Of a DNA stretch of 64,000 nucleotides, positions 1 through 64,000 are shown one piece after another (positions within the stretch are counted from its first letter, which is position 1; each line of letters opens with the position of its first letter). The translations under genes were made by a program, and so were the position numbers. The notes under the pieces are model-generated. The model ran no database searches. It saw nothing but the letters and a program-made list of their open reading frames with translations, and was not told the DNA's origin. The DNA comes from Platerodrilus igneus (taxonomy: Eukaryota; Arthropoda; Insecta; Coleoptera; Lycidae), in NCBI GenBank assembly GCA_036346225.1, contig JARFIW010000488.1, positions 3,049,160 through 3,113,159 on the forward strand, in the 5' to 3' direction.

Positions 1-343
1 ACTCCTTGGCTTATTCCAACTTGTTTTGCTGTCTCAAACATTTAGTATTCTATGAATTTAATAAATATACGTTACTGAATTATTGATTTTTAGCCTGCAA
101 ATTTTTGTACGCAATTTTCAACCTTGCATTAAATTAACGTATACAAATTATTGATTTGAACCTTCATTAAAATATGCCCTTTTATCCCAATCTATGATTT
201 GAACCTACATATTAAACTGTCCGTTTTTATTTCAATTTAATTAATTCGAAGAGTAATAAATAAATTCTTGTTTTCTATATACAGAATGCTTACATAGATA
301 CATGCTTCACCTATTTACACATGGTTAGACTTACCCATCACAG

Positions 344-344
<1 letters not shown>
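1..344. other. AT-rich sequence, nothing recognised
   Basis: No open frame, tRNA-like fold or repeat end was seen in this stretch. It runs into the first (TA)n array. Confidence 0.6.

Positions 345-418
<74 letters not shown>
345..418. repeat. (TA)n microsatellite
   Basis: An almost pure TA dinucleotide array with one phase slip near position 378. Similar arrays border many mobile elements in this window, so TA arrays appear to be preferred insertion sites or terminal parts of elements here. Confidence 0.95.
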
Positions 419-420
<2 letters not shown>

Positions 421-423
<3 letters not shown>

Positions 424-653
424 TAATAAGATGAAATAGTAACTTAGACTTCTTAGTAAAGCCCAAATGATCATTTCAAATCAAACTAGTAATTGAAAGA
501 AGGAAAAAATATAAGGCCTTATATTTTCCTTCTTTCAATTACTAGCTCGATTTGAAATGATCATTTGGGCTTTACTTAAAAGTCTAAGTTATTATTTCAT
601 CTTATTAATTTCAATACGTTAGTATTTATCAACTTACCTTGTGTAAAAACTAC

Positions 654-655
<2 letters not shown>
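421..655. repeat. Hairpin of two inverted PLE-like tail sequences
   Basis: Positions 421-515 and 516-610 are inverted copies with a few mismatches. They meet head-on at a short AAGGCCTTA-type centre near 516, so the block is a long hairpin of about 190 bp. The same unit occurs singly at 40317-40463 and in part at 37585-37640, where it directly follows a GIY-YIG nuclease relic of a Penelope-like element. The part from 611 to 655 continues the homology to the 40.3-kb copy. I infer a tail-to-tail pair of PLE 3' ends. It is non-coding. Confidence 0.7.

Positions 656-707
<52 letters not shown>
652..707. repeat. (TA)n microsatellite
   Basis: TA array that ends at the left terminus of the Tc1/mariner-superfamily element. 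The element sits inside this array, because TA repeats resume at 3016. Confidence 0.9.
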
Positions 708-710
<3 letters not shown>

Positions 711-1160
711 GGTGAATGGTATCGTTCGTGGAAAAATGAACTGGGAGATAGTACACTTAATTTGCAACAAAAATTGTTAATATGACCCCTGTCCTATCTC
801 GATTGGTTTAGGAGTTATGGTTTTTTTTAGTCTGTTTCTTAATAACGCGACTTCTTGCAGTAAAAATTAAATTTCTCGGCTTCTGCTGCAAATAACTAGA
901 TAAACAATCCAATTTTCATAAACTACATTAAATTTCCTATAAAAACAACTATTTCGATTTTTTTTAATTTTAAAAGAAACATTTATTATAAAGCATTAAA
1001 AGGTAAAAAATTACAAAGGAATTTTTTTTAACAAAGTTTAAAGTAATCTTACAGCGAAATTATTTTATCTACAAATGAGCCAATGTCACAAAAACAACCT
1101 CACTTCATAAGGTTTCCAGCAGTGCGAAACACTTTCTATTTGATTTTTAATTTATCAAGT
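708..1160. repeat. Left terminal inverted repeat of the 0.7-3.0 kb transposon
   Basis: Reverse complement of 2565-3015 with few mismatches. Unusually long for a Tc1/mariner-type element, whose TIRs are often only some tens of bases. Confidence 0.85.
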
Positions 1161-1279
1161 ATGGAAATATGGAAACAAATATATGTTTCCAATTCGCATT
1201 AAAATTCGCCCACTGCCTTGATTATCTAATGATCCCACAATGTTTTTCCGGTATTACGGAGGCAATAATTTGATAAATT

Positions 1280-2421
1280 AAATTTTATTTGTATTGTTCA
1301 AAATGCTGACCACCACATCTGATACAGGTTCTTGCTCTTTTCCCATACCTACCACGGTCATGCTCATAGATAGCTTCTCCTTAAGAGTTGACATCCATTT
1401 TCGAACCTTTGTCTCAAATTTTCCAAACTGACTACCTACGTGCTGTATACGTATTCTTTTAAAAAGCCCCATACAAAGTAATCCATGGGATTCAAGTCAG
1501 GCGATCTTGCTGGCTACGGAATAGGTCCTCCTCTACCAACCCACCTTGCGTACTGTTCGTTTAAAAACTGGCGGATACCACGTGTGTAATGAGGAAGAGC
1601 CCCGTCATGTTGAAAAAAGATATCTCTACGAACTTCTAAAAGGACATCTTCCAACAATAGGGGTAGTTGATTTTTAAGAAAGTCCAAATACACTTCTCCA
1701 TTGAGGTTTCTTTCGAAAATATAGGGGCCAATAAGGGTGTGTTTCCTGGGTGTTTCCTATCACAGCCGCCCACATATTTAGGCTGAATCTGCGTTGGAAC
1801 GATTTCTGTCTTATTGCATGAGGGTTTTCATCGGCATAATAGTGGTAATTGTGGAGATTTAGAACGCCAGCATAAAGAGGGACTCATCAGACCACAGTAT
1901 TTTTCGAAAGAAATGGCGCTCCTCAATATCCCGTGCTAATAACCAACGGCAGAACATCAACCTTTGTTGGAAATCTTCGCCTCCGCCTTCCAGAGCTTGA
2001 ACAGGTGTAAAGTGAAGAGGTCGAATATTATTCTTGTGCAGAACATCTACTACTTCCATTGCGAAACTATAACCTCTCTTGCAATATGACGTGTAGAAGT
2101 TGTAGGGTCTTGTTCCACTCGATCCAAGACAAACTCGTCAATTTCAACGTCCAGATTTTGCCCCCTTTCATTAGGTACTTGAAATGTTCCTCCATCAAGG
2201 AACCATTGGTGCGTTCTTGCAAACACGTTGCGACTGGGAATCGGACGATTTGGGAACCGACGTTTATATTTCTCCCGTGCTCTTGTAGCATTACTATTAC
2301 AAAAATCATAAATGCAATGCATATCTGCATATTCTCTGTTGCTATTACAAGCAGGCATCTTAGATAGTAATTTAGTACGTATCAAAGATTTATACGAATA
2401 CAACTGTCTAATCCGTGACAA
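1280..2421 (-). pseudogene. Tc1/mariner-superfamily (DUF4817-type) transposase, broken
   Basis: Reading on the minus strand from about 2421, the N-terminal part (ADMHCIYDFCNSNATRAREK) resembles the helix-turn-helix DUF4817 domain found in this transposase group. The catalytic core follows: first Asp in WSDESLF (about 1877-1900), second in QHDGALPHY (about 1600-1620) and third in SPDLNPMDYF (about 1470-1500). I count 40 residues between the second and third Asp, so it is not the DD34D of classical mariner but close to the DD41D group. Damage: a frameshift near 2045-2060 after the DNA-binding domain, another just after SDESLF, and a TGG-to-TAG type stop at 1514-1516 in the GRGGPIP motif. No active protein can be made. 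Confidence 0.85.
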
Positions 2422-2564
2422 TGCTTCACACTGTCAATGTCACAATTACATGCTATGAACGTATCTGTGCTCTTAAAATTACTGTACATTTTTGTTTTCA
2501 ATTCGCACTGCCTTGATTATCTTATGATCGAACAAGGTTTTTCCGGCATTACGAAGGCAATAAT

Positions 2565-3015
2565 TTAATAAATTAAAAATCAAATAGAAAGTGTTTCGCA
2601 CTACTGGAAACCTTACGAAGTGAGGTTGTTTTTGTGACATTTGCTCATTTGTAGATAAAATAATTTCGCTGTAAGATTACTTTAAACTTTGTTAAAAAAA
2701 ATTCCTTTGTAATTTTTTACCTTTTAATGCTTTATAATAAATGTTTCTTTTAAAATTAAAAAAATCGAAATAGTTGTTTTTTATAGGAAATTTAATGTAG
2801 TTTATGAAAATCTGATTGTTTATCTAGTTATTTGCAGTAGAAGCTCAGAAATTTAACTTTTACTGCAAGAAGTCGCGTTATTAAGAAACAGACTAAAAAA
2901 AACCATAACTCCTAAACCAATCGAGATAGGACAGGGTTCATATTAACAATTTTTGTTGCAAATTAAGTGTACTATCTCCCAGTTCATTTTTGCACGAACG
3001 ATACCATTCACCCTG
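2565..3015. repeat. Right terminal inverted repeat of the 0.7-3.0 kb transposon
   Basis: Reverse complement of 708-1160. The outer end is followed by TA and more TA repeats. Confidence 0.85.
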
Positions 3016-3017
3016 TA

Positions 3018-5200
3018 TATATATTGCTGTGATACCTTTAAAATCCGGGTACTCCGCTTTTCGAATCGAGCCCCTACGAATTGGGCATCAAGAATGCTGT
3101 GAATCCTACAAAAAGCTATTCATTACCTTAACTGTGTTGGTCCATTGACTTTCTTCTGTTAATCGCCTCGGCTGCTCCTCTAGATAGCTTTCATCCTCAT
3201 ACATAAAAAAACAAACACATTCCTACCACAAACAGCAACGTCAACTCTATTTACATCAATATTCACAATACATTAAAATTTCAAAATTAATATTCAGCAT
3301 AAATTTTAATATCGGAAAATTTCAAAATTAAATTTATTATCATTTTAATGTGCATCCAGAATTAAAGTCCTTGTAGGACGCCCACTAATTAATATAACAA
3401 TATATGCAGACCTGAGTATGAGCATGAAAGGGAGCATCTACCACCCCTTTACGTTAATTAACCAGGTTCGTCTAATTGAGCTCAAAGACATACCCAAATT
3501 TTCATCATAATCCAGAACATCAATACTAAATACCCCTTTCTACTTAAACAAGCAAATTTCACCTTAAAATTAAAATTTTATTGTTAGTACAATTTCACTA
3601 CTGTCCATTTTAAGTAAATCAATTATAAAGTTATTCAACACACACCAAAATATCAAAATCCAACAACAAAGCATAAGTTACTTGAAGGTTAATGCACTCG
3701 TGGCCCCAATGTATATCGTCCTCTGTTAATCACACCAATCCAACTGGGTTATGTTTAGGTCCTCGTATTGCTGGTCGCCTTTAAAATTTTCTACATCACC
3801 ATTCATCTAAAGTAGTTTCAGTGCTTTTCCGGAACTCATTTGTGTATATCTGAAGCTTGTTTTGTGGATCCAGACCCGTTTACGAATCATTTAATTATTA
3901 ACACCCACGAAAAATAGCAAAGAAATTCATACTTCTTTCACAAATATTCGTCAAAACTGCCTACTTTTGTGTATTCATTTGTCGTTGTAAATTTTACTAA
4001 TTGGTACAGTGATACTAAACTTTATTACCTTGTATCTTCTTTTCTAAGTGCACTAAAGTACATTCATTGTAGCACGTAAAGAACAAACTGTTTTAAATCA
4101 CTAAAATATACGAGCAAACTTTAAATTATTCTATCAAACTCGGAAAACTAAAAAGCACTGTTTAAAGCATTGAATCAAGTCGCAGATCTAAGAGAGCTTG
4201 TTCATATTAACCTGGGTATATATAGAGGTTAGCCTGTCTGTCGGTCTTGTCCCCAAAACGGACAATTCTTCAGAATTTCGCATGCTAGGTTCCCATTCCA
4301 CAGCCCGGCATGCGATTTTTACGAAATTTGCACTCGCACCAGTTAAATCTCAGAAATTTCGACACGGCTCGCAACGTCTGGAAATAACTAATTGAATTTT
4401 ATACAGAAATTGTTGTTTCTACCTCTGATATTTGCATCCTATTTTCAACCAATTGTGACCCTCGTAACGTTGCTTAAATCACGCCTTTTACTATATGTGT
4501 CTTTGCTTGACGCATTTTCTCTTTCCTTTTCTAACCTGTTCGTATTGGTGCAAATTGATATTCCTTATTATCGATTATTTCAGTCCATGTGGACTATCTG
4601 GGTTAAATAACCCCGTATCGCACCTTCCCGTGAATATTAAGCCCCGGTTTCTCCAAGATTCTCTGAAACCATTTGTTATCTACACAATTTTCGCCGTACG
4701 TGATATTTAAACTACGCAGGTGTTCAAAATAATATTAATTCTCAGAGTTTTATTTTCTGGTATTATAATCTTGGATTTTCACAGACTTTTATGCTTATTA
4801 TTAATAATGGTTTAATTAACTCCAATTAAAATTGACTTCTATCCTTTCATTTTTAGCGAATACAAGTTAAATATTAATTATTATGTGTATACTTTGTTTT
4901 ACTACCGGTTACTTAAAATAGGGATAATTAATATAAATTTTGCACGTAATTTCCATTTGTTTCTTTCCTCGGAATAATTAAGTTACACGCAGAGCTTTTT
5001 AATACTGTTTCTTTTGATATAAAGCGTCTTATAAATAATTTAAATTTCTTAATTTTAATAAAACGAATGAATTTTTATGCTTCACGCTGTTATTTAATAA
5101 CGCGTACCTATTCCAAAAGCTTCTACACAGTGATTAAAATTATTTGATGTGATTATATAATTTTCTACCCTGGTCTAAATATGAGTAATATATATACAGT
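3018..5200. repeat. 2.2-kb non-coding repeat unit, copy 1
   Basis: This block is the reverse complement of 40488-42652 over its whole length, with many scattered substitutions. One end reads TTGCTGTGA after a TA array (3016-3026). The other reads TAGACCAGGGTAG near 5160-5180. No coding frame is conserved. The unit contains a TATA motif followed by a GAGG stretch at 4217, present in both copies. It could be a large LTR, a Helitron-like or other non-autonomous element, or an inverted segmental duplication. I do not recognise the family. Confidence 0.8.
4217..4225 (+). promoter_or_regulatory. Possible TATA box within the 2.2-kb repeat
   Basis: GGGTATATATAGAGG context, isolated from any TA array and kept in the inverted copy (41427-41435, minus strand). 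Conservation of a TATA box in a non-coding repeat would fit an LTR-like promoter; this is inference. Confidence 0.3.
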
Positions 5201-5750
5201 AATTATAAGTTACACTAGAACATACATATATACAATGATTATAAGGGTGAAATATAATAATTACGATCTAACATATATACAAGCGTGAAGTATATAGAAG
5301 AATTATAAGAAGTTGCTCGTGTTGCGTCGGTCTGCGGCGTCTCGGTACGCCTTCCTCACAGCGAACCTTCTGGGGTCGTCCGGGTAGACGAGTGTTGGTT
5401 CTAATCCGTGGCGCCGCCCATGCAGTGCTGTTGCGCCGGCGTTGATGTCGGACGGCTTTGGGCTAGGGAAAAACGCCAAGGCGTTGTGCTGCCTCGGGCT
5501 CAGAGCAGAGCCGAGGTCTTCTTCAAGGGTGTCCCGGACCAGGAGAAGCGCCAAGTCGTCGGAGTGCTGTCTCGGGCTCAGAGCAGAGCCAAAGTATTCG
5601 CCGACGGTGCTCCGGGCTAGGAGAAGCGCCAGGGTTTTCCAGTGGTTCCTCAGGTTAGGAGAAGCGGTGAGGGTTCGACTGTTTCTCTCTAGGCTAAGAT
5701 AAGCGCTAGATAATTGAGTCCAGTGACGATCTGGTCGCAATGCAGCTGGT

Positions 5751-5756
5751 TTTATA
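5751..5756 (-). promoter_or_regulatory. TATA box, minus strand
   Basis: TATAAA in the context GGTATAAAACC reading leftward into the GC-rich block. It would start a transcript about 30 bp further left, near TCGTCACTGG. Confidence 0.35.
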
Positions 5757-5856
5757 CCTTTTCTTGAGGCTGGTGGTGTGAAGCGCAGCCAATCAGCGTG
5801 CGCGGTTTTTATGTTGGAGGTTGTGGTCATCGTAAAAGGGGCGAGCCGCGTTAAGG

Positions 5857-5864
5857 TATATATA
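5857..5864 (+). promoter_or_regulatory. TATA box, plus strand
   Basis: TATATATA in a GC-rich context (AAGG before, CAGG after), pointing away from the minus-strand TATA box about 100 bp away. The pair would make a divergent promoter. Confidence 0.3.
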
Positions 5865-6013
5865 CAGGTGTTGTGGTCGAGCGGTTTTCTTCTTATTGTC
5901 ACGAGACGACGTCGGTGACATGCAATTCTTTAGTCTGTTCTATGTTCAACTCGGATGCAGTAATATAGTCAACAACAGTGCGTAGACCTTGAAAACCGCA
6001 ATTTTATTCGTAG

Positions 6014-6419
6014 TGTTCGGTCTCTTTGTCGCACGTTCGCGTGGTTAATTTTAAGTTATTTAAATTTGTAGTCGTAAATCTAATAGTAAAACTGTCATCC
6101 CTTGTTCCCTTATATCCTGCCATAAAAATTCCTTGTGCATGGGTGAATAAGTTGGACTAAGAGTAGTGAACAAACACTTTCTTATGGATATTGAAGCAGA
6201 ACGGTCGTCGGTTTCTTCGTTCGGTACCCGTAAGTTAGTCAAGTGCCGCAGACTTTAGTTGTTAAACCCCCTAAAAAACACAGTGCAAGTGTAACGTAAC
6301 ATAGACTCAATTCGCATACAGTCCACTTGGTTGAAAGAATAGGAACTGCAGCTTAGTACAACAAAACAACGCGGAGGTAAGTCGATGTACAAATTTATAA
6401 GACCTCCGCGCAATAAACA
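6014..6419 (+). repeat. 5' LTR of the BEL/Pao element
   Basis: Starts TGTTCGGTCT and ends AATAAACA, the usual TG...CA. Preceded by the target duplication CGTAG. Confidence 0.95.
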
Positions 6420-6423
6420 AATT

Positions 6424-6440
6424 TGATCCTTCGAGCCGGA
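6424..6440 (+). promoter_or_regulatory. Likely tRNA primer-binding site
   Basis: TGATCCTTCGAGCCGGA begins five bases after the 5' LTR. A primer-binding site complementary to a tRNA 3' end should begin TGG, so the third base looks changed (G to A). The tRNA species was not identified. Confidence 0.5.
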
Positions 6441-6924
6441 TCTTTAATTAAATAATTAGTTCCTATCCTTTAAGCTCCTTATACTTAAATTTATAAAATT
6501 GTCGTAGTGTTTATTATGGTTAAACGTGTTACACAGAAAAGAACATCTTGCTTGCAAATTGAATGATAAATACATCTGGTTATAACGGTAGATTTTACAA
6601 TACATTCCTTATCCTTTGTGGCAAAGATTAGGGTCGTCGTCGGTATCTTTTTATGTAAACTATTTATGAGGGTTATTGTATCCTAAATCTTTACCTTATT
6701 TGTCACTTCAAGTTGGAGCAACCATTCGGGTTCATGCAACTTGTATAACAAAGGGGTTATTGGTATTTATTTGAAACCTTAAAAGCTTTGTCGGGCGAGC
6801 ACTGTAGTTAGTTGCATTTTTCTATTAATAATTTAATTTCGTAGATGAATTTGTAATTTAGCGTATTCGAGTCACGCATTGTTTTACATTAATTTTATTG
6901 TCGTTCATTAATCATTAATTAAAT
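6441..6924 (+). other. Untranslated leader of the BEL/Pao element
   Basis: About 480 bp between primer-binding site and the gag start, with no open frame of note. Such leaders normally hold packaging and dimerisation signals, which cannot be recognised by eye. Confidence 0.55.
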
Positions 6925-7593
6925 ATGGTTATATCAATTGATAAAGCTATTCTTGAAGCTAAATTTGTAGTTAAAAGGTTGGATCACATATACAGCAAAA
7001 TCAACCAACCGGAAAACGTATCGATTGCTTTAATTAGAGCGTCGATTAAAACTGTCAAACAGATTGAAACGCTTTTCAAATCCTTTTGCAAGGATATTTT
7101 CTTTGACGAAGAAAGTGAACAATTGGATGAATTTTCGGCTCTTAGGGTGAAAATCGATGATTACCTATTAGATATTCGTATTATCGCTGAACAATGCGAA
7201 TTAGATCGGGTAGAAAATAAGCCAAAGGTGGAAAATATGAATAATTCCTTTTCGTCAAACTGTGCAATTCGCTTGAAACATCTTTCAGTCCCCCGCTTCT
7301 CCGGACGCATTTCAGATTTTGAGAGTTACAATGCAATTTATAAGCGGTTGATTCATGATAATGTCAGTTTGTCACCCGTTGAAAAATTTTGCCATCTCGT
7401 TGATACATTAGATGAGTCGTCGCGTGGCTTAATAAAACACTTGCCATTAAATGATTATGCATACGAGGAAGCCTATAAAATCATTACTAATCGTTTTCAG
7501 TCCAAGAGGTTATTACTTTCAACATATTTTAATGCTCTCGAAAATGCCCTAAGGTCAGTTCCTCAGACTCGCATGCGGAACTCCGGCAATTAA
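6925..7593 (+). pseudogene. BEL/Pao gag region (DUF1759-like)
   Basis: An ATG at 6925 opens a frame of 222 codons. Residues about 115-205 (LSVPRFSGRISDFESYNAIY and onward) match the DUF1759 gag domain of Pao elements, which builds the virus-like particle. In an intact element this frame continues into the protease and polymerase as one polyprotein. Here a one-base shift near 7565-7570 sends it to an early stop at 7593, and the continuation (starting around HAELRQL) is in another frame. The gag domain is otherwise well preserved. Confidence 0.85.
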
Positions 7594-9845
7594 TTAGTTG
7601 TTTTGATGAAAATATATTCGCGTTAAGGCAGATGGAAATAGATTTATTAGATTTCATGTTGTTTAATCTGTTATCGAAAAAATTAGATACAAACATTTTA
7701 AAGCGTTTCGAATTAGGAAATAATGACGAAATTCCCTCGTTCAAAGATTTAAGGTCGTACATTGAAAAACAATGTAAAGTGTTGGAAATAAATGACATTG
7801 CTTCAGGAACATGCTTAAAATCTCGAGATTCCGTAAAAGAAAGAGAAAAAGGAAGGTTCGTTAGCACTTCGGCTAAAACTTCTTTAGTTGGCACCACCAA
7901 TGATGTTAAAAATTGTAGTTTCTGTCAAGCTGTGCATCCTATTTATAGATGTAAGCAGTTTCTCGATAAAACCCCTCAAGAAAGATTTGAGGTGGTAAAG
8001 CTTAAAAATCTTTGTATTAAATGTTTAAATACTTCACATTCGATGAAAAATTGTACGTTAGATTGGTCGTGTAGAAAATGTCATCAGTCGCACAACTTGT
8101 TACTCCACTTCGATAAACAAGAAAAATCGGTGTCGCCACGCCGACAAACCCATCGTCAAAGGTCAGCGTCTCCTCGGAGAGCGGCGCCTAGACTTACTTC
8201 TACTAGTAGACCTAGTGAAGACAATCTGTCGTCGTCAGTTGTGCATGAACAACCTGTCACTAGTTCGTTGATTTCGACGTCATTAGAACACACAACCACG
8301 CTGTTAACTACGGCAATGGTGTCGGTGCTTGATTATACAGGAACATTGCAATCTGTTCGTGTAATATTAGATAACGGATCCATGGAAAGTTTTATGACTG
8401 AAAGGTGCCGTCAGAAATTAGGTTTAAGGAAACGGAGAGCCAATGTCACTGTTCAAGGACTTGGCTTGAATTCGTCGTTGGTGTCTGGTGCACTATCGTG
8501 TGTAGTCAGCCCCTCGGGAGCACGGTCTCCAGCATATGGAATTGATTGTTATATTTTACCTAACATTTGTAATCAATTACCTTCGTCGTCGATAGGGGTC
8601 AAGGAATGGTCGCATACTCGAGGTTTGGCCTTAGCTGATCCTAATTTTAATGTTCATGGTAAAATTGACATGCTACTCGGAGCGGAAATCTTTGCTCAGG
8701 TTTTGTTGAACGAGTCTCGTTGGGGTGTCGCTAACGAGCCAGTTGCTATTAAAACAACCTTTGGTTGGGTTATAACGGGAAAGGTCGTTTCCCCAAATAG
8801 TTCTATTACGTCGTTGTGTGCTTTCATTGAGCCCTTAGACAGTGACATTCGTCGATTTTGGGAATTAGAAAATATTCCCTTCAAAAAACACATTTCTCCT
8901 GAAGAAGAAAGGTGTGAAAATCAATTTGTGGAAAATTATAGACGTAATAAGGACGGTCGTTTTGTAGTGTCCTTGCCCTTTAAAATTTCGGAACCCTCAT
9001 TCATGGGTATGAGATCAATTTGTATTAAAAGATTTTTGTCGTTAGAACGTCGTTTGTTAAAAAATCCTGAATTGTATTCAGATTATAAAAAATTTATGGA
9101 GGATTATTTGACAAGCGGTCACATGGTTCAAGTGAAATCGCCTGAAAATTCGTCGAGTTATGAAAAAATGTATTACATTCCCCATCATGCTGTACATAAG
9201 CGGGATAGCACTACCACCAAATTGCGGGTGGTTTTCGATGCTTCGTGTCAGGATCAATCTGGAAAGTCGTTAAATGATAGCTTGGCTATTGGCCCTGCTT
9301 TGCAAAAGGACATTGCAGTTTTGTTATTACACTTTCGTGTACATCCTATCGTAATTACGGCTGACATTAAACAAATGTATCGGCAGATTTTGGTTAAAGA
9401 TACTCATCGTGATTATCAACGTATCGTCTGAAGATTTTCTCCGTCAGATCCTATTATGGACTTTAAGTTAAATACTGTGACTTATGGAGTTTCGTCGTCG
9501 CCTTTTTTGGCCTTGCGTACTGTTCAAGAATTGGCAAGGTTAGAGTCGATTAATTTTCCTTTCGCGTCATCGGTATTGGCGAGCGATACCTATGTTGATG
9601 ACTTAGTCACTGGATGTAATTCGATTGAAGCTGCTAATCAATTAATTGGTGAATTGAATAGTATTTCCTCTAGTGGTGGTTTTCAATTAAGAAAATGGAG
9701 TAGTAATTGCCCGGAAGTGATGTCCAACTTGAGGGAGTCCCTGTCCAGTTCGGACGCAATTACATTTCAAGATAAAGATAGTGGTTCAATAAAAATTTTG
9801 GGCCTTTCGTGGCGTGCTCTTACAGATGCATTTTATACAACTTAG
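7568..9845 (+). pseudogene. BEL/Pao zinc knuckles, protease and reverse transcriptase, with one stop
   Basis: This frame continues the gag. Around 7900-8100 it has three zinc-knuckle-like clusters, the clearest being CIKCLNTSHSMKNC (CX2CX4HX4C). The aspartic protease motif is ILDNGSMESF near 8370, with DNG where most relatives have DSG or DTG. The reverse transcriptase follows: KLRVVFDAS near 9220, ITADIKQMYRQI near 9355 and the catalytic YVDD near 9590. A TGA at 9429-9431 interrupts the frame where relatives have Trp (VWRFSP-type motif), so a single TGG-to-TGA change is likely. The frame stops at 9845 after a shift near 9815. Confidence 0.9.
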
Positions 9846-10118
9846 ACGTTGAAGAGCGCACTTGCACTAAGCGTAATATTTTGTCGGCTATCGCAAAAAT
9901 TTTTGATCCTCTCGGGTTGATAGCGCCTGTAGTACTGTTCGCTAAACGTTTAGTTCAAGATCTTTGGCTTTTAGGTCTCGAGTGGGACCAAGAGCCTCCA
10001 TTGGAAGTCATACAAAAATGGAAACATTTTTTGGGTGAATTGCCAGCGGTTTCGAACATTGAGATTTCGCGTCGCATCGTATGTCATAATTTTAAAAGGG
10101 TGGAGTTGCATGGATTCT
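9809..10118 (+). pseudogene. BEL/Pao polymerase, segment after reverse transcriptase
   Basis: Continuation of the polyprotein in a new frame: RNILSAIAKIFDPLGLIAPV is the typical BEL/Pao connection between reverse transcriptase and RNase H (Peptidase A17 / Pao family). It ends at VELHGF, where relatives continue with a Cys/Asp-Ala-Ser stretch. About 11 bases seem to be missing between two TTCTG motifs near 10110, which breaks the frame. Confidence 0.85.
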
Positions 10119-11240
10119 GAAGCCGGGTATGCAGCTGTCATCTATTTCCGTTCGTTCAATCTAGAAGGTAATATTACCATTTCATTAGTATGCGCAAAAT
10201 CGAAGGTTGCTCCTACTAATCGCGTTTCATTGCCACGTCTCGAATTGTGTGCTGCTGTACTCTTGGCAGATTTAGTAGATTTCGTCAAAAATACTTATAC
10301 AGATATTTTATCATTTAGTAATATTTTCGCGTGGTCAGATTCTACTGTTGTTTTGTCTTGGATTCGGTCTTCCTCGCATAAGTGGAAGACATTCGTTAGC
10401 AATCGTATTTCGCATATTCAAGAACGTATTCCTCCATCTTCGTGGTTTCATGTTAAGTCCCAGGATAACCCTGCGGATTGTGCCTCACGTGGACTTTTGG
10501 CTTCAGAGTTGGTTCATCATCCATTATGGTGGACAGCACTTTCTTGGTTAGTGCGTCGTAATGAAGAATGGCCAGTAACATCGCTGCCAAAACTTATCGA
10601 CTCATCTCAGATAGACGTCGAATATCGTACTCTGTCGTTAACAGTCGTTATGTCTGACAATTTCTTAGATATGTTGTTGGATAAATTTTCAAACCTGCAG
10701 AAAATTTGTAGGATTATTACCTGTATTCGTCATTTCATTCGTAATGTTCAATGTCCAGATTTGCGTTCAAAATATTCTGATGGTTTGTCTCTAGCTCAGC
10801 AGCAAGAGGCTATACATTTATTGATTAAAAGAGTTCAAACAAATGTTTTTGCTCAAGACATTGCAAATATTAAAACTGGAAAACTTGTTAGTAAACAACT
10901 TCGTAGCCTTAGTCCGTTTCTAGATAGTCATGATTTGTTGAGGGTGGGCGGTCGCCTACGTAACTCAGAGTTGTCGCACGATGCAAAATTTCCAATTTTG
11001 CTTCCTAGGTCGCATCGGTTGACTGAACTTATTATATTAGATTGTCATGAAAGACATTTACATCCTGGAAATCGAACAACTCAATTTTTACTAACTCAAA
11101 ATTATTGGATCTTGTGCGCCAAGAGGGCTATTCGGCAATGTCTGAAATCCTGCATTCGTTGTTTTCGTGTAAACCCTGTGGCTTTATGCCCCTATGGGGA
11201 TTTACCAGCTTCTAGGTTAACTCCAGGTAAGGCGTTTTAC
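10105..11240 (+). pseudogene. BEL/Pao RNase H and integrase zinc-binding region
   Basis: RNase H residues include SEAGYAAVIYF near 10115, FAWSDSTVVLSWI near 10325 and QDNPADCASRGL near 10460. The integrase N-terminal zinc-binding region lies near 11035-11165 (CHERHLHPGNRTTQFLLTQN, then CLKSCIRC). The frame is open from before 10105 to 11282, but the true reading switches frame near 11240, just before the VDFGGPF motif. Confidence 0.88.
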
Positions 11241-12112
11241 ATACGGGAGTCGACTTTGGTGGACCTTTCTCTGTCACGATGAATCGATGTCGTGGCGCAA
11301 AATCATTGAAAGCGTACATTTGCTTATTTATTTGTTTCAGCACTAAAGCCATCCATTTGGGACTAGTGTCTAACTTGTCGACAGACGCTTTCTTGGGTGC
11401 TTTACGTCGATTTATTGCTCGAAGAGGCAAATGTATTCAAATCCATTGTGATAATGGTACTAATTTCGTTGGAGCCTCTCGTGAAATCTCTCAATTGATG
11501 CGCCATTCGGCAGGCGTTGAGGGAATCGAATTTGTGTTTAATCCTCCTGCTGCTCCTCATTTTGGTGGGTTGTGGGAGGCCTGGATTAAATCGGTAAAAT
11601 CCCATTTAAAGAGAATTATCGGTGAACAAATTTTGTCGTTTGAAGAATTCTCGACGGTATTGATTCAAATCGAAGCGATTCTCAACTCACGTCCACTATG
11701 CGTACTGAGTTGCGAACCGAATGATTTCTCGTATTTGACCCCGGGTCATTTTCTTAATGTTGAACCAGTTTCGGTGTTACCAGATCCAGATTTGTTGTCC
11801 ATAAACCCCTCTCGTTTGAATCGCTGGCAATTGTTGCAGCAAATGCAACAAGGGTTTTGGAAGAAATGGAGTGCTGAATACCTGCACACGTTGCAGCAGA
11901 AAGGTAAGTGGTTGAAGAATTCCGCTACCCTACCTATTGATTCGCTTGTCCTCTTAAAGGAAGAAAATAACCCCCCTCTACAGTGGCGTTTAGGAAGTGT
12001 AGTAGATGTTCACCCTGGTAGAGACGGTATCGTTCGGGTAGCTACAGTCAAGACAGCCCAATGGTTAGTTAAACGGCCTCTAGTGAAACTATGTTTACTG
12101 CCAGTTACTTGA
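11241..12112 (+). pseudogene. BEL/Pao integrase catalytic core and C-terminal DUF5641
   Basis: The DDE core is complete: first Asp in VDFGGPF (about 11248), second in HCDNGTNFVG (about 11440), and the Glu in GGLWEAWIKSVK (about 11565). The C-terminal part (TPGHFLN, RWQLLQQMQQGFWKKW, WRLGSVVDVHPG) matches DUF5641, found at the end of BEL/Pao integrases. The stop at 12112 looks like the natural end. The segment is intact apart from the upstream shift. Confidence 0.92.
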
Positions 12113-12225
12113 TATTTAATGGTATGTACACATATATTCACTTATATAAGTTTGTCGGTTAGGTTTCTTAGTTAATAGCTCTAATTAGGTTTTAAATATA
12201 AAATAAGTTAGTTCATACTTATTTT

Positions 12226-12236
12226 GGTGGGCGGGA
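12226..12236 (+). promoter_or_regulatory. Polypurine tract
   Basis: GGTGGGCGGGA stands directly before the 3' LTR and would prime plus-strand DNA synthesis. Confidence 0.85.
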
Positions 12237-12642
12237 TGTTCGGTCTCTTTGTCGCACGTTCGCGTGGTTAATTTTAAGTTATTTAAATTTGTAGTCGTAA
12301 ATCTAATAGTAAAACTGTCATCCCTTGTTCCCTTATATCCTGCCATAAAAATTCCTTGTGCATGGGTGAATAAGTTGGACTAAGAGTAGTGAACAAACAC
12401 TTTCTTATGGATATTGAAGCAGAACGGTCGTCGGTTTCTTCGTTCGGTACCCGTAAGTTAGTCAAGTGCCGCAGACTTTAGTTGTTAAACCCCCTAAAAA
12501 ACACAGCGCAAGTGTAACGTAACATAGCCTCAATTCGCATACAGTCCACTTGGTTGAAAGAATAGGAACTGCAGCTTAGAACAACAAAACAACGCGGAGG
12601 TAAGTCGATATACAATTTTATAAGACCTCCGCGCAATAAACA
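12237..12642 (+). repeat. 3' LTR of the BEL/Pao element
   Basis: Same 406 bp as the 5' LTR with about five substitutions. Ends CA and is followed by the target duplication CGTAG. Confidence 0.95.
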
Positions 12643-12647
12643 CGTAG

Positions 12648-14087
12648 TAATCTGTTTTATACTACTTCGGATTAAAATCTCTTTTTCTAACATTAAAGTG
12701 AAGTCCATAGTCTTGAATCTACAAATCCAGATTTGAGTATTTATATTAAAATATACTTTAGCTCAGTTTTTAGCTTTAAACAACCTATAAAGGAAACTAG
12801 AGAATACACGGCACTTCCGGCACAGTTAGTTTGTACAATGTGACTTGTACATTAAAAATTTTTAAAACATCTCATTAATATAGCTGTATTTGAAGCTCAT
12901 CAGAGAACCGCACATATTTCCTTCTTACAAACTTCCAACTGTTCGAAATTGTTCAGAGATGTTTATCATAATATTATAACTAATTACCATAGAAAATTAT
13001 TTACTCATAATAAATAGCGTCTGAATATACAAAGCAAATATTTGCTGTATTCAATTACCTTTTTCTGTGATTGAGTTTGTCAACTTAAATTCGAGAAATT
13101 TGCATTGCTGGTTTCAATAACCTGGAAACTTTACATTGGAAATTGTATTTTCTCGCGGGTAATGATCAATCAAATGAAGTTTAGTGCAGGGTTACGACTT
13201 ACCTTCTTTCGAATCTACGGTAAGTTTCCCAAAATGGCGGCAATGACATATCTAATAAAATTTCAGACTATAAGATCCGCTGATTTAGAAAACATTGCAT
13301 TAGGTAATTTCGTGTGTTAATATGCGCAATAACACTATATAAAGTTTCTTCATCCAACGTAATAGTAAACATGGTTAAATAAACCGTTTTTAGTACTGAA
13401 CTGCGAACTCATCAATCACTCCACAAAAGAAGTTTCTGACGATAACGCAAAAATCCGTTATAATTATGAAGCTTGTTTAAAGGATAGGGGTGATGAGTCG
13501 ATCGTCCACTCTTGACAACTTTCATGAGCGTCCATACTTTGCTTTTTAAAAGTACCGAAGAGGAAAGAGGATTAGAAACAGAAATTGGTTATTGTGAATT
13601 ACTTGGCTTCGTGACTTCGTTAAAAGTTAGCAGTTCTTATTAGTGGTTAACTAGGTAATAGTAGCAAACCATCTATAATTGTTGAAAGATGTTCAAAAGA
13701 GAGTCAAGCAGTGACCTGAGCAATGGGTTGAGAAACGATGACGTTAGGGATGTTTCCAGCGAATGAATTACATCTGTCGGTTTCCTAACACAGGTTAAAT
13801 CAAAGTCAAGACCACAACAGAACATTCTAAGTTATGCGTGCAGCTCCAGTGAATAATGAATATACTACCTTTTAGCAGATTTCAAAATATACGGGGCTCT
13901 TTGCTGTACTAAAATAATACCGTGGACTTTTTCAAATTCGATTAAAATAAGTAATTTTCAAAGTTATTTAAAAGCAGTGTAATCTTACAGAAGTGCTAGA
14001 TCCTTAGTTTTTACTCAATAAAACTAATTTTTTAATAATAAACGCTCCAAACAATGTCTACAAAATACTTTTAGTTATTGTTTCCTA
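12648..14087. other. No gene recognised
   Basis: AT-rich sequence in which I see no conserved frame, repeat end or RNA fold. A 71-codon open frame at 13105-13320 has no family resemblance. Confidence 0.6.
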
Positions 14088-14089
14088 TA

Positions 14090-14480
14090 CAGGGTGTATA
14101 TCATGTACATACGGAAGGGTATAATTTTTTGACTTATTTCTTAACTAAAAATTCATATAAACATGAGTCCGAAAAGCTTCGTTATCGATCTACAAGGTGC
14201 TGAAATTTCAATTTTTTTTAGTTTTTCTTTATATGCCGTGCAGTCGTTGGGCTACTAATATGAAATTTGGAATAAAGGTTACTCTGTAGTACTTACATCA
14301 CTGAGCTTGTTTGTAAGAATCAATAGGGTGATATTATTTTAGGGGTCATGCCCTCTTTTCTCCTCTTGAACTATTTCGCGTTGCACCGCTGGTAAATTTT
14401 AAAATACAAGCTAAGTTTTTTGTTTTACTTAGAAACTCTGTAACGAATACGATTACATCCTTCATTAATATACGCTTTTG
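14090..14480 (+). mobile_element. Terminal fragment of a Tc1/mariner-type or MITE element
   Basis: Begins CAGGGTGTATATCATGTAC after TA, a terminal motif typical of the DUF4817-type transposons. The following stretch (about 14150-14270) looks like the long non-coding TIR of that group. No matching right end was found, so this is a fragment or its partner is too diverged. Confidence 0.4.
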
Positions 14481-15871
14481 TTATAATTATTTAATTAACA
14501 GAGATCCTTCATTGTATAGAAAACACCAATTTCTATTCGGAAAATATAATATTTATTTGTTACTTAGGACTCCGTCTATGTTTATGAACTTGAAGTAGAA
14601 TCACGGTTTCCTTCTTATTCGCGTATGTGTGGATGCAATAATTCGGTCCTCTGCGCGTACTCGAGTAATAAATTGCTTTGGTGCTAAAGTTCTCCATTTA
14701 ACGTACGGATGTGATCGAATAGACAAGTTTGACGCGTGGGCCAGCAGGTTTTTTGCAAACATGCAGACCCAAAAGCAGGTGGCACGGTCCCAGAGAATAC
14801 CATTAGTATAGATCAATAGTTTAATCGACCTATAAGATGAGTTATGTGATTTTAGAGTAAACATCATCACGGTAGGTTAATAGTTTCAATTTTGCATTTA
14901 AATTATTTCCTCGATTCTTTTAGCGCAAGTTTTATTTAGATACGTAGTATATAAAGTTTTTTTAATTATGGAATATAGCACGGTCTAATTGTTATGGAAC
15001 ATTGTAATGTTTAGTGGACGAGAGAAACGCAAGTCTTTTTTTGTTATGCAGTATTGAAAGTTCAAATTGTCGAGTGTTGCAAATCTTATGGAGTATTGTG
15101 AAGCTTTCGGTTAAATTTTTCTAAATGGAAGTCAAACTGTAATCCCAAGCACGTGCGAAGGTCGCACACCTGTTGTTGTAATTGCACACAAAAATTAACG
15201 AACGATGGTATAAGATCTAGATTCCAATAAATTGATTAGTAAGTACTACTGAAATCATTCTGATGTCTGGAGGATTATTGCGGCGAGTGCTTTCCAATTC
15301 AATTCTTGTTTCACCGAACCATTACTGGACGTAATAATTTTTTGTGAGTTTTATATAGCAATTTAAATTGGCATACCTAATTTTTTTGTTCAAGATTTAA
15401 TAGTTAGATGTCGTATAAATGTTTGTAAGAACGTAAAAAAATTTCTCTAAGATAGCTTTCTAGGAATTTAAAAGGTTAAACTAAAATGTGCTTGTAGCTA
15501 AGCAGGTGACATATTCGTGTTTGTTTGTCACATTATAAAATCTAGTCTTTTTTGACAGTACAATTAGAATACAGATTAGTTCAGACCATAAGGATATTTG
15601 ACCTTTAGTTCAAGAAATAAATTAATTAAAAATTTAGGTTCTACAGTTTATGAAAAGTCAATACATTTAATTAATAATATGTAAACCAAAACAGGATCCT
15701 TCTTCGGTATTAAGTACAAGTTGTAAAACATTATTAAAAACACAATACTTTTCCTAAAGAATTCTAATAAATAAAAACTTGCAAAATTCATGAAATTAAT
15801 ATGAGACAACTCTTAGATATTTTTAAATACAGAGGGATAAAAAGCATTAATACATGTAGAATTGTACAAAC

Positions 15872-15874
<3 letters not shown>
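14481..15874. other. No gene recognised
   Basis: Nothing convincing. Around 14630-14810 both strands are open for 60-90 codons and composition is slightly less AT-rich, but no motif supports a gene. Confidence 0.5.

Positions 15875-15912
<38 letters not shown>
15875..15912. repeat. (TA)n microsatellite
   Basis: Pure TA array of about 19 units. Confidence 0.95.
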
Positions 15913-15914
<2 letters not shown>

Positions 15915-16844
15915 TTAAATCAATAGAAAATTAATTAAGTTACTTCAAAGTTTACTTTTATTAAAGTTGATAACAATTTCTCGTAAAGCAGACAACCAAA
16001 TTCACAAAACTTTTGAGTGTAAAGAGAAAGACCACCGACATTATACTAGCAAGATAAATTTGTGTTAATTTTGGGTTGTTATTTTTGTGGATATTTAGCT
16101 TTTGATAAATTGGCTATGCCCTAGTAAAGTTCTAGCTCTAAAATGCTATGAAGTGGTTATATTTTCAGACAGTACAAGATCGTCGTTCCAATTCCAATTT
16201 GCAGAGTCACAAGTAAGTATTATGTTTCTGTTTTGCTTGTTAAGAAGATTCTTTTTTTTCGAAGATTTCCGTATCTTATCTTCGGATTGTTACTCATTAT
16301 AGCTATTATTAAGATACGGTGGCGTCCATTAAAAATTCTTTTATTATCGTATACCATCCTACGACCCTAGCTCATGGCTCTGCTCTAAGTTGAAGAAGCT
16401 TAGCTGGCTGGAAGATCTCTTTAGAGGGTCCTATTGTACTCAAAGCCGTTTTTCATACACTTTACCCTGGGCTTAAACTTTAGACAAAAACCCCTCATAA
16501 TTTATAGAGGCTCTGCCGCCTATAAGATAGAGTAGTTACATTAAAATAAAAAAAAAGTGTAACAAGCCTTTGGTCTTTTGCAATTTCCGTTATCAAGGAA
16601 AAAATAAAAAGCAATTTTCTGTAAATCGCTATATTAAATTTCTAATTTTTTAAATGGTCTAGTAGGCTCTGGCTTAATTATGAATAATTCCTTATTTTAC
16701 TCATTTTGGCTGTTCGCATTCTAAATGGTAACTTGTGTTTGCACATGCTTATAAAATTAAAGGTTTAAGTTATAAACTGTAATGTGTAAAAGTGTTTTAA
16801 GTACTCTCTACAGGCTGTTGAAAAAACGCTACAGCTACTGTTGG
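15913..16844. other. No gene recognised
   Basis: Open frames here are short and of low-complexity composition. No repeat end was identified. Confidence 0.55.
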
Positions 16845-17280
16845 TAGAAACCTCCTTCAACTCTTATACATGCGCCAACTCTGCTTCTCCTTTATTCCCG
16901 CACTCGTTCGAACACCGCCGAAGTATTTCTTACGATTTCAAATGCATCTACTATTCGATTTCGTGAGTCACCAACAGTATTTGCTGGTGTTGTATACACT
17001 AGAGATTTGAGATGCTCTCATAAAAAATCTAGGCTATTTAAGTTAGGGTACTTAAGGCCGTGACAGATCCACAACGTACTATTCACTTGTTCTCATACAC
17101 TTCATTTAAATTCTCCCATATGTGGTTTAACGAGAATTTATAATCGAATTCCTTAAAAAATTGGCTACGTCAGTAAAAAGGATTTTACAATCAAAATTGG
17201 GATTTTCTGGCTGAAATTAATCCTTAAAAAAAATCTCGAGGAAGGAGTACCTTCTCCCTATGTATCACGCAGCATATGCC
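16845..17280 (-). pseudogene. C-terminal relic of a Tc1/mariner-superfamily transposase
   Basis: Reading leftward, the best part (about 17000 to 16850) gives SRNRIVDAFEIVRNTSAVFE followed by RVGACIRVEGG, the C-terminal end seen in DUF4817-type transposases of insects. Before it (about 17280-17060) are scattered traces of the core. Stops and shifts are frequent, and no TIRs were found. It is older than the copy at 0.7-3.0 kb. Confidence 0.6.
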
Positions 17281-17299
17281 AATATTTAAATGTTCATCG

Positions 17300-17304
<5 letters not shown>

Positions 17305-17334
<30 letters not shown>
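17305..17334. repeat. (TA)n microsatellite
   Basis: Pure TA array. It creates a spurious Ile-Tyr repeat in an open frame. Confidence 0.9.
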
Positions 17335-17337
<3 letters not shown>

Positions 17338-19380
17338 CTTCAAGTTTTATTTGCTGATGAATATTAATTTAAAATTATACACTTTATTGAGGATTGCAGC
17401 AATTATGGAAGTCTACTTTTTTTTCTTTAACTCGAGCTTTCGAGAATTTATTTTTCTCTTCTACATACAATGGTATACAAATAAATGCGTTTTGGAAGTT
17501 AAATACTTTCAACTGGGAGGATTGACTTAAATTAAAGATATTAATTCTAAATTGTAAAATTTGGTTTTAAAATTTTGAAGGTATAAATGTCAATGTCAAT
17601 GGGTATTACAAGATTTAGATTTTAGTCATATAAAAATACTAATTCCTTGGATCAATTTTAAACTATAACAAGTACTGAAATAATTAACTAACTAACAGGC
17701 ATAAGCTAATTGCAAGTATATGCACGTCTATAGTAGAACATTTGCAAAGTTAGTAGGAAGATGTAGCAGCAATATCACAAACCATTTATACAGTATAAAA
17801 TATTTTCTCCCATACAAAACCATATACAACATTTACAACATCGTTTCTTTCAAGCATAAAATAATTCCCAAAAGATACTTATTATAAAAAAATTATTCGT
17901 TACCTTATTTTAAATTTACAAAATTAAATTCCTTCTTTTTTGGATAGTTAACCTGGTTATAATTATTCCCACGCTTGTAAGATTTGTTTTGGCAAAAAAA
18001 ATCCTTGACAGATGATCTATTAAAAAAGTCAGAGGTTTTCGAACTCAGAACACAAACTTTCCTGGCAAAATTCCTTTACAAAGAAATTATTATATGATTA
18101 ACACTTATTATTCTACTTTAAATTAAATAAAAATACTCCAATATCAGTTAAAATGAATCTAAAAGTAATACTTGCAGGATCCAAAAAAAAACGCTCCTCG
18201 TGATTAAATATCTTCTTATTTTTAAATTGACGTCCAAATCAGCTTACAAGATTTTCCATATTTAAAAAAACAGCAGTTACCTAAGTACATTTTTGGTTAA
18301 ATCTCCCTTTCGATTATTCAATAAAATTTTTAAAATGGCGTTATCGTGAAGAATTTTCCCTTTTGTAATTAATAATTTTCATTTTTTCTCTGTATGTTAC
18401 GTTTAAAACATCGCTTCTTTATTCATTGTTACTTCGTAATTATTAAATTACAGTATACTTACTGCATACTTTAAATATCGTCTTCGCAAAGCAACTGCTC
18501 GTGGCTTAAATTAAAATAACATTTCGCGATCTAATTTAAGAATCGATTGAATCGAATCAATCGAATGAATCCTCGTTTTTAATAAACGCTTTCTTATGTA
18601 CATGAATTTATGTTTCCAGAACCTAGTAGAATGTGCGCGATTCCATTCTAAATAATACACGCCTGTCTTACGTAATTGTCTTGGATATCCTCATTAGCGT
18701 TGAAAATTGTTGAGCTTTATCTCCTTGTTATTTCGCTCCACTTATTCGTGACGCGCGCTGTTCGTCCCGCTCCAACACATATACTATTATTGTGAAGTCG
18801 CATACTAATGCTAAAGATAATCAATTTTTATTTCATACTTTGGGTTTTTAGTATTCTGGGCCGCTTCTTGGAAAAAATGTTTCATCTATTAATTAGATAA
18901 TTACGCAGTTCCAAATACCGATGACTCATTCTTTTATATTCCTAATATTCTAGAAAATTGGTTAGTTAAAATAAATTTCTGTATTCCATGGCGTAATTAA
19001 TTTAAACTTTAATTTCTTTTTAATGCAAAAGGGATTGCATTTTATAGAAAATATTTGCTTTTAACATCAAAACGTGTTTTTGATACACAAAATGTATTAA
19101 CATTGGGGTTTAAAATACACGTTAATTGTAGTTTCTTAAGCTAAATTATTGACGGTTTGATAGGTTATACTGCTGGAAAATGTACACAAGGTGAACAAAA
19201 AATGCAAATAAGGAAAAACGGATTAGGTGTTTAAAAATTCATAAATAAGAATGCTACAAATTTGGTGCTTTTCAGGTTTAAGCTCCTACATAATTTAAGA
19301 TGAAATCTATAAGATGTTTCTCTGGGCTCTTACCCAAAAGCTTTTTCATATTTAAAAGTAAGACGTAACTTAATTTATAA
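17335..19380. other. No gene recognised
   Basis: About 2 kb of AT-rich sequence without conserved frames. Only short low-complexity features such as overlapping AATCGA repeats near 18540-18570 are visible. Confidence 0.55.
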
Positions 19381-19383
19381 GGA

Positions 19384-20094
19384 GAGAAGAAAACTGTATT
19401 TAAATACAAACAGGTAAAACCCGCTATAAGACAATTGTAAGCGTCATTTTCCCCGTCCAGACTTGCATATAGCACCAACATAGTAAGGAACTGCACGCGC
19501 TTAGCGGCCAGCATAAAAAACGAAGGACTAGTTGTTAAAGTATCGTTGAGTTGATCAAAATTACATGTTATAAAGATAGATTTTTCTGGTGTTAATGTTA
19601 CAAGTAATGTAAGGGTGCCATTAGGTCTTGACAAACTAGTAGGTAAAAACACCTATGCGCTAGGTGAATTTACATCAAATTTTCACCACCATAGCCTGGA
19701 AGTTGGTTTTGATTTATACGGGGGTCTGCAACCAGTCGCACAAATTACTTGCTGTAGTAGAATGTGCCAAAATTATGCTATAAAAATTGACTACTTTAAA
19801 TGAAGAGAATTTTGCAATTTTCAATTGGAAATTTAGAATCATACAAGTTACCCAAAAAGCAGCAAACATAAAATTGAATTGTTTATCGGGTGGAGATGTT
19901 TTAGAATTACAACTGGATTGTGAATTCAAATTGAAACTGATTGCGAAAACATCTAATAGAAGTGTATGGGTGGCGAATAAATTTCAAGAAGAGCAAATGT
20001 TTAGATATTTGGCTATCCCAGATTCACCAGGCTCTATTTATCACAGCGAATTATACATGTTATTAATACATGTACATATTTTAATAAAATTATA
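19384..20094 (+). pseudogene. Unidentified coding-like relic
   Basis: On the plus strand one frame is open from about 19384 to 19800 except for stops at 19438 and near 19550, giving protein-like sequence (for example DFSGVNVTSNVRVPLGLDKL). From 19787 a neighbouring frame continues for 102 codons (LNEENFAIFNWKFRIIQVTQ and onward). The mix of hydrophobic and charged residues, and the way one frame takes over as the other ends, look like an old protein gene with one frameshift and two stops. I do not recognise the family. The opposite strand is also partly open (19652-19278), which weakens the case. Confidence 0.35.
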
Positions 20095-20299
20095 ATATTT
20101 CTTGATTAAGTTTGTTTTACATATTTCTATCGTTTTGTTTTACTTATTTGTATCGTCAACATCGGCAAAAGTTATTAATAAATATATTAAGTTATCTTAT
20201 TTTTTATTCTTAGGTTTAAGATGGTAGCACTCTTAAGTTATTCTTTAAATTAAAATGGAACCTTTATATTAAACAATAATACAAGCTAGTAATAATTTT
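20095..20299. other. Short AT-rich spacer
   Basis: Nothing recognised between the coding-like relic and the tRNA-like head. Confidence 0.5.
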
Positions 20300-20370
20300 G
20301 AATGACTCGATAGTGTAGACGTTAAGGTACTTGCTTTGCATATGGACACCACGGTTATGATCCCGCTTCG
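20300..20370 (+). tRNA. tRNA-Ala(UGC)-like head, probably of a SINE
   Basis: The stretch has the order of a tRNA: an A-box-like part (CTCGATAGTGTAGACGTTAAG), an anticodon-loop-like CTTTGCA as in tRNA-Ala(UGC), and a B-box-like GGTTATGATCCCG. Acceptor and T stems do not pair well, so it is not a functional tRNA gene. It directly precedes the minisatellite, which suggests a SINE whose body was replaced or expanded. Confidence 0.45.
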
Positions 20371-20388
20371 AATGTTTTTTCCGTAAAT

Positions 20389-20752
20389 AGAGGTGGAGTT
20401 GGTGGGATGAGGTGTGTGGAGTGGTGTGGAGTGGTGGTGGGATTTGGAGGGATACGGTGGGATGTGGATGTGGGTGGAGGTGAGTGCAGGGATGTAAATG
20501 TCGAGTGATGTAAAGGAATGTGGAGTGATATCGAGAGATGTGGAGTGATATGGAATGATGTGGAGGCATGTGGAGGAATGTGAAGGGATGTGGAGTGATG
20601 TGGAGGTGGGAGTGATGTGGAGGTGGGAGTGATGTGGAGGAATGTGGAGTGATATGGAGTGATTGAGAGTGATGTGGAAGGATGTGGAGTGATGTTGAGG
20701 GATGTGGAGTAATGTTGAGGGATGTGGAGGTAGTGGAGGGATGTGGAGGTGG
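20389..20752. repeat. GTGGAGTGAT-type minisatellite
   Basis: About 360 bp of degenerate tandem repeats based on GTGGAGTGAT and GTGGAGGGAT, strongly strand-asymmetric (G/T on the plus strand). It opens all three frames on the minus strand as His/Ser/Pro-rich nonsense, so those open frames are not genes. Confidence 0.92.
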
Positions 20753-20774
20753 CACCAGAATGACTGTTCTGCAT

Positions 20775-20835
20775 CTACTATGGTACCTTGGAATCGGCAG
20801 CCAGCCACTAACCCGTTTAATCCACGGAGCCGCCG
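20775..20835 (-). mobile_element. SINE head fragment
   Basis: The end CCACGGAGCCGCC and the preceding ACTAACCCGTTTAAT-type stretch match the tRNA-derived head of the SINEs that follow. Only the head is left. Confidence 0.5.
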
Positions 20836-20852
20836 TAACAAATATGTGGGCC

Positions 20853-21150
20853 CTGCATTTGATTTTCCAATGCTTCACCGGAACATACTACATTGGTCAG
20901 GAAACGAGTACTTTTTACCTGAAAATTTTGAATTTTGACAAACGCTTGCTATTCCACGCAAGATAGTGATTTTTAACGTGCGCAACAACACTCATTCACG
21001 AGACCTATATTTTACCTCCTATCCAAGCAAGAACGTATTTTTGTGAAAAATGTTCGTCCAACATTTTTCAAGCGGTTCGTGTCGAGAATTGAACCCTGAA
21101 CCTTAGGCTTAATAGTCACACGTTAACCAGTAAAGCCGCGGAGCCGCCTG
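20853..21150 (-). mobile_element. tRNA-derived SINE, array copy A
   Basis: Matches the SINE at 58115-58415 along its length: CCAATGCTTCACC end, TACATTGGTCAGGAA, AATTTTGAATTTTG, TTTTTCAAGCGG, then the tRNA-like head ending CGGAGCCGCCTGAA. The head lies at the high-coordinate side, so the element reads on the minus strand. The internal promoter is degraded (B box AATTGAACCC). Confidence 0.8.
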
Positions 21151-21164
21151 AAGTAAGTAACTTT

Positions 21165-21410
21165 ATATTTGATTTCCTTATGCTCGACCTGTAGGTACTG
21201 CATTGGCCAGGAAGTCAGTTTTTTTGCCTGAAAATTTTGAAGGGTAGGGACCTTTAACGTGCGTGACAACACTCACACTGATTTACATTTTATTTCTCAA
21301 TTGAACGAGGGTGTACTTTTGTGAAAAACGCTCGCCTAACATTTTTCAAGCGGTCCGTGTCACGGGACCTTGGGCTTAGTAGTCATATGTAAAGTCACGG
21401 AGCCACCTGA
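21165..21410 (-). mobile_element. tRNA-derived SINE, array copy B, internally deleted
   Basis: Same family and direction as copy A, directly following it. Part of the body (the GAATTTTG to CAAGGTAGGG portion) and part of the head are missing. Confidence 0.75.
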
Positions 21411-21427
21411 ACTAGGTAATCTTATAC

Positions 21428-21720
21428 TTGACTTTTTCCAATGCTTCATCAGAATGTACTACATTGGTCAGGAAGCGAGCTTTTCTAACCTGAAAATTTT
21501 GAATTTTGTCGATTCCTGGCTATTCCAAGCAAGGTAGGGATCTTTAAGGTACGTAGCAACTCACACACCGGACCTACATTCTACCTATCTTCGGAATGAG
21601 GACGTATTTTTGCAAAAAATTCTTGCCTAACATTTTTCAAGCGGTCTACGTCGAGAATCGAACTCAGAACCTTGACATCAGCAGTCATACGCTAAAATAT
21701 CTGATCCGTGCAGCCGCCTA
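21428..21720 (-). mobile_element. tRNA-derived SINE, array copy C
   Basis: Third head-to-tail copy, again with its head at the high-coordinate end (CAGCCGCCTAGAAG). The three copies plus the head fragment form an array rather than independent insertions. Confidence 0.75.
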
Positions 21721-23428
21721 GAAGTAGGTGACCAAATATACTGAAATATACCTAGTAGGTCATAGTGCTGATTGATAATGAAATGGTAATGATCTGTGAC
21801 GTTGCAAGTAGCAAAATTTAGCGGGAGAAGAGTATTCTATGTACAACTGGGCCTAAAGCTAGCACCTGTTTCTAAGTAATAAATAAGTTTCACAAATTTC
21901 AAGTTCTTGTGTAAAAGAAACGAATTATTAAGATCAATAGACCAAAGAAAGTTGTAGTACTTAAATTTACTCAGCAGGATCTACGTAAGCTCTAATTAGG
22001 TTCAGTCCACAAATTCTTAGAGAGACATTTATTTTATTTTAAGGATAAGGTTCTTATCTAATATAAATATCCTTTTGTAATAAATTATATATAACTGCAT
22101 TGTGGATTCGCAATTTGATAAGATTGAAATTTAACTACGCTATCTTGACCTTTCTGGAGATCCAAAGTATCTATACCTTAGCTCGTATTTAACTTCTAGT
22201 GCTCGAATACTTAATATTAACTTGACAGTTGGTTAGCTCAGTACGAGAATATCCCAAAGTACATCTTTCTAACGCCACGCTGAATTGGTAGAGATTGTCC
22301 TCGACATTAGCTGCTAACCCCTCGTCAGCTATTTCCGGTATGTCAAACTGCTCGTTAGTATTTAACATGCTCAAAACAGTATTCACATAATTAGCTGATT
22401 TCATTTAAATCGCTATAGACAAGGATATTAATTTGAGTATTTTCTGCAAAAATTACGTTTTCCTTTAGTTTGAAACTTTCTATAACCTTGCTGCTTTCTA
22501 AACTTACAGACACCCTTCGTTAAAATTCAGAAACTGCTTTATTTTAAACTATCCACATAATGCTAAGCGCCTTACTCTCCCTAATGCAACAGCCGATTAA
22601 TTCTTGAATGTTGAATGAAGGTAGAAAATTACGCTCTTTTGACTCGAACTTCGCAAAACCTGAATAACAAAAGTTTTATGAACGTATTAAGATAAAGGTC
22701 TTTCTGGAATACTAATAATTTTATCCATGACAGTATTGCACTAAATGGTGAAATTTTATGAGCGTCTTAACTGTATTTTTTAGGAACAACACTATCATTC
22801 GACTTGGTTTGGTAGTCGTATTAATAATTCATGAGAGCGTTTCCTACATTTTTACTTTCCATTCCATTCCGCCGATGTCTCAATTTCACTTCCTGATATA
22901 TCAGTACCTTAGTTTGCTCAACGATTTGAAAATTCACGACACTGCAGTTTATCTTATTCACGGCTCACAGATTTAAGCTTGATCATGTGTTTGTAAATGT
23001 ATTTAACAGTGCGTAGAAAGCAAGGGTGTATAAGGATACACGAATTTAAATCAATGTTGCGTCACATAAATTCATATGTGTTTTAATTGAATGAATGCAA
23101 TTACTACTGTAAATATGCAGAGAATCCACTTTGAACGATTACCTTTTGTTGAAATTTACTTCCTAACAGTTTTTATTTTGTAACGCCACTTCTCCCATCC
23201 AGCCAGTTATTCAATAATAAGTACCTGCTGTCTTTTACAATATTTAGAAAAGAGAAAGGTCGTTGTAAGATATTACCTACCATCCGTTTAACTTTTTACA
23301 GGTAATATGATTTATGAGTTCATCCCTCACGCTCATACACATTCCTTCATCAACCACCGTTGTTGGAGTCCGTTCTCGCTATTTTTAAGCGAGCTTCACT
23401 TCAATTTAAATTACAAACTATGTAATAG
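21721..23428. other. No gene recognised
   Basis: A minus-strand open frame at 22404-22189 (71 codons, starts MKSANYVNTVLSMLNTNEQF) has protein-like composition but no known motif and no supporting context. Otherwise nothing is visible. Confidence 0.5.
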
Positions 23429-23430
23429 TA

Positions 23431-24668
23431 TTGAGGTGTACAAAAAAGTTCTGAGCTTTAGATTTCATACAACCGAAACCACAATTTAAAATTCATTAGT
23501 TTTCCCGCTCTTTTACGGTTTTACAACGTTGACATTTGGTCTTTGAAAATACCATGCGGTTTGACGTTTGATGCACATAACCTGCAAATTCAGTAGTGTT
23601 TACGGTGGCAATAACAAAAGAGCATATTGGATTTTCCATCCACTTCGCGTTTCATCTGAAGAAAAATGCTGCTGAAGCCACTGAAATAATTTGTGCTGCA
23701 TATGAAGAGAAGACTGTAAGTCACGCTACGTGTAAAATGTGGTGTCCAAAATTTCGCCAAGGAGATTTCAGTCTTGAAGATGAACCACGTGTTGGACGCC
23801 CTCAAAAGCTTGAAACGGACGAACTGCAAGCATTATTGGATATAAACTCTGCACAAACTGAAAAGGAGTTTGCACAGCAGCTTGGCATTACGCAGCAAGC
23901 CATTTCCACACGTTCACATGCAATGGGAAAAGTTTAGAAGGAAGGCAGATGGGTTCCGCATGCACTGTCCGAAGACAACAAAAATCGACGGCGTGACACC
24001 GCACTCACTTTGCTTTCAAGGTTCTGGAAAAAGGATACTTTATATTAACCCGAAGCGTAAAAAATCATGCGTTGACCCTGGCCAACCTTCGACATCGACT
24101 CCAAAGCCCAATATCCACGGGAAGAAAGTTTTTCTCTGCATATGGCAGGATTAGAAAGGTGTATTGTATTACGAGTCGTTACAGGCGGGTAAAACAATTA
24201 TGCCAGACCGCTATCAGAAACAATTGACCAATTTGAGCGATGCGTTTAAAGAAAAGAGGCCATTTACTGGCAAAGGACGTCGTAAAGTAATACTGCTTTA
24301 TGACAATGCCCGGCCACATGTTGCGAAAGTAACTCAGGATCATATCTTTGTGTTAGGCTGCGAACTTCTCCCGCATGCGGCGTATGGCCCAGACATGGCG
24401 CCTCCGATTATTACTTATTCCAGTCGCTACAGCATCACTTGGCTGATACACACTTTGTGACACTTGAAGAGGTACGGAAAAATGCATTGATGACTTTATC
24501 GCCTCCACACCGTGAACTTCTATCATTAGGGAGTTCGCAAGCTGCCCGAAAGATGGCAAATGGTCATCGATGCAAACAAAGAATATTTTGTTGATCAATA
24601 TCTATTTGTTTGTTTTTAAATAAATATTGATTTGCAAGAAAACACTCAGAACTTTTTTGTACACCTAA
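23431..24668 (+). mobile_element. mariner transposon, inactive
   Basis: The ends are TTGAGGTGTACAAAAAAGTT at 23431 and the complementary AACTTTTTTGTACACCTAA ending at 24668, with TA at 23429-23430 and 24669-24670. The left end has one extra G. The 1.24-kb length is normal for mariner. Confidence 0.93.
23596..24590 (+). pseudogene. mariner transposase (cecropia-like), broken
   Basis: The DNA-binding part (about 23600-23930) has the mariner patterns NAAEATEIICAAYEEKTVS, GDFSLEDEPRVGRPQKL and LGITQQAISTRSHAMGKV, ending in a stop at 23935. After a shift the core continues with NPKRKKSCVDPGQPSTSTPK, a TAG at 24152-24154 where relatives have Gln, then LLYDNARPHVAK. The first catalytic Asp is lost (relatives have GDEKW, here GSGKR). 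The second Asp is present. The third, in the SDY motif, is only reached after a further frameshift near 24405. Start and stop are not reliable. Confidence 0.9.
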
Positions 24669-24670
24669 TA

Positions 24671-26992
24671 TTATTTCTAAAGTGAGTGCAAGTTTGAAAG
24701 CTTCCATTAATAAACCACACATTCGCAGTAAGTAATTATTCCTAATAGATAAGTATTAAAGCTTGGATTTTGCTCCAACTGTACCAATGTGTTTATTGGA
24801 TATTTTATAATAATATACATGATTGTTTTCTGTTGGTTGAAACGAAATAAGTCCTTCCGCAGCCCATTTAAAACATCATATCACTGCTCCATGGATATAC
24901 AGTTGCTCCGTAGGTTTCTAAAAAGACAATACAATTATATTCCTATTGTGTTGAAGTCTACAATACGTGAACCTTAATACTTTTATTTCACTTGTTCCGA
25001 ATGGTTGAAGTGTTAAATTATTAAATTTGAATTTAACCGGCAGCGACAGGAATCCCGTAACAAATTGAGGGTGCACTGCAGTGGTGCCGAAGAAGCAATG
25101 AAAGAAATGGAATACAAAATAAAAATATAGCAAATAACTAGGTGCAATTTCAAGCTACGTTAACAATAACACTTACCTAGAGAGGCTTTCAACATAGTCA
25201 AATTTATGAACGCCAACTCTTCTGGTCTAATAATTCTTTGAAAGACGAGTACCTGAAAATTTTAATTACATTGACCGCCTGGTGTAATGAAATTCCTTTC
25301 ACAATCATTCAATATACTCAATCAAGAAAAACAGTTTCATCGCTATACCTAAATCTATTTTTAATATAGTATCGCATTATTATTTCCGTAAAAAGGTACG
25401 TAAGGTTACATAAATAAATTTCAACACAAGTCGCATAACAGTATTCCTGAAAACATGTGCATACAAAATTTAAAAGTTGTCTAAATCCAATTAAATACAA
25501 GTAGCATTATAGTCTTCCAGTGAACCGGTACACATAAAATATTTTAAATTACTTGAATTAGTAACTTTTAGTTGTTCGGTTGATCACGCCTTTTTGTTTT
25601 ATATACCTATAGCCATTTAACCACAAATCTAACAAATAAACGCTACAACCTACAATACGAGTGGACGTTCTGTCACTTTAATGTCCAGTTAAACAGGTTT
25701 CATAAATACATGCTACTCCAAAACAAAAGATAAGTTTATAAATATTTACACTAACATTACAACTGAATATCAACATAATTAATGCCATTTGTCTCACTAA
25801 CTAGAATCCACATTGTAAAAGAATTATTTAGTTTCCCACCAAAGTGATATGGAACTAATTTGTCCAAATCTTAGAGATTTAGTCTTGTCGATTATCCGCA
25901 GATTCGTTATGTTGAACACCCGGTTGCTACCTCCTAGCCAATGGGGTTCTTCGACTTCCTTTTTCTACAAATAACCTTGCACAAATCATTTGTTACTGGT
26001 TTGCGAGTAATTAACAAACTGTTTCTGTCGGCTGCTTAGCTTCTACCGTTTCTCCCACTTTTACTGTTGTGTTCCTATTGAAAGAAATACGTGAAAGATG
26101 CATGACGTTGTATAGTTTACTTAAATCAACGTCGCGTATTCCTGTTTTCAGCAATATAAACGAATACACTGTATATAAGTTATCTGCAACGTGATATTAG
26201 TATGTTTCACTAACTAAACGTTTGTGTTTTGAAGTAATTACTGAATTGTATGAATGTGCTTATAATATTGTCTGCGGTTTGCTTTGTATTGCAACTACCA
26301 GTACTTTATGTAGCATTAATTCTTCCCAATCGTACTACAAATTGTAAAAAGCTCTTCAGTATTTAGGATAAATATGATAGGGGACATTCATATTAATATT
26401 TTCACTATTATTTACTTCTTTATTTTAAAAACTTTCTGAAAACAACATGATCATGTTATAATGATTTACTGTTATAAATAATCTGTGACGTTCATTTTCG
26501 GCGCTATTTGGTTATTGCATTTACATCAATTCCGTTTCTACTCTTTCATACGTCGACAACATCCTGTTTACAATAAGTACGCTTCCTACCAATTTTCATT
26601 TTAAACTTATTTATTTCGAAACGTAAAGTATATGCTAAAATTAAATAATCAATACCTTGTTTTAGGTATCCGTTAACTTGTTATACATTACGACCGCGTA
26701 TAATTGATTCTTATATGATTTTCAGCTAAAGACTCGTTGAAATGAGGTATTGAACTATCCGATAAAACTGTGTTTTCTAATCTCGTTTGATAACACCAAT
26801 ATTACTTTGAACTTTAGTTATTAGTTAAACGAATTAATATTCAATTTCTTTTCTGAATTTTTCAAAAGGCATTCGTCGTAATTATTAGATTCTTCGTTCC
26901 CGTTTTTATGGAATTTCGTGCACGCAGTAGTGCGTGGTCAGTAATTGTAGTTTAACAAACATGTACGTTTCGGCGGCACTAAATTAATTTAC
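24671..26992. other. No gene recognised
   Basis: 2.3 kb of AT-rich sequence without conserved frames, repeats or TIR pairs that I could see. Confidence 0.55.
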
Positions 26993-27860
26993 CTGTAATT
27001 ATTCTAGCTTCTTCCGGTCGGCCTAACGATCAGATCGAACCATCGCTCCTGTTGGCACGAGAGAACACGCACATGGCGTGATTCCGCACACAGCTGGTCC
27101 ACTCCGTCCTTAGAGGCGGAAGACAGCCTACAACTTGGACGTGGGTGAGTCTTTAGCTCGATTTCTTTTTTTGTTTCTTTATTGGAACTGCTCCTGGGAA
27201 AGGGCCACGCCCACATGTTTATAGGGATCGACTCGAAGCCCACACTTGGTAGTTGTGAACATGAGCATCGTTAAGTGAGATGGTACTTATCGTTAATATT
27301 GTATGTACGGGTACCATCACACATCTGTAATGGTATACTTATGGTGGTAATGTCTACAAGGAGAGGGTTTCTTTTTTAGTGCTTACAAATTCTTGATATT
27401 AATTTCCAATTTAACACCCAAATTATTTAATGTCTACAAGGAGAGGGTTTTCTTTTTTGTGTTTACAAATTTTTGATATTAATTTTCAATTTAACACCCA
27501 AACTACTTAATGTCTACAAGGGGAGGGTTTCTCTTTTTTTTGTTTTTTTTGGGGTTGTAAGATCTTGTTAATTAAGGCAGTGTAGTGCTATTGATTTTTA
27601 TATGCTTAATTGTTGTAGTTAAGATAATGATTTAGAGCTGTTGCTTTTAAAGTTGTAATTTCCTGTTCTTTTCTTTTAATTAATTAATGTGGAGGACATA
27701 AAAACGGCAGCTCGCCATTGTAAATATTGATTCTTTTATGTTACGTTCATTTTTGGCACTACTGTTCTGGTGTAATATATATTAGAGGTTGTATGATTAT
27801 TTTTATGTGGGTATTTTTTTTTTACTTCAAGCCTTTCTGTAATTTTTAAATGTATTATAC
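26993..27860 (-). mobile_element. Candidate LTR of an LTR retrotransposon
   Basis: On the minus strand, AGTGGGCGGGG (27860-27870), similar to the polypurine tract of the BEL element at 12226, precedes this block. The block contains CTATAAACATG near 27220 and AATAAA near 27180, close together as TATA box and poly(A) signal are in short-R LTRs, then a GC-rich part and a possible CA end near 26993. The start reads TATAATA instead of TGT, so one change must be assumed. No second LTR or coding interior was found. Confidence 0.3.
27349..27540. repeat. 80-bp tandem repeat, about 2.4 copies
   Basis: Units start at 27349, 27429 and 27509, each beginning AATGTCTACAAGGAGAGGGT (third copy GGGG). The first two are complete and differ at a few bases. 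Confidence 0.9.
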
Positions 27861-27870
27861 CCCGCCCACT

Positions 27871-28546
27871 CACCGATTGAACCCGGTCAATTTGTTTTTT
27901 CTTCTTTGGCTTTAGACTACGTAATTGTACGTAGCATATCTGTTCGCCCTTTTTATGATTTTGGGAACAATTTATGGACCTAAGTTACGTTTCAATGTGT
28001 ATTACACAGAAATAAAACTATACTTTTATGTTTGTAAGTTTAAGGCCTGTATTTCTTTTAATAGAATTAAAAATTTCTTGAAATGTCATGCTTAATGAAC
28101 ATTAGTATTCATGAAATCAGAAATATACAAGGTACATCAATATCAATTTGTCCGTTTAACTTTAATTGTTCCTCTTTTTGTATCCGGTTTCTATTTAACG
28201 TAACGCCAACGCGCTACACATTGGGTGTGCTTATAAAAATTCTTTCCCAAATGCAAATTTTAATTTTATTTGTTCGCTTATAACCTTAAAACTACTATGT
28301 TTTTTTGATACAGTACATTATTTAATCACGACCTCTCGGACTCCGAAAATAGATGTGTATCATAGTTTAACTCTTCGAAGTAGTATAGCTAAAACAGATA
28401 TTAAATCTCTAAAAAACTGTGAAACCAACATTTTTACAAATTTTAATCAATCAATTTTGCCAAGATTAAATTGTTTGATTTAGAAATCAATTATCTCTAT
28501 GGTAGACTTGGTAGTTTAGAACTCGTAGTAAACAATTTACGGATCA
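27871..28546. other. No gene recognised
   Basis: AT-rich. If the LTR call at 26993-27860 is right, the first part would be retroelement interior, but no conserved frame supports that. Confidence 0.5.
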
Positions 28547-29627
28547 ACTTCGTTTTAGCAATATCAATTAATTTAGGGGTCGTATAAATATTTCAATAGA
28601 CGTGGTTCCCTAACCACTAAGATATAAAACTTTTTGTTAGAAAAGGACTTCTTGGACTTCTATGGGAGTTTTCAATTACTGGCTTAACTGACAGATGGAC
28701 ATTTTCGCGAATGCGCAGCTACCAAATAAGGATTTGGCGTCTGCTTTGTTGTCATTTGGCTTTTGACTTTCAATTCGAACAGACTTATTTTTCAATTTCT
28801 ATTTAGAAGTAAGTATTTTTGTTTACTTCTGTCAATTTATTTAACTGTTGTGATAATTAGTTTATTTAGACACGTTCCAGAGCATGAACTTACAATTCAT
28901 CTCTGCAAATTTTTGTCGCGTCGGTACAACGCTAAAATAGGGCGCAGCAAGGTCCTTTTGAAGTTCTTCTCATTACTATTTGTCAGCAGTATAAGAATTT
29001 ACATGTTGTTGCCTAAATTTCAATTTATTCGTATTAATTTCCTTTTCAATAAATTCTGAAACATTTTTGAAATTTGAATTGCCTGAATTTATTTATTTCT
29101 TTTAGGTTAGTTAAGTTTTTTCTACTTGGACTTAAGAGAAGCGTGATTGGCCTCACCCACCAGCTGACTACACAGAGTAAATTGTTAAGAGTGTGAGACT
29201 TCTCTAAACTAGGCGTTATGTTCAGGGTCACCGCACTAAGCTCCTTTCTATCATCTCTCTAGTGATAAACTCGCCCCCAGAAGAGCCAGCCAAGGCATTA
29301 ACATCAGGGAACTCAAGGGCATAGTTGTTATGGCATATTAGCGGCCTATATGTTTAGGTTTTGTAAGCACTCTCTACTTCATTATTGTGTCTCCCTCACT
29401 TTTGCTCTGTCGTCTGCTTGGGTTAGGTTAAGTTACGTTAGGGCACGATAGATTAAGTTAGTTATGAAAATAAATTTCCCATATACTTAACATTAGTACT
29501 TAAAAAATTCACAACTTGTAGAGGGTCGTTTTCTAACCAAAAGTTTTATATATTTATACTCATAAGAGCTTCCCTTATGAAAATTTATATACGACCCCTA
29601 AATTTATTTATGTTGCTCAAACGAAGT
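28547..29627. mobile_element. Non-autonomous element with about 110-bp terminal inverted repeats
   Basis: 28547-28660 and 29515-29627 are inverted copies: ACTTCGTTTTAGCA at the left end, TTTAGGGGTCGTATA, then TAAAACTTTTTGTTAGAAAA, with matching complements at the right. The interior is non-coding. No clear target duplication was found, so the true ends may lie a few bases away. Confidence 0.6.
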
Positions 29628-30824
29628 CCTACCCAAATTACATCTAACCTCTACATACAATTTGACCGAGATAGGTTTTCGGAAATGGAGTTATTTCCAG
29701 AAACAATATATGAGGTTAAAAGTCATGAATGGTTATCAAAATTGAGAATCAAAACACCAAATTGACAATCATTTTAGAAAAATGTTAGGTTCCTAGACAC
29801 TCCATTACAGTCAATAGCAGCTATCAAATTGTCGAAAACCTTTATTGATGATTAAACGACTTTCTTTGGTCGAGGATTAAAATACGAAAACCATTCTAAA
29901 AAATTTTTTGGCTAATATTATTGCAGGAATTGAAAGCTGTGTTTTAAAATTAGATAATGGCTTAAGAACTTAACAAACGCTTGCAAAATTCAACTTTAGA
30001 ATAACTTTAGAATAACTTCTTAGAAAGAACTCCAGAGCAAACAAAAAGGTTTTTTTTTGATTATTAAAGAACTAAAACATAAAATTGCTATCATTTGAAT
30101 GCGGTCAAAAAAAAACAGTTTGACGTTATGGGCGAACAAGACTATGTTGGAAGAGCAAAAAATTCAAAAATTAAAAGTATAAAATTTATATACGAAGATA
30201 ATGGATATTGACTATTTTTAGATAAATTAAAATTTTAGCAACTTCCGTAATTGGAAATGGTGACGAATTACGATCTGATATCTATTGATGTTTAGAGGAA
30301 GGAACCTCGTGTAAATTGCTTCATTTCATCATCCTCCCAGTTTACCAGTTTACCATCTGTTGTCTTCTATTTTTTTAATTAATATACTAATTAACTTTCT
30401 TTTAAATAAAAAGCTCTAAAACAAAAAATGTCGAACTATATTGATCTTTCTACTATTATTATGTATAATCTTTTCAAAAAAACGTAAAACCATAAATAGC
30501 AACAGCCCTAGGGACAGTTTTTAAATGTCGAACTCCTCTTCCATCAAACTGTTAAGGGTCTCAATCTTATATTTAAACAAGTTAATTTCAAAATTGCTTT
30601 TAGTAATACAAACATTATTAAAGATTTGTGGAGTAACATAAAAGGTGTAAAATAGAAGGAACTTACGATATTAGTTGTTCGAAACATGATCCCTTCATTA
30701 ATATATCTGCCAGGTTAAGAGAAATGTAATAACTAGATTTAATGGACGCAATTTTTCACTTCAAATATTGTAAGGCGAATGACAGAGGAGGGTCACGTTA
30801 CTTTCAACGCTCACTAATTGAATC
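29628..30824. other. No gene recognised
   Basis: AT-rich spacer before the PLE. Confidence 0.55.
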
Positions 30825-31213
30825 GTATAAATATTTATGGTTCCAAGTTGGAACTGTGTCATTTTATAAACTAAGGTCGACGTTTTGCCCACTTTTGTGA
30901 GAGACTTCATCAGGACAAAAGAAATAAAAATATAAAATAATAATAATAAAAATAAGAATGATAAAAAATTAATTAGACAAGTGTACAAAATATAAAAAGT
31001 ATGAAGATTACTTCTGAACTAGCAGACTCTCCAGCCCATTTAAGCCAAAAGGTGTCTTGTGGCAAAGTAACTGGTGATAGTAGCGAAAGTGGTAGTTTAT
31101 ATAGGGCGAGAACTTGATGCTTGAGTGATCATGAATAGAGAGGAGTGTGTAACGGATCAGTGAACGTTACGGTTCTGCTTTTGTGAAAATAGGCTCGTTT
31201 TCCAAATGGGAAG
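30825..31213 (-). repeat. Left pseudo-LTR of the PLE
   Basis: Reverse complement of 33431-33812, with clear but diverged matches (for example AGCAGAACCGTAACGTTCACTG on the right). Confidence 0.85.
30875..30916 (-). ncRNA. Hammerhead ribozyme relic, left pseudo-LTR
   Basis: Minus strand: GTCCTGATGAAG, then a stem CTCAC-AAAA-GTGGG, then CAAAACGTCGACC. The CUGAUGA core is intact and stem II pairs, but the GAAA box reads AAAA, so self-cleavage is doubtful. PLEs are known to carry such ribozymes in their pseudo-LTRs. Confidence 0.65.
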
Positions 31214-31261
31214 AAGGTAGTAGCCTTCGTCCTTGTTTATATTGTTAGCTCTGTAGAATCA

Positions 31262-32359
31262 GTGATCCGTTCTCTACCCCAAGACGATGCCAACCTAATT
31301 CGCTTTGAAACAACTAAATGTCTCCGACATGCCAAAACTCCCACCAAAATCGTGACAAAGCAAGGCATGACGGCTTTAAAACACCTACGAACGAACAAGC
31401 AAATTATTATACTTCCTGCAGACAAAAGCAATGCGACTGTAATTCTAAACCGTACAGAATACAAAGAAAAGATTAACCAATTATTACAAGACTATTCCTA
31501 CACTCCTCTAACCAAAGACCCTACTTCAAAACTTGAACGGGAAATTTCAGCACTTATCAAATTCTCTAATATTCCCAATGCTATTCAAAAACGCATAATA
31601 CCTCGCGAATCTAAACCACCTCGCTTGTTCGGCCTTCCTAAAGTCCATAAATTTGATATCCCTCTCCGTCCGATAGTGAGCACATCTGATTCACCAACAA
31701 ACCATCTGGCAAAATACCTGGCAAATTTCTTAAAATCCTATTCTGGCAACAGCCCTACTAATGTTTTAAACTCCACTCAATTTATAGAACTAATTGCAAA
31801 TATTGAACTAGGCCCTAAAGATATACTAGTCAGTTTTGACGTAACATCCCTATTCACTAACGTACCTGTCATAAACACAGTCTTCATTATTAAACAATTC
31901 CTACTTGAAGAAAACGAATTTAAATACCTGGCCACGCTCATTGAAAACTGCTTAACTTCTACCTATTTTGTCTTCGACAGACGGTTTTACAAACAAACTT
32001 GTGACACACCCATGGTCTCACCTCTATCCCCCATTGTGACCAATATATTCATGGAGTCTTTGGAATCGATGGTTCTAGAATCCACAGATCTTAAATCAAA
32101 AACTTGGCTCCGTTTTACAGATGACACTTTTGTAATCTGTCCCCATGGACATCAAACGCTCAATAATTTTCTAGATCACATAAATAATCAACATAAAGAT
32201 ATTAAGTTCACTATGGAAATTGAAAAGAACAGAACTCTGCCATTGCTTGACGTTCTGGTGGAGCGTCAACCCAACGGACGATTAGGTCATTCCGTATACA
32301 GAAAAGCAACACACACAGACAGATACCTTCATGCGTCGTCACATCATCACCCGTCATAA
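31262..32359 (+). pseudogene. PLE reverse transcriptase
   Basis: The frame has the PLE motifs in order: ILPADKSNATVILN near the start, RLFGLPKVHK, PLRPIVS, the catalytic SFDVTSLFTNVP (motif A, about 31845), TPMVSPLSPIVTNIFME and FTDDTFVICPHG (the YxDD box with FTDD, about 32110). The Asp pair is present. The N-terminal part of a typical PLE protein is missing or lies upstream in another frame. The frame ends at 32359 with a stop (TAA) just after HASSHHHPS, where relatives continue toward the endonuclease. Confidence 0.9.
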
Positions 32360-33043
32360 AAATCATCGGTAATCAACTCTCTAGTACACCGTGCAATTAA
32401 GATTTCACAACCAGAACATTTGTCTAATGAACTGACCCATCTGAAAACCAGTCTTACAAAAAACGGCTATCGCAACTCAGATATTGACAGAGTAATAAGC
32501 CGGCATCTGCATCCAACACGAACCCCCAAACCACGCTGTAATTCAGACACACGATCTTTAGCAATCCTTCCATATATACACAGAGTAACAGACTGAATTG
32601 GCGCTCAATAATTTTCCAGATCACATAAACAATCAACATAAATGTTAAGTTCACTATAGAAATTGAAAAGAACGGAACTCTGCCATTTCTTGACGTTTTG
32701 GTGGAGCGCCAACCCAACGGACGACTAGGTCATTCTGTATATCAAAAACCCAACACAAAGACAGATAACCGTATGCGTCGTCACATCACCATCCGTCACA
32801 AAAATCATCGGTAATCAACTCTCTAGTTCACCGTGCAATTAAGATTTTACAAACAGAACATTTATTTAATGAACAGACCCATCTGAAAACCAGTCTTATA
32901 AAAAACGGCTATCGCAACTCAGATATCGGCAGAGTAATAAGCCGGCATCTGTATCCAATACGAACCCCCAAACCACGCTGTAATTCAGACACACGATCTT
33001 TAGCAATCCTTTGATATATACGCAGAGTAACAGACCGAATTGG
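32156..33043 (+). repeat. Tandem duplication of about 443 bp inside the PLE
   Basis: 32156-32600 and 32601-33043 are direct copies covering the end of the reverse transcriptase and the linker (from GCTCAATAATTTTC to GAATTGGC). They differ at many positions, so the duplication is old or arose between two related elements. Confidence 0.88.
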
Positions 33044-33157
33044 CAAAATTCTACGTAAACACAACATCAAAACAATCTATAAGCTCGCAAATAAAATTTC
33101 ACAAATATACCAACTCCTAAAGATCCATAAAACTGTCTTAAAGCCCCAGGCGTATAT

Positions 33158-33478
33158 AGTATACCTTGCAGCTGTGGTTTAGTGTACATAGGAGAAACAG
33201 GACGGTCGGTGCAGACTAGACTAAACGAGCATACGCGATGCTTAAGAATAAGCCAGTACAATCACTCAGCAATGGCCGAACACCAACATGAAACAGACCA
33301 TACCATTAACTTTGACAAAACGAAACAAATTGCCAGATTTCCATTTTTCTACAATAGAAAAATCAGAGAATCCATAGAAATCATTAAAAATTCTAACAAT
33401 TTAAAGGACCATGGCTACTACCTTTCTCTGATTTGGAAAACGAGCCTATGTTCACATAAGCAGAACCGTAACGTTCAC
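33158..33478 (+). pseudogene. PLE GIY-YIG endonuclease
   Basis: IPCSCGLVYIGETGRSVQTR contains the Cys pair and the VYIG motif of PLE endonucleases, followed by LNEH and the His-rich AEHQHETDHTINF stretch. Its end overlaps the right pseudo-LTR. It is the best-kept part of this element, but it is separated from the reverse transcriptase by stops. Confidence 0.88.
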
Positions 33479-33812
33479 TGATCGGTTACACACTCCTCTC
33501 TATTCATGATCACTCAAAGATCAAGTTCTCGCCCTGTATAAACCACCACTTTCTCTACTTTCACCAGTTACTTCGCCACAAGACACCTTTTGGCTTAAAT
33601 GGGCTGGTGAGCCTGCTAGTTCAGAAGTAACTCTTCACACTTTTTATACTTTTTACACTTGTCTAATTAATATTTTAAAATTCTTATTTTTATTATTATT
33701 ATTTTATATTTCATTTTCTTTTTGTTCTAATGAAGCCCCTTACAAAAGTGGGCGAATCGTCGACCTTAATTTATAACATGACTCGGTCCCAACCCGAACC
33801 ATAATTATTCAT
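33431..33812 (+). repeat. Right pseudo-LTR of the PLE
   Basis: Inverted match to 30825-31213; begins inside the GIY-YIG frame. Confidence 0.85.
33724..33766 (+). ncRNA. Hammerhead ribozyme relic, right pseudo-LTR
   Basis: GTTCTAATGAAGCCCC, loop, AAGTGGGCGAATCGTCGACC. CUGAUGA reads CUAAUGA and GAAA reads GAAU, so both core boxes are damaged. It is the inverted counterpart of the left copy. Confidence 0.6.
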
Positions 33813-36776
33813 TATGACCGGCCGTGAAAGCCTCCGACAATAATTGAATGTTCTTTCAAAAATTGTGATTACAAGTAAAGTTTGAAGTGCATTAACTCGA
33901 TAAATTAAATTTAAAGTTTCTCTGAACCACTAATATACTTTTTGTGTACACGTTTAATACTTCAAATTAAAATCTATGTGCTTCAGCCGTATACACGTTA
34001 AACTACATGAGGCAAACGAAACATTACTTCTCATTGTTTCCGGTATTTTAATTTTTATTCCTTGCACGTGATGTAGAACATCAGTCTTTTAGAATGATAA
34101 TACTTTCGAGTATTCAAATTTTGTGTTCAGAGTGATTTAAAAATTCACGTTGCTGTTCTTTATTGTGTTCATAGTTCATAAGCAAACATTGAAACAAATA
34201 CCTCATAAACTTATTTAATAGGAAATTAAAAACATGTTTATCTACGAAACATACCTTTGGATCAATGTTTGACCCCGCTAAACGTGATAGCTACATTTGG
34301 CAAGAGGAAACAACGTTACAGTTCAATTAGGAAGAAAGCACTTCTGGACGATTATTTTCTTGAACGTTACTTTCGTCGTTACAGAATGTTTACCTGAAAT
34401 GGGTTCTAGGCTAGCGCAGATATCGCATTATGCAAATTGAACAATATACCTCCATGAATAATGTGATATTTTCTACCTGCAAAGCCTTTAAAACCTGATT
34501 AAACGCTTTTAAAATTCACAATTTTCAAACTGTAAAAAAGATTTCACTTGAGATTTTGTCGGGGCACTAACGTACAGTTTAAGAATAAAGTAACTTTTAT
34601 TCAAGCAACGAACAAAACAAAAACGTTTTAAGCAAGGGAATATGTGCTTTGTATTTGTATTCAATTATACTTTTACACAATGGTGGGTTTAACTGTAAAT
34701 TGCATTGAGGCTTTCAATAAAGAGAACAATCACAATTTGGTGGACTTCTATTGCACCAGGAATTTTTCTAAGCGTTTCAAGAAACCTATTAATCAATACT
34801 TCTTTTCTTATGCATGTCAAGTTCTTGATTCAAGTAGATACTTTATGGTGGTATTCTACATATTAAAATTAATACTACAACCCATTATATATAGCTACGA
34901 TATCACCGAACGCGCGATGTATTTAACGCTCAGTTGCTTGCTGTTCGCCACCCCTCTGTGCCACGACAATAATCTGAAATAGTTTTAAAATCAACACAAT
35001 TAGATTTATGTCTCGACTAGCTCAGTTATATCCTGCACACTTCATATACATGAATAAGACAAACGAAATTCACCAAATTTTGTATAATAGACTAAGAAAA
35101 TGCACAATTTATAACTCTACATCCTTGTAATATTACTAACTATAAAAACTTTTGAATCATATGAAAATAAATATTTTTATTAAATTTGTTCACTGCCAAA
35201 ATTTTAGGCAATTAAAGTCAGCAAAATCAATTGTTTTATATTGAAAGCCTCGTTGAAAGTTCAAAAAAACTATTCCCCTTTTAACGTAATTTTTACATAC
35301 CAACCAATATTTTTCTTGTTGACCTTTTACACAAAAATTACCTATATTACATATGAGTTTTATGCTTATGAAATATTTGAAGTACGACATGCAACATTCA
35401 AGAAATGATAAATTTAAATTCTGACCTTGTATCTTTCTGTTGACTCCTACGGAAGCTTCGTGACCCAGATCGATTGCTAGTTCCAGTCTTAGACCTTTAG
35501 CTTGGCTATTAACCCAGTAATCAACAGTTTCCCAATAACTTGTAAACTTTCTTTAGTGAATCCTTTAGTTGCTTATTTAGTAAACCATCATTATTAGATC
35601 CTTATTTATATTATTACTTAGATAATTTATTAGATCATTACTTCATCATTTCTTAGATCCTCACCCAGATCCTTACTCAAATAGTTTCTTAGAACATTAC
35701 TTAGAGCCCTAAATTAAATTTAGACTTACGTTTTTAATACTAACGCAAATTTTCACCAACTCGTACTTCACGCACACTTCTACTATTTCTCACTTGAATT
35801 TTATTTTATGTCACTTTTAAGTTGACTTAATTTCCGATTCACGTAATAATTTCGTCTAGACTGGTACAGCCATGCGTCGTTAATGGAATGAATGACTCAT
35901 CAGTTTCGGTTCCTTATACAGAACAAGTTCGTTCCCTTTTATCTCTTAACTTGTTGGGTTTTATTCAAAAATGCTTACTCTATGCATTAAACTTTGCAGG
36001 TATTTCAACGTTTTCTATTGGGATTTGTTAACAAGTGTTGTTATTTATGCTTGAAACATCACGTAGACAAATTTTGTAACGGTGTTTATTAAATTTTCCA
36101 TTTAATTCTGCACGTATACCAAAACTTATGATTCCATATTTTGTTTACTCATGCCGGGCTTTACAAAATTGTGGCAATTTTTACACATATAATGTCATAT
36201 ACGCTTCTTGCCCCAATATCTATACCTTATGGCGTTATGAAATATGCTCGTTTTTCTAAAGTTTGTTTTATGCGTTTTATTGCCTTTTATTCCTTACGCA
36301 ATGCGTCGAGTTTGAAAGAGAAGTGTTTCGTGTTTAAATAGGCTTAATTTGTATTTATTCGAGGTTTATGAATGCTTTAAATGTTTCTAAAATGAATTGA
36401 GTTGCTCCCAGGGTTGTTTGTTTTACTAAATGTGGTTCAGTTATTACAGAATAAGTTTTCTTTTATTTTACACAAGGTAATTTGTATGTGCTTTGGCGCT
36501 TGAGAATGGTTTAAATGTTTAGAAATGTATTGAATGACTTCCAAAATTATTTATTTTGATTAATGTTTTTAAGTTACTACAGAATGAGCCTCCTTTTATT
36601 AATTGTGGTTAGTTGTTGATTTTATACAAGCTAATTTGAGTTTACTTTTTGCATAATGGGCGAATTATGTACTTTTTATGAGTTAAATGTTTGGTTTTCT
36701 TTTTTTTTAATGACGTTCACATAAAGTATACCTCCCTTGTGACCTTGTATACCCTTAAATAACCCTATTTTCATAG

Positions 36777-36778
<2 letters not shown>
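33813..36778. other. No gene recognised
   Basis: Three kilobases of AT-rich sequence. Around 35580-35710 a degenerate TTAGATCCTTA-like motif recurs. The stretch ending near 36778 (AAATAACCCTATTTTCATAGCAA before TA repeats) resembles the one at 48850-48882, suggesting two old copies of a TA-ended element. A 112-codon open frame at 34644-34982 has no recognisable domain. Confidence 0.5.

Positions 36779-36811
<33 letters not shown>
36779..36811. repeat. (TA)n microsatellite
   Basis: TA array that follows a CATAGCAA terminus. Confidence 0.9.
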
Positions 36812-36813
<2 letters not shown>

Positions 36814-36907
36814 GTTTAAAGTAACGACCTTTAATTTATACTTAAATGAGTTAGGTAACGGGTTTGTAGGTCCATGTTCTTTATAAAGATCAAAACTCTT
36901 TGTATTT

Positions 36908-36945
36908 AACCAAGCTTTCAATTTTAATTAAATTCTTCATCAGGG
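36908..36945 (-). ncRNA. Hammerhead-like motif with both core boxes kept
   Basis: Minus strand: CACCCTGATGAAG, an AATTT/AAATT stem, then TTGAAAGCTTGG. CUGAUGA and GAAA are both intact, as in PLE-type hammerheads. The stem is AT-only, and whether stems I and III form was not tested. Confidence 0.5.
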
Positions 36946-37419
36946 TGCTGCAATATTATAACATTATTAATAATATTATAGATAAAATCACTTACAAAAA
37001 CTGGAATATTGAATAGAAAAGCAGGAACGTAACAAAAATGTAAAGATATATCACAAATAACTAACGTAAATTAACATGTTAAACCTAAAACACATCGTCA
37101 CAGTTTGTTGAAGTATATATGACTGATTAGTGACAGACGTTCCTATAAATTAAAATACAATACTAAGGTGATAAAAATGCATAGTTTAATTCGGTGTTCT
37201 TATTCTACAATTATTTCTATTTATATTACCTAGTTTTAAAATATACGAATATATTGCACTAAAACCGTCAGTATCCAATTTATAATTTAAGGCATTGCTT
37301 GTGAAATGTGTTAATTCAAGGAAAAAGTCTCCCTTTGTAGTTAACTTCAGTATCCAAAAATTTTACCTTTATTAAAGTCAGGTTGGTGACTATATTTTTT
37401 CTTACTGACAGGTTAAGGC

Positions 37420-37627
37420 ACAAGAATCTTTTCCTGTGCTACCTATATTGGACTTCTGTTGGTCTTCTCAATCGTTACGATCCAGAATTGTTCATCATAG
37501 AAGTGAATGCAAAATAGCAAAAGATTCGTGTGGTTTAACCTGTCATGATAATGATGAAGATGGAATAATAAACTCAGACTTTTATTGCAAAACCCAAATG
37601 ATCATTTCAAATAGAGCTAGTAATTGA
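37420..37627 (+). pseudogene. GIY-YIG endonuclease relic of a PLE
   Basis: SQSLRSRIVHHRSECKIAKD aligns with the PLE endonuclease at 46439 (SQWLRNRLTQHRSDCR). The upstream YIG motif is disrupted by an insertion near 37455. The end runs into the PLE tail unit. Confidence 0.65.
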
Positions 37628-37643
37628 AAGATGGAAAATATAA

Positions 37644-37717
37644 GGTCTCAGATAGAGTTCGAAGCTGTATCTTAGGTTTTCGCAACCTATGCGTTTTCCA
37701 ATTACGCCACTGAGACG
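37644..37717 (-). tRNA. tRNA-like sequence (tRNA-Arg-like), degenerate
   Basis: On the minus strand GTCTCA near 37716 pairs with TGAGAC at 37645-37650, a six-pair acceptor stem. A D-arm-like GTGGCGTAATTGGAAAACGC and an anticodon arm TAGGT-TGCGAAA-ACCTA follow. The B box reads GCTTCGAACTC. U33 is missing and the T stem does not pair, so it is a pseudogene. The acceptor resembles tRNA-Arg types, but the anticodon loop does not, so the amino acid is unassigned. Confidence 0.6.
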
Positions 37718-38014
37718 GGTGACAACAATTGGAAAATTATACAAATCTAAATCCTAAACACAACCAGTTATAAAAGATTTTATAGACTTAAGATATACTA
37801 ATGATATTGGTAGATTTTAACGTTTGTATGCAAGAATTTTTTTTGGAGGACATTGTATGTTAAAGAAAGATGTATGTGCAAGTAGCAATTGTTACTTGAA
37901 AGATTGTTTGTTAACGAATATCTGATGTCATTATACGTTTGATATTGGATTCTCGTCGTTTCATTTAAACTAAGCTATTAACGTACTTCGGGCATCTTCA
38001 GCTTATAAGCTGCG
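37718..38014. other. No gene recognised
   Basis: Short AT-rich spacer; its end could be the remains of a gypsy LTR, but no second LTR was found. Confidence 0.4.
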
Positions 38015-38150
38015 GCACTTTTATTACCCCCAACGTCGGGTCATATCAGCAACAGAACACAGCACTTTTATCGGCGCCCAACCTGAGGCTCAATTTTCAA
38101 TTGCTACAATTCAAAGCACTTTTATTGGCGTCCCAATCTGGTGCTTGATT
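38015..38150 (+). repeat. Three primer-binding-site-like repeats of a Ty3/gypsy element
   Basis: Three degenerate units begin at 38015, 38062 and 38116. Each has GCACTTTTAT followed by a TGGCGCCCAA-like core (ACCCCCAACGTCGGGTC, CGGCGCCCAACCTGAGGCTC, TGGCGTCCCAATCTGGTGCT). This core resembles the tRNA-Lys-type primer-binding site of gypsy-like elements. One is expected; three are unusual. Confidence 0.5.
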
Positions 38151-38668
38151 AAGCCGCTTGAAAATTAGAAGTTTTTTGTGTCTTTAGAGAACAAACAGAC
38201 AATTAAATATCTAGCCGAACATTTTGAAATGGAGGTAAGACAAAGCATCGCCTTACAAAAGATCGTAAACCGGAACGTATTCTTTGAATACCTACAAATA
38301 TATGATGAAAGCAGGGTGGTTCAAAAAAGGTACTGGCCCATAAACTTTTTCAGGTAACAGAAAAGCACCGGACCCGAGCGTAATAATGACAGAATTTTCG
38401 ATAAGGGAAATGTTAAGGGTCAACTGGAGCCAGAACTACCCAATCAAAAGAGACACGAAAAGAAAGGATTAATCCAGAACCACCAAAAATGGAAACATGG
38501 AACATGAGAGAACGAGAATAATAGAAATGCACTTAGAAATAGTTCAACTAGGGAAAACAACAGAACATACGCAGAAACAATATACAGACCGGGCCCTTTG
38601 ACTGCGTGGCAGAATTTTCAGTAAGAGACAGATCAAGTACACGCCTAGAAAGTAATCAGGATAAACAT
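38151..38668 (+). pseudogene. Ty3/gypsy gag region, heavily decayed
   Basis: Position between the primer-binding-site repeats and the protease argues for gag. The sequence is purine-rich on the plus strand (many AGAA/GGA runs) as in gypsy gag genes, but no frame stays open and no domain can be named. Confidence 0.35.
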
Positions 38669-39097
38669 TAACGTGAACTTATAACATTTGATTTAGAAGG
38701 TGAAGAAAATTTAAATAAAACCTTGTTACCTATTTTAAATTTAAATGTAGAAGATGAAATTATTAAAGTACTGATAGATATAGGAGCTAAAGCATCGCTG
38801 ATTTCGGAAAATTTTATTAAAAACAATATTCAAAAGTTAAATAATGAGTTGATACCCACAAAGCAACGTAACCTAGTAGCACCGAAAAGGAGAAAGTTCG
38901 CGAGTATAAACATCATGGCAATCTTGAGTTGTAAGTTACGGAATATAAAATTTCAACAAGGATTTATGGTTGTACTTAGATTGAAGATGGAGACAATTTT
39001 TAAGATGAATTTAATTGATAAGTTGAGGCTGGAAATAGACACAAAGGTTAAGATGATTGATGTGGTGAAGATTATATTAAGTGCAATGGTAGGGTAA
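38669..39097 (+). pseudogene. Retropepsin-like aspartic protease of a Ty3/gypsy element
   Basis: The frame reads through 38723 (no ATG needed) with the protease motif VLIDIGAKASLISENFI near 38770, where DIG stands for the usual DTG/DSG. The second half is poorly conserved and reaches a stop at 39097. Traces of the following linker (TQCELEKIEEQVNEVEEK near 39125-39180) continue in another frame, then the homology is lost before any reverse transcriptase. Confidence 0.65.
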
Positions 39098-39240
39098 GTG
39101 CCTAAGCCGACAAAGTCTGTGTTAATTTGACTCAATGTGAGTTGGAAAAAATAGAGGAACAAGTAAATGAAGTAGAAGAAAAAATATAGGAAGTATATAA
39201 AGAAGTAAATGAACTAGAGGTAAAAAGTAATGAGAATCCA

Positions 39241-40253
39241 GGTTAGGCACAGATGACGTAGAAACAGCGTTAATTGAACATTCCAAAGATAGTGAGTTGA
39301 AAAATGAAGATTTCAGTATTTCTACAAGTTAATAAGATGAGCGTCTTTGCACATTTTAATGTTTGATCAGAATAAAACTTCCTAGACCAAATGGTGGTTT
39401 TTAATAAAAACTACATGTTATATAAAAGAATAGATTTACTTTGAGATAATCATTCTTGCATTTCTGGGAAACCGTGACGTAATATAAAAATAAATGAGTG
39501 CTATAAAATAAGTGAAAGTACAAATATTATTACTATTGAAAGTGTTGTACAATTAGTGTGATTCCACCGATCTTGAAAATCATAAGTAAACCTGTGTATT
39601 TTAAATTAGTTGGGTAGTAATCCAATTAATACTCCAATTAATGCTTCAACCATAGCTCCAAATATTAGTTCAAATATATTATCCAATATTAGTCCATTCG
39701 TTTTCAATTTGGTTTGACTTTGCTGCGCGCGAATCCGTTGCAAAGTAGCTTTCTTTGACATACCTGTTGAAGGGTTTGTAGAATTTTCTTCAAGGAGCGA
39801 TTCTTGTGAAGGAAGTTTGTGTTGAAAGTTAAAAACATTAAGAAACCTTTTAGTCTGAAATTATTCAGGACTCCTGACATCAAAGTCAGTTTAGCTTCTA
39901 AGTTTTGTGTGTTTTTTTTTAAAGGACCTTATTAAAATATGCGAATCGGTTTCCTTTGTATCTAATAATTTTATTGTAACAAGTTGTAGTCTTAAGGTTT
40001 AATTAATTGCGAAATTCCTTTTGAAAATTATGTTTTTTAACAAAGGACAATTTAAACGTATCTTTGATAGAAGGTATATCTTAAAAGAAATAAACACAGT
40101 GGTGTGCATACTAGCACTGAAAATTCAAGTAACTTTATTCTAAGTTTAATATACTTGTTCTGCCAACTGAAATAGTGAAGGAAGTGTCTCTTTTATTTAA
40201 ATATAAGATTCTGCGTCTGTTGTATAGGGAAGTTTTAATTATATACATATATA
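39241..40253. other. No gene recognised
   Basis: AT-rich sequence between the gypsy relic and a TA array. Nothing conserved was seen. Confidence 0.5.
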
Positions 40254-40263
40254 TATAATATAT

Positions 40264-40307
<44 letters not shown>
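40254..40307. repeat. (TA)n microsatellite
   Basis: Interrupted TA array. Confidence 0.9.
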
Positions 40308-40313
<6 letters not shown>

Positions 40314-40316
40314 CCT

Positions 40317-40463
40317 GCCCAAGACCTTATATTTTCCTTCTTTCAATTACTAGCTCGATTTGAAATGATCATTTGGGCTTTACATAAAAGTCTAAGTTAT
40401 TAATTTAATCTTATTAATTGTAATACGTTAGTATTTATCAACTTACCTTGTGTAAAAAACTAC
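40317..40463 (-). repeat. PLE-like tail unit
   Basis: Matches the right half of the hairpin at 421-655 and, reversed, the end of the PLE relic at 37585-37640. A (TA)n array follows at once (40464-40487), as it does after the copy at 421-655. Confidence 0.75.
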
Positions 40464-40487
40464 TATATATATATATATATATATATA
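40464..40487. repeat. (TA)n microsatellite
   Basis: Short TA array joining the PLE tail to the 2.2-kb unit. Confidence 0.85.
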
Positions 40488-42652
40488 GTACTCATATTTA
40501 GACCAGGGTAGAAAATTAAATAATCACATCAAATAATTTTAATCACCGTGTAGAAGCTTTGGGAAAAGGTACGCTTTATTAAAACCGTGAAGCATAAAAA
40601 TTCATTGGTTTCATTAAAAATAAGAGATTTAAATCATTTACAAGACGCTTGCTATAAAGAAGGAAGCAGTATTAAAATGCTCTACGTGTAATTTAATTAT
40701 TCCGAGTAAAGAAACAAATGGAAATTACGTGCAAAATTTATATTAATTAACTCAATTTTAAGTAACCGGTATTAAACAAAATGTACAGATAATAATTAAT
40801 ATTTGATTAGGAGTCACGAAAAATTAAAGGGTATTATTTTAATTGAAGTTAATTGAACCATTAGTAACATATAATATTTATAAAAGCTTGTAAAAACCCA
40901 ATAATATTCAAATCGTAGAAGTATTATGTTTTAACACCTGCGTATTTTTAAAAGGCTCATTCTGCGTAAAATTTGCAGATAACAAATGGTTACAGAGAAT
41001 GCTGGAGAGACCGTAGCTTAATAGTTACGGGAAATGCTAATAAGGTCGGTTATTTCACAGTCCACATGGACTGAAATAATCGATAATAAAGAATATCAAT
41101 TTGTACCACTCGGAACAAGGTAGATAGAGACAGATAATATGCGCAAGACAGAGACATATATAGTAAAAGGCGTGAGTGGAGCAACGTCACTGGGTTGCGA
41201 TTGGTTGAAAATAAAAGGCAAACTTGAGAAGGAAAAATAACATTTCTGTATAAAAATTAATTAGTTATTTCCAGACGTTGCGAGCCGTGTCGAAATTTCT
41301 GAGATTTAACTGGGGCGAGTGCAAATTTAATAAGAACCGACGCACAGGCGGGCGAGATGGGAACATAGTATACGAAATTCTAGAAACTGGCCGTTTTGGG
41401 GACAAGACCGACAGACGGGCTAACCTCTATATATACCCGGGTTAATATGAGTTTCGCTCTCTTAGATTTTCGAATTGATTCAATGCGTTAAATAGTGCTT
41501 TTTAGTTTTCCGAGTTTGATTGAATAATTTAAACAGTTTGCTCGTATATTTTAGTGATTTAAAACAGTTTGTTCTTTACGTGCTACAATGCAAGTAATTT
41601 AGTGCACTTAGAAAAGAAGATACAAGGTAATAAAGGCTAGTATCACTGTACCAATTATTCGAATTTGCAACGACAAATGAATACACAAAAGTAGGCAGTT
41701 TTGGCGTATATTTGTGAAAGAAGTATGAATTTCTTTGCTATTTTCGGGGGTGTTAATAATTAAATGGTTCATAAACGTGTCTGGATCCACAAAACAAGGT
41801 TCAGATATACACAGATGAGTTCCGGAAAAGCCCTGAAACAACGTTAGATGAATGGTGGTGGAGAAAATTTTAAAAGCGTTGAGAATCAGAAGCCGTAAAT
41901 ATAACCCAGTTGGAATGGTGTGATTAACAAAGGGACGATGTACATTGAAGCTACGAGTGCAGTAACCTTCAGGTAAATTATACTATTTTGTTCAAAATTT
42001 GATGTTTTGGTGTGTGTTGAATAACTTTATAATTTGTTTATTTAAAATGGACAGTAGTGAACTTGTACAAACCAGCAAATTTTTAATTTTAAGGTGAGAT
42101 TTTCTTGTTTAAGTAGAAAGGGGTATTTAGTATTGATGTTCTTGATTATGATGAAAATTTGGGTATGTCTTTGAGCTCAATTAGACGAACCTGGTTAATT
42201 AACGTAAAGGGGTGGTAGATGCTCCCTTTGTACTCAGACTCAGGTCTGCATATATTGTTATATTAATTAGTAGGCATCCTACAAGGACTTTAATTCTGGA
42301 TGCACATTAAAATGATAACAAAATTTAATCTTGAAATTTTCTGATACTGAAATTTATGCTGAATTTTAATTTTGAAATTTTAATGTATTGTGAATATTGA
42401 TGTAAATAAAGTTAACGTTGATGTTTGTGGTAGGAATGTGTTTGTTTTTTTTTATGAATGAGGATGAAGGTTTAACTAGGTGAGCAGCCGAGGCGGAAAA
42501 GAGTAAAGAGGCGATTAACAGAAGAAAGTCAACGGACCAGTTAAGTTAACAGCTTTTTTTAACGTTTCACAGAATTCTTGACGCCCAATTCGTGAGGCTC
42601 GATTCGAAAAGCGGAGTACCCGGATTTTGGTGGTTTCACAGCAATATATATA
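40488..42652. repeat. 2.2-kb non-coding repeat unit, copy 2 (inverted)
   Basis: Reverse complement of 3018-5200 over its full length, from GTACTCATATTTAGACCAGG at the left to TTTCACAGCAATATATATAT at the right. The internal TATA motif is kept on the minus strand (41427-41435). Differences are spread evenly, as expected for two old copies of one element. It lies between a PLE tail and a PLE pair, both joined through TA arrays. Confidence 0.8.
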
Positions 42653-42734
42653 TATTGGTAACAAGATGGTAATATCCTGGGTATGAAGTCCAAATAATAC
42701 TAGTTTATGCAAAATTCAAAATTTAATTTCTTCT

Positions 42735-42773
42735 GCTTAACGTTTCGGCAAAACTTTTTGCCTTTGTCAAAAG
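42735..42773 (-). ncRNA. Hammerhead-like relic, minus-strand PLE copy
   Basis: Minus strand: TTGACAAAGGC, an AAAA/TTTT hairpin, then GCCGAAACGTTAAG. The GAAA box and stem II are kept, but CUGAUGA reads TTGACAA. The same sequence occurs in the partner copy at 47001. Confidence 0.4.
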
Positions 42774-43062
42774 CATCTACAATTAGAAGAGTTGTAATAT
42801 AAAACTAACATAATATAATAGTTAAGTTCCTTACTGTATAAAACCAATATTTGTCAAATTTGAAAAATAGCAAAATTGTCAAAATTTAAAATTAACATAT
42901 GATTACGTTGATCAAAAATTATTAATAAAATTCATTTAGTAGTAAATAGGATGTAGATCTAGTAACAAATTGAGCCTTAAAAACTAATATGTTGGAAGAT
43001 TAATATGGTTGAAGTTTATGATTTAGATTTAATGTTTATGTGATTATTATAAAAGAAAGCTC

Positions 43063-43400
43063 TTAATGAAGCGCATTAGATTTAAAGTGATTTAAATTGT
43101 ATAGAGTAGAATAAAATCTGTGTGTGTCTTCTATATCTTGTTTATTATTTAAACATTGATCTTCTTTGTTTATATAGTACGATTCTAGAAAGAGTCTGGT
43201 TTTGTAATTGGATTCTTTGTCTAATATTTTAATTTCATCATAGGCCGGAGTATGTTTGGTTGTATAAACATGTTTAGCTAATGCACATTTGTTAGAATTG
43301 ATCCTGCAGTCACTTCTATGTTGTGTCAGACGATTCCTCAACCATTGGGAAGTTTGACCAATGTAGGATGCCTGACAGCTACAGACGATCTTGTAAATTA
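43063..43400 (-). pseudogene. PLE GIY-YIG endonuclease, minus-strand copy
   Basis: SYIGQTSQWLRNRLTQHRSD with the CSC pair before it (VCSCQAS) is the start of the PLE endonuclease. The frame is intact for 92 codons from 43341 to 43063 (LAKHVYTTKHTPAYDEIKIL, then FLESYYINKEDQC). It lies in a different frame from the linker and the reverse transcriptase. Confidence 0.88.
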
Positions 43401-43522
43401 AGTTACTGTTTAATAATTTAGGGTAGGGTTCTTTATTCTAGTAAATAGGTTGTTAATTGTATTGTTGTACTCGAATGCAATGGCAATATTAGGTTGTTTA
43501 AGAACTCTTACTATTAACGGAG

Positions 43523-43714
43523 CTAAACCTCGAATAAATGGTAGTTTTTGTATATGGTGGTATTTAAATTGTTAATGTTGTTGGGTGGTAAGTTATTGTT
43601 GTTGTTATTATTGTTATTGGAATTGTTGAAATTGACATTGTCTTGGTTATTGTTATTAATATTTTGAGATAAATTATTGTTAATATTATTATGGAAGCTA
43701 TTGTTTATATTCAA
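43523..43714 (-). pseudogene. Asn-rich linker between PLE reverse transcriptase and endonuclease
   Basis: About 60 residues, mostly Asn encoded by AAT and AAC repeats. It links the two PLE domains but lies in a third frame, as does its counterpart at 46065. The AAT/AAC repeats probably slip and cause the shifts. Confidence 0.65.
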
Positions 43715-43759
43715 AGTGTTGGTGTAGATGAGTTTACGTAAAATTGTTTGGGGTAACCA

Positions 43760-45105
43760 TTGTTTAATAAGGTATTGAAAAGAATTCTTTTATTTTATTT
43801 AAAATTGGGGATCAGAAATCTTTTCGATACGATATTTCATGGCATTGACGGTGTTGAATTTATGTTTTAATGAATGGTTGGAAAGAAAATTCAAATATCT
43901 ACCTGACTTGGTAGGTTTAGTATAATAGTCAAATATTAAAACGTTGTTTGTTCCTCTGATAACTAAGATATCAAGAAAAGGTAATTTTCCATCTATTTCT
44001 GTCTCACTAGTGAATTTTAATTGTTTATCAAAGCTATTGAACGTGGTTATTGTTTCATTGATATGATGGGGTGGGCAGAACAGATGATGTCATCAACGTA
44101 CTTGACGAGGAAAGTCATTTCGTAAGGTAACCGTGGAAGCACAAAATCTAGGAGAGAATTCATAACGATTTGGGCAATAATGGGTGATATTGAGAGCCCA
44201 TAGGTGTGCCGAAAAGTTGGAGATAAAACAATCTTGAAAAACAAAATAAGTATTATTAAAAATCAAATTAACAGTAGCAAGAAAATAGTCAACAGGAATA
44301 TTACAGTGAGGTTCAATGACGGACCATTTTTCTTTAATGATATTAAGGATTAGCGTAAGAGGAATGTTTGTAAACAACGATGTAACGTCTAAAGAGACAA
44401 GAATATGACTTTCGGGAAGTCTAAAGTTTTTGAATTTATCGACGAAGGTAAAACTGTCTTTGATATTGTAGTCTTCAGGTGGAAAAGCTAGTTGAAGTAT
44501 TTTAGAAATGAAAGTTGCTAATAAGTACGTTGGAGTGTTCAAAGTTGAAATGATAGGTCTGAGTGTAAGGAGAGGTTTGTGAATTTTGGCAACCCATAAT
44601 ATTTACCTGGGGTTGAATTATAATTGGATAACTGTTTCTTTTCAGTATCATTTAAAATGCCTTTTTTATGAAGTAATTTTATATGATCATTGACACGTTT
44701 TTGAACGGTGAAAGTAGGATCTTTTTAAAAGTTTATAAGTTGTAGTATCGGTTAATAATTCTAGGATTTATCAACATATTGTTGTTTGTCCATGACGACG
44801 GTTACTGCACCTTTATCTGCTCTTGTTACAATTAATTCGGGGTTATTGGATAAAAACTTTTTAACTTTATAGAATTGTGATCTAAACTGGTTATTTTGTT
44901 GGTTTTTTATTGATTTATTTGCGAAATTCAAGATTATGTTACTAATTTTACCTCTTTTTATGTCTTTTTGCTTTTGTGGTAACTCGGTAGAGTCAAGAAT
45001 AGATTCTATCCGTCCTAATAATTTGCCAATGTGAATATCTTTGGTCGAAGGTGTTATGTTGAATTTAGGTCCTAATGACAGAAAGTTTTTTATTTCGTCA
45101 GGTAG
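43760..45105 (-). pseudogene. PLE reverse transcriptase, minus-strand copy
   Basis: Reads leftward from about 45105. The N-terminal region (GKLLGRIESILDSTELPQKQ, IVTRADKGAVTVVMDKQQY near 44820) is present only in this copy. The core has VSLDVTSLFTNIPLTLI (about 44390) and LVKYVDDIICSA (about 44090). Frameshifts near 44230 and 44075 and several stops in 44660-44760 disable it. It is more damaged than the plus-strand copy. Confidence 0.85.
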
Positions 45106-46068
45106 TTGAACAGCATTTTAAATGATACTGAAAAGAAACAGTTATCCAATTATAATTCAACCCCAGGTAAATATTATGGGTTGCCAAAAATTCACAAACC
45201 TCTCCTTACACTCAGACCTATCATTTCAACTTTGAACACTCCAACGTACTTATTAGCAACTTTCATTTCTAAAATACTTCAACTAGCTTTTCCACCTGGA
45301 GACTACAATATCAAAGACAGTTTTACCTTCGTCGATAAATTCAAAAACTTTAGACTTCCCGAAAGTCATATTCTTGTCTCTTTAGACGTTACATCGTTGT
45401 TTACACACATTCCTCTTACGCTAATCCTTAATATCATTAAAGAAAAATGGTCCGTCATTGAACCTCACTGTAATATTCCTGTTGACTATTTTCTTGCTAC
45501 TGTTAATTTGATTTTTAATAATACTTATTTTGTTTTTCAAGATTGTTTTTATCTCCAACTTTTCGGCACACCTATGGGCTCTCCAATAGCACCCATTATT
45601 GCCCAAATCGTTATGGATTCTCTCCTAGATTTTGTGCTTCCACGGTTACCTTACGAAATGACTTTCCTCGTCAAGTACGTTGATGACATCATCTGTTCTG
45701 CCCCACCCCATCATATCAATAAAACAATAACCACGTTCAATAGCTTTGATAAACAATTAAAATTCACTAGTGAGACAGAAATAGATGGAAAATTACCTTT
45801 TCTTGATAGCTTAGTTATCAGAGGAACAAACAACGTTTTAATATTTGACTATTATACTAAACCTACCAATTCAGGTAGATATTTGAATTTTCTTTCCAAC
45901 CATTCATTAAAACATAAATTCAACACCGTCAATGCCATGAAATATCGTATCGAAAAGATTTCTGATCCCCAATTTTTAAATAAAAATAAAAGAATTCTTT
46001 TCAATACCTTATTAAACAATGGTTACCCCAAACAATTTTACGTAAACTCATCTACACCAACACTTTGA
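45106..46068 (+). pseudogene. PLE reverse transcriptase, plus-strand copy, 5' truncated
   Basis: 320 codons are open. Motifs in order: YYGLPKIHKP, LRPIIS, VSLDVTSLFTHIPLTLI, FGTPMGSPIAPIIAQIVM and LVKYVDDIICSA (catalytic YVDD), then the thumb region FLDSLVIRGTNNVLIFDYYT. The N-terminal finger region is missing because the copy begins at the inversion junction at 45111. The frame ends at 46068, where the Asn-rich linker follows in another frame. Confidence 0.9.
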
Positions 46069-46370
46069 ATATAAACAATAGCTTCCATAATAATATTAAT
46101 AATAATTTATCTCAAAATATTAATAACAATAACCAAGACAATGTCAATTTCAACAATTCCAATAACAATAATAACAACAACAATAACTTACCACCCAACA
46201 ACATTAACAATTTAAATACCACCATATACAAAAAACTACCATTTATTCGAGGTTTAGCTCCGTTAATAGTAAGAGTTCTTAAACAACCTAATATTGCCAT
46301 TGCATTCGAGTACAACAATACAATTAACAACCTATTTACTAGAATAAAGAACCCTACCCTAAATTATTAA
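46065..46370 (+). pseudogene. Asn-rich linker, plus-strand PLE copy
   Basis: Same linker as at 43714-43523, here followed by FIRGLAPLIVRVLKQPNIAI, the conserved lead-in to the endonuclease, before a stop at 46370. Confidence 0.75.
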
Positions 46371-46375
46371 ACAGT

Positions 46376-46717
46376 AACTTAATTTACAAGATCGTCTGTA
46401 GCTGTCAGGCATCCTACATTGGTCAAACTTCCCAATGGTTGAGGAATCGTCTGACACAACATAGAAGTGACTGCAGGATCAATTCTAACAAATGTGCATT
46501 AGCTAAACATGTTTATACAACCAAACATACTCCGGCCTATGATGAAATTAAAATATTAGACAAAGAATCCAATTACAAAACCAGACTCTTTCTAGAATCG
46601 TACTATATAAACAAAGAAGATCAATGTTTAAATAATAAACAAGATATAGAAGACACACACAGATTTTATTTTACTCTATACAATTTAAATCACTTTAAAT
46701 CTAATGCGCTTCATTAA
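46376..46717 (+). pseudogene. PLE GIY-YIG endonuclease, plus-strand copy
   Basis: KIVCSCQASYIGQTSQWLRN begins the domain near 46387; the rest is near-identical to the minus-strand copy, with FYFTLYNLNHFKSNALH at the end. The coding frame is intact from the YIG motif to the stop. Confidence 0.88.
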
Positions 46718-47000
46718 GAGCTTTCTTTTATAATAATCACATAAACATTAAATCTAAATCATCTACTTCAACCATATTAATCTTCCAACATATTAGTTTT
46801 AAGGCTCAATTTGTTACTAGATCTACATCCTATTTACTACTAAATGAATTTTATTAATAATTTTGATCAACGTAATCATATGTTAATTTTAAATTTTGAC
46901 AATTTTGCTATTTTTCAAATTTGACAAATATTGGTTTTATACAGTAAGGAACTTAACTATTATATTATGTTAGTTTTATATTACAACTCTTCTAATTGTA

Positions 47001-47042
47001 GATGCTTTTGACAAAGGCAAAAAGTTTTGCCGAAACGTTAAG
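47001..47042 (+). ncRNA. Hammerhead-like relic, plus-strand PLE copy
   Basis: Same motif as at 42735-42773 in the opposite orientation, near the 3' end of the PLE. Confidence 0.4.
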
Positions 47043-47151
47043 CAGAAGAAATTAAATTTTGAATTTTGCATAAACTAGTATTATTTGGACTTCATACCCA
47101 GGATACTACCATCTTGTTACCAAAATAATTAAGCTAACCAGTCCATTAACG

Positions 47152-47156
<5 letters not shown>

Positions 47157-47185
<29 letters not shown>
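47157..47185. repeat. (TA)n microsatellite
   Basis: TA array within GATTTATA...TATAAATC, so the site is palindromic. Confidence 0.9.
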
Positions 47186-47189
<4 letters not shown>

Positions 47190-47980
47190 CGTGATACTGT
47201 AGCAATGACCCGTGTGCGCCCTTTTTGTGAATTAAAAGGGTAAAATTTTTAATCTGTCAATTTTTGATTTTTATTGTGTAATTCTATTTGCGTCGGCTAG
47301 CTCAGTTTTTAATTACGCACGGGGCTTGCGACAATACGACAAACAAAGGGTTTAAATGTACCTTCTACCCCTACTTCCTGTTCTAATCTTTAAACCAAAA
47401 CACCATTAAGCACAAATTATTATAATGTTCTCAAAAATATTTACAACGTATGAAAAGTTTAGAGATTCTCTAAATAGAACTTTCATTGAAAAAAATTAAT
47501 AATTATCATTTCCAAAGATGATCAAAAAGTCAGCAAAATCACTATTATTATTATTATTATTAGCTGAAGCTCCATGAACGTTTTTCGACTTCTTTAAATA
47601 TTTACGTAATTCATAACGTATACTTGAAAAAAACGATCCTTGCCGACCTCACACATAAATTATCATGAAAGCAATTTTTAAAGTATTTAAATTAGAAATA
47701 TTCAATGAAATGTTAATTTATAAATCATTCAGATTAGAAATGTATAACGAAATATTCACAAATAAAATTAATAAAACATTCAGATTGTCTAACCTGTTGT
47801 TTTCAGCTCAAATCAGTCCCTGATCCAACTGCTTTAGATATTGTCTGCATCCTCTTAGCATAGCCCTAAATTATTCTAGCGTCCTTTGTTGAACTCCTTG
47901 ACAATTCATAGTTGAAGTAAATGCTTGTTGCATTTCCTCATTTGATCCAGTAATTATTTATAATCGCTTATCCATTAATC
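47186..47980. other. No gene recognised
   Basis: AT-rich sequence without conserved frames. A short ATT repeat lies near 47545-47560. Confidence 0.5.
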
Positions 47981-48140
47981 ATTCAGAATTGTTCTTCAGT
48001 AATTATTTAGAATTATTCTCCAGTAATTGTTTAGAATTGTTTTCCAGTAATTGTTTAGAATTGTTTTCCAGTAATTGTTTAAAATTGTTTTCCAGTAATT
48101 GTTTAGAATTGTTATTCAGTAATTGTTTAGAGTCTTTTTT
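47981..48140. repeat. 24-bp tandem repeat, about six copies
   Basis: CAGTAATTGTTTAGAATTGT units start at 47997, 48021, 48045, 48069, 48093 and 48117, exactly 24 bp apart. Because 24 is a multiple of three it opens a frame of repeated LELFSSNC, but no start context or flanking gene supports translation. Confidence 0.92.
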
Positions 48141-48880
48141 ATTAATGTTAATATTAGAATTAAAATTAAAACAACTTTTAGTTACTTACGCTTTTGAATG
48201 GTAAAACGGCAAACCTCTTAATTTTCCATAATTACTAGTATTATTTCATACTTCACAATAAATTACTTTACGTAATATTTTCGTTTCAAAAAATGTGAAC
48301 TAAGCCTTACTTCATGTTGAAATGATTTGTTTACAAATCCGGTCGTATTTAAATGCATCGTCTATCTATTGACAAGCGCAGAGTTCGTTATTATGCATGA
48401 TACTTTTGTACCAGGTTTTTGGATATTCCATCGTATTATACTGTATGTTAACATCAACGCGTTGCTGTTGTCACGTACCATTTCGAGTCAATAGCATTGA
48501 TTCCCTTGGATTTTCGTACTTCTAGATAAGTAAACCATTGTTTGTTTAAATAAATTTGGTGAACTTTGACTTTATCCGCCATGCCTTGCTCGTTTCCAAT
48601 AAAATGCGTTATCCGTGCGTGTCGCGTTTCAGCTTTCGTTTATGTTGTTTAGCGACTTGGGAATTTGCTTATTCAAATAAATCTTCAAAATATTTTTCGT
48701 TAACCGAATTAATTATGATTATGGTTTATATACAGGGCGTTGTCATTTACTTTACAGTCTAATCATCGTATTTCTTGTTTTCTTCAGAAAACTGTCTCGT
48801 TTTCTGAGCCCTTATGTATCTTATATGAAGTGCGCTATACTATTGGTCCTAACTACCCCTAAATGACCTTATTAACACAG

Positions 48881-48882
<2 letters not shown>
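48141..48882. other. No gene recognised; end of a possible TA-ended element
   Basis: Nothing coding. The last part (CCTTATTAACACAGCAA before TA repeats) resembles the termini at 36778 and, reversed, at 3022. Confidence 0.45.

Positions 48883-48915
<33 letters not shown>
48883..48915. repeat. (TA)n microsatellite
   Basis: Pure TA array following a CACAGCAA terminus. Confidence 0.9.
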
Positions 48916-48920
<5 letters not shown>

Positions 48921-49321
48921 CAGAGTATTTATAAAACATAATCAACTAACAGGGTCGGATCCCACAAACATTTAAAGTATTTAAGATCCGCTCTTGATCA
49001 TCAACAGAACAATGCCTAGACGTGCGTTTCTTAGTGTGAGAAAGACGTTCGCCCTTTGTACACTTAATTAGTGGCAAGTGACCTATACAATTGTAGTAGT
49101 TATCGAAAAATTCTGTTTTTAAAAAATGATGTTCTAAAGCAAAAACAACGAAAGGAACGTGCGAAAAAAAAAAGGCAATTACAACGAAAATGAGAAACTA
49201 ATTAACATTAATAAGTTAACAACATAAAATTTATTGAGTGGTGTGAACGAATTCCAACCAAACAAAATTTCTATTTAAACTTGGCACTCAGTTCTGGGAG
49301 AAGCACTTACTAAACTTTGTT
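48916..49321. other. No gene recognised
   Basis: Possible remains of the gypsy element whose gag follows, but nothing can be named. Confidence 0.45.
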
Positions 49322-49715
49322 CAAACGCACAGCCGTAGTACATGCTGGATCTCTCCGTCGCGCATCCTGTTAACAAAAATTTATACTACCGGCTGTTCTA
49401 GAAAGCTACGTGATACTTTGGATAGGCTCGTTTCACCAAGAGCAATGTCTGCTTGAAACTCTTGAAAATTTTCGTTAGCATTTTGGTAATGCGTTTTCAT
49501 TTGAGCGTAGTACCGTCCCTTAATTTCCAGGTCCTGTAGCTTCGTTAGTCATGGCCTGATATGGTTTGCACAAAGTTCAAGGCCTCGCCTCGTAACGCAA
49601 CAATCAATGCGGTTACCCTTTTAATATCGTTCCAGCCGTTAGCTCTCACAGTAGACCCGAATTGCTTAGTATAGGTCTGCTACGATGACTTTTCATCGAA
49701 TATGGGTGGCTGTAC
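49322..49715 (-). pseudogene. Ty3/gypsy gag relic
   Basis: Reading leftward from 49715: VQPPIFDEKSS, then a TAG where relatives have Trp, then QTYTKQFGSTVRANGWNDIK and VALRGEALNFVQTIS, the retrotransposon gag pattern in which the chain folds around a Trp and an ALRGxA motif. A frameshift near 49550 leads to YYAQMKTHYQNANENFQEFQ and FVNRMRDGEIQHVLRLCV. One further stop interrupts the C-terminal part. This is a different gypsy copy from the one at 38-39 kb. Confidence 0.72.
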
Positions 49716-50159
49716 TCTAAACATCGACGTTAGTTAGCATTCCCCGACATTTTAAATTCTGGGGCGTTCGACTTGAACTCCTTCAAAAAACAGAACTCCT
49801 ACAGCAATTTCTTTCCAGTTGATCGCTATCAGTATCAACACTAACTTCAAAAAACACTGGGTTATCTTCTTAATTATTTAATATCGAAGCACTATAGTTA
49901 ACTACTAATTATTAATTTATATCGATCACTACAGTTATTTATATCACGTACAGCAATTTATATTAAGCGCTATTTACCACTAATTTATTTCATATCACGA
50001 CATTAAAGTTTTAAGTTAGAACTAATATCGTATTTAAAGCCTCAAACAGAACTGCCCTTCAAAACCCCTTATCAAGTATTCAAACTCTATACAATTGCAC
50101 TAGTGATTTGAGAACATACTAGAAATTATGCAAATAACATCCCGAACGTACCTATTGTA
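49716..50159. other. No gene recognised
   Basis: AT-rich spacer between gag and LINE relics. Confidence 0.5.
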
Positions 50160-51010
50160 ATCTAAATTATTCGGAAATGCAAATCTCTTTTATCTGTCAA
50201 TCAAGACCATCTAAAGATCTCGTGCCCAAGGGCCCATCAATCATCTTTTGTGTATAACCGCATCCCTTGCAATATTTTGTTATACTCTACAAATTGTCGA
50301 AACCAGTTTCAATCCAAATAAAAATGTTTGCAAACCTGCATTAAACGTTCACCAATAATTGTACAGTAAAGTAAACAATCTAACTTAGATTTAATAAATG
50401 CAAAATATAACATTTTCAACGCTGCAGTATATTTAAACCGTTTGCAGTTTCGCACAATAAAGCCATACGATTTTAAAGCAGCTTTAATGATAGAGTTTAT
50501 ATGATGTGTCAATGAAAGTTTGTGGTCAAGTATAATTCGAAAATCTTTGATTATAGAATATCGGTTCAGAATTATGTTGTTGATTTTGTTTTGAAGGAAA
50601 TAGTCGATTTTTGTTTTGAAAGTGATGAGCGCCTTGCATTTATTGGTATTCAAATATAATCTGTTTAGATTACACGTCGCTTACATCATCAATAAATATA
50701 CAAAATAACAGAGGTCCTGGATTAGATCATTGCAAAACTCTAGATTTCCAGTACCGTTATTTGAGTTATGTCCGTAGTAGTATACATATTGCATGCGATT
50801 ACTTATATAGAATGTAAGGAGTGATAACGGTGCATCAGAACACCCAAAAGCATCTGGTTTAACTACAATTATGAAATGTTAAATGCGCTTTAGAAAAGTC
50901 AGTATAAATAACACCAACTTGACAATGGCAGTCCGTACTTACCAAATAAGCTTAAAGAAAAGGACCGCATGAAGAGGTTATAAACGAGTTTCAAAGTATA
51001 GAGCCGTGTA
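50160..51010 (-). pseudogene. Jockey-type LINE reverse transcriptase, relic
   Basis: Reading leftward: VGVIYTDFSKAH near 50920 (motif A of the reverse transcriptase), SNPGPLLFCIFIDDV near 50700 (relatives have GSxLGPLLF), then an open frame 50653-50309 with LNTNKC-type start, IIKDFRIILDHKLSLTHHIN and YGFIVRNCKRF, the region after the YADD box. The YADD box itself is deleted near 50655. Further weak matches reach about 50160. Several stops and shifts. TDFSKA and the downstream pattern point to Jockey-clade LINEs of insects. Confidence 0.75.
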
Positions 51011-52129
51011 CCGATTATGTTCACTGTAATCCCCATTAATCATTCCTATAACTTCGACAACTATTCCTCATTTGACCGACGTTTACATAACATAGTTGGA
51101 TAAGTACCTATTCGAATTAACACAAATCTCAATTTACTAACAAGAATCGAACCCAATTCCCTTGCGTATGACCTCTCATTTAACACTGTCAGTATACTGA
51201 ACGAAATTCGCTGAAGCAACTAACATTTTATCTTAATAGGATTACCTTTGTACCTTTAGCAGCAGCCTAATTAATTCTTTAACTTTAGTATTGTATTCCT
51301 GACATTTCAACATTGTTAAAACGTAGACTGCCAGAGGCACTTCGTTTCTACAAAAAAGCAGCTTTATTTTTCTCACATAATTAAGAAACAGAGAACCTTT
51401 TAACTTTACTCTTTAGTACACGAAATATATAATGCGGAGGTGAAATTCAGGAGAAACGTGCTAGCCGGCTAAAGTTAGGTTAACTAACGTCTTATCCAGA
51501 GACCGACGGGCATTTGTTTCCTTTGTATTCTGAAGTACTTCTCGACACGCGGATATTATACAGAAGTTCTCCCGCCACAGCTCCATTGCAGTAAAACATA
51601 CCGTATATGCATCGTCGAAGTTTATTCGAAAAAGTTAATTTAATCCGAAAAAGTGTGCCTAATATGAACCTTCTGAACTATGATGATTTTCATTTAAAGT
51701 TACCCAAGGGTGCCAAACGTCAATACTTTAATATAGAGTAAAGAGTGCATGATCATAGTTTGATCCAACATAAAAAGATGTTATTTTCTGGAAAAATCAT
51801 TTTGCAATAATAAGATATCTATTGGATTATTGCTAATGCACAGCGGGATAGGCAATTTCCAGATAACGTAGAAAACTTACAATATCTTCCTTGCTAAATT
51901 CCTAGCCAAAACGTCTTTATAAAGGTTGTAAGAAACGGAACGGTAGCATTTTAAGTTGAAGCTTCTTTTGCAACCGTAGAACCCATTAAAACTAACAACT
52001 TTTTTAAATAACATTTTCCACATAATGCAAAAACAACGAAGTTATTTACTCGTAGAATTTTACCAGAAATAGAATCCGCTCCTCTAAAGTACAATATTGC
52101 TGAAATACTAAAATATGTTTGCCTATTAA
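51011..52129. other. No gene recognised
   Basis: AT-rich. The left TIR of the split transposon should lie here, but I could not match it. Confidence 0.45.
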
Positions 52130-52897
52130 TAATTATGCAGTGTCGGCAGTATCTTCTCTAATTTGGTTGTTATTTTTAGGTCACGGTCGTGCTTGTTCGA
52201 GTTGTTTATGAATTGGTTAGGAGTTAAGAGTTTAAGAGTACACCCCACATTCCGTTCATTTATCAATCTGGGCAAGAAATACCGATGAATTACAGGAACA
52301 TTGGCGGTGGGCACGCAGGGCGTCCTAGATGACACGGAAATGTGAAAAATGAAGAAAGTATTTTAAATATTATCGAAGAATATTCAAGAGTAAATACTGA
52401 AGAAGCTGCACGCTAGATCGAAGTAGATCACATGAAAGTGCGGCCGAGATTGCGCATGAAACAATTTTGTCATTTTCACGTTCAGTGCCCCCAAGCAGTA
52501 CAACATAGATACCACCTTCAAAAAGTGCATTCCTGTAAATGGCTCTTACAACAACAAACGAACGATCCCAATTTTACCAGAGACATTTTAGTTATGGACG
52601 AAACATTGTTTACTCAAAATGGGATTAGCAATTCTTGGAATACCCACGTTTGGGCTGTGGACAATTCACATTGTATTCGGTAATCAAATTTTCAACACAG
52701 ATTTTTCAGTCAATGAGTGGGAAGTAATTGGAATATTCGTGTGATCCTATGTTTGACTGGCAAAGTTACCAAGACTTTCTGCAAAACCATCTTCCTGAGC
52801 TGTAAGAGGATGTGTAATTAAATATTCGCCAAAGCATGCGGATCTTGCAAGACGAGAAACCTTCTCATTTTAGCCGGCCAGTGCGAGTGTTTTAAAT
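52130..52897 (+). pseudogene. Tc1/mariner-superfamily transposase, 5' part (split gene)
   Basis: From about 52170 the DNA-binding region is readable in patches (HGRACSSCL, then SRVNTEEAAR). An 83-codon frame at 52432-52683 holds WLLQQQTNDPNFTRDILVMD, with the first catalytic Asp in LVMDETLF. The second follows near 52840 in ILQDEKPSHFSRPVRVF, where relatives have QDGAPPHF. The gene is cut after this motif by the palindromic element at 52904 and resumes at 58705. Several stops and frameshifts lie before the cut. Confidence 0.82.
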
Positions 52898-52903
52898 AAT
52901 AGT
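52898..52903. repeat. Left 6-bp target duplication of the palindromic element
   Basis: AATAGT, repeated at 58699-58704. Six-bp duplications are typical of Polinton/Maverick-type integration. Confidence 0.8.
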
Positions 52904-53130
52904 TGTAGATGTGGCGTCTATATAGTTTGGGGTTTCCTGGCTTCTGATTGGTCGATGGCTCCGCCCCAAGCCCCACCATTGTTTTCTGAGTGGTCTGTAG
53001 CCCCGCTCCAACAACCTTACCACTTTTCTGATTGGTCGATGGCTCCGAACAAACAACCCCGTTGCGTTCTAATTGATTGATGACTCCGTCCATTTACCTT
53101 ACCACTTTTCAGACGTCAAGCCCCACCTTC
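52904..53130. promoter_or_regulatory. Subterminal repeats with inverted CCAAT boxes, left arm
   Basis: TGATTGGTCGATGGCTCCG occurs at about 52955 and 53030, with degenerate versions at 53070 and around the GGTCTGTAGCCCCG near 52995. The right arm has the complements at 58490-58670. Such repeats may bind a transposase or a transcription factor; the function is inference. Confidence 0.45.
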
Positions 53131-53460
53131 ACTCTGACGTCACACTAATGACATCGCATAACTCCACCTCCTAACGTAGCAATTGTTACTTTTGGCACAT
53201 CATCTCACTTTTGTTTTTGCCATAACTGTCACTTTGACACCTACGCTATTTTCAAGTACGTCACAATGTTTACTTACCCACCTGTTTACAAATTTTGACA
53301 AATTGTATAATTAAATGCAATTTTACAACAGCCCTCTATATAATTATAGTTAATTATTTTGTACTTTATTGTCTGTCATAGGTCATTCCACCATCTTGTC
53401 GACCATATTTATCGTTTAAGGTGTGTCATCCGTCGACATACCCTGTAAATCAAAAAAGAC

Positions 53461-53531
53461 AACGCTACCGAGGAGTGAACCGTGGCTTCCAGCATACTAC
53501 ACGGATACGCTAACCACTGAGCTATCTAGCA
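53461..53531 (-). tRNA. tRNA-like sequence in the left arm
   Basis: Minus strand: TAGATAGCTCAGTGGTTAGC is a good D-arm and A box, and CGGTTCACTCCTCGG a B-box-like T arm. The anticodon arm pairs poorly. The counterpart lies at 57752-57824. Probably a tRNA-derived relic older than the palindrome. Confidence 0.55.
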
Positions 53532-53598
53532 TAGTCAATGAGTGAATGATGCATGTTTTATTTAATTCTAAAACTAATACATTTTTCTTATCCGTATA

Positions 53599-53603
<5 letters not shown>

Positions 53604-53657
<54 letters not shown>
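53604..53657. repeat. (TA)n microsatellite in the left arm
   Basis: A TA array absent from the same place in the right arm (near 57680), so it grew after the arms formed. Confidence 0.92.
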
Positions 53658-53659
<2 letters not shown>

Positions 53660-54479
53660 CGTATTCTGCTACAGCATTATATCAACGGTGTTAGGTATAA
53701 CACCTTTTAATTTTAATAAGACAAATTGGTATAGCATCTGCGACATTGCGCATAAATATTTCCGGACCATTTAATAAGACTAGCAATAAATAATTCTATA
53801 CGAGGAAGTTCTAATTCTAAATCAGTTAAATAAGGTTATTATTGTATTGCATAATTTTAGAACCTATACAATAATGTGAATTATCACTTGTCCGTCTGTA
53901 TATTTCTAATAACCACTGACTTTTTTGAGACTCCCCAAGATTTATGACCGATTTGAACAACCTTGCGTACAAATATTTATTTCCATAATAGTTAATAAAT
54001 AATAATGGCATTAAATTAAATTAAACCTCACTTGTTCCAATTCTGCTATATACAAGCAGGAAATTCTGATTCGGTTATTTCTAAATTTTGTCGTTTAGAT
54101 TGCGTAATAGTAAGAATAAGTAAAGAAGACCGTCGGTATCTTCTTTTAATTATTCTGCGCAGTAATTGAAATATTGTTGTATAACTGACCTTGACAAGAA
54201 TGCGTGTTACAAAGATACGTATTCAGGTATAAACAAGTTTATTCCTTCAAATAACTTTTAACTGCTTCTGTGTATAAAATAAAATCTATATTGCTAATGC
54301 TGAAACTATGCGACTTATTATTGCAAACTAGACATAATAATTATTATTAAACAACAAATATGCAAGGTGCAAATGTAGCATCGGACAGCTTTTTATTGAA
54401 CCCAATAGTAAGTTAATTGCTTGATAGAATTGAAACTGCGAAATTACTAACAGAAACTATGCGATATTCAAATGATTTA

Positions 54480-54840
54480 AATTTATTAACAACCTAAATC
54501 GTAAGTACCGTACGACTTTTTGGTTAACGCCATATAAAAATTTTGACATATTGACCCGATTAAATAACTGTACAAATACGTTGCGCAGGTATTCTAAAGT
54601 TTATTACGTAAATACGTTACTACTGTACTTGTTATAAGAATCAAATGTTGCTAATTTACCTTCTATTCAAACTAACTTAATTATTGTCACAGTTCTATGT
54701 TAAATATAGCCACTTTACTTGGAAAGATTGTAATTGCTCATAAACTCTACCACAGAAATTATGGTACTTCTTTTAAATTACTTAACATAAACTCTATACA
54801 TGCTAATTAACTACATTGCTAGTGCTCGATTCGGTAAAAT
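54480..54840 (-). pseudogene. Adenain-type cysteine protease, left arm, remnant
   Basis: Aligns with the right-arm protease from its N-terminal part to about the substrate loop, but carries many changes, several stops, and a deletion that removes the Cys box near 54500. Much more decayed than the right copy. A poly(A)-signal-like AATAAA follows near 54400. Confidence 0.6.
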
Positions 54841-55068
54841 CAAGTTGCGTTCCTTTGAGGTTTTGCCGGGGCCAAAAAAGGCCAAAACCTTTTTTATAAG
54901 GTTTGATGTACATGCCGTTTCCGACTGCAATGTCCGCCATTGCCTTGTTATGACGTTCTTTTTCCGCTAGTTGTTCCTTAGCTATTTTAGTATCTGAAAC
55001 TGCTTTTGCAACAGTAGTTGCACCTCCAGTAAGAGTACCAAGGGCACATAGGCTTACAAAAATTGGTT
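54841..55068 (-). pseudogene. Gly/Ala-rich segment of the viral core protein, left arm
   Basis: LGTLTGGA and ALGTLT-type hydrophobic helix, then TKIAKEQLAEKE and MYIKPYKKGF, as in the right arm. The frame is separated from the basic protein by a shift in the G5T5 run near 55080. This arrangement is seen in Polinton/adintovirus-like proteins of arthropods. Confidence 0.6.
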
Positions 55069-55314
55069 TTAGTGGTAAAAACCCCCTGTTTTAGGAATTG
55101 ATATAATACGAGCTGATTTAATAAGCTTTCTTTGTTTTGCTGTATTGGCGGCCATAATTGCTATGTTGATTGCATCCATAATATTAGATCCTTTAGCCCT
55201 TTTTAAAGCTGTACGTGCGTGTTTGATAATGCCTTTAATACATAGCGTACTTCTTATTTTACGTTTCTTGATCAGTTTTCTTATTTTATTGATATTTTTG
55301 GGCACCCATAACAA
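55069..55314 (-). pseudogene. Basic viral core-type protein, left arm
   Basis: 82 codons with a cluster of Lys and Arg (KIRKLIKKRKIRS) then an amphipathic part with repeated Ala and Lys (AINIAIMAANTAKQRK). It lies between PLA2 and the Gly/Ala-rich segment, where related viruses have a DNA-binding core or minor capsid protein. The exact role is inference. In the intact form these parts probably formed one longer chain. Confidence 0.6.
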
Positions 55315-55379
55315 GTTTTACTTTAGCTTTCATTGCGGTAGCTACTCCAAATGCTGTTGTTTTTTCACCTAACGACGCA

Positions 55380-55622
55380 TCACCAGAATTTAGTAGCTAA
55401 CTGAGCTAACTTCGAATCTGCTTGATGGCGTTTAGATAGATCCTTTTCTTTGGAGTATGCAATATCGTGCTCCTTACAAGTTTGGTCTAACTTGTTTATT
55501 CCCTTGTCTCCCCGAGCTAACCGTTTGATTAGTTTTGTACCGGGACCGCAAAATTTGTAACCCAGAATATGCGCTTCAAATGGTAAATTGAAGCGCATAC
55601 AAACTTTGCGGTCCGGGTACAA
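55380..55622 (-). pseudogene. Parvovirus-type phospholipase A2 domain, left arm
   Basis: The frame crosses the palindrome centre and reads GYKFCGPGTKL, the calcium-binding loop, then DQTCKEHDIAYS with the catalytic His-Asp pair, then KRHQADSKLA. These are the two diagnostic PLA2 motifs of parvoviral VP1 and of Polinton/adintovirus minor capsid proteins, where the enzyme breaches endosomal membranes. This is the only arm with an intact calcium loop. The 80-codon frame ends at FW; the next part of the chain continues in a different frame. Confidence 0.82.
55580..55587. other. Loop at the centre of the palindrome
   Basis: ATGGTAAA stands between ATGCGCTTCAA and its complement TTGAAGCGCAT. It lies at the start of the PLA2 frame of both arms. 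Confidence 0.8.
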
Positions 55623-55776
55623 AACTAATCAAACGGTTAGCTCGGGGAGACAAGGGAATAAACAAGTTAGACCAAACTTGTAAGGAGCACGATATTGCAT
55701 ACTCCAAAGAAAAGGATCTATCTAAACGCCATCAAGCAGATTCGAAGTTAGCTCAGTTAGCTACTAAATTCTGGTG
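55600..55776 (+). pseudogene. Parvovirus-type phospholipase A2 domain, right arm
   Basis: Same protein as the left copy, but about 10 bp near 55598 are missing, which shifts the frame and destroys the calcium-binding loop start. The TCKEHDIAYS motif with the catalytic His-Asp pair is kept. It ends at the same FW-stop position as the left copy. Confidence 0.78.
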
Positions 55777-55860
55777 ATGCGTCTTTAGGTGAAAAAACAA
55801 CAGCATTTGGAGTAGCTACCGCAATGAAAGCTAAAGTAAAACTTGGTATGGGTGCCCAAA
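55777..55860 (+). other. Coding-like continuation after the PLA2 stop, right arm
   Basis: In the frame one base off, the chain continues past the PLA2 stop (DASLGEKTTAFGVATAMKAK and onward) to a stop near 55870. The same is true of the left arm, so the shift is older than the arms or was homogenised. Confidence 0.45.
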
Positions 55861-56070
55861 AATATCAATAAAATAAGAAAACTGATCAAGAAACGTAAAA
55901 TAAGAAGTACGCTAGGTATTAAAAATATTATCAAACACGCACGTATAGCTTTAAAAAGGGCTAAAGGATCTAATATTATGGATGCAATCAACATTGCAAT
56001 TAAGGCCGCCAATACAGCAAAACAAAGAAGCATATTAAATCAGCTCGTATTATATCAATTCCTAAAACAG
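55843..56070 (+). pseudogene. Basic viral core-type protein, right arm
   Basis: Right-arm copy of the basic protein: NINKIRKLIKKRKIRS, then NIIKHARIALKRAKGSN. Its C-terminal part is shifted relative to the left copy after AANTAKQR, and a second shift follows in the G5T5 run at 56070. Confidence 0.6.
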
Positions 56071-56077
56071 GGGGTTT

Positions 56078-56330
56078 TTACCACTAAAACCAATTTTTGT
56101 AGACCTATATGCGCTTGGTACTCTTACTGGAGGTGCAGCTGCTGTTGCAGAAGCAGTTTCAGATACTAAAATAGCTAAGGAACAACTAGCGGAAAAAGAA
56201 CGTCGTAACAAGGCAATGGCGGACATTGCAGTCGGAAACGGCATGTACATCAAACCTTATAAAAAAGGTTTTGGTCTTTTTTGGCCCCGGCAAAACCTAA
56301 AAGGAACGCAACTCGATTTTACCGAATCGA
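56078..56330 (+). pseudogene. Gly/Ala-rich segment of the viral core protein, right arm
   Basis: ALGTLTGGAAAVAEAVSDTK, then IAKEQLAEKERRNKAMADIA and YIKPYKKGF, an amphipathic helix and a basic end. The same region lies in the left arm at 55068-54841. Confidence 0.6.
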
Positions 56331-56336
56331 GTACTA

Positions 56337-56681
56337 AGCAATGTAGAATTAATAGAGTTTGTTAAGCAATTAGAAGTACCATATTTCCGTGGAGTGTTTA
56401 TGAGAAACAATCTTCCCAAGAAAGTTAATTTAAAAGAATGTGGTATAATTAATTTAGATGGAATAGAAGGTTTAGGCACACATTGGACCTCTTATAAAAA
56501 AAAGTACCGTAGTAGCGCTGATTACTATGACAGCTACGGAAACCTGCAACCGTCAACAGAGTTGATAAGTTATTTGAATAGTGGGGGTAAATGAAAAATT
56601 CTTTATAACGTTAACCAAGAACAATCGTACGGTACTGTATTTTGCGGACATTTATGCTTGCAATTTCTAAGCAGTACATAG
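56337..56681 (+). pseudogene. Adenain-type cysteine protease, right arm, nearly complete
   Basis: One frame runs from 56337 to 56681, about 114 codons, close to the core of adenovirus/Polinton proteases. The catalytic His lies in GTHWTSY (about 56488), the Asp in DYYDSYGNLQP and the Cys in VFCGHLCLQF (about 56640). The only break is a TGA at 56592-56594. The N-terminal start is not certain because upstream the chain joins the preceding protein. Such proteases cut viral core and capsid precursors during maturation. Confidence 0.8.
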
Positions 56682-57751
56682 AACTGCGAAGTACAGATAT
56701 GCAGATTATAAGCAGCCGTACAAATGGGGACAATGGTCGTAGTAAATGTTGTCAATAAAACCTTCAGAAGCAAACGATAGTGTTTCCGTTTTCTGTTTTG
56801 TTAATTACCAGTAGGTTAAATAATATTATTACATATAATACTATACGATTACGGTTGTTAATTAATTTAAATCATGAGTATCTTTCTGTTATAATTTCGC
56901 GTTCAAATCTATCAAGCAATTACTTACTATTGGGTTCAATAAAAAAGCGTCTGTGCTACATTTGCACCTTGCATATTTGTTGTTTAATAATAATTATTAT
57001 GTCTACTTTGCAATAATAAGTCGCATAGTTTCAGCATTTGCAATACAGATTTTTATTTTTTACAGAGAAGCAGTTAAAAGTTATTTGAAGGAATAAACTT
57101 GTTTATACCTGAATACGTATCTTTGTAACACGCATTCTTGTCAAGGTCAGTTATACAACAATATTTCAATTACTGCACAGAATAATTAAAAGAAGATACC
57201 GACCGTCTTCTTTACTTATTCTTACTATTACGCAATCTAAACGACAAAATTTAAAAATAACCGAATCAGAATTTCCTGCTTGTATATAGCAGAATTGGAA
57301 CAAGTGAGGTTTAAATTAATTTAATGCCATCATTATTTATTAACTATTATGGAAATAATTATTTGTACGCAAGGTCGTTCAAATCGATCATAAACCTTGG
57401 GGAGTCTCAAAAGTCAGTGGTGATTAGAAATTCACAGACCGACAAGTGATAATTCACATTATTGTATAGGTTCTAAAATTATGCAATACAATAATAACCT
57501 AATTGAACTGATTTAGAATTAGAATTTGCTCGTATAGAATTATTTATTGCAGGTCTTATTAAATGGTCCGGAAATGTTTATGCGCAATGTCGCAGATGCT
57601 ATACCAGTTTGTCCTATTAAAATTAAAAGGTGTTATACCTAACACCGTTGTTATAATGCTATAGCAGAATACGCTTTATATATAAGTATACGAATAAGGA
57701 AAATGTATTGGTACTAGAATTAAATAAAACATGCATCATTCACTCATTGAC
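56682..57751. other. Non-coding outer part of the right arm
   Basis: Reverse complement of 53540-54390 with indels. Contains poly(A)-like signals GTTCAATAAAAAAG near 56940 and TCAATAAAACC near 56755 after the protease. No gene seen. Confidence 0.6.
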
Positions 57752-57824
57752 TATGCTAGATAGCTCAGTGGTTAGCGTATCCGTTTAACATGCTGGAGGC
57801 CCCGGTTCAGTCCTCGGTGGCGTT
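57752..57824 (+). tRNA. tRNA-like sequence in the right arm
   Basis: TAGATAGCTCAGTGGTTAGC forms a D arm and A box, and CCCGGTTCAGTCCTCGG a B-box-like T arm. The acceptor ends pair only weakly. It is the inverted partner of 53461-53531. Confidence 0.55.
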
Positions 57825-58100
57825 GTTTTTTTTTTATCTACAGGGTATCTCGACGGATGACACACCTTAAACGATAAATATGGTCGACAAGATGGTGGAA
57901 TGAGGTATGACAGAAAATAAAGTACAGCATCATTCACTATAATTATATACAGGACTGTTGTAAAATTGCATTTAATTATACAATTTGTCAAAAGTTGTAA
58001 ACAGGTGGGTAAGTAACAATTGTGACATACTTGAAAATGCCGTAGGTGTCAAAGTGACAGTTATAGCTAAAACATAAGTCAGCTGATGTGTCAAAAGTGA

Positions 58101-58114
58101 CAATTGCTACGTCA
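58101..58114. repeat. 14-bp target duplication of the SINE, left
   Basis: CAATTGCTACGTCA, repeated exactly at 58416-58429. It marks an independent later insertion into the right arm. Confidence 0.92.
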
Positions 58115-58415
58115 TTACATGTGATTTTCCAATGCTCCACCCGAAGGTACTACATTGGCCAGGAAGCGAGTTTTTTTTTACCTGGAAAATTTTGAATTTT
58201 GCCGAATCCTTGCTGTTCCAAGCAAGGTAGGGATCTTTAACGTGCGTGACAACACTCACACACGGGACCTCCATTTTACCTCTCATCCGAACGAGGGTGT
58301 ATTTTTGCGAAAAATGCTCGCCTAACATTTTTCAAGCGGACCGTGTCGGGATTCGAACCCGGGACCTTGGGCGTAGTAGTCACACACATACCACTACGCC
58401 ACGGAGCCGCCTAAA
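58115..58415 (-). mobile_element. tRNA-derived SINE in the right arm
   Basis: On the minus strand the head has A box TGGCGTAGTGG and B box GGTTCGAATCC, so an RNA polymerase III promoter is well kept. The body matches the array at 20.8-21.7 kb and ends near TTACATGTG. It is the youngest copy in the window and has a perfect 14-bp target duplication. Confidence 0.93.
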
Positions 58416-58698
58416 CAATTGCTACGTCAGCAGGCGGAGTTATGCGATGTCATTAGTGTGACGTCAAAGTGAAGGTGGGGTTTGACGTCTGAAAAGTGGT
58501 AAGGTAAACGGGCGGAGTCATCAACCAATCAGAACGCAGCGGGGTTGTTTGTTCGGAGCCATCGACCAACCGGAAAAGTGGTGGGGTTGTTGGGGCGGGG
58601 CTACAGACAAATCAGAAAACAGGGGTTGGGGTTTGGAGCGGAGCCATCGACCAATCAGAAGCCAGGAAACCCCAAACTATATAGACGCCACATCTACT

Positions 58699-58704
58699 AA
58701 TAGT
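58699..58704. repeat. Right 6-bp target duplication of the palindromic element
   Basis: AATAGT, matching 52898-52903. Confidence 0.8.
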
Positions 58705-58960
58705 TTTTCCAACAGGTAGGAAGGGCCGAGTGAAACAATTTCGAACCCACCGGAGTCACCAGACCTCAATCTCTGTAATTTTTTTGTGGAGCTTCATAAA
58801 TAGCTTAGTTTATGAAACCCCAGTAAACTCTCGAGAGGATTTGGTTGCACGGATAGAAGCAGCTGAAGCAACAATTAGGGATAAACGTGCTGTTACTGAA
58901 TCGTGGATACGCCACGTATAGCTTTGTGTTGATTGCAACGGTGAAAACTTTGAACAGTTT
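58705..58960 (+). pseudogene. Tc1/mariner-superfamily transposase, 3' part (split gene)
   Basis: Continues the gene cut at 52903. SPDLNLCNFF is the third catalytic motif with Asn where Asp is required. SFINSLVYETPVNSREDLVA, then AEATIRDKRAVTESWIRHV and CVDCNGENFEQFL, complete the C-terminal domain. The first line before it has a frameshift and a stop in the GRGGP region. Confidence 0.85.
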
Positions 58961-61900
58961 TTATAGTTGTGACATTTGTACACATTCTTTAATATACAGG
59001 ATTGGACTTACAATTACAGCACCTTAAAAGGTCCCGGTTCGCTTATTTTTGAAACAACCCTACACAGTTATTTGACAAATTTGTTAATATTAATAAGAGC
59101 TATACGCAGTTGAAAATAAGTATCAATTTAACATACACCGTGTATACAACAAAACATAATAAACATTTACATAAGCCATAACCTTTTACACTCGTTTCTA
59201 TAAAAAAGCGTAAAGAAAAGAAATACAAGTTACCACATAAAAATTCATTCAAAATATTATCTATTTTTACATAGATCGAACATTTTTGGCATTTAAGGGA
59301 GTACCATATTAGGGCACGACAGTTTCAACGAGAGACCCAACCTACATTGACACTTTAAAACTTGTAATCAACTGTCAGATTTATGTTGTTTTGACAACTA
59401 TAACCGTGACTTTAATATTATATCAGAATCCTTTACGATTTTACCCAAATGTGGCCATGTTCACTTTACTTTTGTTGGAAATACAATGTTGACATTGATC
59501 TTATCTTAAAATCGATTCCATTAGTTCAAGTTTTCAACGATATTGCACGTTCTACTAAATCAGAAATCATCTCACGAATTATAGTTGGTAATAATATTAC
59601 AAATCAAACTTTTCTTGGATCACCCCGTATATATTTTAATTTTTGTACTCACCAATATTTCTAAGATTAACGTTTTGTGCTAGTAAGGTACTCAACATCC
59701 AAATATTTAGAGTGTAAGACCTTGGCGTTATGTTAAGCAGAAACCAGATAAAAAATAGCTATACAAATTATATTGAAACGCCCTGTATAACTTTGTTGTC
59801 ATGAAAAGTGTTGTTCAGTAAGCTAAACATTTCGATAACATTGTTAACTTCATCAAACTAATCAACTTAAAAACCATAAAAGCATCGTTTTGGTTCTGCT
59901 AAATACATATAGAAACGGAACTTGGGTTCATAAATTAATTTAAGCCACAACGGAGTAAAAAAATAGTTATTTCACTCAAGCTTTGTAATAATTTTTTTGG
60001 TAAAAAACAAAATTTCTTTTCGAAACAACACAGAAGTATTAAGGCAATAGAAAAAAAATCGTCAAGTATATTTATTTGCAAATTTAGAAGATTTTCGAAT
60101 TCTTAATAAGTCCTTGATCCCATATGTAAAACAAAATACGATCTGCTATTTCCTAGTCTGGTCAAATTGTAAGGCTAAGTTCCACATTTTGTACCCACAA
60201 TAATATAGAAAGCAATTCAGCTGTTTTGAAATTCAAGTGTATCAAATCTTCTTGATTAATTGTTTTTACGACCGTATATTTTCTTAAAAGCAAAATCATT
60301 ATTCGAATTTGTTGCATTTAAAACTTTAAGTCATGAAGAGATTAAGCTCACTAATATAAAGAAATTAGAGTTATTTTAAGATTGTTTAAGTTAGTGTCTT
60401 TTATTAAATTTGTACGTGACTGTCAGATTTAATACTCATTAAATATCATGTAACAAAATTTTGTTTAACCAATTTTTTTAAATAACTGAAATATGTGAAA
60501 CTATTTATTTATTAAATATTCTTATAAGATACAAATTATTTATTAAAGAATAGAAATATTCTGATTCTAGTCTGATCAATATTCCAAGAGGTTAAATCGA
60601 AAATTTTAAAATTATCTATTTCAAAGGGGTTTTTGTATCTATCTTAAAATTAAACTATTTTGATTAATACTTGCTAGATACAGTGGTGTCCAACTTCAAC
60701 TTATTTTGTTTTCAGTTTAGCAAAGAATATTTCAACCGAGCCCATCTGAAGCTCAACCGTAAGATAACAGTCAAGTTAGCCGTCGGCATAGCGGTTTCTT
60801 TAATAATTCCATCTAATACGCGTAAAAGTTTTAAGTCCCTTTGAAGTTCCAAATCACCGTGTCTCACGTGCATTCATGATAATTAAGCCCGTCCCAATTA
60901 TTTTAAACGTGTTCATTATTATAATGGAAAATTTAGAACCGATAGAATGGCGCTCGAATCGTAAGGTTAGAATTGTTGCTATATTTCCTCCCTTGGGTTA
61001 GGGTCTCAAAACGCGTTCTAAAAAAAACAAAAAGTAATACCATTTAAAGGAAGCTCTAGACTTATAAGTAACTATTCGTGAAGTGATTAATAAGAATGTA
61101 TCATACCATAATTATTTCAAACATTAAGAAACCTTTAGAAACTTTGATTTACTAAAATGGAATTTTTAAGAACAATTATACTACGAGTAGGTCCAGACAA
61201 CCTCATAATCAAGTTCACACAATATAAAAGAACCACAGATGCTTAGTAGCTAAACCCACCAATATCAAGTTTCAGATAATTAAACATATTATTAAATACA
61301 AAGTGGCAAGATCTCAAGGGATCTTTGTAAACTACAAGAATAATAAAATTACCGAATGGCGCATAGCTTTAGCATAACAGTATCATATTAGTTCACGCCT
61401 GAATTACGTGACTTCACAACTGTCTCGTTAAATATTTAGAGAATAGGAATGAACGGACGAACGTTAGCGAGTGAACAAAGAACAAGTGAATAAATTATCT
61501 GCAATATTAATGTAAGTAAATTTAAAGTTGTCATATACATTCCTGTGCACAAGTATGATGAAATAGTGTTATCATAAAATATATTTCGGTGCTATCGTGA
61601 GTTAAAGCTTGTTGTTTTAGTTATTTGAACATATAGGTACCAGTGTGTAAAAAGACCTAAATTTCACTAAGAGGGTAATGTAATTAAAATCCCCCAGAAG
61701 TATTTGTCGCCTAAGAGACTGTCATAAACTAGATTAGACTAGACAGGTTGGTGCCCATAATCTAATAAAGTTTAAAGCTTTTCAAGGTAAGTGGTTGATA
61801 ACGTAGTATGAAATTGGATCTAGTAAACTGTTTTAATTTTTGGCATTGTTTCCATAGGAGCCCACTCCCACACCAGTGTAGTTGCCCGGTGCACCCCTAT

Positions 61901-62660
61901 CTTGTTACGGAATCCTGCTCCTTCTGGGAAGTTCCAAATTTAAGATAATAAAGCTTTATACGCCCATAACATAAATCAACTATTTCTACCGACCAAATGC
62001 GTCCATAAACCAGCAGAAATATTTTAAAATCCATAGTTCCTAAACTATGTTTCTTATGGTTTTGCAATAAAATTAAATACAGTTATCGATCAAAAGTACA
62101 TCGTAATACATAATTATTACGTTAAGCCAATTCAATTTTGCATTTTCCCATATAAATGTTGATTTTGTGATTTCCATTATAAAAGCGCTGACTTTTTATG
62201 TTAAACATTTTATCCAAACACCGCACGTTTTCAAACGACTTTTTGAAGCTGATCGAAAATTCTAATCAACTAAATTACTCATTTTATTCTACTAAGTGCC
62301 TTCTAGAATAAACTCCAAAATTATACGACCCAAATTTTGCTTCGCATGTCTTTTCTGCAGAAATCAGAATTGTGTGATTCCCTGTATTACGACTACCTCT
62401 GAATCCATTATTTACAAATCAAGCCATCTTTGCGTCATAGCATGAAAAAGTGGTAACTAGATATTTTCTAAAATCCCGTCGGAAATAAGCCTAATTCAGG
62501 GATGACGCCCATGCGAATTGCGATTCTCTCACTCCCGCTACTTCGAGAAGCACTATAGTTAATTACTTAAAATTCCAACCTATAACATATTTAGCCTTAA
62601 ATAAATTCAATCCTTGAGACATATGGATTTGGCACTTTCAACATTAATTGTTGTAGTACC
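58961..62660. other. No gene recognised
   Basis: About 3.7 kb of AT-rich sequence. CACCCCGTATATATTTTAA near 59622 and CGCCCTGTATAAC near 59778 look like ends of Tc1/mariner-type or MITE elements, but no partner ends were matched. No conserved frame. Confidence 0.5.
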
Positions 62661-62679
62661 ATTCAGCCTACCAAAATCT

Positions 62680-62889
62680 TCAGACTATCGATTCCACATT
62701 AATCAAGAGTTGGCGATCACTTAGGAGAGCAGAGAAACAATTGATGAATTTAGGAACTCTCTTGTCCTTGGAAGAGATATCTTTCCTTAATTCGGATGAA
62801 TCACGGGGTCCGTTAACAGCGTGAGAGTGCAGGAGGTTACGGCAAACTACTGCGTTAACGTTCCTTGTGAATATTCTAAGAACCTGCAA
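62680..62889 (-). other. Unrecognised short coding-like segment
   Basis: 69 codons on the minus strand with balanced composition (LRIFTRNVNAVVCRNLLHSH and CFSALLSDRQLLINVESIV). No domain is recognised, and flanking sequence on the minus strand does not extend it. It may be an exon fragment or an old element remnant. Confidence 0.25.
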
Positions 62890-63104
62890 CTTTACAAATT
62901 ATGACCAATTCGGAAGGCGCCTTCTTTAGAGAATTATATCAAAGATAAACACGCCCAAATCTGCAGATGGGGACTATTCAGGCACAATCATCGAAAGGAA
63001 TATGTACAAACCTTCCAATACTTTACACATGGGAGCATAAAAAAATAATGATCTAAATAAAGTTGACATTTTAGAATATTTATTACAAGAGTTAAATATG
63101 ATAG
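62890..63104. other. No gene recognised
   Basis: Short spacer before the LINE relic. Confidence 0.5.
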
Positions 63105-63680
63105 AGATATTGTGGGTATAAGTCAGATTGAATGGAAAAAAGAAAAGGAGTTTTTATAGATATTGTGGGTATAAGTGAGACTGAATGGAAAAAAGAAAAA
63201 GATCTTTTGGTTGGGAAAATATCGGATAATTTCTAAATCATCAAGCGAGGGACAAAAAGAGTAGATTTTGCAATGATCAAGAACATGTACATTTTTTTTA
63301 AAAAACGTTACAATAGAATTATTTTAATTAAGATTAATACAAAATGCTTATTTACCATAAAGTAAGTGCCTAAATACCAGCAATTGACCATGCCACTAAT
63401 GAAGTAGAACTTATTTACTAGAAATATAGGAATCGATAAAATACGTTAAATGAGATGAAAATTTAATAAAAATAGAAAATTGTAATTCTAAAGTCGGTAA
63501 AGGAAAAGAAGCTAAAGTTATCGGGTAATCATGGATTAGAGGACCAAAATGTTTGACGAAATCGCTTAATGGAATTCTGCAAAACGTATGAACTAATAAT
63601 TACAAACAGTTTTTCCTACACATCACAGCAGATTACTATTCAGGGCGTTTCAGGAGGAATAATAAATATTTTAGGAGGTG
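63105..63680 (+). pseudogene. LINE endonuclease relic (RTE- or related clade)
   Basis: IDIVGISETEWKKEKDLLVG near 63160 is the start of the APE-type endonuclease (relatives: DIVGISETKW). RIILIKINTK near 63320 and a HGLGxxN-like, then FCKTYELI-like, portion near 63530-63590 follow in shifting frames. Only fragments of the domain survive. The rest of the LINE is not seen; it may run past 63680. Confidence 0.6.
63106..63203. repeat. 53-bp tandem duplication in the LINE relic
   Basis: GATATTGTGGGTATAAGT starts at 63106 and again at 63159, with the following AATGGAAAAAAGAAAA repeated. It duplicates the DIVGIS motif. Confidence 0.85.
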
Positions 63681-64000
63681 GTAATACAGACAAATGGCAA
63701 TAAAAAAATTCCCAATTTTTATTGAATACAGAGATACAGCTGTTAGTATGTAATTCAAACAAAACGCAAATGGGACGTTCAAAGTTGATTTTCGAAACAT
63801 TTCACCGCTGAGTTCATTGCATTTTCGTTTTGTGTGTTGACACACCAGTTGCTATGTACGTGTTTATCGATTGTCAACTGTAGTATGTTGATGTTCAAGC
63901 TATGAGGTTGTGCTTTAGTTTACATTGAATTTTTCAACTGTCATTGTGATTCGTTGGGCTAGTCTACTATATCGTCTAAACATGCCGCACGCATTTCCAC
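63681..64000. other. No gene recognised
   Basis: AT-rich end of the window. Confidence 0.5.

Follow-up and report, generated by a model that had tools for sequence, protein, structure and literature searches.

A chimeric palindrome of Polinton-type sequence in Platerodrilus igneus and its probable origin as an integrated snap-back genome

The element examined here is a 5.8-kb palindrome at 52904-58698 of a 64-kb stretch of Platerodrilus igneus contig JARFIW010000488.1, the whole of which is referred to as the window. Its features, together with those of the host repeat it interrupts, are as follows.

52417-52903, plus strand: interrupted host repeat, left part
52898-52903, no strand: target-site duplication AATAGT, left copy
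52904-55579, no strand: left arm of the palindrome, about 2.7 kb
52904-54503, no strand: terminal region (TIR and leader) of a PolB-element family, left
54504-54812, minus strand: decayed adenain relic, left arm
54803-55090, minus strand: Gly/Ala-rich open frame, left arm
55069-55317, minus strand: lysine/arginine-rich open frame, left arm
55401-55574, minus strand: PLA2 domain (PF08398), left arm, Pfam E 3.5e-13
55580-55587, no strand: 8-nt loop ATGGTAAA, closed by a perfect stem of 12 bp
55588-58698, no strand: right arm of the palindrome, about 3.1 kb
55598-55768, plus strand: PLA2 region of the right arm; 10 nt lost next to the centre have shortened its start
55840-56040, plus strand: lysine/arginine-rich stretch, right arm
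56066-56365, plus strand: Gly/Ala-rich open frame of the right arm, with a weak, sub-cut-off match to DUF7179
56301-56678, plus strand: adenain-type protease, right arm, one in-frame stop
56689-58698, no strand: right terminal region of the PolB-element family, starting at the chimeric boundary (56688/56689)
58113-58413, minus strand: SINE-like insert, absent from the left arm; its tRNA-like match in Rfam scores 22.2 bits against a gathering score of 29
58699-58704, no strand: target-site duplication AATAGT, right copy
58705-58900, plus strand: interrupted host repeat, right part

When the arms were compared in 18 bins of 150 bp each, 14 bins gave 89-99% identity, the centre bin 87%, and three bins at 54398-54848 63-83%; these values and the arm coordinates bear out the two inverted arms and 8-nt loop of the preliminary description. 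The right arm exceeds the left mainly through the 0.3-kb SINE-like insert, of which three relatives lie at 20856-21674 of the window, and a further 0.2-kb stretch; a (TA)n difference and indels also separate the arms. Arm divergence falls within the range of the terminal repeats in non-palindromic relatives (85-96% identical).

Of the late genes previously proposed for both arms, the PLA2 domain was confirmed by Pfam, and the basic and Gly/Ala-rich pieces are present in each arm, neither being named by Pfam above cut-off. Adenain is clear in the right arm apart from its stop codon: a ten-sequence profile matched human adenovirus adenain (1avp, E 3.6e-5), and 7 of its 10 members matched Peptidase_C5. 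The claim stands less well for the left arm, where nine public homologues used as queries detected no adenain and the relic was recovered with the adenain frame of the Polinton found in this genome (38% identity, E 1.5e-12), this match lying partly in the better conserved adjoining block. The left-arm block is sharply bordered and has 66-73% DNA identity to the four other copies compared (27-34% divergence), with 93 substitutions in 309 sites and 12 indel runs. Two equal arms that had simply aged would not be expected to look like this; the block may stem from patchy gene conversion of an old arm, from introgression or from error-prone copying at this place. Within 52898-58704, tblastn (E 1e-3) gave no match to L037 PolB frames or the Polinton polymerase piece, nor to the rve integrase, DJR capsid or packaging ATPase frames of the genome's Polinton. 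The possibility that the arms hold an RNA gene was examined and rejected: apart from (TA)n matches, Rfam gave a single weak match across the centre and the below-threshold tRNA in the SINE-like insert, and the single tRNA found by ARAGORN lies elsewhere in the window.

The 6-bp AATAGT duplication noted earlier was found on both sides of the element, and copies of the surrounding repeat without the insert were also seen. The left part of the repeat, transposase-like by eye, had no Pfam match over 52417-52683. The two flanks were joined into a 240-bp query with one AATAGT, and all 38 non-self matches (40 scored of 59 candidates; 71-82% identity) crossed the junction, two of them covering exactly 240 bp. 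Because diverged copies of the host repeat run through the junction without an insert, AATAGT is a true target-site duplication, and the palindrome entered the repeat as one unit.

The right end of the element is AGTAGATG and the left end TGTAGATG, one base off. Such AGT-type starts, like 6-bp target duplications, are described for vertebrate Mavericks in PMC8097293; the element has the duplication, the ends and the adenain gene (interrupted in one arm, a relic in the other) of the Polinton/Maverick group. The late-gene block (55598-56688) shares 91% identity with a Polinton that is abundant in the same genome and carries a DJR capsid, rve integrase, A32-like ATPase, PLA2 and adenain. From 56689 outward the sequence belongs to a second family with a different PolB and the ends AGTAGATG; relatives with the same ends as the window element carry PolB, for which no solved relative was found by sequence. 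In a search with the junction (40 scored of 859 candidates), 4 matches spanned it, 27 covered the outer side only and 9 the adenain side only, with breaks at query 99/100-102. The joint between the adenain end and the second family is therefore common to at least four loci, and two of the four (C69, C280) are non-palindromic in the part read. The earlier interpretation is accordingly amended: ends and late genes come from two families, joined at 56688/56689. Both families appear to start with AGTAG: two ends of the Polinton, both from one side of it, read AGTAGT and AGTAGA.

Ends of this kind were next sought across the 2.7-Gb genome. The 27-nt end gave 39 matches (controls 0 and 0), and 22 of these paired into 11 inward-facing pairs, 7 of which are inverted duplications running from the ends into genes to varying depth. 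At C361:449551-468842 two ends enclose 19.3 kb. Target duplications in the five palindromes read matched at 6/6 positions in two, 5/6 in two and not clearly in one; besides the element at 52904-58698, these are C979 (6/6), C1429 and C1084 (5/6 each) and C89 (not clear). Clean duplications were also found at non-palindromic members (C1215 and C166, 6/6 each). These results support a non-autonomous palindrome of Polinton type with 6-bp duplications. The integrase-bearing Polinton and the PolB-bearing relatives lie in the same genome.

PolB starts (33 rows) were arranged as convergent inverted copies at 7 loci, single copies at 17 and a divergent pair at 1, with no tandem pair; 0.008 chance neighbours were expected, and the probability of 7 or more of 8 being convergent is 0.0004. 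The later part of PolB was inverted at 1 of 20 loci as against 7 loci for the starts, as predicted if duplications begin at the terminus. The genome thus holds terminus-anchored inverted duplications of differing depth, as in snap-back genomes.

Fold points were inspected closely at three palindromes: 52904-58698, C979 and C89. At the centre of the first, native Polinton sequence reads CAA(N8)TTG, so that CAA can pair with TTG around a loop of 8 nt; on the left-arm side the loop runs on uninterrupted into native Polinton sequence. The fold of C979 has 3 shared bases, GGT, and that of C89 an 8-nt insertion in place of shared bases. A 3-nt pairing can occur by chance.

Searches were extended beyond the host genome. 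The adenain alignment retrieved one distant virus from the viral contigs (L001, 41% identity); by eye, its adenain stands between a Gly/Ala-rich protein upstream and an ATPase-like protein downstream. The PLA2 alignment retrieved two contigs, L002 and L003, which look like phages by eye and whose context was judged unrelated. Used singly, the PLA2 and Gly/Ala pieces gave no confirmed match among the viral contigs, and the exact end pattern gave 0; scans for related loci confirmed none in genome contigs and found none in phages. PLA2 homologues numbered 44 proteins, four named from insects and three from bacterial records, which may be contaminated; no homologue was found for the Gly/Ala piece.

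We propose, with a probability of about 0.7, that 52904-58698 is the integrated snap-back (defective-interfering-like) genome of a Polinton-type element, a mechanism read from genomic sequence. To begin with, the late-gene block of the abundant integrase-bearing Polinton would have become joined at its adenain end to a second-family terminal region; the junction is observed, and it is the manner of joining that we infer. A strand copied inward from the terminus would then have stopped in PLA2, folded back through the CAA/TTG pairing with its 8-nt loop, and copied itself to the terminus; the structure of the centre suggests a product with the same end twice, which would also have given an unlike-ended chimera two matched replication origins. 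The palindrome went into the host repeat whole and produced the 6-bp duplication there; the enzyme may have been the Polinton integrase acting in trans, since both families appear to share the AGTAG start. The arms subsequently diverged, one gaining the SINE-like insert, and similar events, starting at the polymerase end and at the late-gene end, would have made the other palindromes, which vary in depth.

The strongest alternative is terminal-repeat expansion, whereby recombination of two linear genomes swaps one end for an inverted copy of the other, with no self-priming, before integration. It suits the asymmetric palindromes C979, C89 and C1084, with unique middles of approximately 0.9-3.4 kb, and the partial case C1547, and it is also compatible with the excess of inverted PolB starts over the inverted later part. 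The 8-nt loop, native sequence to the turn and CAA/TTG pairing are what fold-back predicts and are less natural for the joining of two molecules, and we consider this explanation unlikely.

Formation after integration, by chromosomal inverted duplication or gene conversion, could be read from identities of 95-99% in the four bins adjoining the centre bin as against 89-93% in the four outermost, and from the one far more diverged block, which suggest some exchange between arms. It is largely refuted by the element terminus at both outer ends, the single duplication pair enclosing the whole and the same arrangement with its own duplications at other loci, and is thus very improbable. Much the same low standing is given to the earlier wording of a stable palindromic family in which the palindrome itself propagates: multi-copy ends and inverted duplications at 7 of the 11 end-paired loci accord with it, but in a search with the centre of this palindrome (40 scored of 1357 candidates) it alone spanned the query, and fold points differ among the palindromes read. 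What recurs is the event itself, which yields palindromes that differ in depth. A false hairpin from assembly or amplification, for which a second long palindrome in the window might speak (Penelope-like, 42651-47127, arms 97-99% identical), is scarcely credible when near-identical arms would be expected of it and these differ by 1-11% in most bins, plus the indels, SINE-like insert, (TA)n difference and decayed block, within a target duplication that bounds the whole.

If the snap-back reading is extended to the genome, a more tentative picture can be drawn, in which an outbreak between two virus-like lineages is archived: the abundant Polinton with integrase and capsid, and, beside it, a lineage that had its own polymerase and used the Polinton integrase and perhaps its capsid. 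Recombinants and frequent snap-back half genomes from both ends might then have integrated like ordinary proviruses, leaving defective-interfering genomes of a protein-primed DNA virus readable as fossils, and fold-back may have restored two matched origins to the unlike-ended chimera. Palindromes that are integrated and can be dated would bear direct witness to extrachromosomal copying of Polinton-type DNA from its ends, to its fold-back errors and perhaps to integration in trans; such copying accidents seem to be recorded repeatedly in this genome. A snap-back origin would also account for viral repeats in long inverted form, which may be mistaken for assembly errors during annotation.

The element resembles Polintons/Mavericks (polintoviruses, adintoviruses) in its 6-bp duplications, AGT-type ends, adenain and late-gene block, but is palindromic, lacks any gene recognisable as polymerase, integrase, ATPase or capsid, and takes its ends from another family than its late genes. 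Among the matches listed, no palindromic or snap-back Polinton was described in the titles and abstract openings of the open-access literature. Adenovirus, whose replication is protein-primed, forms inverted-end defective DNA with palindromic end duplications; this DNA is encapsidated and is not known as genomic insertions. Foldback transposons have 7-9-bp duplications and a transposase-based origin. Long inverted arms with little between them are shared with FB, Galileo and Tetris (the last being the subject of PMC4079207), from which the window element differs in its 6-bp duplication and the viral genes in its arms. Foldback priming at yeast DNA ends also yields hairpins and inverted duplications (PMC10622511, PMC7467729), arising at chromosomal breaks and not in viral replication. 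Snap-back genomes are a main class of AAV defective particles. As described in PMC8235507, they are half genomes that are self-complementary, can come from either end, may be symmetric or asymmetric and carry a terminal repeat; AAV differs in virus type and replication mode, and the copies in the P. igneus genome are integrated with target duplications.

The palindrome was confirmed by alignment of its arms, by the stem at its centre and by its flanks, in agreement with the inverted arms, 8-nt loop and AATAGT duplication reported in the preliminary description. Window positions 52904–58698 form an inverted repeat with AATAGT on both outer sides, and the loop lies inside a perfect 12-bp stem.

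52904–55579: left arm
55580–55587: 8-nt loop
55588–58698: right arm
58113–58413: SINE-like insert, right arm only, with relatives at other places in the window

Compared in 150-bp bins, the arms were 89–99% identical in 14 of 18 bins, 87% identical in the centre bin, and down to 63–83% in three bins at 54398–54848. A longer (TA)n tract is present in the left arm only. Because the arms differ in this divergence, in the SINE-like insert and in the (TA)n tract, a false hairpin in the assembly is disfavoured. The terminal regions (52904–53200 and 58414–58698) carry GATTGGTCGATGGCTCCG repeats, a TGACGTCA site and, close to the extreme terminus, a TATA-like stretch, and look like a candidate promoter. 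By eye, a tRNA-like stretch with A-box- and B-box-like parts and a T-run behind could be seen in both arms (53470–53540 and 57755–57825), for which neither ARAGORN nor Rfam gave a call. Elsewhere in the window, a second long palindrome (42651–47127; arms 97–99% identical) contains Penelope-like reverse transcriptase and GIY-YIG frames, a further inverted repeat lies at 699–3024 (arms 97–98% identical, inner arms 1.4 kb apart), and one repeat occurs in inverted copies at 3205–5196 and 40480–42451, about 35–39 kb apart.

The proposed PLA2 domain was certain by Pfam, and its homologues include insect proteins. Adenain, claimed for both arms, was upheld in the right arm, where the protease belongs to a short adenain-like family with nine public homologues; a profile of these and the window sequence retrieves adenovirus adenain (E 3.6e-5), and the frame is broken by one stop. 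The left arm, however, holds only a relic, missed by searches with the nine homologues and matched by the genome's own Polinton frame (38% identity, E 1.5e-12), partly through a better conserved neighbouring block. This left-arm block (54504–54812) shows private divergence of 27–34% with many indels, between well conserved neighbours. The basic and Gly/Ala-rich stretches received no Pfam name above cut-off, and polymerase, capsid, penton-like, ATPase and integrase frames used as tblastn queries (E 1e-3) had no match within the element.

The host genome (2.714 Gb, 1723 contigs) contains an abundant Polinton, of which an 8-kb stretch (L055) encodes the following.

DJR-type capsid: Pfam, E 6.1e-45
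rve integrase: Pfam, E 4.5e-16
A32-like ATPase: Pfam, E 3.3e-5
PLA2: Pfam, E 1.7e-11
Adenain: DNA match

A second stretch (L054) shares 96–97% identity with L055 along most of its extent. Genome searches gave 6410 first-look candidates for adenain and 11778 for the ATPase, which are not confirmed copies; in the best 150 of each, a favourable sample, identities were 92–100% and 90–100%, and by our count 144 and 140, respectively, lacked a stop. Two convergent ATPase copies 7 kb apart (contig C1554, 320310 and 327454) are possibly a palindrome inside this family.

The window element is a chimera. Positions 55598–56688 are 91% identical to the abundant Polinton; outward from 56689 the sequence is that of a different family, one found in elements encoding a B-type polymerase (PF03175, E 1.2e-37). 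Against the single Polinton polymerase piece read, identified by eye via YTDTDS and unnamed by Pfam, this polymerase gave a 12-residue motif match only (E 0.087). A 211-base query spanning 56688/56689 found the junction in 4 of the best 40 of 859 candidates (the window, C69, C280 and C1429); 27 others matched on the outer side only and 9 on the adenain side only, proportions that carry little meaning in such a sample, and all 36 one-sided matches broke at query 99/100–102. C69 and C280 show no palindrome in the parts read: beyond the junction, C69 continues with ATPase and integrase as in the Polinton as far as the contig start, and similarity in C280 ends after 1.3 kb. Both families appear to start with AGTAG, the Polinton end having been placed by eye, on one side only, where two copies diverge. 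In stretches L035, L037, L039, L040, L044, L045 and L053, the PolB frame is interrupted at one shared position by ~50–55 bases, starting GTA(A/T)GTA and ending CAG or TAG like a spliceosomal intron; the same split occurs in subfamilies ~50–70% identical in protein. A related PolB (51% identical) at C404, 22435–25419, is a single open frame of 1276 aa.

The palindrome was inserted in one piece into a pre-existing repeat. A query made of the element's two flanks with one AATAGT between them was run against the host genome; all 38 non-window matches among the best 40 of 59 candidates crossed the junction (71–82% identity), two spanning exactly 240 bases. Each is a divergent copy of the repeat that the element interrupts rather than the orthologous site; their continuity through the junction bears out the 6-bp duplication.

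Palindromes recur in this genome. Searched for as the preliminary description had suggested, the terminal sequence proved multi-copy: the 27-nt end (up to 3 mismatches) occurred 39 times, against 0 and 0 for controls. By our pairing, 22 of the 39 form 11 inward-facing pairs under 20 kb, and 17 are unpaired. Inverted duplications reach into genes in 7 of the 11 (the window, on C488, and C979, C1084, C89, C1429, and C1220 and C1706, the last two from coordinates alone); the other pairs hold one PolB (C1215, C1009), one PolB piece (C385) or oppositely oriented PolB parts (C361).

Ten elements with both ends seen: the window (target duplication 6/6) and nine others
C979: arms of TIR and PolB start, 95–96.5% identical; duplication 6/6
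C89: arms of TIR and PolB start, 94.5% identical; no clear duplication
C1084: arms of TIR and PolB start, 94–97% identical, about 6.4 kb aligned, with inserts; duplication 5/6
C1547: partial case of TIR and PolB-start arms; terminal motif absent at one end
C1429: arms of the late-gene end, extending into ATPase, 86–93% identical; duplication 5/6
C1215: terminal repeats only; duplication 6/6
C166: terminal repeats only; duplication 6/6
C453: terminal repeats only; terminal motif absent at one end
C1083: two PolB parts in opposite orientation; duplication 6/6

In C1429 the block behind the ATPase gives shorter matches on both strands, and the left arm lacks PLA2–adenain. A DNA search with the PolB start returned 41 rows (40 scored of 95 candidates); with 7 at 69–70% dropped and a second C89 piece merged with its neighbour, 33 at 78% or more were kept. 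These comprise seven convergent inverted pairs (C1084, C1220, C979, C1665, C1706, C89, C1647), one divergent pair (C361), 17 single copies and no tandem pairs. With DNA of a later part of PolB as query, 19 rows at 75–76% were set aside; the 21 remaining, all at 87% or more, fall into 20 loci, of which C1084 alone holds an inverted pair. As best candidates were scored, all these locus counts are lower bounds. Seven inverted pairs against one indicate that the duplication starts at the terminus and extends inward variably.

At the centre of the palindrome, the left arm keeps to native Polinton sequence up to and including TTCAAATGGTAAATTG, where it turns into AAGCGCATA; a TTG–CAA pairing would explain this turn with no bases lost or gained. 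In the right arm, 10 nt are absent next to the centre. The turn in C979 shares GGT, and that in C89 has an 8-nt insertion. The loop region, also suggested as a probe for further copies, yielded the window only: no other locus among the best 40 of 1357 candidates spans this centre.

The sequence data show the structure, the insertion as a unit, the recurrence and the chimeric junction. For their origin, a strand begun at a terminus would stop, fold back and copy itself, presumably by self-priming, yielding DNA that bears one and the same terminus at both ends; in each case the palindrome would have formed before integration, perhaps by the Polinton integrase, and folding may have supplied the chimera with two matched ends. 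Mavericks have a protein-primed polymerase of their own and are expected to replicate from their ends (PMC8097293), and snap-back half genomes, symmetric and asymmetric and from both ends, occur in AAV populations (PMC8235507). On these grounds we read the palindromes of this genome, from their sequence, as integrated snap-back genomes.
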